Positions 1 through 26,231 of a DNA stretch of 26,231 nucleotides are shown here, in pieces. The notes beneath the pieces were generated by a model. The model saw nothing but the letters and a program-made list of their open reading frames with translations. It did not search any database and was not told the DNA's origin. The stretch spans positions 1 to 26,231 of the IMG/VR virus record IMGVR_UViG_3300044742_000087. One strand, 5' to 3'. Source of the stretch: a virus. The position numbers were made by a program, and so were the translations under genes. Positions within the stretch are counted from its first letter, which is position 1. Each line of letters opens with the position of its first letter.

Positions 1-1
1 T

Positions 2-667
2 GACGTGCCTGTGATTCAGGATGCCGCGCACCACCTGTTCGTGGACATGGACAATCGAGGCGATTATGTGTGCTGGTCCTTCCAGGCGATCAAGCACCTG
101 ACGACGGGAGACGGGGGAGCGTTGCTCACACCACCGGAGCAGATGGAACGGGCGCGGCTGCTCCGGTGGTATGGGCTGGACCGCACATCATCTGCGGACT
201 TCCGGTGTTCTCAGGACATCACCGAGGTCGGCTACAAAATCCACATGAACGACATCGCGGCATCCATCGGTCTGGCGAACATCCCGCACGCTGCGTGGGT
301 GGTCGCCCAGCATCAGGCGAATGCCGCGTGGTATGCGCGAGCCATCCACGACGCACCGGACATCATGGTTCCTCCAACCGACCCGGCTGCGTCGTGGTGG
401 CTTTACACGCTGCTCGTTGAGGATCGGGCGGGCCTGGCGCACCATCTGTCGTCCGTTGGTGTTGCCAGCTCGCCCGTTCATCGTCGCAACGACGAGCACA
501 CCGCGTTCGCCGCGTTCAACCGCGAGCCGTTGCCGGGCGTGGACTCGTTCGCAGGCAAGGCATTGACAATACCGACCGGCTGGTGGCTCAGCGAGGCCGA
601 CCGCGAGCATGTCGCGGCGAGCGTGCTCGAATGGGCGTTCAACCGCACGCCCGCGATGGCGGCCTGA
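2..667 (+). CDS. DegT/DnrJ/EryC1/StrS-family sugar aminotransferase, 5' partial
   Basis: The reading frame is open to the left edge, so the N-terminal part (about 150 residues in this family) lies outside the window. Counting from the GTG at 5, the visible part has the PLP-contacting D6-A7-A8-H9 stretch and then SF (25-26) followed by K30 in KHLTTGDGG, the usual Schiff-base lysine. A YKIHMNDIAASIG segment at about 76-88 corresponds to the family's 'G-Y-N-x-R-M-N-E-x-x-A-A' block. These enzymes transaminate nucleotide-linked keto-sugars to amino-sugars in the cytoplasm. The gene stops 3 bases before a phage head-tail connector, so it is probably co-transcribed with virion genes. A role in glycosylating virion proteins or DNA is an inference; the substrate cannot be read from the sequence. 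Confidence 0.87.
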   Translation, partial: DVPVIQDAAHHLFVDMDNRGDYVCWSFQAIKHLTTGDGGALLTPPEQMERARLLRWYGLDRTSSADFRCSQDITEVGYKIHMNDIAASIGLANIPHAAWVVAQHQANAAWYARAIHDAPDIMVPPTDPAASWWLYTLLVEDRAGLAHHLSSVGVASSPVHRRNDEHTAFAAFNREPLPGVDSFAGKALTIPTGWWLSEADREHVAASVLEWAFNRTPAMAA

Positions 668-670
668 CTT

Positions 671-1324
671 GTGACCGACTTCCTGTACGCGACCGTCTCT
701 GAGATCAAGGAACGCCTGTACATCCAGGACACCGAACGCGACCGCGCGTGGCTCGACGTGGCCCGCGGCGCCTCCCGCTGGGTCGAAGAGGTGCTCGGCC
801 ATCGGTTCTACTCCTCCGCGGATCTCGATCCCGACAACCCGACCGAGACGCGCTACTACGAGATCCCGCCGTACGAGAACCCGCTCGTGCTGGAGGTCGA
901 CGACCTGTTGAGCGTGACCACGCTCCAGTCCGATCCCAACGGTGACGGCACCTTCGACTACACATGGACGGTCACCACCGACTACTGGCTCGGGCCGCGC
1001 AACGCCCTCGCCAGGGGCAAGCCCTACAGCCAGATCCACAAGGCGTCCTACGCCGGGCGGTACTGGTTCCCGTCCTATCCGAACAGCGTCAAGGTCGTCG
1101 GCAACTTCGGCTACTGCACCCTGGCGAACGTTCCGGCCGGCGTCAAGCAGTTGACCCTGATCGTGGCAGAGGTCACGGCCCGCCCATTGCTCGACCTGAC
1201 GATGGCGGGTGTCAACTCGTATCAGGTCGGGCCAGAGCTGCGCGTCACGATGGACGCGGGCCAACTGCCGCCGATGGCGCAGAAACTCATCGAGACGTAC
1301 CGCGAGCCGGTCTACATCGTCTGA
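671..1324 (+). CDS. Phage head-tail connector, gp6-like
   Basis: A 217-residue protein starting at GTG 671. The N-terminal part reads as helical: an 'ATVSEIKERLYI' helix, then 'RAWLDVARGASRWVEEVLGHRF', as in the HK97 gp6/SPP1 gp15 connector family, where short helices form a ring under the portal. The middle (about 75-165) is beta-rich with many Tyr/Trp residues, and a final helix (TLIVAEVTARPLL) is also typical. The protein is longer than the usual 100-120 aa because of this beta-rich insertion, as in connectors of some GC-rich phages. Its place just before head closure, tail completion and tail tube genes fits. It would add the first ring to the portal of the DNA-filled capsid. Confidence 0.72.
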   Translation: MTDFLYATVSEIKERLYIQDTERDRAWLDVARGASRWVEEVLGHRFYSSADLDPDNPTETRYYEIPPYENPLVLEVDDLLSVTTLQSDPNGDGTFDYTWTVTTDYWLGPRNALARGKPYSQIHKASYAGRYWFPSYPNSVKVVGNFGYCTLANVPAGVKQLTLIVAEVTARPLLDLTMAGVNSYQVGPELRVTMDAGQLPPMAQKLIETYREPVYIV

Positions 1325-1371
1325 TCTTTCCTCTTCCCTGTTCGCATCATCAATTCAGTGGCGCCCCGTCT

Positions 1372-1411
1372 GGTGCGCCGACCTCGGTTCTGGGCCGCCG
1401 CACCCTTTTTT
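1372..1411 (+). terminator. Probable rho-independent terminator after the connector gene
   Basis: GGTGCG (1372-1377) pairs perfectly with CGCACC (1399-1404). A small CCG/CGG hairpin lies inside, and a run of six T follows at 1406-1411. It lies in the 181-base gap between the connector and the secreted-protein gene, the longest gap on the plus strand in the virion module. If it works, the secreted-protein gene needs its own promoter; no convincing -35/-10 pair could be picked by eye in 1412-1505. Confidence 0.5.
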
Positions 1412-1505
1412 AGCCTCACTACGGCCCACCTGTGACGACCCGCTAAACCAAGCTCGGATGAGGAGCGCACCCGTGCCGTAGAAAGCCCTTAGAGGCGCAT
1501 ATCTC

Positions 1506-2606
1506 ATGAATCGCTACGTACCCGCAGTTGTAGCGTCGGTCTTTTCCCTAGCAGTCGTGCTCGGCCCCACCGTGTTGGCCGCGCCGGCCCCCGCGCCTGC
1601 TGCCGTGCAGCAGACCGTCACTCTGAATCCAGGCGACACACTCTCGGTATCCTGCTCGACCAGTCTGAGCGGTACCTTCTCCAATCTCCTGTGCGCGCTG
1701 GAGCCGACTCCATCGCCGACCCCCGTACCGCCTGCTCCTACGGCTACCCCGCCTGCCGCGAACGTCGGCCTGTGCGGCGAGTCGAATGACACGTGGCACG
1801 CCCCCGTCGTGAACGGCTGTCAGACGAAGCACGAGCACGGTGACGCGCCACCCGCGTGGGTGCACACGTCGGCCTATCACCCGATGTTCACCCACCCCGG
1901 CAATACGCCGAACGAGAACCTCTTGAAGCACACCTCGTTCAAGGGCTATAGCGCTCGTTTCAGCAACGTCGACCTGTATGTGATCATGCACCTCGACACC
2001 AACCCGAACGGGCACACGTCGCGGTTCCACTCGTATCAGATGTGGGCACGGGACGCCTCGGGTGGCATCAGCTACTTCGACGGCTGGATGGACTTCGGTG
2101 TCGGTGATTCGACCGGCCCGCAGCTCACGCGGTTCCACTGCGACAACACGGACGGGATTCGCCCGGCCATCGCGGTGAACGACCAGGCGTGCCCAGGCCC
2201 GCTTCGGTTTGAGAACTGGTATCCACGCGCGGCAGGCTACCTTGGTCAGGCTGGCTGGATGCCAGACTTCGGCTTCAACACCTCAGCCAACTACTACACC
2301 GGCGGCGACCCACTCGATAAGGCGACCTGGGTGCCTACTGGAGGCCAGAACAACACCCGTCGTATCGAGATCGCCTGGTATGCCAACCGCTCATCCCAGC
2401 GTGGGAAGTTCTTCGCCACCAACTTCGGCCAGATCGTGAGCGGCCCGACCGCGGCCGTCTGCGGCACCACGAAGACTGTGGGCGCGAAGACGTACCCCGT
2501 GCTGTGTCTGGAACAGTTCATCGCCCCGAGCCTCGGGTCGGTGCAGTTCCCAGGTAACGCCGTACAGAAGTCGTACGACTTCACGGGGGTGGTGAACCCC
2601 AACTAG
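1506..2606 (+). CDS. Secreted protein of unknown function with Pro/Thr linker (probable phage cargo gene)
   Basis: A 366-residue protein. Residues 1-25 form a signal peptide (short basic start, hydrophobic core, V-L-A-A cleavage region). Residues 36-65 form a small module with a PGDTLSVSC segment that slightly recalls LysM-type 'PGDTL' but is too short to call. Residues 67-85 are a Pro/Thr/Ser linker of the type seen in secreted Chloroflexota proteins. The remaining 280 residues form one unrecognised domain rich in His and aromatic residues (KHEHGD at 108-113, H141, H162, H170, H175) with several Cys residues that could form disulfides. The His cluster might bind a metal, but no catalytic motif was recognised. 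It sits between two head-tail joining genes behind a probable terminator, the pattern of a cargo ('moron') gene rather than a virion part. An AGAGG lies about 11 bases before the ATG. Confidence 0.72.
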   Translation: MNRYVPAVVASVFSLAVVLGPTVLAAPAPAPAAVQQTVTLNPGDTLSVSCSTSLSGTFSNLLCALEPTPSPTPVPPAPTATPPAANVGLCGESNDTWHAPVVNGCQTKHEHGDAPPAWVHTSAYHPMFTHPGNTPNENLLKHTSFKGYSARFSNVDLYVIMHLDTNPNGHTSRFHSYQMWARDASGGISYFDGWMDFGVGDSTGPQLTRFHCDNTDGIRPAIAVNDQACPGPLRFENWYPRAAGYLGQAGWMPDFGFNTSANYYTGGDPLDKATWVPTGGQNNTRRIEIAWYANRSSQRGKFFATNFGQIVSGPTAAVCGTTKTVGAKTYPVLCLEQFIAPSLGSVQFPGNAVQKSYDFTGVVNPN

Positions 2607-2618
2607 GGAGGACAACCT

Positions 2619-2978
2619 ATGCCGATCCGCCTACCGAGTCTGGAGGCGGCTCGGCGCCTGGTGTCCTGGCAGTTCGCTGACGAGGCGACGGTCCACCGTC
2701 TGACGCGCGTATCGGATGGCGCAGGCGGCTCGACCGACAGCTACGTGGCGGGAACGACCTATCCATGTTCGTTCTCGCCGTATCCGATCACGCCCGTGGA
2801 ACGCGAGAGCACGACCCAGGTGCAGACCATCGTGTTCTGGCGGTTCCTCTTCCCGCACGATGCCGACATCCGTCCGACGGATCGGCTGATGGTCGGGACG
2901 CGCACGTTCGAGGTCATCAACGCCGGCGCGGGCACGATCAACATCACCCTCCAGGCGATCACCCAGGAAATCACCTGA
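2619..2978 (+). CDS. Phage head closure / head-tail joining protein
   Basis: 119 residues with a strong GGGAGG site before ATG 2619. The pattern matches the SPP1 gp16/HK97 gp7-type head-tail joining family: an early VHRLTRVSDGAGG strand-turn segment, a central 'CSFSPYPITPVERE' stretch, then '(D)IRPTDRLMVGTRTFEVINAG' and a last strand (INITLQAITQEI). In this family the 'D-R-(I/L)-x-x-G-x-x-(Y/F)-x-V' block is the most recognisable part. The protein would plug the connector and give the surface on which the tail docks. Its order (connector, closure, tail completion, tail terminator) is the canonical one, interrupted here only by the secreted-protein gene and two small genes. Confidence 0.75.
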   Translation: MPIRLPSLEAARRLVSWQFADEATVHRLTRVSDGAGGSTDSYVAGTTYPCSFSPYPITPVERESTTQVQTIVFWRFLFPHDADIRPTDRLMVGTRTFEVINAGAGTINITLQAITQEIT

Positions 2979-3014
2979 GTTCATTTCCTATCCACCCCCA
3001 CCGGAGGCGCGCTC

Positions 3015-3281
3015 ATGCATACCGACGAACAGGCCCCAGACCCGACAGCGATGCCGGATACCGCGTCGGCAGTATCCGAGCCGGCGCATTGCTACCACTG
3101 CGGCATGGAAGCGCCCGAGGGCACCGACGCGGGAGCCGATTGGCTGTGTGACGAGTGCGGTCGGTATCAGCAGTCGCAGATCTGCCCGACGTGCCATTCG
3201 GTCGTGAACGTGTCGCAATTGCCGGAGGGCATGGTGCCCGAGGCGCACGCGCCCAAGAAGCGCAAGAAGGGGAAGGAGTAA
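3015..3281 (+). CDS. Small triple-CxxC zinc ribbon protein
   Basis: 88 residues, with a GGAGG about 8 bases before ATG 3015. Three CxxC pairs (C26/C29, C45/C48, C57/C60) with an H28 nearby predict one or two zinc-binding knuckles. The N-terminal 23 residues look disordered (Asp/Pro/Ala-rich) and the C-terminus is a basic tail (KKRKKGKE). Zinc and a basic tail suggest nucleic acid or protein binding, but no specific family was recognised. Genes like this occur among head genes of several GC-rich phages, often without known function. It is spaced 3 bases from the next gene, so it is surely part of the same transcript. Confidence 0.62.
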   Translation: MHTDEQAPDPTAMPDTASAVSEPAHCYHCGMEAPEGTDAGADWLCDECGRYQQSQICPTCHSVVNVSQLPEGMVPEAHAPKKRKKGKE

Positions 3282-3284
3282 GTC

Positions 3285-3641
3285 ATGGCTGCATTGACCG
3301 CTACGACATCAACCGCGCATGGCACGGTCCTACCGGCCGCTGCTACGGCGAGTGCGAGCGATACGTTCCCTAATCCGAACGGCAAGGCCATCGTCATTGT
3401 CACGAATGCTGGCGCAACGCCGGTCGTCGTCACCTTCGTCACATCAGGCGTGCATTACGTCACGACGAGCGTGTCCTATCCCATCGCGGACGACGCGATC
3501 ACGGTGACGAACGGCACGCGGAAGGTTATCGGGCCATTCGACAAGACCGTACTCAATGACATCGCGACGGGGCTGATCACCATGAACTTCAGTGTGGCGA
3601 CGGGCTGCACCGTAGATGTGATCGAGGTTGGAGCGGCGTAG
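3285..3641 (+). CDS. Beta-rich virion protein of the head-tail region
   Basis: 118 residues, almost all short strands and turns, with no charged helices. Residues 32-75 contain the 'AIVIVTNAGATPVVVTFVTSG' type of strand pair, followed by 'VADDAITVTNGTRKVIGPF'. I recognise this layout (V-x-N-x-G near the start, then a G-P-F turn) from small proteins encoded near capsid genes of actinobacterial and related phages, thought to be structural. GGAG precedes ATG 3285. A capsid decoration or head-tail accessory role is inferred from position only. Its stop overlaps the next start by one base (TAGTG), so the two are translationally coupled. Confidence 0.6.
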   Translation: MAALTATTSTAHGTVLPAAATASASDTFPNPNGKAIVIVTNAGATPVVVTFVTSGVHYVTTSVSYPIADDAITVTNGTRKVIGPFDKTVLNDIATGLITMNFSVATGCTVDVIEVGAA

Positions 3642-4108
3642 TGCCGATCACGGTCTCCGTGCGGTTCAACAAGATTCCCCAGGTGCAGGGGAGCATCGTG
3701 GAGAAGACGGTTGACGCCGTACGGGACAGCGCGCACTTCATGCGGAACTACGCGCAGGCGATTGCCCCGGTGCAGACGGGATCGTTCCGCGCCTCGCTAT
3801 ACGTCAACGGGCCGAACGACGAGTCGGACTATGCCGCGCGTGCGGCCGCCGCGAAGGACGTCAATCCCCGAGCCGTCATCGTGTCCGAGCTGCAAGCGGC
3901 GAACCTCGATCCGAAGGTCGACCGCCTGCGGGATCGTCTCGGGCGGTTCAGCCTACCCGAAGCCATCGTGGCTCCAGCCGTCGAGCACGGCCTCTTCCTT
4001 GAGGAGGGCACGGTTCGCATGTCGCCTCGCCCGACGCTGCGCCCCGCCGCGCTGGTGACCGAGCAGTATTTCAAGAACGCTATGGGCGGGGTCGCGGACG
4101 GCTTCTAG
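3641..4108 (+). CDS. Tail completion protein, HK97 gp10-like
   Basis: 155 residues starting at GTG 3641, which overlaps the previous stop. Features of the HK97 gp10/tail completion family are visible: an N-terminal helix (VEKTVDAVRDSAHFMRNYAQ), then the signature 'A-P-V-Q-T-G-S-F-R-A-S-L' at about 47-58, a middle segment of varied length, and a C-terminal 'H-G-x-F-x-E-x-G-T-x-x-M-x-P-R-P-x-L-R-P-A' block at about 118-141. The last block is diagnostic. The protein finishes the tail end that meets the head. The middle (about 65-110) is longer and more charged than in HK97, as often seen in phages of high-GC hosts. Confidence 0.86.
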   Translation: MPITVSVRFNKIPQVQGSIVEKTVDAVRDSAHFMRNYAQAIAPVQTGSFRASLYVNGPNDESDYAARAAAAKDVNPRAVIVSELQAANLDPKVDRLRDRLGRFSLPEAIVAPAVEHGLFLEEGTVRMSPRPTLRPAALVTEQYFKNAMGGVADGF

Positions 4109-4114
4109 GTCGGC

Positions 4115-4537
4115 ATGACCGCGGAACTCGTACGCATCGAGCAATGGGTCTATCAGTCGCTGGCGGCTGACGGGGTCATCGCGGGCATCTGCGGCACGCG
4201 CATCTATGCCGAGATGGCGCCGCAGGAGGCCGTCTTCCCACTGATCCTGTTCGCCCACATCGGCAACGTCGACGTCGTGCGCGCCATGCACAACGGGCGC
4301 ATGGCGAAGAACATCATCCTCGTCCGCGTCGTGGGCAGGGGGTCGTCCGTTGCGGGCGACCTGAAGACGGTGGCCGACCGTTTCGACGAAGTCTTGCTGA
4401 AGAAGAACGTTGTTCATGACGGGGTGCGGATTGCCTATGTCCAACACGATCAACACGCGATCCGCAAGGACGCCGAGAACGGCGTGCCCATGTCGTACGT
4501 CGGTTCGTACTACCTCGTCTTTTCGCAGCCAGCCTGA
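4115..4537 (+). CDS. Tail terminator protein (DUF3168-like)
   Basis: 140 residues. The opening helix (ELVRIEQWVYQSLAADGVIAGIC) followed by 'GTRIYAEMAPQEAVFPLILFAHIG' matches the minor tail/tail terminator family: 'L-x-x-d-x-x-V-x-x-x-v-g-x-R-I-y-p-x-x-a-P-q-x-x-x-x-P-y-v-x-y'. The rest alternates strands and one helix (DLKTVADRFDEVLLKK) as in the gpU/gp17 fold. The protein caps the growing tail tube as a hexamer and is normally encoded just after tail completion and before the tube protein, as here. It begins 6 bases after the upstream stop with little Shine-Dalgarno signal, so coupling is likely. Confidence 0.78.
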   Translation: MTAELVRIEQWVYQSLAADGVIAGICGTRIYAEMAPQEAVFPLILFAHIGNVDVVRAMHNGRMAKNIILVRVVGRGSSVAGDLKTVADRFDEVLLKKNVVHDGVRIAYVQHDQHAIRKDAENGVPMSYVGSYYLVFSQPA

Positions 4538-4553
4538 AGGGAGAACCTAACCA

Positions 4554-4943
4554 GTGGCATTCAATCATGGCAATATCGCCAACTTCACGCTGGGTGCAAA
4601 CGACCTCAGCGACTACGTAACAAGCGCGTCGATCGACGGCACGCGCGAGATCCGCGACATCCGCCCCATCGGCTCGAACCCCGTCTCGCGTGTGGTCGGC
4701 CCGTACATGGCGACGATCAACCTCGAAGGCGCCTACGACCCCGCGTTCGACGCCATCATGGCGCCGCTGTTCCTGGCGGCATCGCCTGCGACGGCGACGT
4801 TCGACTTCGAGCCAGCCGGCACCGGGCAGCGGTCCTTCACGGGCAACGCGCTGGTCGCCACGTATCGCGTGGATGCGTCAGGTTCTGACGTTGCCACGTG
4901 GCGCGTGACGTTGGCTGTGGTCGGCACGGTCGCGAACGCATAA
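4554..4943 (+). CDS. Major tail protein (tail tube)
   Basis: 129 residues starting at GTG 4554, about 10 bases after an AGGGAG site. It is beta-rich: 'ANFTLGANDLSDYVTSASIDGTREIRDI' opens the protein as in many short tube proteins ('n-l-s-x-y-v-x-s-x-x-x-x-x-x-x-d-x-x-x-v'), followed by 'MATINLEGAYDP' and a closing 'ATWRVTLAVVGTV'. It is shorter than lambda gpV because it lacks the C-terminal Ig domain. It is followed directly by the tail assembly chaperone pair, the most conserved order in siphophage genomes. It would form the stacked hexamer rings of the tail tube. Confidence 0.78.
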   Translation: MAFNHGNIANFTLGANDLSDYVTSASIDGTREIRDIRPIGSNPVSRVVGPYMATINLEGAYDPAFDAIMAPLFLAASPATATFDFEPAGTGQRSFTGNALVATYRVDASGSDVATWRVTLAVVGTVANA

Positions 4944-4952
4944 AGGAGCACC

Positions 4953-5411
4953 ATGAGCGACACAGAGAACGGTCGCATGTTGACCGCGGACGACATCTGG
5001 GCCGCGGACGACATCGAGGAGAAAGTCATCGACGTGCCCGAGTGGGGCGGCCAGGTCAAGATCCGCGCGCTCACCCTGAAGCAGATCGCCAACGTTGCGA
5101 CGAAGGCGATCCGCACCAACGCGCAGGGGCAGCAGGAAACGCAGCGCGAGCTGTCGGTGATCATGACCCTTCAGGAGGGCATGATCGAGCCGAAGCTGTC
5201 GCCCCAGGAGGCCCGCAAACTGAGCGAGAAGTCGGCTGCCGCGGTGACCCGCATCGTGCAGGCGATCAACGCGCTTGGGCCGACACCTGAGGCTGTCGAC
5301 GAGGCCGACAAAAGCGTTTGGCCGGAATCCGACGCTCCAGTTCCAATACGCGCTGGCGCGGGAACTGGGTATGACGTGGCGTCGGCTGATCTCGGAAATG
5401 GGCACGTCTGA
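4953..5411 (+). CDS. Tail assembly chaperone, N-terminal (gpG-like) frame
   Basis: 152 residues, with AAGGAG before ATG 4953. An acidic start (TADDIWAADDIEEKVIDVPEWGG) leads to 'VKIRALTLKQIANVATKA', a segment I know from tail assembly chaperones and related acidic phage proteins. A helical C-terminal half follows. The zero frame continues to 5411 but becomes low-complexity after about residue 120 (APVPIRAGAGTG), exactly where the overlapping +1 frame starts to show gpT-like sequence. So residues 1-120 are probably the shared part and the zero-frame tail is the short product. The protein coats the tape measure protein before tube assembly and is absent from the mature virion. Confidence 0.78.
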   Translation: MSDTENGRMLTADDIWAADDIEEKVIDVPEWGGQVKIRALTLKQIANVATKAIRTNAQGQQETQRELSVIMTLQEGMIEPKLSPQEARKLSEKSAAAVTRIVQAINALGPTPEAVDEADKSVWPESDAPVPIRAGAGTGYDVASADLGNGHV

Positions 5412-5535
5412 ACTCATCCACTGGATGGCGTTCTTCCGGCGGGAACAGCGGGATCAGGAACGGGCGCGCGAGCGCGCGGACGATAACGCAGAGGCGATGA
5501 AGGCGGCGCGCAGCATGGCAGGAAGGATGCGATAG
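5275..5535 (+). CDS. Tail assembly chaperone, C-terminal (gpT-like) frame, expressed by +1 frameshift
   Basis: This frame is +1 relative to the 4953 gene. From about 5332 it encodes a gpT-type domain: 'LARELGMTWRRLISEMG' then 'SELIHWMAFFRRE', matching the chaperone pattern 'L-x-x-x-l-G-x-x-x-x-e-L-l-x-x-m-s-s-x-E-l-x-e-W-x-a-f/y-y/f'. The only nearby independent start is TTG 5275 with no Shine-Dalgarno site; the ATG at 5371 would cut the conserved helix. A shift at AAA-A (5310-5313) would give a fusion of about 193 residues (120 plus 73). The stop at 5533-5535 lies one base before the tape measure start, as expected for the long chaperone form. Confidence 0.75.
   Translation: MGRHLRLSTRPTKAFGRNPTLQFQYALARELGMTWRRLISEMGTSELIHWMAFFRREQRDQERARERADDNAEAMKAARSMAGRMR
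5307..5316 (+). other. Candidate +1 ribosomal frameshift site
   Basis: The zero-frame codons are GAC AAA AGC G. The four A at 5310-5313 would let a lysyl-tRNA on AAA (5310-5312) re-pair on AAA (5311-5313), moving the ribosome into the gpT frame, which then reads GCG TTT GGC. The lambda-type -1 heptamer does not give the right frame here. A -2 slip would, but no repeated sequence for it was seen. Position relative to both domains fits; the mechanism is inferred. Confidence 0.5.
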
Positions 5536-5536
5536 C

Positions 5537-8281
5537 GTGCCCTCGATAGCCGACCTCTTCATCTCAGTGTCCAGCGACGTGACCGGCGCTATGTCTGGTT
5601 TGACGGCTGTCGACCAGAAACTCAGCGGCACGACGACGTCGATGGCGAACGCGACCGCCGTCGCCATTCCGCTGGCTGCTGCTGCGACAGCCGTGGGCGC
5701 GGGGTTCCTGTCCAGCATCGATGTCGCGTCGGACTTCGAGCATCAGATGAACGGCATCAAAGCCGTCATGTCACCCGCAGAAGTCCTTGAATTTGGCGAT
5801 GCGGTTGAAGACCTAGCGATGAAGCTCGGCAGTGAGACGGTGTTCTCTTCGAGCCAAGCGGCGGGTGCGATTGAGGAGTTGATCAAGGCGGGCGTGCCGC
5901 TGTCTGCCATTCTTGGTGGTGCTGCCGCATCGGCTCTGGACCTCGCGTCAGCGACGGGCACCGATGTGTCGCAGGCCGCGAACTTCGCCGCGACGGCTAT
6001 GAATACGTTTCACCTGTCAGCCTCGGAACTGCCGGCGATCATGGACACGATCTCAAACGTGTCGAATGCCGTCGCCACGGATGTCGGTGGGCTGCAACTC
6101 GGGTTCGCGCAGATCGGGCCGGTTGCGGCGGGGCTGGGCATATCGTTCGCTGACACGGCTCAGGCTCTCGGCATCTTTGCGCAGAATGGACTCAAGGGAT
6201 CAGATGCGGGCACGTCGCTCAAGACGATGCTGCTCAATCTTGACCCTTCCACGAAGGCGCAGACCGCGGCGTTCAAGGAACTCGGGCTTATCACGGCAGA
6301 CGGGACGAACCAGTTCTTCGACGCGACCGGCAGCGCGAAGTCCATGTCCGAGATCTTCGAGATTCTCAAGCAGAGCACCTCCACCCTGACGGATCAGCAG
6401 AAGATCAACCTGCTGCAAACAGCGTTCGGGACCGATGCGGTGCGCGCGGCGACCATCGCTGCGTCCGAGGGCGCGGCGGGGTGGGACAAGGTCACGGAGT
6501 CGATGGACAAAATGGGCGGGGTGCAGGTCGCCGCCGCTCAGCGGAACGCTGGCCTTGAAGGGGCGATGAATAGCCTCGGTGGGTCGATAGAAACGGTCCA
6601 GATCACGATCGGGAACCTGTTCCTGCCCATCCTGACGGCAATGGCTCAGGGTTTGACCGTCGTCATCAACGCGTTCTCGGGACTCGACCCCAACATTCAA
6701 ACCGCCATCATCGCAGTCGTCGGCATCGCCGGGGCAGTCGCGGGGCTGGTCGCTGCCTTTGTTCTGCTCGGCCCCGTGTTCGCAGCGGCGGGCGCTGGCT
6801 TCGCGATCATTACGGCGGCTGCTGCCCCGGTGCTCATCCCGATCCTGGCGATAGCCGCCGCGGTGGCCGCGCTGAAACTCGCGTGGGATACCGACTTCGC
6901 GGGAATCCAGGGTGTCACGGCCGAGGTCTGGGCCGCGATTCAGCCCATGTTCGAGAACATCAAGAACCTGTTCGCCACTATCGTCTCGGCGCTCGCCCCC
7001 TTCGTTGAAGCCTTCCGCGGCGAGCTGCCGGGGGCGATGCAGGCGTTCAGCGATGCGCTCGGTCCGCTCCTGGCGCAACTGCCGAACCTGATCAGGATGA
7101 TCGGTGACTTCTGGAACGCCGTGAGCGCGATCATCCAACTGCTGGCCGCGGGCGACTTCTCGGGTGCATGGGACGTGCTCGTCAGCGCGGTTACGGTCGC
7201 CGCGCAGAACGTTGGCAACGCGCTCGGCAACCTCGCCACGTTCATCGGGGACTGGCTCGCGAGCGTCATTCCCGGCATCATCGCCAGCGCACCTGACGTC
7301 TGGGCCGCGTTCATCGCGAGCGCGTGGGAAGTTGGCGTGCGGGTTGCTGAGGCACTTGGCAACGTCCTGACGTTCATCGGTGACCAACTCGGGCAGGCCA
7401 TCCCTGCGCTCATCGAAGCCCTCCCTGATCCGTGGGAGCCGTTCCTGCGTGGAGCGTGGGAGATCGGGACGCGGATAGCCGAAGCCTTCGGCAACTTCAT
7501 GGTGTTCATCGGGGAGACGCTGGCGGCGATCCCGGCGCTGATCCAGGGGCTCGGTGACTTCTTTGGCCCGTTTATCGCTGCGGCCTGGGAGATCGGCACC
7601 CGCATCGCTGAGGCGTTCGGCAACTTCCTGAACTTCATCGGCACCGCGCTGGCAGGCATCCCCGACCTGATCATGGGCCTCGGAGACTTCTTCGGGCCAT
7701 TCGTCAACGCGGCCTGGGAGATCGGCGGCAGGCTCGCGGAAGCCTTTGCCAACTTCCTCGACTTCATCGGTACCGCCATCTCGGGCATCCCGGCCATGAT
7801 CGAGGGCCTCGGAGACGTGTTCGGCCCGCTCGTGACCGCGGCGTGGAACCTCGGCGGGCCGCTGGGTGACGCGATCATGAACGCGGTCGGCTTCGTGGGT
7901 CAGGCAATCCAGGGCATCCCGACGTTCATCGAAGGACTGGGCGACATCTTCGGCCCCATCGTGTCCGCGGCCTACGATCTTCAGGACCGCATCGCCGCCG
8001 CGATCGAGCCCATCAAGCAACTCCTGGCGAACACGTTCGGCGCGTTCTGGGAATGGCTCACCGGGGCTATTCAGGTGCCCACCGGCGGCGGCACAGGCAC
8101 CGGCGGTACGGGCGGAACCACGACGATGCCCGGCCCAACTGGTCCCATCGTGTCGGTCGGCACGCTGATCATCTCGACGCAGGCCGAGGCAGACGCATTC
8201 CTCCAGCAGGTTGCCGATGCGGTGCTCGCCTCAGCTCGACGGGTCACGCCACCGGCCACCGGCGCCACGGCACTGCCATGA
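5537..8281 (+). CDS. Tail tape measure protein
   Basis: 914 residues from GTG 5537. Residues 65-330 match the TP901-1/Pfam tape-measure core: 'DFEHQMNGIKAVMSP', then 'VFSSSQAAGAIEELIKAGV', then a Ser/Ala-rich 'ATDVGGLQLGFAQIGPVAAGLGIS' region and 'GLKGSDAGTSLKTMLLNL'. A hydrophobic, Ala/Gly/Val-rich stretch at about 387-450 may insert in the host membrane. Residues about 590-820 are a 43-44-residue tandem repeat. The C-terminus is Gly/Thr-rich. Tape measure proteins set tail length at roughly 0.15 nm per residue, so a tail near 137 nm is expected. The protein lacks an obvious lysozyme or peptidase domain. The start follows the chaperone stop by one base. Confidence 0.93.
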   Translation: MPSIADLFISVSSDVTGAMSGLTAVDQKLSGTTTSMANATAVAIPLAAAATAVGAGFLSSIDVASDFEHQMNGIKAVMSPAEVLEFGDAVEDLAMKLGSETVFSSSQAAGAIEELIKAGVPLSAILGGAAASALDLASATGTDVSQAANFAATAMNTFHLSASELPAIMDTISNVSNAVATDVGGLQLGFAQIGPVAAGLGISFADTAQALGIFAQNGLKGSDAGTSLKTMLLNLDPSTKAQTAAFKELGLITADGTNQFFDATGSAKSMSEIFEILKQSTSTLTDQQKINLLQTAFGTDAVRAATIAASEGAAGWDKVTESMDKMGGVQVAAAQRNAGLEGAMNSLGGSIETVQITIGNLFLPILTAMAQGLTVVINAFSGLDPNIQTAIIAVVGIAGAVAGLVAAFVLLGPVFAAAGAGFAIITAAAAPVLIPILAIAAAVAALKLAWDTDFAGIQGVTAEVWAAIQPMFENIKNLFATIVSALAPFVEAFRGELPGAMQAFSDALGPLLAQLPNLIRMIGDFWNAVSAIIQLLAAGDFSGAWDVLVSAVTVAAQNVGNALGNLATFIGDWLASVIPGIIASAPDVWAAFIASAWEVGVRVAEALGNVLTFIGDQLGQAIPALIEALPDPWEPFLRGAWEIGTRIAEAFGNFMVFIGETLAAIPALIQGLGDFFGPFIAAAWEIGTRIAEAFGNFLNFIGTALAGIPDLIMGLGDFFGPFVNAAWEIGGRLAEAFANFLDFIGTAISGIPAMIEGLGDVFGPLVTAAWNLGGPLGDAIMNAVGFVGQAIQGIPTFIEGLGDIFGPIVSAAYDLQDRIAAAIEPIKQLLANTFGAFWEWLTGAIQVPTGGGTGTGGTGGTTTMPGPTGPIVSVGTLIISTQAEADAFLQQVADAVLASARRVTPPATGATALP
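7304..8020 (+). repeat. 43-44-residue tandem repeat inside the tape measure gene
   Basis: Units begin at 7304 (132 bases), 7436, 7565, 7694 and 7823 (129 bases each), with a degenerate partial at 7952; a weaker unit may precede 7304. Each unit has a core like 'GPF-x-x-AAWEIG-x-R-x-AEAFGNF-x-x-FIG' then 'IPAxIxGLGDFF'. Units 2-4 are closest to each other, while the edges have diverged. The unit length suits a helical rod, so a change in copy number would change tail length by about 6.5 nm per unit. Confidence 0.85.
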
Positions 8282-8622
8282 CGAGTCACTTCACCACGGT
8301 CAGCGAGACGATCACGTTCGTTGCCGCGGACGACTCGTGGTCGGAGGACGCCGGCTCGGACGTCAGCGTGCTCGGCTTCCCTGGCGGCGACGATATCGCC
8401 ATCAGCATCGCGGGCCAGCGCGAGACGCGCCGCTCGTTCAAAGCCGTGCTCGACTCGGTCGAGGACTACCGCACGTTCAAGACGATGCGCGCCAGGGCTG
8501 GGTGGTTGCTCGTCGAGAACTGGGACGCCGTTGAGGTGCGTGCGGTGCTCGTGAGCGTGAAGCCTGACCCCATCTGGATCAGTGGCGAGGTGACGGCAAC
8601 CGCGCAGTTCATCCTGTACTGA
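8278..8622 (+). CDS. Probable distal tail protein / small tail-tip protein
   Basis: 114 residues from ATG 8278, which overlaps the tape measure stop (ATGA). The same frame is open further upstream, but that would run inside the tape measure gene, so the overlapping ATG is preferred. The protein is beta-rich with an 'ESVEDYRTF'-like helix (SVEDYRTFKTMRARAG) and ends 'ITGEVTATAQFILY'-style (WISGEVTATAQFILY), resembling short distal tail or tip attachment proteins. Position between tape measure and hub is that of Dit/gpM-like proteins. At 114 residues it is much shorter than Dit of Gram-positive phages, so the assignment rests on position and fold style. Confidence 0.55.
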   Translation: MTSHFTTVSETITFVAADDSWSEDAGSDVSVLGFPGGDDIAISIAGQRETRRSFKAVLDSVEDYRTFKTMRARAGWLLVENWDAVEVRAVLVSVKPDPIWISGEVTATAQFILY

Positions 8623-8623
8623 G

Positions 8624-9925
8624 ATGCCCGCCATCGCCACGGTCTACACGCCGTACGTTGCGGCGACGCTAAACGGCGCGCCCATCGAGGGCGTCCGCAA
8701 GGCGCGCGTCATCTCAACGTTCACCGACCCGGTGACCAAAATCTACGTGAGCCTCTATCCCCGCATCGCCTGGGCAGAAGGCGACACGCTCGCGGTGACC
8801 ACGGGCAGCGGAACGAACAACGTTCTGTCGGGCACCGCGCAGATTTACACGGGCAAATCGTCGAACACCGGGCCAGAGTTCAACCTCACGGCGTACGGTC
8901 GGCTGTTTCTGGCGCAACGCTATACGAACAACACGCCCAACGGCACCACGCTGGCCGATCTCATCGGTGGACCGGCAACGGACGAGGATATCGCGATGGC
9001 GGTGCTCGACGTGGTTGGTATCCCATACAACCCTGCCGATATCGGCGGCACAGGCATCGTGCGTGGCGCGCTGGCTCCTGACGCCTACACCTGGCGACAG
9101 GGCGAGTCCGCGTTGGCGTACCTGATTCGTCTCTCGAAGGCGAGCCTCGGCTACCGGATGATTGAGCGGATCAACGGGGATATCGCGCGCGTGCAGGTCG
9201 TTGGCCGGCCGCAAGTCACCCCCGACTTTTCCATGACCGAAGGCGTGGACATCTTCCCAGGAGCGTCCGCGGAGTACGACACGCTGGGGAAGTACACGGT
9301 CGTCGAGGTCAACGGCTTCGACTTTGGAGAAGGCGTAGGGCCTGTCAGCTACAAGCTCCCGGACCCGTCGCCTGCTGGCGTGCAGGCGTATGTGTACTCC
9401 AGCGAGATGATCGAGCGGGCCTCGGAACTCGACACGGGCGGCGGGATTTCGGCCCAGAACGTCGCGGTCAACTTCGTTGAGCCGGAAGTCAACCGCGTCA
9501 TCGTCCACGTCAGCGGGGTGAAAACACCGCGCGACGATACGTTCAGCCCAGGCCAGACGCATCAGATCACGTCAGAGCGGCTCGACCTGAACGCCGCGTT
9601 CCTGTGGCTGTACTCGGTCACGCGCGAGGTCGACGAGCAGTGGTTTACACAAACGCTCGACTACGCCGGTACCGCGACGGTGCCTGGTGGCTACGACCAG
9701 TCGCCTGTTGATGCGACCTTCCCGGCAGGCATGCAGATGTACGTGCTGCCCACGCCAGCCTATCGCCGCATGCGGGCGTACATCGGCCTCGACGGCGGCT
9801 ATACGGGGCCACCTGACGAGGGCGATATGCCAGCGGGCGTGCAGTTGAACCCGCAGCCGATCCCGCCGAAGCGCGGCCGTGACTATAGCTACGAGCAGCC
9901 GACAAGCAACGTCAGAAGCCCATAG
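8624..9925 (+). CDS. Tail hub / gpD- or Tal-like baseplate protein
   Basis: 433 residues starting one base after the upstream stop. The first 100 residues are strands ('ATLNGAPIEGVRKARVISTFTDP', 'SGTAQIYTGK'), followed by 'GESALAYLIRLSKASLGYRM' and 'NGDIARVQVVGRP' at about 160-195. This resembles the gpD/gp27-like hub, where a 'G-e-s-x-w-d-x-l-x-x-l-a' helix comes before a 'd-x-x-G-x-l-x-v' strand. A long beta-domain follows, and the C-terminus (about 395-433) is Pro/Gly-rich and probably flexible. In siphophages this protein forms the trimeric tip closing the tube and carrying fibres. No peptidase motif was seen, so it is a structural hub rather than an enzyme-bearing Tal. Confidence 0.68.
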   Translation: MPAIATVYTPYVAATLNGAPIEGVRKARVISTFTDPVTKIYVSLYPRIAWAEGDTLAVTTGSGTNNVLSGTAQIYTGKSSNTGPEFNLTAYGRLFLAQRYTNNTPNGTTLADLIGGPATDEDIAMAVLDVVGIPYNPADIGGTGIVRGALAPDAYTWRQGESALAYLIRLSKASLGYRMIERINGDIARVQVVGRPQVTPDFSMTEGVDIFPGASAEYDTLGKYTVVEVNGFDFGEGVGPVSYKLPDPSPAGVQAYVYSSEMIERASELDTGGGISAQNVAVNFVEPEVNRVIVHVSGVKTPRDDTFSPGQTHQITSERLDLNAAFLWLYSVTREVDEQWFTQTLDYAGTATVPGGYDQSPVDATFPAGMQMYVLPTPAYRRMRAYIGLDGGYTGPPDEGDMPAGVQLNPQPIPPKRGRDYSYEQPTSNVRSP

Positions 9926-10423
9926 ATGCCGTACGAGACTGATTTCGATACCGCGTTCACGATCCTGCTCGGAAAAGCGCAGGGGGTCATCGCACCGACG
10001 CCCGCGCCCTTGCCGCCTCCTCCAACAAGCACGGGCACGGCAGCCGTTACGGCCTACACGATCAATTTCCTATTTGGTGGCGGGAGCGCAGCACTCACGG
10101 CGGCAGGCCAGAATCCACTGTTGGCTGAGGTGCCTGATGCAGGCGAGATCGTCTGGGCGCACCTGTATGCCGGCAGCGGCACCGGCGCGGCAGTCAGTGT
10201 GTCAGCGACAGTCGAGTTGTATCGTACGTTCGGCACCCTCACGACGATCTATGGTGGAGGGACCAAGCCCACGCTCTCGTCTCAATCGTCAGCGAACATG
10301 AGCTTGAGCGGGTGGTTCCCGCACCTTGACGCGGGGGAACAGGTGATAGCTGACTTGGCAACCTTCAGCGGAACCGCCACGTGGCTCGCACTGGTGCTGC
10401 GCATACGGCGAGATACAGCGTAG
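9926..10423 (+). CDS. Tail-tip beta-sandwich protein with Pro-rich linker
   Basis: 165 residues starting right after the hub stop with no intergenic base. Residues 1-22 are a short helix-like anchor (ETDFDTAFTILLGKA) followed by a Pro-rich linker (about 24-37) and a Thr/Ala/Gly-rich single domain of predicted strands. The arrangement (anchor, linker, globular beta-domain) fits a receptor-binding or decoration protein of the tail tip. No known family was recognised. It is one of a run of similar beta-rich proteins here that may be distant paralogues. Confidence 0.55.
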   Translation: MPYETDFDTAFTILLGKAQGVIAPTPAPLPPPPTSTGTAAVTAYTINFLFGGGSAALTAAGQNPLLAEVPDAGEIVWAHLYAGSGTGAAVSVSATVELYRTFGTLTTIYGGGTKPTLSSQSSANMSLSGWFPHLDAGEQVIADLATFSGTATWLALVLRIRRDTA

Positions 10424-11353
10424 ATGCCAGGGACGATTGGGGATTACATCGCCTGGACGCACTCGGAGTCGATATCGGAAACCCTGACGCCCGCACCGGG
10501 CGAGACGCAGATGAGCTTCAGTCGCCTGATCACGATCCCCTCCATGGCACTCACGGGGACAGCGCCGGGGCTGTTTGCTATGGCGACGTGGAAGGCGAGA
10601 CGCGTACCAGAGGGCGCAACCACGCCGCCGTGGAACATCGAAAATGCATTTATAGCTATGAGCCCAAATATCAATGTCGAGGTGCCGAATCGGGGAACCA
10701 CGTCGACTGGAACCTTTGGGCAAGCCGCTAATCCCAACGTGAACAATATCCGCTCGCACTCCATCAATTACAAGCGCAGTCCAGATTGGGTAAGTGGCGG
10801 GGTCCTGGCTCTGGGCGGATTCTTTTATATGGGCGATCAACTAACTTTCGGTGCCCCGGTGTACCCGGCGGAGTTTCGCGGGATCGTGATCGCCTGTTTG
10901 CTGCACGATTTAGACGGACTCACTCCGCAACCCAACACGTCTCTACCGTTTCCTGAGAGCAGCAACTATACGCCAAGGCTATCGTGGTCGCACCCAACAA
11001 ACCTTATTTCTCCAGTATTTACATCAGGTCCGGTCCCCATTACTTCGTTCGCGGTCTACGATCCCGGCCCGGCCGTTCCGCACATCATTTGCTATCTGGC
11101 AGACAATGGCGATGGTGGCGGTTTACCTCCGCTATCCACGCTAGAGGATGCTGACGACGGATGGGGAGATATCGTCGCGTATAGGGATTATGACTTCTCG
11201 ATTATGCTGGGACTCGCGATGCCGGGACGTACGTTGCCACATCCTTCAGGGATTACTCCGGGCTCTAGTATGACAACACAGGGCGGCAGGGGCATCACGA
11301 ACAACATCCCGGTTGCTGCTGCGCGCGGCGGCAGGGTGATGGTGGTCGGGTGA
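10424..11353 (+). CDS. Unknown protein in tail-tip cluster, unusual codon use
   Basis: 309 residues beginning directly after the previous stop. No known domain was recognised. Asn, Pro, Ser, Thr and Gly are abundant and there are few helices, typical of a secreted or virion-surface protein. It lacks a signal peptide, which favours a virion part. A- and T-ending codons (AAT, TAT, ATA, TTA, GCT) are visibly commoner than in the neighbours, for example around 10,640-10,760 and 10,960-11,100. That suggests recent acquisition, perhaps as a swapped receptor-binding gene. Its stop overlaps the next gene. Confidence 0.55.
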   Translation: MPGTIGDYIAWTHSESISETLTPAPGETQMSFSRLITIPSMALTGTAPGLFAMATWKARRVPEGATTPPWNIENAFIAMSPNINVEVPNRGTTSTGTFGQAANPNVNNIRSHSINYKRSPDWVSGGVLALGGFFYMGDQLTFGAPVYPAEFRGIVIACLLHDLDGLTPQPNTSLPFPESSNYTPRLSWSHPTNLISPVFTSGPVPITSFAVYDPGPAVPHIICYLADNGDGGGLPPLSTLEDADDGWGDIVAYRDYDFSIMLGLAMPGRTLPHPSGITPGSSMTTQGGRGITNNIPVAAARGGRVMVVG

Positions 11354-11682
11354 TGGTGAGTAAGCGATCACGCGAGGGATATCTATTAGTAGACAACCGC
11401 GTGTCGGGCGGCACGTTGCAGGAGCTTCCCACGATCACATGCGCCCACTGCAATTGCGTGGTCGTGATGAACGCGCAGCGGACCCGACCTCGCGGTCACT
11501 GCTGGAAGTGTGACGCCTACGTGTGCGACAAGCCAGGGTGCAATGCCGAATGCAACCCTATCGTCCAGTCGGTCGAACTCGCGCTCCGACATCCCGACAG
11601 TCAGCAACCGTTCTTACTTCGCGGCGCGCAGGGCGAGATCCTGTTCGACCCACGATACCGAGATGAGGGGAGAGTCCTTTAG
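11350..11682 (+). CDS. Cys-rich zinc-binding protein in the tail cluster
   Basis: 110 residues from GTG 11350 (an ATG at 11353 is an equal candidate; both overlap the previous stop). Cys residues at 31, 34, 36, 51, 54, 59, 64 and 68, plus H50, form a treble-clef-like or double zinc ribbon: 'CAHC' then 'GHCWKCDAYVCDKPGCNAEC'. Genes with this 'CxxC...C-x-K-C-x-x-x-x-C' pattern recur beside tail genes of phages of varied hosts, but the role is unknown. The C-terminal 40 residues lack Cys and include 'GAQGEILFDPRYRDEGRVL'. It cannot be secreted by a signal peptide; it may be an assembly factor or a virion component. Confidence 0.6.
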   Translation: MMVSKRSREGYLLVDNRVSGGTLQELPTITCAHCNCVVVMNAQRTRPRGHCWKCDAYVCDKPGCNAECNPIVQSVELALRHPDSQQPFLLRGAQGEILFDPRYRDEGRVL

Positions 11683-12162
11683 ATGGCTCAATACACTGCC
11701 GCCGCGAGTGGTTGGACGCCCGTAGCCCACGCGGACGGCGCATCCGCGCTTGCCAACGCTTCGTATCAGGCGCTTCGCACCACCACGGCATCCACCCTGC
11801 GCGTCACCGAGGCGTTCGTCGGCGGCGAGGCCACGTCAAGCACGGTCAACCGCATGTCGCTACGGCGCCTCTCCACGAACGCGACCACGCCCACGGACGT
11901 GGCGCCTGCGCCGCTCAACCCGCTTTCGGCTGTCGCCGTGTCGCAGGGCTACTCGGCGTCTGCCACGGGACCGACGATCGCATCGACGGGGCATCTGCTC
12001 AACCTCGCCTTCAATGCCTTCGGTGGCGTGGTGCGGTGGGTTGCCGCGCCAGGGCAGGAGATCTACGCCACCGCGCAAACGGCGCCCAATGGACAACTGG
12101 TACTGGATTCCATCAGCGGCACGGGCATCGTGTCCACACACCTTATCTTCGAGGAGCTTTGA
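11683..12162 (+). CDS. Phage structural protein, beta-rich, tail-tip cluster
   Basis: 159 residues starting immediately after the zinc protein stop. The sequence 'RVTEAFVGGEATSSTVNRMSLRR' (about 41-63) is a segment I know from small virion proteins of diverse phages, where it forms the edge of a jelly-roll-like sandwich; it is followed by a hydrophobic 'LLNLAFNAFGGVVRW' strand pair and 'APGQEIYATAQTAPNGQLVLDSI'. There are no charged helices and no signal peptide. It is inferred to be part of the tail tip or a head-surface protein. The 15,325 gene has a comparable size and composition and may be a paralogue. Confidence 0.6.
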   Translation: MAQYTAAASGWTPVAHADGASALANASYQALRTTTASTLRVTEAFVGGEATSSTVNRMSLRRLSTNATTPTDVAPAPLNPLSAVAVSQGYSASATGPTIASTGHLLNLAFNAFGGVVRWVAAPGQEIYATAQTAPNGQLVLDSISGTGIVSTHLIFEEL

Positions 12163-12166
12163 TCCC

Positions 12167-12910
12167 ATGTCGGTCGCGCATTCTCAGGCTGCCGGGTCTG
12201 GCCGCCTCACCCTCGTGCACAGTTCAGACGAGCGCATGGCAGCCCTGCGGAAGCAGTACGCGCGCGACGACACGCTCGGCCACTTCAAGCCCGCGCGTGA
12301 GGGACTGCTGTACGACGTGCAGCGGTTCTCCGCTCTGCCCGCTCAACAGCGGCTGCTCGCGTGGCTGCGCGACAACCTCCACCCTGGTATCCCGCGGGCG
12401 TGGTACAAGCTCGCCCTCGGCCACGACCTGCACATATCGACGTGGGCCGAGTTGTTCATGCGCCACTACCACGCCACCGAGCGTGACCCGTTCACCGGCC
12501 AGCTCGGTTGGTGGGAGAACGTGGGCCTCGTGTCCAGCGGCAAGGTGACGACGGCGTTTCGCGACTTCGAGGCGGGCCAACTCGTGGCCGAGACGAGCGT
12601 GTACGGCGACTTCAAGTACCACGAGGTCGGCACCGATAACACCGCCGAGGCGAACTCACAGACGGCGCTCATCGTGACGACGGGCATCGCGCGCGCCACG
12701 GGCACGCAGACCAACCCGACCGGCTCGACGTATCAGTCCATCGCAACAGTGACGGCGGATACGTCCGAGACGTGGCAGGAGCACGGCCTGTTCAACGCCT
12801 CGACTGGACCGACCCTGATGGATCGCTCTTTGATTTCGCCTACGGCCCCAGTGGTTGCCAGCGACACCGTGCAATTTACGTACGTGTTGACCAAAAATGC
12901 TGAGGCCTAG
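12167..12910 (+). CDS. Conserved phage virion protein with helical N-terminus and beta C-terminus
   Basis: 247 residues from ATG 12167; the frame is open further left but overlaps the preceding gene. Residues 1-110 are charged and helical (KQYARDDTLGHFKPAREGLLYDV..). Residues 110-247 are strands with the recognisable run 'DFKYHEVGTDNTAEANSQTAL' continued by 'ATGTQTNPTGSTYQSIATV' and 'TWQEHGLFNASTGPTLMDRS'. That second half occurs as a conserved domain in structural gene clusters of many phages of high-GC bacteria; its role is not established. A tail-tip or minor capsid role is likely. Confidence 0.65.
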   Translation: MSVAHSQAAGSGRLTLVHSSDERMAALRKQYARDDTLGHFKPAREGLLYDVQRFSALPAQQRLLAWLRDNLHPGIPRAWYKLALGHDLHISTWAELFMRHYHATERDPFTGQLGWWENVGLVSSGKVTTAFRDFEAGQLVAETSVYGDFKYHEVGTDNTAEANSQTALIVTTGIARATGTQTNPTGSTYQSIATVTADTSETWQEHGLFNASTGPTLMDRSLISPTAPVVASDTVQFTYVLTKNAEA

Positions 12911-12940
12911 CCTCTAACTAGCAGAAAATACCACACTGAT

Positions 12941-13351
12941 ATGACCATTGTCCAGCGCACCGTGGCTCCCGCGAACATCGTCTCGGGGGCGAAGCGCACC
13001 TCCGCGTCTCAGGTGATTGGCGACCGCGTGCGTGCCATCCGCATCACCATGACCACCGAGTCACCGAGTTCCTGGGATGACGTGGCCGGCCAGGGCACGG
13101 TGAACCGTTGGGGCGTCGAGGTCCGCGAAGGCTCGGCGGGCGCGTTCACCGAGTGGTTCTGGGCCGAGAATATCGCGTTCGGGGAGCACGGTCGATCCGG
13201 GAGCATGCCTCAGCAGACGTTGGACAACGCGCAGGCGATCAAAGAGTGGACTGGTGCGGAGGCGCGGCTGTTCATCGTGACCACCGGCGTGACCGTACGG
13301 CTCGGCTGCGTGATCGAGGCGTCCAACGTTCCTGGCGAGTTGTCCTCGTAG
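12941..13351 (+). CDS. Small beta-rich virion-type protein
   Basis: 136 residues, unknown family. It begins 30 bases after the last stop with no strong Shine-Dalgarno signal. The sequence has alternating strands: 'RVRAIRITMTTESPSSW', 'NRWGVEVREGSAGAFTEWFWAE', 'AEARLFIVTTGVTVRLGCVIEAS'. This resembles a single beta-sandwich that could sit on the tail tip. No catalytic residues or transmembrane segments are evident. It ends three bases before the split fibre gene, so it is co-transcribed with it. Confidence 0.5.
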   Translation: MTIVQRTVAPANIVSGAKRTSASQVIGDRVRAIRITMTTESPSSWDDVAGQGTVNRWGVEVREGSAGAFTEWFWAENIAFGEHGRSGSMPQQTLDNAQAIKEWTGAEARLFIVTTGVTVRLGCVIEASNVPGELSS

Positions 13352-13354
13352 ATC

Positions 13355-14173
13355 GTGGCCGCGCCGGTTGTCGACGAGAACGTCGAGTACGTCACCAACG
13401 CCGGCGCGGGCGGCACGGTCAATACCCTGATCACGCTCACTGCCGGCAACCTGGGCGTAGCAAGCAGCGCGAACTTCGCGGGCTCGGGCAGCGCGTGGAA
13501 CTCCCTGACGCTCTCCGACAGTATCGACGGCGCGTGGACAATCGTCGCACGAATCGGGGTCACCGCAGACGGGACCAACGTCGGCATGTTCTACAAGGCC
13601 AACGTGACGGGCGGCACGCTCAACGTCACGTGGGCCTCAGCCGGCGCAGGCGTCAGCCTGTTCATCTACGAGGTCAGCGGTGCGGTCACGGCAAGCCCGC
13701 TGATCGGCTCGAACACCAACACGACGAGCGCGGCAACCACGCACGATTCGCTCAACGTCGACAACACCGGCAAGGACGACGCGCTGTTCGTTACGGCGCT
13801 ATCGAACTCGCTTGGGAACAACCCGACCACGCTCAACATCAACCAGGCCGGGTCCGAAGGGACGTGGGTCCGCTACGGCAATGCGTCCGACGAACTGAAC
13901 GGCGCGTCCAACATGGTCAGCCAGATCCTCTATCAGGAGGTGACGACCGGCTCGTCGCGCGGGCACGTCTGGGGAACGGCCAGTTCAGGGTCGGCAATGG
14001 TCATCGCCGCGTTCGAGGGCGTGGCCGGCACCCCGCAGTTCGCGCGGCCATCGAGCGATTCGAGCGTGGGGACGTGGACGACAGACCTCGGCGGCACGAC
14101 CAACCTGTACGCGACGATCGACGAGTCGGCGTTTGACGATGCCGACTACATGCAATCGGTAGCGGGCCCGTAG
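13355..14173 (+). CDS. Tail fibre/tip protein, 5' half of an apparently split gene
   Basis: 272 residues from GTG 13355. Residues 1-232 form a jelly-roll-like phage tail domain with an 'FIYEVSGAVTASPL' segment and 'DDALFVTALSN' near its end. From about 235 a second domain starts (TWTTDLGGTTNLYATIDESAFDDADYMQS) and breaks at TAG 14171-14173. In phage tail proteins I know, the 'A-x-I-D-E-x-x-x-D-D-x-D-Y-I-x-S' block continues directly into 'V-x-L-x-x-x-x-D-P-x-S-S-x-G-H-x-v-R-x-R', which is what the next gene begins with, in the +1 frame. The two genes are thus one interrupted gene, whether by mutation, frameshifting or sequencing error. Confidence 0.75.
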   Translation: MAAPVVDENVEYVTNAGAGGTVNTLITLTAGNLGVASSANFAGSGSAWNSLTLSDSIDGAWTIVARIGVTADGTNVGMFYKANVTGGTLNVTWASAGAGVSLFIYEVSGAVTASPLIGSNTNTTSAATTHDSLNVDNTGKDDALFVTALSNSLGNNPTTLNINQAGSEGTWVRYGNASDELNGASNMVSQILYQEVTTGSSRGHVWGTASSGSAMVIAAFEGVAGTPQFARPSSDSSVGTWTTDLGGTTNLYATIDESAFDDADYMQSVAGP

Positions 14174-14174
14174 G

Positions 14175-15308
14175 GTGGCAGCGGCAGTCGAAGTCAACCT
14201 CGGAGCAGTCGGTGATCCGGCTTCGAGCAGCAACCACATTGTCCGGGTGCGCGGCCTTGTCGACACCGTGGTGGGCGGCGCGATGGACCTCCAGACCGAG
14301 TTGCGTCAGGGCGGCTCTGCGCTCAGCACGCCGGCGCTGTGGAACGATGCGCTCACCGCGAGCGCGCAGACCTTCACACACACGCTGAGCGGCGCGCAGG
14401 CCGACGCGATCACCGACTACAGCACCCTTCGCCTGCTGTTCACGGCGACGCAGGCTGCGGGTGCGGCGCCGACGTTTGTCGCGGCGAGTGCCCTCGCGGT
14501 CACGGCGACCAACGGTGCCACGTTTGCCCCTGCTATCCCAACGGGCACGAACGGGCAGGACATCCTGCTGCTGGGCATCTTCCGCAATGACAACTCGGCC
14601 CCGACCGCGCCGGGCGGCATCTGGAATGCGCTGACCGCGTTCAACGGGGTGAACTCCAGCACGACGATCCAATCGACGTACTGGTACTGGGCGGTTGCCG
14701 CCGGCACCATCGGCAACGCCACCAGCACGACAGCGCCGACGATCACCTACGGCACGAGCACCATTCTGCGCGGCGGTCGCATGATCGCGATCCGTGGCGC
14801 TGAGACGACCTCACCCTTCGGCACGGTCACGGGTCCGGCGACGGCGATCACCCGTCTGAACAACGCGCACCAGGCAGCAGGATCGGCCAGCGCGACGACC
14901 ACCACCGACCTGACCCCGCTAGAGACGAACGTGCTCGGGCTGGTGGTGGGGATCAACTACGGCGTGCGTGTCACGCCATCGATCAGCGGTGCGACGGGAT
15001 GGTCCGCGCCAAGTCTCCTCAGTACGACGACCGGGACCGACGCGACGTGGACGTTGTCGTGGAAGGCGTTCACGACACCGACGAACCTCGATAACCCCAC
15101 GATTGATTTCGCAACGACGACCACGGCAGGCGTCTCGACAGGGTTTCTCTTCGCGCTGAAGCCGATCGCGAACGCGAGCCGCGCGCGGGTGACGTGGGCC
15201 GAACTACAGGTGCCCGTGTCTGCCGTTGCGGCGGATACGCCCGAGATCCGAGGACGGCCCGGTGGCCTGCGCGGCGAACGCCAGATGCATCAGTTACTAG
15301 CTACGTAA
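14175..15308 (+). CDS. Tail fibre/tip protein, 3' half of an apparently split gene
   Basis: 377 residues from GTG 14175, only one base after the upstream stop and with no ribosome binding site at a useful distance. Residues 5-92 ('EVNLGAVGDPASSSNHIVRVRG', 'DLQTELRQGG', 'LSGAQADAITDYSTLRLLFTA') complete the domain begun upstream. Residues 95-333 form a second jelly-roll-like domain with 'MIAIRGAETTSPFG' resembling the 'IYEVSGAVTASPL' block of the upstream protein. Residues 336-350 (RARVTWAELQVPVSA) are the usual last strand of the first domain, so the jelly-roll looks inserted near its end. The last 25 residues are a charged tail. Role: tail tip or fibre, probably host binding. Confidence 0.75.
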   Translation: MAAAVEVNLGAVGDPASSSNHIVRVRGLVDTVVGGAMDLQTELRQGGSALSTPALWNDALTASAQTFTHTLSGAQADAITDYSTLRLLFTATQAAGAAPTFVAASALAVTATNGATFAPAIPTGTNGQDILLLGIFRNDNSAPTAPGGIWNALTAFNGVNSSTTIQSTYWYWAVAAGTIGNATSTTAPTITYGTSTILRGGRMIAIRGAETTSPFGTVTGPATAITRLNNAHQAAGSASATTTTDLTPLETNVLGLVVGINYGVRVTPSISGATGWSAPSLLSTTTGTDATWTLSWKAFTTPTNLDNPTIDFATTTTAGVSTGFLFALKPIANASRARVTWAELQVPVSAVAADTPEIRGRPGGLRGERQMHQLLAT

Positions 15309-15324
15309 AGGCAGGAGAATCTAC

Positions 15325-15828
15325 ATGGGCAAGATGACCGTCCTGAGCGGTGAGAACATGACGCTGTCCACAGGGAGCGTGCTCGCCGGGTTCCGTCCTG
15401 CTGCGCAAGACGCCGCCGCATCCATCATTCGTGTCGTGCGCGTGGAGATCTCGCAGTCGGGCAGTACGACCCTGGCGATGATCCGTGGCGCGCTGAGTGA
15501 CCGCGACACTGCCGGCACCCTCACGGTCACCTCAGCCGCGCCCAACCCGCTCACGCTCGGTGGTCCAGCGTCAGGGCTCACCGGCGCGACGACCTTCCTC
15601 GGAACGGCGGCACGCTCGGGGATCACCTCGTCGGCTGACTCGGGCGGGACGTACATCAACACGGTGCCGTTCTCGTTTGCCAACACGGCGGGCTACCTGT
15701 GGAAGCCTGATCCGACCGAGGTCATCACGGTTACGCCGGGCCACGTCTTCGTCGTTCGCTTTCTGGCGGCACCGGGCACCTTGACAGGGTGGAACGTGTC
15801 GATCTTCCTCAACGAAGGCCCTGACTAA
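15325..15828 (+). CDS. Beta-rich virion-type protein
   Basis: 167 residues with a good GGAG site (AGGAGAATCTAC) before ATG 15325. Residues 30-60 ('AASIIRVVRVEISQSGSTTLAM') and a later 'GHVFVVRFLAAPGTLTGWNVSIFLNE' form strand pairs like the 11,683 protein: similar size, Ala/Thr/Gly-rich, no helices. It most likely forms a tail-tip decoration or fibre base, or a capsid surface protein. No family is recognised beyond general phage structural style. It is followed after 19 bases by the repeat fibre, suggesting a shared complex. Confidence 0.55.
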   Translation: MGKMTVLSGENMTLSTGSVLAGFRPAAQDAAASIIRVVRVEISQSGSTTLAMIRGALSDRDTAGTLTVTSAAPNPLTLGGPASGLTGATTFLGTAARSGITSSADSGGTYINTVPFSFANTAGYLWKPDPTEVITVTPGHVFVVRFLAAPGTLTGWNVSIFLNEGPD

Positions 15829-15847
15829 AGGCACGTCGGGAAAGTAA

Positions 15848-17437
15848 ATGCCGATCTGGCGCATCCCGCCGACCGCGCCGCCGCATCAACCGCAGCCGTT
15901 GCGGCGGCAGGACGTGCCGGTCGCCGGCCCGGTCACGCGGTCGCTTGACGGCGATCAACCCGCTGCGACCGGCACGCTCGCACGCCTCAGTGCGATCCTG
16001 CGTGCGCTTGCGGGCAGCCAGCCAAATGCTACTGGCGCGCTCACCCGCATAGCGAACCGCCTGCGGTCGCTCGCTGGTGATCAACCGACCGCGACCGGCG
16101 CGCTCACCCGGATTGTCCAGGGCGTCCGTGCTCTGGCGGGTTCGCAGCCCACGGCAACGGGAACGCTCACGCGCGGACTGTTCCGTGCGCTCACCGGCGA
16201 TCAGCCCACCGCGACGGGCACGCTGACCCGTGTAGCGAACCTGCTACGTTCGCTCGCCGGTATTCAGCCGACAGCCACAGGCACCCTGACCCGCGGTCTG
16301 TTCCGCAGCCTCGCGGGCGATCAGCCGACAGCTACGGGCGTCCTCACCCGCATCTTCATCGCCCTGCGGTCACTCGCCGGCGATCAGCCGACAGCGACCG
16401 GCGTCCTCACACGGGTCTTCCTCGCGAACCGGAACGTCGCGGGCGATCAGCCGACCGCCACGGGCACCCTCGCGCGGATCGCGCAGTTCCTGCGGTCGCT
16501 GGCAGGCTCGCAGCCCACGGCTACCGGTGCGCTCACGCGTGTCGCGAACCTGCTCCGCTCACTGGCGGGGAACCAGCCGTCTGCGACAGGTAGTCTGTCG
16601 CGCGGGCTCTTCCGTTCGCTCGCCGGCAACCAGCCGGCGGGGACAGGCACCCTCGCGCGTGCGCTCAACTCGCTCCGGTCACTGGCCGGCAGCCAGGATG
16701 CGGCAACGGGCGTCCTCACGCGGACGTTCATCGCTGCCAGGGCACTCGCCGGCTCGCAGCCGACAGCGACGGGAACGCTCGCCAGGATCGTCCAGGCGCT
16801 GCGTAGCCTGGCAGGTAACCAACCGACCGCCACCGGGACGCTTACGCGTCTGGCGGCCCTCCTACGCAGCCTGACGGGCGACCAGCCCGCGGCGACCGGG
16901 ACGCTGAGTCGGATCGTCCAGGCACTCCGTGCGCTGGCAGGCTCGCAGGCGAACGCGACCGGCACGCTTACCCGTCAGTTCATCGCGCTCCGTAGCCTTG
17001 CCGGGTCGCAACCGACGGCTACGGGCGTCCTGACACGGCTCCTCATCAAGATCCGTAGCCTCACGGGCAATCAGCCCACGGCAACGGGCACGCTCACACG
17101 CATCGCGGCCGTCTCGCGGACCCTGACGGGGGATCAGCCGACCGCTACGGGCACCCTGACCCGCAGCGCATACAACGTCAATCGTTCGCTCACCGGCGAT
17201 CAGGCGGCACCAACCGGCGAACTCGCGCGCCTGCTGGCGACTACCCGCCTGCTGGTCGGCAATCAGCCGTCGGCCACGGGCAGCGCGTCGTGGTTCGTCC
17301 AACAGCCGGGCACGGTCACCGGCGGCATCTCGCGCCTCGGTAGTGCCACGGCAGGAACAGAACGAATCAATAGTGTCACTGGCGGCCCCGCACTGGTCGG
17401 CAGCGTATCGGGTGGTAGCAGTCAGAACCAGTTGTAG
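15848..17437 (+). CDS. Repetitive fibre-like protein with 22 copies of a 21-residue repeat
   Basis: 529 residues. Residues 1-33 are Pro/Gln-rich and could be the virion anchor. From residue 34 to about 479 the protein is a tandem repeat with consensus 'AGDQPTATGTLTR' followed by a variable 'I-x-x-x-L-R-S-L' segment. Most units are 21 residues; units 4, 6 and 11 are 19 (all with 'TRGLFR') and unit 20 is 22. The last 50 residues are Gly/Ser/Thr-rich ('SVTGGPALVGSVSGG'). No signal peptide, transmembrane segment or enzyme motif is present. Regular strand-turn repeats with a conserved G, Q and T-G fit an intertwined beta fibre. Position after the tail-tip genes suggests a long tail fibre; receptor binding is inferred. 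Similar 'AGxQPxATGxL' repeats occur in other phage proteins. Confidence 0.75.
   Translation: MPIWRIPPTAPPHQPQPLRRQDVPVAGPVTRSLDGDQPAATGTLARLSAILRALAGSQPNATGALTRIANRLRSLAGDQPTATGALTRIVQGVRALAGSQPTATGTLTRGLFRALTGDQPTATGTLTRVANLLRSLAGIQPTATGTLTRGLFRSLAGDQPTATGVLTRIFIALRSLAGDQPTATGVLTRVFLANRNVAGDQPTATGTLARIAQFLRSLAGSQPTATGALTRVANLLRSLAGNQPSATGSLSRGLFRSLAGNQPAGTGTLARALNSLRSLAGSQDAATGVLTRTFIAARALAGSQPTATGTLARIVQALRSLAGNQPTATGTLTRLAALLRSLTGDQPAATGTLSRIVQALRALAGSQANATGTLTRQFIALRSLAGSQPTATGVLTRLLIKIRSLTGNQPTATGTLTRIAAVSRTLTGDQPTATGTLTRSAYNVNRSLTGDQAAPTGELARLLATTRLLVGNQPSATGSASWFVQQPGTVTGGISRLGSATAGTERINSVTGGPALVGSVSGGSSQNQL
15947..17284 (+). repeat. 63-base (21-codon) tandem coding repeat, 22 units
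   Basis: Units start at 15,947 and run with periods of 63 bases, three of 57 and one of 66; the 22nd, at 17,255, is partial. The amino acid consensus is held tightly at G2, Q4, T9-G10, L12 and R14, while third codon positions vary widely between units. So the array is old and selected at the protein level rather than a fresh DNA duplication. The three 57-base units share 'RGLFR' and probably arose from one shortened copy that was duplicated. Confidence 0.9.
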
Positions 17438-17449
17438 TGGAGGGCCGCG

Positions 17450-17800
17450 GTGGTCATCGTTCTGAGCGCATTCGACATCAACGACCTCGTACGGATCGGC
17501 AACCATACCGGGACCAATGGCAATGGTGATTCCCGCGCCGCCTTCAAAGATCCTCTCGGCGTAGCGACCGACCCGTCAGCCGTGACGGTGCGCCTGCGGA
17601 AACCAAGCGGCGCCGTCCTCATCTATGGGTGGCCGACCGTCGCGGCAGACGGCATCCTCGTGAAAGAGGCGACCGGCAAGTTCTACATCGACGTGCTCAT
17701 CGACGAGGCGGGCACGTGGTATTGGCAGCTCACGGGGACAGGCACCGTCCAGACGAGCGAGGCGGGCGAGTTCTGGGTGAGGCCCACCCTTGTCGGGTGA
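17450..17800 (+). CDS. Small Ig-like phage protein
   Basis: 116 residues from GTG 17450. The layout 'FDINDLVRI' then 'DPSAVTVRLRKPSGAVLIY', 'GKFYIDVLIDEAGTWYWQLTGTG' and a closing 'EAGEFWVRP' matches a common small phage protein: 'd-x-G-d-x-v-r-l ... D-P-t-x-V-t-x-x-v-x-x-P-d-G ... Y-x-x-x-x-x-x-x-x-a-G-x-w-x-x-r-x-x-g-t-g-x-x-x-x-x-e-g-x-f-x-V'. It is a single immunoglobulin-like domain. Such genes sit near tail or lysis genes and probably decorate the virion. The GTG follows GGAGGGCCGCG at about 8 bases, a good site. Confidence 0.7.
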   Translation: MVIVLSAFDINDLVRIGNHTGTNGNGDSRAAFKDPLGVATDPSAVTVRLRKPSGAVLIYGWPTVAADGILVKEATGKFYIDVLIDEAGTWYWQLTGTGTVQTSEAGEFWVRPTLVG

Positions 17801-17828
17801 CGGGGAAGTGGTGAACGAGGACCACAAC

Positions 17829-18437
17829 ATGAGTGACGCCGCCAGGGGCTCGAACGGTGGGGGAAGGGACACGAGTGTCAGTTCGCTGATCTACACCGAG
17901 GAGAAGTCCGAGATCCTATGGCTCGCTCATGAGCGTAGCCACGAGCTGGAACAGAAGGCACTGGAGGTCGCGCTAGCGGCGGCGGATAGGCAAGTCGAAG
18001 CAGTCCGCGCATCCTTGCGAGAGATCATCGATGCTGAGCTACGGAAGGCTACCTCGGACTACCGGAATCTGCTCGAACAAACCAGGAAAGATTGGATGCA
18101 CCACAACGAGGTGCACGTGGCGCATGGGATCGCGCACGAGCAACAGCATCGCCAGACCCAGGAAGCCCTCGACAAGGCTGAGAAGACGGCGCTCACGCTA
18201 TCCAACACGTTGAGCACCGACGTACAGCGAGCCGTCCTGGCGCAGGCAACCATGATCACGAAGGACCAGATGGCGGCTGAGGTCAAGGCAATCGACGCAC
18301 GTATCAGCCTGCTGGAGCGCGGCACGGCGATCATTGCTGGGCGAGACAACGGCATTTCTACGAGTTGGGCGTTCGCTGTCGCACTCATCGGTATTTTGCT
18401 TGGAGCGGGTGGCCTCTTGCTCGCGCTCACACGCTGA
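17829..18437 (+). CDS. Coiled-coil protein with C-terminal membrane anchor, holin-like position
   Basis: 202 residues from ATG 17829, chosen because GAGGA lies 7 bases upstream; in-frame GTG codons at 17790 and 17808-17811 are alternatives. Residues 24-165 are a continuous charged helix, probably a coiled coil, with a His-rich 'HHNEVHVAHGIAHEQQH' patch at 91-107. Residues 178-200 (TSWAFAVALIGILLGAGGLLLAL) form one transmembrane segment. Similar coiled-coil-plus-membrane proteins are encoded beside endolysins in many phages of high-GC bacteria and are often annotated as putative holins or minor tail proteins. A membrane-facing lysis role is the best guess; the sequence does not prove it. Confidence 0.6.
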   Translation: MSDAARGSNGGGRDTSVSSLIYTEEKSEILWLAHERSHELEQKALEVALAAADRQVEAVRASLREIIDAELRKATSDYRNLLEQTRKDWMHHNEVHVAHGIAHEQQHRQTQEALDKAEKTALTLSNTLSTDVQRAVLAQATMITKDQMAAEVKAIDARISLLERGTAIIAGRDNGISTSWAFAVALIGILLGAGGLLLALTR

Positions 18438-18449
18438 TCGGCATATGGC

Positions 18450-18695
18450 ATGGTTCCCCCTCCCCAAGTTATCTGGCACGGCACCTCGGCTGAGGGCCTC
18501 GAACTGGTCGCGGCGATAGCCCGCAACTGTGAGTGCGTCACGAACCTCGGCGGCGTGACCACCTCGATGTGCTCGCCGCATAAGGCGATGCTGGACGACC
18601 AGCGGTTCATGGATGGCGTCCTCGCCTACCGACACCAGCGCGAAGCGTTGCTGTGCGAAGAGTGGACCACCGTCAGAAAACACGGCGATGGCTGA
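18450..18695 (+). CDS. Small conserved Cys-containing phage protein
   Basis: 81 residues between the coiled-coil protein and the lysozyme. C28-x-C30 and a later C42 could bind a metal, and the second half 'CSPHKAMLDDQRFMDGVLAYRHQREALLCEEW' is a helical segment I recognise, in the form 'C-x-x-H-x-x-M-x-x-D-Q-x-x-x-D-x-L-x-x-x-R', from small proteins beside lysis genes of other phages. The overlap with the lysozyme start (18,688-18,695) argues for co-translation. Function unknown. Confidence 0.55.
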   Translation: MVPPPQVIWHGTSAEGLELVAAIARNCECVTNLGGVTTSMCSPHKAMLDDQRFMDGVLAYRHQREALLCEEWTTVRKHGDG

Positions 18696-19491
18696 CACGC
18701 TGTACGGGGCGGATATCTCCAATCACCAGGGACCGCCTGCCACGTACCGCGGGCAGCCGTGGTATCAGGAGTCGCAGTTCATCATCGCGCAGGCGATCCC
18801 GCGTCCGTTGCCGGATGGCTACGTGGGCGAGCAGTTGCGTGCGGCGCAGGCTGATGGCAAGCACTGCGGCGCCTACGTCTGGCTATGGCATGACCCGACC
18901 TGGCGGATGGGCGACGGGTCCGTCGAGGACGACCAGCGGCGCCGACTCGCCACCATTCCTGACGACGTGCAGCTCGACATGCGCCTGTGGCTCGACGTCG
19001 AGGACAACCAGAGCACGGGATGGAAGGTGCCGATCCCTCAGCGGGTCGACGACGTGAAGCGCGCGCTCGCGGTGCTCGACGAGTGGAGTGCTGCACGGGG
19101 GCTGCCCGCGGCGGGTATCTACTGGAGCGATTGGTTCATCAGCCTGCTGTTCGGTGGGCAGGATTACTTCGGGCGCAGGCAGTGGAAGGCGCACTACGGC
19201 GCGCCGGCGGGGAGCCTGATCCACGACACGTGCGTGGCGCACCAGTACACGTCAACGCCGGTGGATCAGAACATCATGCTCGCGAGCGAGATCGTGACCG
19301 CGGGGGCGCCGCCTGCGACTGACCCGTGCGCCGGACTGGTAACCGCGCTCGCCTATCTCGGTGACGATCTGCCGCCGCGGCTCGAAGCCGCGATGAAGGG
19401 CAAGATGACGGCAGCGGATAAGACCGAGGTGCTCGCAGTCGCCGCGGAGCTTCGGCGGGTGCGCGAGCAATTCATCGGCCCGAAGTCGTGA
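18688..19491 (+). CDS. GH25-family lysozyme (endolysin)
   Basis: 267 residues from ATG 18688; the frame is open back to 18613, but only the ATG at 18688 puts the GH25 domain right at the N-terminus, as usual. Family features: 'YGADISNHQG' (6-15) holding the first Asp (D9), 'LRLWLDVEDNQ' (99-108) with the catalytic Asp103/Glu105 pair, 'AGIYWSDWF' (142-150), 'RRQWKAHYGAP', and 'VAHQYTSTPVDQNIML' (183-198) near the C-terminal end of the barrel. GH25 enzymes cut the N-acetylmuramic acid-GlcNAc bond of peptidoglycan. A short helical C-terminal region (about 215-265) without a known wall-binding motif follows. No signal peptide, so release needs a holin or it acts as an exported virion enzyme. Confidence 0.87.
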   Translation: MADTLYGADISNHQGPPATYRGQPWYQESQFIIAQAIPRPLPDGYVGEQLRAAQADGKHCGAYVWLWHDPTWRMGDGSVEDDQRRRLATIPDDVQLDMRLWLDVEDNQSTGWKVPIPQRVDDVKRALAVLDEWSAARGLPAAGIYWSDWFISLLFGGQDYFGRRQWKAHYGAPAGSLIHDTCVAHQYTSTPVDQNIMLASEIVTAGAPPATDPCAGLVTALAYLGDDLPPRLEAAMKGKMTAADKTEVLAVAAELRRVREQFIGPKS

Positions 19492-20159
19492 CCTTCGGAG
19501 TGAACCTGGACTTCAGGTATGACGCCGGCTACCCGCCGCTGCTCACCGCTCGACGCCTCGGCCTGACGTGGGTGCGCGTGATCAGCCTGCCGGTGATGGA
19601 GTACTGGGCCGAGCAACTCCTGCTGCATGGCTGCCAGGTAATCGCCGTCTACACGGGCGAGTCGGAAGCCGCGGGCCGTTACGTCATGAACAGCGCGAGC
19701 GTCTTGCAAGTAGGTAACGAGCCCTTTATGGGCGGCGCCGCGACCTGGCCCGCGGGCAACGCGAACGCCTTCGTCAAGAAGTGGCTCGAAGTGCGCGACC
19801 TCGTCTGGGACAAGCACGGCCAGTGGTTCCCCCTGATGGGGCCGGGCATGTGGGTACAGGACTATTCCAAGTGGGCGAGCATCGCGGACCGTATCGAAGG
19901 CGTCACAACTGCGGCGGTCCACGTCTACGGGCATAGTCCCGAGCAGGCGCGACCCCTGCTCGAACGCTACCGAGCTGTGCGGCCCGACATCCCGCTCTTC
20001 TGCTCCGAGTGGATGGCGCGATGGCCCGACACGCTCGCGCTCGCGAGGACGATCGACACGTTCTGCACAGGACGCTGCTGGTACACCTGGGACAATCCGG
20101 GGGAGCCGCATCACACGTTAGCCGCCACGCCCGAGATGGGCATTCTTCTGACCGCATAA
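19488..20159 (+). CDS. Glycoside hydrolase-like TIM-barrel protein
   Basis: 223 residues from GTG 19488, overlapping the lysozyme stop by 4 bases. Motifs of clan-A glycosidases are visible: 'LGLTWVRV' (24-31), 'VLQVGNEP' (72-79) with Glu78 in the acid/base position, 'TTAAVHVYGHS' (140-150) and 'PLFCSEWMA' (169-177) with Glu174 in the nucleophile position. The barrel is compact, missing several usual loops, and has no signal peptide or carbohydrate-binding module. It may attack a wall polysaccharide, capsule or glycan receptor. The tandem with GH25 suggests a combined lysis or entry role. Substrate not predictable. Confidence 0.72.
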   Translation: MTFGVNLDFRYDAGYPPLLTARRLGLTWVRVISLPVMEYWAEQLLLHGCQVIAVYTGESEAAGRYVMNSASVLQVGNEPFMGGAATWPAGNANAFVKKWLEVRDLVWDKHGQWFPLMGPGMWVQDYSKWASIADRIEGVTTAAVHVYGHSPEQARPLLERYRAVRPDIPLFCSEWMARWPDTLALARTIDTFCTGRCWYTWDNPGEPHHTLAATPEMGILLTA

Positions 20160-20174
20160 AGGGGGAGCACCCGC

Positions 20175-20315
20175 ATGGCTCTGAGTATTGATCTGGTTCT
20201 CATCGTGATTGGCCTCGTGCTGTTCGCACTGGCGACGTTCAGCGTGCCGACGCATCCTCGGCTCAACCTCATCGCAGCCGGGTTGTTCTGCTGGCTGTTG
20301 ACGCTACTCGTGTGA
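20175..20315 (+). CDS. Tiny two-transmembrane protein (46 aa)
   Basis: Begins ATG 20175 after GGGGGAG at about 8 bases. Two hydrophobic helices at about residues 6-24 and 30-46 are joined by a short 'TFSVPTHPRL' turn. Small proteins of this pattern (a 'L-x-L-V-L-x-V-I-x-x-V-L-x-x-L-A' helix, then 'R-L-N-L-x-A-x-G-L') recur next to endolysin genes of phages of GC-rich bacteria. It is a good holin or pinholin-type candidate by size, topology and location, but no assay-based evidence exists here. Confidence 0.6.
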   Translation: MALSIDLVLIVIGLVLFALATFSVPTHPRLNLIAAGLFCWLLTLLV

Positions 20316-20330
20316 TGAAAGGACAGCGAC

Positions 20331-20465
20331 GTGGAATCGCTCCCTACGGATGACGTCACGTTCGCTGTCGTGATTCTTGGCCCCATCGCGATCGGGACGC
20401 TGATCGGGGCACTCGTCTGGTATCTCATGCGCCGATCGCGTGGTCCCGACAAGTTAGAGAAGTAA
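20331..20465 (+). CDS. Tiny single-transmembrane protein (44 aa)
   Basis: Begins GTG 20331 after AAAGGACAG. An acidic head (MESLPTDD), one hydrophobic helix (about 11-33) and a basic tail (MRRSRGPDKLEK) imply an N-out, C-in orientation by the positive-inside rule. It could be an antiholin, a lysis helper or a membrane anchor. Its stop and the next start share one base (TAATG). Confidence 0.55.
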   Translation: MESLPTDDVTFAVVILGPIAIGTLIGALVWYLMRRSRGPDKLEK

Positions 20466-20581
20466 TGGATAAGACGGCGTTCGTCGTCGGCGTAGCGTTC
20501 ACGCTCACCGCGGGCGGGCTTATTGGCGGCGCGTGGTTGCTCGTGTGGGCGATACGCCGCCTGCTCCAGGGGGGAACGTGA
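20465..20581 (+). CDS. Tiny single-transmembrane protein (38 aa)
   Basis: Begins ATG 20465, overlapping the previous stop, and ends at TGA 20579-20581, which overlaps the next ATG. One hydrophobic Gly-rich helix (about 6-30) is followed by a basic 'RRLLQGG' end. Too short for family assignment; the tight overlaps at both ends argue it is really translated. GGGGGAACG near its end serves as the Shine-Dalgarno site of the following gene. Confidence 0.5.
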   Translation: MDKTAFVVGVAFTLTAGGLIGGAWLLVWAIRRLLQGGT

Positions 20582-20928
20582 TGAGAAGTGTGTTACGAGC
20601 GATAGCGATGGCGGGCCTGCTCGTGGCCTGCACGTCGCTGACGGTGGGTGCGGCGCCTGAGCCGCGGCTGCAACGAATCGAGGTCAGTTCGTCGGGTAGC
20701 ACCCTGACGGTGAGCGGCACGGTACTCGGACTTGTTCAGTCTGAGGGCACGCTCAGCGTGGACGTGCTCGTGCGTGTTGTCTGCACAGACGGCTCGGGGA
20801 TGGACTGGGGCGTGAGTATGGACGCAACCCTGAGCGGTGCGAACCGGCAGGAGGTCGGCGTCTCGCTACCGCTGTTCTGTCAAATCGCGAGCGCACAGAT
20901 TCTCGAAACGAGCGTGACCGTTACGTAG
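20581..20928 (+). CDS. Probable lipoprotein of the lysis region
   Basis: 115 residues from ATG 20581, which overlaps the previous stop and lies about 5 bases after GGGGGAAC. A basic start and hydrophobic core lead to L14-V15-A16-C17, a good lipobox, so it is likely exported and lipid-anchored; cleavage at 'VGA-AP' is an alternative. The rest is one beta-domain with two Cys (about 64 and 100) that may pair. Placed last in the lysis gene run it could be a spanin-like or wall-facing lysis factor, or a surface protein that blocks superinfection. No family recognised. Confidence 0.6.
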   Translation: MRSVLRAIAMAGLLVACTSLTVGAAPEPRLQRIEVSSSGSTLTVSGTVLGLVQSEGTLSVDVLVRVVCTDGSGMDWGVSMDATLSGANRQEVGVSLPLFCQIASAQILETSVTVT

Positions 20929-20967
20929 GACACCCGCGCCTATCAGCACCCCCGCTGTCGCGGGTGA

Positions 20968-21007
20968 AGCCCTCTCTCTGGCTACGGCCGGGGAGAGGGC
21001 TCTTTTC
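20968..21007 (+). terminator. Rho-independent terminator at the end of the virion/lysis operon
   Basis: A perfect 9-base stem, AGCCCTCTC (20968-20976) with GAGAGGGCT (20993-21001), is followed by CTTTTCTG. A weaker inverted repeat (CACCCGCG and CGCGGGTG) lies just upstream. It ends the 20-kb plus-strand gene run. Its right arm covers the last codons of the minus-strand HTH gene. There is no T run for transcription from the right, so it works mainly for the plus strand. Confidence 0.82.
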
Positions 21008-21251
21008 TGTTTAACAGAGTTTCGAGATCGCTGCGCCTGATCCGCCAGCCGGACTGATCCGACACCTTGGTGGCGGGAAGCCATCCGACCTTGATCCAGC
21101 GGCGCACGGTTTTTTCGGCAACCTTCCGCTCCTGCGCCACATCCCGCACGGTCAGGAGCGGTTCACCCACCTTGGGTGCCAATGTAACACCATAGGCGCG
21201 ATTGGTATAGACGGTTGGGCGCTTATGGTCTACAGTGGGCGAGACAATCAT
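20982..21251 (-). CDS. Excisionase/MerR-type helix-turn-helix DNA-binding protein
   Basis: 89 residues on the minus strand, the only convincing reverse gene here. Residues 32-79 match the excisionase-family HTH: 'LLTVRDVAQERKVAEKTVRRWIKVGWLPATKV' then 'GWRIRRSDLETLLNR'. Proteins of this type bind DNA as Xis-like directionality factors or small regulators. The first 30 residues lack family resemblance. The annotated ATG overlaps the ATG of a plus-strand gene by two bases, so the true start may lie further inside, for example TTG at 21182. It sits between the two modules with convergent end on the left and divergent start on the right. It may control either the secretion module or excision. Confidence 0.78.
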   Translation of the reverse strand: MIVSPTVDHKRPTVYTNRAYGVTLAPKVGEPLLTVRDVAQERKVAEKTVRRWIKVGWLPATKVSDQSGWRIRRSDLETLLNRKEPSPRP

Positions 21252-21369
21252 GCAGATACCGCTCCCGTGCCCTGTCCTGAAGAGCGGGCATCACTACGTG
21301 CGGTTCACGGATCGGTGGGACGACGGCAAGCGGCACTGCACCGGATGTGGAGCCGTGGAGAAGGGCTGA
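21250..21369 (+). CDS. Tiny Cys/His protein (39 aa)
   Basis: ATG 21250 to TGA 21369. C7, H14-H15, C30 and C33 (in HCTGCG) could form one zinc-binding unit. It lies divergently from the HTH gene and heads the plus-strand secretion-module run. A GGGCGAG at 21237-21243 is a modest Shine-Dalgarno match. Small zinc-ribbon proteins of about 40 aa of this pattern are common in phages; function unknown. Confidence 0.45.
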   Translation: MQIPLPCPVLKSGHHYVRFTDRWDDGKRHCTGCGAVEKG

Positions 21370-21374
21370 GGTGC

Positions 21375-21479
21375 ATGGACGTGGCGACGATCTTCGTTAC
21401 TGGGTTCGTTGTCTACTGCGCGCTGGTTGGCTCATCTATCGTGAGTTGCGCCATCTGTGAGTGGCGGCGAGGGCACTGA
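21375..21479 (+). CDS. Tiny transmembrane protein (34 aa)
   Basis: ATG 21375 to TGA 21479, preceded by GCTGAGGTGC with a GAGG about 4 bases away. One hydrophobic helix spans nearly the whole chain (about 4-26), ending 'EWRRGH'. The following TrbL-like gene starts at the next base. Could be a pilus-assembly accessory or a translational leader. Supported mainly by tight packing. Confidence 0.4.
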   Translation: MDVATIFVTGFVVYCALVGSSIVSCAICEWRRGH

Positions 21480-22418
21480 GTGCTGATCGGCCTCGCGCTG
21501 CTCGCGTTTCAGGTCGCTAACCCGTTCACGCCGCCACCGCCCGCACAGGTCGTGAACGAGACGCGCGTGGTCAACGAAGTCCACGTGATGGCGCCGCCAC
21601 CCGATCCCGAGGTCATCGCAGAGTCGACCGTGACCAGCTCGCGCGCCATGCTGACGATGGTCATCGCGCCGCCGCCGGTGCAGTGGGCAAACGAACTCCT
21701 GAATCTGCCCGACATCTGGCGCAGGACGCCACCGGACCTGACCTACAACCACCCCGCGATCAAGGAGCGCTCAGGGCTGATGTACGGCGCCGCGCTCGGA
21801 TTGATCGCGCTCGCCGTACTGGTCGCGGGGATCTCGCGCGCACTCGGGAGCGAGCACTTCGAGTGGCGCATCGTTTACGCGACGGTGCTCGCGCTCGGCA
21901 GCCTCGTGTGGTGGCAGGTCGGCATCGACCTGAACAACGCCATCTGCAACCTGATCAACGCACCGGACCTCCCGTCGCTGATCCGTCCGAACCTGACCAT
22001 CCCCGATCCCACCGACGAAGCGGGCGCGGTCATCCTGACGCTGGTCTACGCCATCATCGCGCTCATGCTCCTGGCGAGCCTGCTGTTCCGCCTCGGGATG
22101 CTCATGATCCTGATCGCCATCGGTCCGCTCGCGCTGTTCTGTTTCGCCACGCCGCAGAGCGAGGGCCTCGCGCACAAGTACGTCAGCCTGTCCGTAGGAT
22201 TGCTCTTCTCCCAGGTACTGATCGTCCTCGGGCTGAGCCTCGCGCAAGTCCTGAATAGTCTCGGCACCGGGCTAGCAGGAACGCTGCTCAGCATGATTGT
22301 CCTTCTGCTCCTGCCCAAGGTGCCTGGGTTGCTCTCGTCAGGCATGCAGTCGGGTGGGCGCGGCATGGTGAGCACGATCGCCTCGATGGCTATCTTCCGC
22401 CGGCTCAGGTTCCGATGA
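21480..22418 (+). CDS. TrbL/VirB6-like polytopic membrane protein of a T4SS
   Basis: 312 residues from GTG 21480. A signal-like or membrane start (1-13) precedes a Pro-rich exported stretch (16-95). Then come about five to six transmembrane helices (roughly 99-121, 131-149, 181-204, 206-224, 236-258, 264-285). The segment 'LGMLMILIAIGPLALFCFATPQ' followed by 'SEGLAHKY' (205-234) matches the conserved 'l-x-l-l-x-l-l-i-a-i-a-P-l-A-l-x-c-x-x-x-P-q-t-e' block of TrbL/VirB6 proteins in conjugation systems of Actinobacteria and Chloroflexota. VirB6 proteins form the inner-membrane channel of type IV secretion. The order before an NlpC/P60 enzyme, pilin, PrgI and VirB4 supports this. Confidence 0.72.
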   Translation: MLIGLALLAFQVANPFTPPPPAQVVNETRVVNEVHVMAPPPDPEVIAESTVTSSRAMLTMVIAPPPVQWANELLNLPDIWRRTPPDLTYNHPAIKERSGLMYGAALGLIALAVLVAGISRALGSEHFEWRIVYATVLALGSLVWWQVGIDLNNAICNLINAPDLPSLIRPNLTIPDPTDEAGAVILTLVYAIIALMLLASLLFRLGMLMILIAIGPLALFCFATPQSEGLAHKYVSLSVGLLFSQVLIVLGLSLAQVLNSLGTGLAGTLLSMIVLLLLPKVPGLLSSGMQSGGRGMVSTIASMAIFRRLRFR

Positions 22419-22969
22419 AGTGGATACTCGGCGCCGCGGCGCTCTTCCTCTTCCTGCAACTGCCCATGATTGGGATCTGGACCTCGTCGAACTGGGCGCC
22501 GTGGTGGTTTTCTTCTCCCCAGATGGCCGCGCCGGTCGCGCCGGGCCAGGTGCCCGTTGCCGCGATGGCTGCGCCACAGGGACCGCTAGCGTCGGACTCC
22601 ATGCCGCTGATGCAGGCCGCGCAGAAGTGGATAGGCGTGCCGTACCTGTTCGGTGGGGCGAGCATGCGCGGGATTGATTGCTCGAATTTCGTCTACCTGA
22701 CGGGGCGCGACATGGGCTTGAACCTGCCGCCGCCCGCGGAGAACCAATGGCACATCACAAGGAGGGTGACTGACCCGCGACCTGGCGATCTTGTGTTCTT
22801 CAAAGGGACGTACTGCCTACCGGGCAACTGCCCGACGATTACCCACGTCGGTTGGTACGTGGGCGACGGAATGATGATCTCAGCGGCAGAGCCAGCGGTC
22901 GGGCGACAGAGTCTCTCGTCGCCGTACTGGCGCTCTCACCTCGCCGGTTTTGGCCGGCTGGCGGGGTAA
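22415..22969 (+). CDS. NlpC/P60 cell-wall peptidase of the T4SS module
   Basis: 184 residues from ATG 22415, overlapping the previous gene by 4 bases. Residues 4-20 form a signal peptide or membrane anchor; a Pro/Ala linker follows. Residues 64-184 are an NlpC/P60 domain: 'AQKWIGVPYLFGG' (69-81), 'GIDCSNFV' with the catalytic Cys89, 'RPGDLVFF' (122-129) and 'ITHVGWYVG' with the catalytic His144. The last is followed by 'DGMMISAAE' as usual. Such enzymes cut peptide stems in peptidoglycan, and in Gram-positive-type conjugation systems they open the wall for the secretion channel (the job done by VirB1 elsewhere). Two Cys in 'YCLPGNC' (134, 139) may form a local disulfide. Confidence 0.87.
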   Translation: MKWILGAAALFLFLQLPMIGIWTSSNWAPWWFSSPQMAAPVAPGQVPVAAMAAPQGPLASDSMPLMQAAQKWIGVPYLFGGASMRGIDCSNFVYLTGRDMGLNLPPPAENQWHITRRVTDPRPGDLVFFKGTYCLPGNCPTITHVGWYVGDGMMISAAEPAVGRQSLSSPYWRSHLAGFGRLAG

Positions 22970-22983
22970 AGGAGGCATCTCCC

Positions 22984-23220
22984 ATGTTCACAGGGATAGG
23001 CGCGTTCATTACCGCTATCGTCACCAACGCGCAGACGATTGCCCTCGCGGTGATTGCCCTCGCGGTGCTCTGGGCTGGCTACCAGTACCTGACGGGCAAC
23101 CCGCAGGGCGGCAAGGAATGGCTGCGGAACGCCTTCGTCGGCGGCGCGCTCGTGTTGCTGGCAACACCGATTGCCAACGGCATCCGCGGCGCGCTCCAGG
23201 GTGGCGTTGGAGGTGGATGA
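22984..23220 (+). CDS. VirB2/TrbC-like pilin or small membrane subunit
   Basis: 78 residues with a near-perfect AAAGGAGG 9 bases before ATG 22984, the strongest ribosome site in the module and a hint of high expression. Two hydrophobic helices (about 12-33 and 49-68) flank a polar turn 'YQYLTGNPQGGKEW'. This copies the TrbC/VirB2 plan ('G-x-x-y-x-x-a-g-g-n-x-e-g-x-x-x-x-r-n-a-x-i-G-a-x-l-v-l-l-A'). The C-terminus is Gly-rich. It would be the pilus subunit of a conjugation apparatus. Confidence is limited because small two-helix proteins are easy to mistake. Confidence 0.65.
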   Translation: MFTGIGAFITAIVTNAQTIALAVIALAVLWAGYQYLTGNPQGGKEWLRNAFVGGALVLLATPIANGIRGALQGGVGGG

Positions 23221-23689
23221 GCGAGACATCATCGAGATCCCGACCGAGCTGGAGCGCAGCAGTGAGTTCCTCGAATACACCGTTGCCGCAGTCGCGCTGC
23301 TCAGCACGCTCTGGGCGATCAACAACGCGGCCATCCTGCCGTTCAGCCCGTGGTATGTCATCCCGCCCATGCTGCTCGTGGCCGGCATGTGGGTGCTCAC
23401 GGGCGAGGCTGCCACGAACTGGCAAGGGGTTGGCAGCATCGCTACAGGGCTGCGCAACCGGATCGGTCTGCGCCGCGCACATGAGTGGATACAGGCGTTC
23501 GCCCACTACGTTCACCTCGTGCACGTGCCGGTCTGGAGGGCGGCATGCGTAGCGTTCTGGAACTCAACCCGAGCACGAACTACGCGATGGCTGCAACGCA
23601 GTCGCGACGGGATCAACTCCGCGCGTTCAGCCACGTCCTCATGGGCCTGGGGCATCCGCTGCACCTTGTCTCGTCGGCTCGCTCGGTAG
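23201..23689 (+). CDS. PrgI-like membrane protein of the T4SS module
   Basis: 162 residues if started at GTG 23201, inside the end of the pilin gene; TTG 23207 and GTG 23213 are alternatives. 'RDIIEIPTELERSSEFLEYT' followed by two close transmembrane helices (about 24-43 and 48-66) resembles PrgI-family proteins, which sit just before VirB4 in Gram-positive-type conjugation operons (VirB3 equivalent). After residue 115 it overlaps the VirB4 gene by 145 bases and looks less like a designed protein (Arg/Trp/Ser-rich), so its real 3' end or frame is uncertain. A frameshift or lost stop is possible. Confidence 0.55.
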   Translation: MALEVDERDIIEIPTELERSSEFLEYTVAAVALLSTLWAINNAAILPFSPWYVIPPMLLVAGMWVLTGEAATNWQGVGSIATGLRNRIGLRRAHEWIQAFAHYVHLVHVPVWRAACVAFWNSTRARTTRWLQRSRDGINSARSATSSWAWGIRCTLSRRLAR

Positions 23690-25119
23690 CAGGCTTCGAT
23701 GATTGGGCGCACCCGCCACTCCTCGATCGTCGGTGGTATGCCGTGGTGAACGCCACGGACGAGGCGCAGCGCGCGGCCCGCACCCGCACGCTACAGGAAT
23801 CCTTGGAAGGAGTCGGGCTGCGATGTGGTGCCTCTTCTGTTGCTGGCGACCCTCCCCCTACTGTGGTCAGCCCTGCCGCGGTGCGGGATGGCGACGAGTG
23901 GGCAGCGACCCTGGTGCTGCGCCGGTGGCCGAGGGAGGTCGCGCCGGGGTGGCTCGGGAACGCGATAGCGGGCGATCTCCCCGTGGACCTCGGGATTCAT
24001 ATCAGGCCGCAAGACCCGCAGCAGATCGCGCGCTGGCTGCGGTCGCAGCAGACGACGCACTCGCAGGCGAACGCCGCGAAGCCTGACGCCGGTTCGGAGC
24101 TGGCGAGCGGTGACGCCGAGTCGGTCAGGAGGAAACTCGTCGCGAGGACTGACCGTCCCGTGCGCGTGGCGATTGCCCTGACGGTGCGGGCGCCCGACCT
24201 TGTGACGTTGCGGTCGCGCCAGGAGGAACTCGCGTACGACATTGGCCTCGCCCTCGGAGACGCGCGGCCTGCCACGTTCGAGCAGGACCGCGGGCTGGCG
24301 GCAACGATGCCCACCGGCGAATGCAACCTGCTCGGCGTGTGGCGCACGCTCGACTGCACCAGCGTGGCGTCCACGTGGCCCTTCCAGCCGGCGACGGTCA
24401 ACCATGCGAACGGGGCGCCGCTCGGCACCACAGTGCGCGGCGGCATGCTGGTGAAGCTCGACCCGTTCGACGACTCGCTGAATAGTTTCAGCGGCGTGGT
24501 GCTCGCGATGGTGGGCGCGGGGAAATCGTACTTTCTCAAGTTGCTCGCGCGGCGGCTCGATGGCGTCGAGGTGCTCGTCGTGGAGCACAACGACCCGCCC
24601 GAATATTCGGGCGTGCGCGGTGTCACGGCGGTCCCGCTGAGCGGCAACATGACCGAGCGCACGGCTCAACTGCGCGAGTTCGTCACGCGCCTGTGGGAGA
24701 CGGCCCGGGCTGACCCCCGACCGCGCATGCTGATCCTCGACGAGCTGTGGTCCCTGCTGCGCGACGAGGGCCTCGCCTCGCTCGTCGAGGAGATCGCGCG
24801 CATGGGGCGCAAGTATTACCTCAGCCTGTGGATCGCCACACAACAGATACAGGAGTTGATCGAGTCCCCGTACGGGATGGCCGTGCTCAACAACGCGGCG
24901 ATCCGCGTGTACCTTCAGCAGGACGGTCCCGACGTGGAACTGCTCGCCAGGAAGATGCGCCTCAGCGATGACGCGCGGCAGTTCCTGAGCGGTGCAGCTC
25001 GCGGGCAGGCGTTGCTCGATGTGCGCCGCATGCTGGTGCCGGTCAACGTCCAGGCGACGAAGGCAGAGCATCGAGAGATCACGACCGACCCGCGCGAGCG
25101 GCTACTCATCCCTGCTTGA
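23545..25119 (+). CDS. VirB4-like T4SS ATPase
   Basis: 524 residues from ATG 23545, chosen because GGAGG stands 6 bases before and because codons upstream in this frame look like noise. Residues 1-300 form the variable N-terminal domain. Walker A is 'AMVGAGKS' (321-328): Lys327/Ser328 are intact but the first Gly is Ala. Walker B is 'RMLILDE' (394-400) with Asp399/Glu400. The 'ARMGRKYYLSLWIATQQIQEL' (418-438) and 'AVLNNAAIRVYLQQD' (446-460) segments are classic VirB4/TraC C-terminal blocks. VirB4 powers pilus assembly and substrate transfer at the inner membrane. At 524 residues it is smaller than typical VirB4 (600-900), mainly in the N-terminal part. Confidence 0.87.
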   Translation: MRSVLELNPSTNYAMAATQSRRDQLRAFSHVLMGLGHPLHLVSSARSVAGFDDWAHPPLLDRRWYAVVNATDEAQRAARTRTLQESLEGVGLRCGASSVAGDPPPTVVSPAAVRDGDEWAATLVLRRWPREVAPGWLGNAIAGDLPVDLGIHIRPQDPQQIARWLRSQQTTHSQANAAKPDAGSELASGDAESVRRKLVARTDRPVRVAIALTVRAPDLVTLRSRQEELAYDIGLALGDARPATFEQDRGLAATMPTGECNLLGVWRTLDCTSVASTWPFQPATVNHANGAPLGTTVRGGMLVKLDPFDDSLNSFSGVVLAMVGAGKSYFLKLLARRLDGVEVLVVEHNDPPEYSGVRGVTAVPLSGNMTERTAQLREFVTRLWETARADPRPRMLILDELWSLLRDEGLASLVEEIARMGRKYYLSLWIATQQIQELIESPYGMAVLNNAAIRVYLQQDGPDVELLARKMRLSDDARQFLSGAARGQALLDVRRMLVPVNVQATKAEHREITTDPRERLLIPA

Positions 25120-25141
25120 CAGATTGGAGTAAGGTGGATGC

Positions 25142-25285
25142 ATGGAGAACCTGACGTGGATTCCCTACATCGTGGTGTGGGTGGGGCTGCTGCTCTTCCC
25201 GTTCACGCGATGGCTGCTCTTCTCCGCGGTCACGCTGACGCTCGGGCTGTTGCTCGGCGCGCGTGACGACGTTCTCCCCGACTGA
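25142..25285 (+). CDS. Small transmembrane protein (47 aa)
   Basis: ATG 25142 to TGA 25285. It has two hydrophobic stretches (about 6-20 and 24-40) and an acidic end (RDDVLPD). A GGAG and an AAGG lie upstream at 9-16 bases. The last 23 bases overlap the start of the VirD4-like gene. It may be a partner of the coupling ATPase in the membrane. No family recognised. Confidence 0.5.
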   Translation: MENLTWIPYIVVWVGLLLFPFTRWLLFSAVTLTLGLLLGARDDVLPD

Positions 25286-26231
25286 CGCCTACAACACCCT
25301 GCTCCCGCTGTGGGCGGACAGCACGACCCGGATGGGCCTGCTGTTCGCTATCGCAGCGGGAGTTTTGTTGCTCCTGACCAGGCCGCAGAAGCCTCGGGTG
25401 TTACAGCGGCGTGACAAGCCATTGCCGCCGCTGCCCGCGGTCGGCAAGCCCTCGCCGTTCCACTCGCTGCGCCACAGGCACGCCCAGCCCGTCAACGTGG
25501 GCGGCGTGACCTTCGATCTGGCGTGGCAGCACATCGCCGTCGTGGCGACCACCGGCGCCCGCAAGTCAACGCTCCTGGCCGAACTGGCTGACAAGGTGGG
25601 GAAGCCCTGCCTGGTGATCACGGGCGACCAGGCACCACCGCTGGAGAACTGGACGCGCTCAGTGGGTGGTCGGGTCTGGACCGCTCGCGGCGGCATCGGT
25701 TGGTATCCGTGGGGTGGCGATCTGGAGCATGCCACGCAGCGCATCGAGCACATGTTCGCCGCGACAGGTGGCGACGTCGGGGTCCATCGCGCGATGGTCC
25801 AGAGCGTCGTACGCAAAGCATGGGGCGGCGTGCACTCCCACGAGCGCACGCTCGATCAGATCATCGAGGCGCTGCCCGATCGCAGCCGCAGCGGCTCGTC
25901 GGCCATGATGGCGGACAACTGGACCGCTCGCCTGGAGAGTCTGCGCGACACGCTGGGCGGCTCGCTCGGCACGGACCTCGACATCGTCGAGACGTTGCGC
26001 GCCGGCACCACGGTGATGATCGCACTGAACAGTTTTACCGACGTCTCCAACCGGGAACGCTTCGCCAGCATCGCCGTGCTGGAGGGCCTGCGTGCGGCCA
26101 ACGATGTGGGCGGCATCGCGCTGGTGTTCGACGAGGTCGGCCTGATCGGCGCGAAGCTCTTTGACGATGCCGTGCGTGTCCTGCGGGTGCGGCTGTGCAC
26201 CGGGATGTTCGCGAGCCAGTTGTTTGACGAC
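25263..26231 (+). CDS. VirD4/HerA-like coupling ATPase, 3' partial
   Basis: 323 residues are visible from GTG 25263, and the frame is open to the right edge. Residues 23-39 (RMGLLFAIAAGVLLLLT) form a membrane helix, followed by a basic Pro-rich linker and the ATPase core. The P-loop is 'ATTGARKST' (95-103): Lys101/Ser102 are kept, but the first Gly is Ala and the Gly before the Lys is Arg100. Walker B is 'IALVFDE' (285-291). This resembles VirD4/TraG coupling proteins and the wider HerA/FtsK group, which bring DNA or protein to a T4SS channel. No relaxase is seen nearby. The missing glycine raises doubts about ATP binding. Confidence 0.72.
   Translation, partial: MTTFSPTDAYNTLLPLWADSTTRMGLLFAIAAGVLLLLTRPQKPRVLQRRDKPLPPLPAVGKPSPFHSLRHRHAQPVNVGGVTFDLAWQHIAVVATTGARKSTLLAELADKVGKPCLVITGDQAPPLENWTRSVGGRVWTARGGIGWYPWGGDLEHATQRIEHMFAATGGDVGVHRAMVQSVVRKAWGGVHSHERTLDQIIEALPDRSRSGSSAMMADNWTARLESLRDTLGGSLGTDLDIVETLRAGTTVMIALNSFTDVSNRERFASIAVLEGLRAANDVGGIALVFDEVGLIGAKLFDDAVRVLRVRLCTGMFASQLFDD

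Follow-up and report, generated by a model that had tools for sequence, protein, structure and literature searches.

Mobile DNA is commonly sorted by its mode of movement, with phages in one class and conjugative elements in another. The window analysed here is the whole of the IMG/VR virus record IMGVR_UViG_3300044742_000087 (26,231 bases, classed linear, GC content 0.648). Its genes run from a connector, tail, and lysis run, past a strong terminator and an HTH_17 gene on the reverse strand, into T4SS-type genes. This order raises two questions: whether the phage genes and the T4SS genes belong to one replicon, and what a T4SS would do for a phage. A family of uncultured bacterial viruses with most parts of a plasmid DNA-transfer machine may, as predicted from sequence, use cell contact in addition to particles for its spread.

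Gene content of the window

Matches to PHROGs confirmed the connector and tail genes as those of a tailed phage. On the plus strand, a head-tail adaptor (671..1324; PHROG_442, E 2.6e-15; 44-46% identity in genomes G005 and G001), a major tail protein (4554..4943; PHROG_10528, 5.9e-12), and a tape measure protein (5537..8281; PHROG_1533, 6.8e-80) were identified. A neck protein (3641-4108, 3.7e-7) and a tail chaperone (4953-5411, 8.5e-11) were also matched. The major tail protein is 51-53% identical in the T4SS-bearing genomes G006, G010, and G011, and a conserved tail-region protein (8624..9925, plus strand) shows 46-86% identity across the close family. The GH25-type lysin (18613..19491, plus strand) matched Pfam at a sub-threshold 4.1e-4 and is 64% identical to the lysin of G005; small ORFs lie between it and the terminator. 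The initial annotation had called this a complete siphovirus tail. A complete tail is a reasonable reading, but the fibre genes had no profile matches. No terminase, portal, capsid, or integrase gene was found in the window, which is a 26.2-kb fragment.

Some other genes in and around this run were noted. Genes for a DegT aminotransferase, nucleotide-sugar enzymes, and glycosyltransferase-like proteins lie within the head module of the phage family (window 2-667; G005 21771-41369; G011 rc 51603-52754). The window encodes a long protein built of repeated QPTATGTLTR units (15848-17437). A gene with RDTAxRxRL-type repeats precedes the lysis genes in G010, and similar genes are present in G006 and G011.

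The junction was as first described, with a terminator and a reverse HTH gene between the two blocks. The intrinsic terminator (20968..21001, plus strand) has a 15-pair stem followed by a T-rich tail (CTTTTCTGTT). The HTH_17 regulator (20982..21251, minus strand; PF12728, 8.9e-10) is excisionase/MerR-like and divergent from the T4SS genes, and a homologue 48% identical to it adjoins the T4SS module of G010. The module is headed by an 84-aa ORF with one TM segment (21225..21479, plus strand), which was defined by ORF and hydropathy only and belongs to no known family.

The T4SS-type genes follow on the plus strand, and profiles, homologues, and motifs together supported the set that had been proposed (TrbL, NlpC/P60, VirB2-type, PrgI-like, VirB4, and VirD4-like). 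The TrbL/VirB6-like polytopic membrane protein (21480..22418) matched PF04610 at 1.6e-4, just under the Pfam cut-off. A homologue is conserved in all four T4SS-bearing relatives, with 51% identity to that of G018, 32% to G006, and 31% to G010; its structure model was too poor for use (pLDDT 48). The NlpC/P60 wall hydrolase (22415..22969; PF00877, 3.2e-21; 44% identity to G010) has an N-terminal TM segment and would take the VirB1 role. In G011 and G018 this slot is filled by an SLT_3 lysozyme instead (1.2e-16 and 1.7e-15), and the G006 protein shows a C39-like motif by eye only, with no Pfam match. The VirB2/TrbC-type pilin-like protein (22984..23220, corrected start) matched TrbC at 1e-5 and T4SS_pilin at 4e-5, and its G011 homologue matched TrbC at 3.9e-12. 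The PrgI/VirB3-like protein (about 23213..23689, corrected start) overlaps the start of VirB4. It had no Pfam match and was recognised by its position, an IPTELER motif, and 37% identity to the G018 homologue. Moreover, the N-terminal membrane extension fused to VirB4 in G006 and G010 matches this protein.

The VirB4-family ATPase (23545..25119) lies in an ORF that is open from 23485 and probably begins at the corrected start of 23545. Its Walker A (GAGKS) and Walker B (LILDE) motifs are intact. It matched the NCBIfam CD1110-type VirB4 (1.4e-25), TraC (1.5e-21), the Pfam TraG P-loop family (1.2e-6), and the VirB4 structure 4ag5 in PDB (1.1e-14), and it is 57% identical to VirB4 of G018 and 54% to that of G011. 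VirB4 is the firmest T4SS identification in the window. The same protein matched PHROG_2666, labelled terminase large subunit, at 1.5e-19. We rejected this label, as four relatives carry separate canonical terminases, and the PHROG itself may consist of misannotated VirB4-like proteins from phages.

The VirD4-like coupling ATPase (25263..26231) is cut by the contig end. It had no VirD4 profile match and DUF87 alone was returned, at 0.15. It is 25-28% identical to the VirD4-like proteins of G006, G010, G011, and G018, and aligned with that of G006 over about 310 residues (E 3e-14). Its Walker A is the non-canonical TTGARKS, in which Arg replaces the Gly before Lys. No VirB8-like protein was recognised by Pfam among the module proteins scanned.

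Position of the module in related phage genomes

Two window proteins, the major tail protein and that at 8624-9925, served as queries for relatives. G006, G010, and G011 were found via their tail proteins and then searched for VirB4, while G018 was found via VirB4. These are four further phages from other metagenome assemblies, each with the module, a terminase, and tail genes on one contig. Among the proteins tested against PHROGs, TerL was identified in all four, MCP in G006, G010, and G018, and portal in G018, with a weak portal match in G006.

G010 has 59,165 bases and an exact 127-bp terminal repeat, and thus it is a closed circle and complete. Here the module occupies the opposite strand and is placed after or before the lysis genes and the one integrase found, between the two. 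In G006 (54.8 kb), terminase, portal, capsid, tail, and lysin genes are followed by TrbL, pilin-like, PrgI-VirB4, and VirD4 genes, and then by ParB-like, integrase, and replication genes. Both contig ends of G006 (rc 52995-end and 18-788) fall within the same repeat gene, indicating that this genome is essentially a whole circle. Its tyrosine integrase (PF00589, 4.4e-27) has homologues in G010 and G018. In G018 (58 kb), the module is between the integrase and the terminase. A second short tyrosine-recombinase-like ORF of G018 (rc 45554-46099) is on the far side of the module from the integrase. The G011 contig is 78 kb long; a tRNA-Met (CAT) gene was noted at 8989-9063.

Phage genes thus stand on both sides of the module in G006, G010, and G018, and T4SS genes in host DNA outside the phage ends were not seen. 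In each genome the tetranucleotide use of the module agrees with that of the rest, and its GC content is 1-2 points higher. From this gene content we conclude that the module is very probably integral to the phage genome and that both blocks form one replicon, as the initial annotation had supposed. Since module and phage genes occur together in relatives from separate assemblies, mis-assembly or adjoining host DNA is very unlikely for the family. The suggestion that the element is a phage-plasmid gained no clear support: tyrosine integrases are present and no plasmid Rep or ParA was noticed by eye, although G006 has a ParB-like gene.

The core order TrbL, pilin, PrgI, VirB4, VirD4 is kept, with the wall hydrolase before or after TrbL. 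The position and orientation of the module vary among the phage genomes. G005 (55 kb, near-complete) has a structural block collinear with the window; its contig ends 2 kb past the lysin and has an integrase at the other end, and it had no VirB4 match and lacks the module. Therefore, by its distribution among these sequences, the module is an exchangeable phage cassette, neither flanking host DNA nor an assembly join. There are two VirB4 types, one in the window, G018, and G011, where PrgI is separate, and one in G006 and G010, where PrgI is fused. The window and G018 share 57% identity in VirB4 versus 25% in the major tail protein, which suggests that phages have exchanged the module.

The hosts and published relatives of this family were also sought. 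Viral and genome contigs were scanned with VirB4, VirD4, and NlpC as single-protein queries, with no match; a genome scan with the tail alignment found no host prophage, and megablast to known phages gave no match. Terminase and capsid searches pointed to no single host group. A plasmid from Chloroflexota groups with one VirB4 type, with 52% support only. A search of open-access journal papers returned none describing the family. VirB4 matches labelled 'Bacteriophage sp.' from human faeces were considered as phage precedents and rejected, as they are unannotated and unverified fragments.

Possible functions of the module

The VirD4-like proteins of G006, G010, G011, and G018 continue at the C-terminus into an extension in which an HNH_3 motif was recognised. 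This fusion was seen in the four relatives; the window VirD4 is cut by the contig end. HNH_3 was scored at 1.5e-5 in G018, which is at the Pfam cut-off, and at 6e-4 in G011, or 2.7e-5 for the C-terminal piece alone. In G006 and G010 the motif is visible by eye in the alignment only, and the DH pair of G006 reads GH. The extension is similar to free-standing phage HNH nucleases (BLAST, about 40% identity, E 2e-8). VirD4 was modelled with AlphaFold (mean pLDDT 63.6, and below 50 in the HNH part). The model has a membrane helix at the N-terminus, and a fold search matched its ATPase core to HerA, TrwB, and VirB4. In all six records the relaxase families PF03432, PF08751, PF13814, and PF03389 were silent; the window itself is a fragment.

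Contact-dependent DNA transfer fits best with this set of parts, which includes a pilin, a wall hydrolase, the two ATPases, and a domain on the motor that likely cuts DNA. We propose that the window comes from a temperate tailed phage whose family is uncultured, and that a compact T4SS cassette of the monoderm type (regulator, wall hydrolase, TrbL/VirB6, VirB2-like pilin, PrgI/VirB3, VirB4, and VirD4) lies near the integrase/lysis part of its genome. The cassette is probably expressed apart from the late virion genes, because a terminator and a divergent regulator precede it in the window and it is on the opposite strand in G010. Its products might form a channel across the wall, either in lysogens or at excision, by which phage DNA, excised and circular, would pass to a touching cell. 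The HNH-type domain on VirD4 of the four relatives might take over or assist the DNA cut of a relaxase. Transfer of this kind without a standard relaxase is the most likely function of the module, and we give it a probability of roughly 0.4. Taken as one blended explanation, an integral T4SS module together with contact-dependent transfer stands about evenly poised. The core slots of a T4SS are occupied and that of the hydrolase is taken by differing enzymes (NlpC/P60, SLT_3 lysozyme), a pattern expected if the channel works. However, no relaxase of the four families searched was found, no VirB8-like protein was recognised, and the Walker A of the window VirD4 is non-canonical. Furthermore, HNH_3 domains are also common in free-standing homing-type nucleases of phages, and thus the VirD4-HNH fusion need not serve transfer.

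The same fusion could belong to an exclusion or defence device derived from a T4SS, in which a membrane channel and a VirD4-HNH motor catch DNA arriving from a superinfecting phage or a conjugative element and cut it. Such a device would agree with the HNH-type domain that the motor has in four phages and with the lack of a relaxase match in the families searched, and the fold search also returned HerA-type antiphage motors. The cassette behaves like accessory genes as well, being absent in G005 and moved or inverted elsewhere. The pilin and the wall hydrolase are nevertheless present although internal DNA cutting needs neither, and we consider a defence role unlikely. Protein-secreting T4SSs use the same core parts. 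The module might therefore be an effector or signalling T4SS that secretes protein, not DNA, into neighbouring cells, and the lack of a relaxase among the families searched agrees with this. Yet, next to the module, no conserved effector/immunity pair was seen in those genomes that were read, and the nuclease domain is on the motor and not on a separate secreted protein. Protein secretion is slightly less probable than a defence role.

Less probable again is that the cassette is a remnant or passenger from a conjugative element that has no present function in the phage. The non-canonical Walker A of the window VirD4, the lack of a relaxase match, and the absence of the cassette from G005 would all agree with this reading. 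However, five phages, divergent enough for VirB4 identity to fall to about 22%, have open frames with the VirB4 motifs kept, which argues for long purifying selection, and no pseudogenes were seen. Finally, tandems of an ICE and a prophage are known, for example in streptococci (PMC5053989), but a prophage adjoining an unrelated ICE or host T4SS, one of the initial proposals, or a chimeric assembly, is very improbable and for the family largely refuted. G010 is a closed, phage-size circle in which one integrase was found, and G006, G010, and G018, which come from different assemblies, all have phage genes on either side of the module.

Known systems and Bacillus phage G

One of the closest known systems is the monoderm-type conjugative T4SS of ICEs and plasmids (CD1110/TraC-type VirB4, PrgI, TrbL, NlpC/P60, VirD4), with which the module shares core parts and a similar gene order. 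The module differs from these in that no relaxase was found, that VirD4 is fused to HNH in the relatives, and that the carrier is a tailed phage; the best plasmid VirB4 matches were about 24-32% identical. Such a module, ordered and recurrent in temperate tailed phages that are otherwise complete, with nuclease fused to VirD4 and no match to the relaxase families searched, would blur the line between phages and conjugative elements.

Several elements that combine phage and transfer functions have been described. The Streptococcus pyogenes prophage Phi1207.3 moves by a conjugation-like route of unknown mechanism (PMC4260502). Neither 'type IV' nor 'relaxase' occurs in the text of that paper, and the module offers a testable idea for conjugation-like movement of such prophages. 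The CMGEs of S. suis are ICE-prophage tandems, that is, two elements with typically three att sites (PMC5053989). They resemble the window family in that a conjugation region with VirB4 shares one stretch with phage genes, whereas the family has one replicon with the module inside phage genes. By analogy with these elements, phi-SgaBSJ27_rum from streptococci is best interpreted as another such tandem. The temperate Tyrovirus Thrax phages encode one plasmid-like T4SS protein and a replication-relaxation protein (gp17/gp18; PMC9703825), and unlike the window family they have a single T4SS protein and no channel set. Derivatives of P1-like phage-plasmids gain oriT/relaxase and lose phage genes (PMC10879196, PMC12977533). 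Phage-plasmids mix phage with plasmid or transfer functions, while the window family keeps its phage gene set and integrase.

The initial annotation had stated that no described tailed phage was known to have a full VirB2/3/4/6/D4 set. This needs to be qualified, as an overlooked T4SS-like gene run is present in an isolated tailed phage, Bacillus phage G (NC_023719, 8972-15337, gp150-gp156), in which gp150, gp153, gp155, and gp156 look like VirB2, VirB6, VirB4, and VirD4. The gp150 protein is T4SS_pilin-like (3.7e-6, at the cut-off), gp153 matched TrbL_4 (1.8e-11), and gp155 is a VirB4 (TraG P-loop, 1.6e-15). The VirD4/HerA-like gp156 is weak by profile, and gp154 is PrgI-like by position and size only. 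Moreover, the window VirB4 had its best phage match in gp155 (2e-47 over 97%). Phage G is thus like the window family in its run of pilin, TrbL, VirB4, and VirD4-like genes. It is unlike the family in being a 498-kb giant, otherwise unrelated so far as shown, in which no wall hydrolase or HNH fusion was recognised. A wider reading would be that a temperate-phage lineage spreads by both virions and contact-dependent transfer, using a relaxase-less T4SS and a VirD4 motor with HNH, and that a T4SS-like set was also gained by the unrelated phage G. This is put forward tentatively and is rather doubtful as a whole. Phage G is a cultured system, and its T4SS-like run makes the question open to testing now. 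In GenBank, gp155 is labelled VirB-like and gp156 MsbA-like, and the VirB label is carried by gp155 only.
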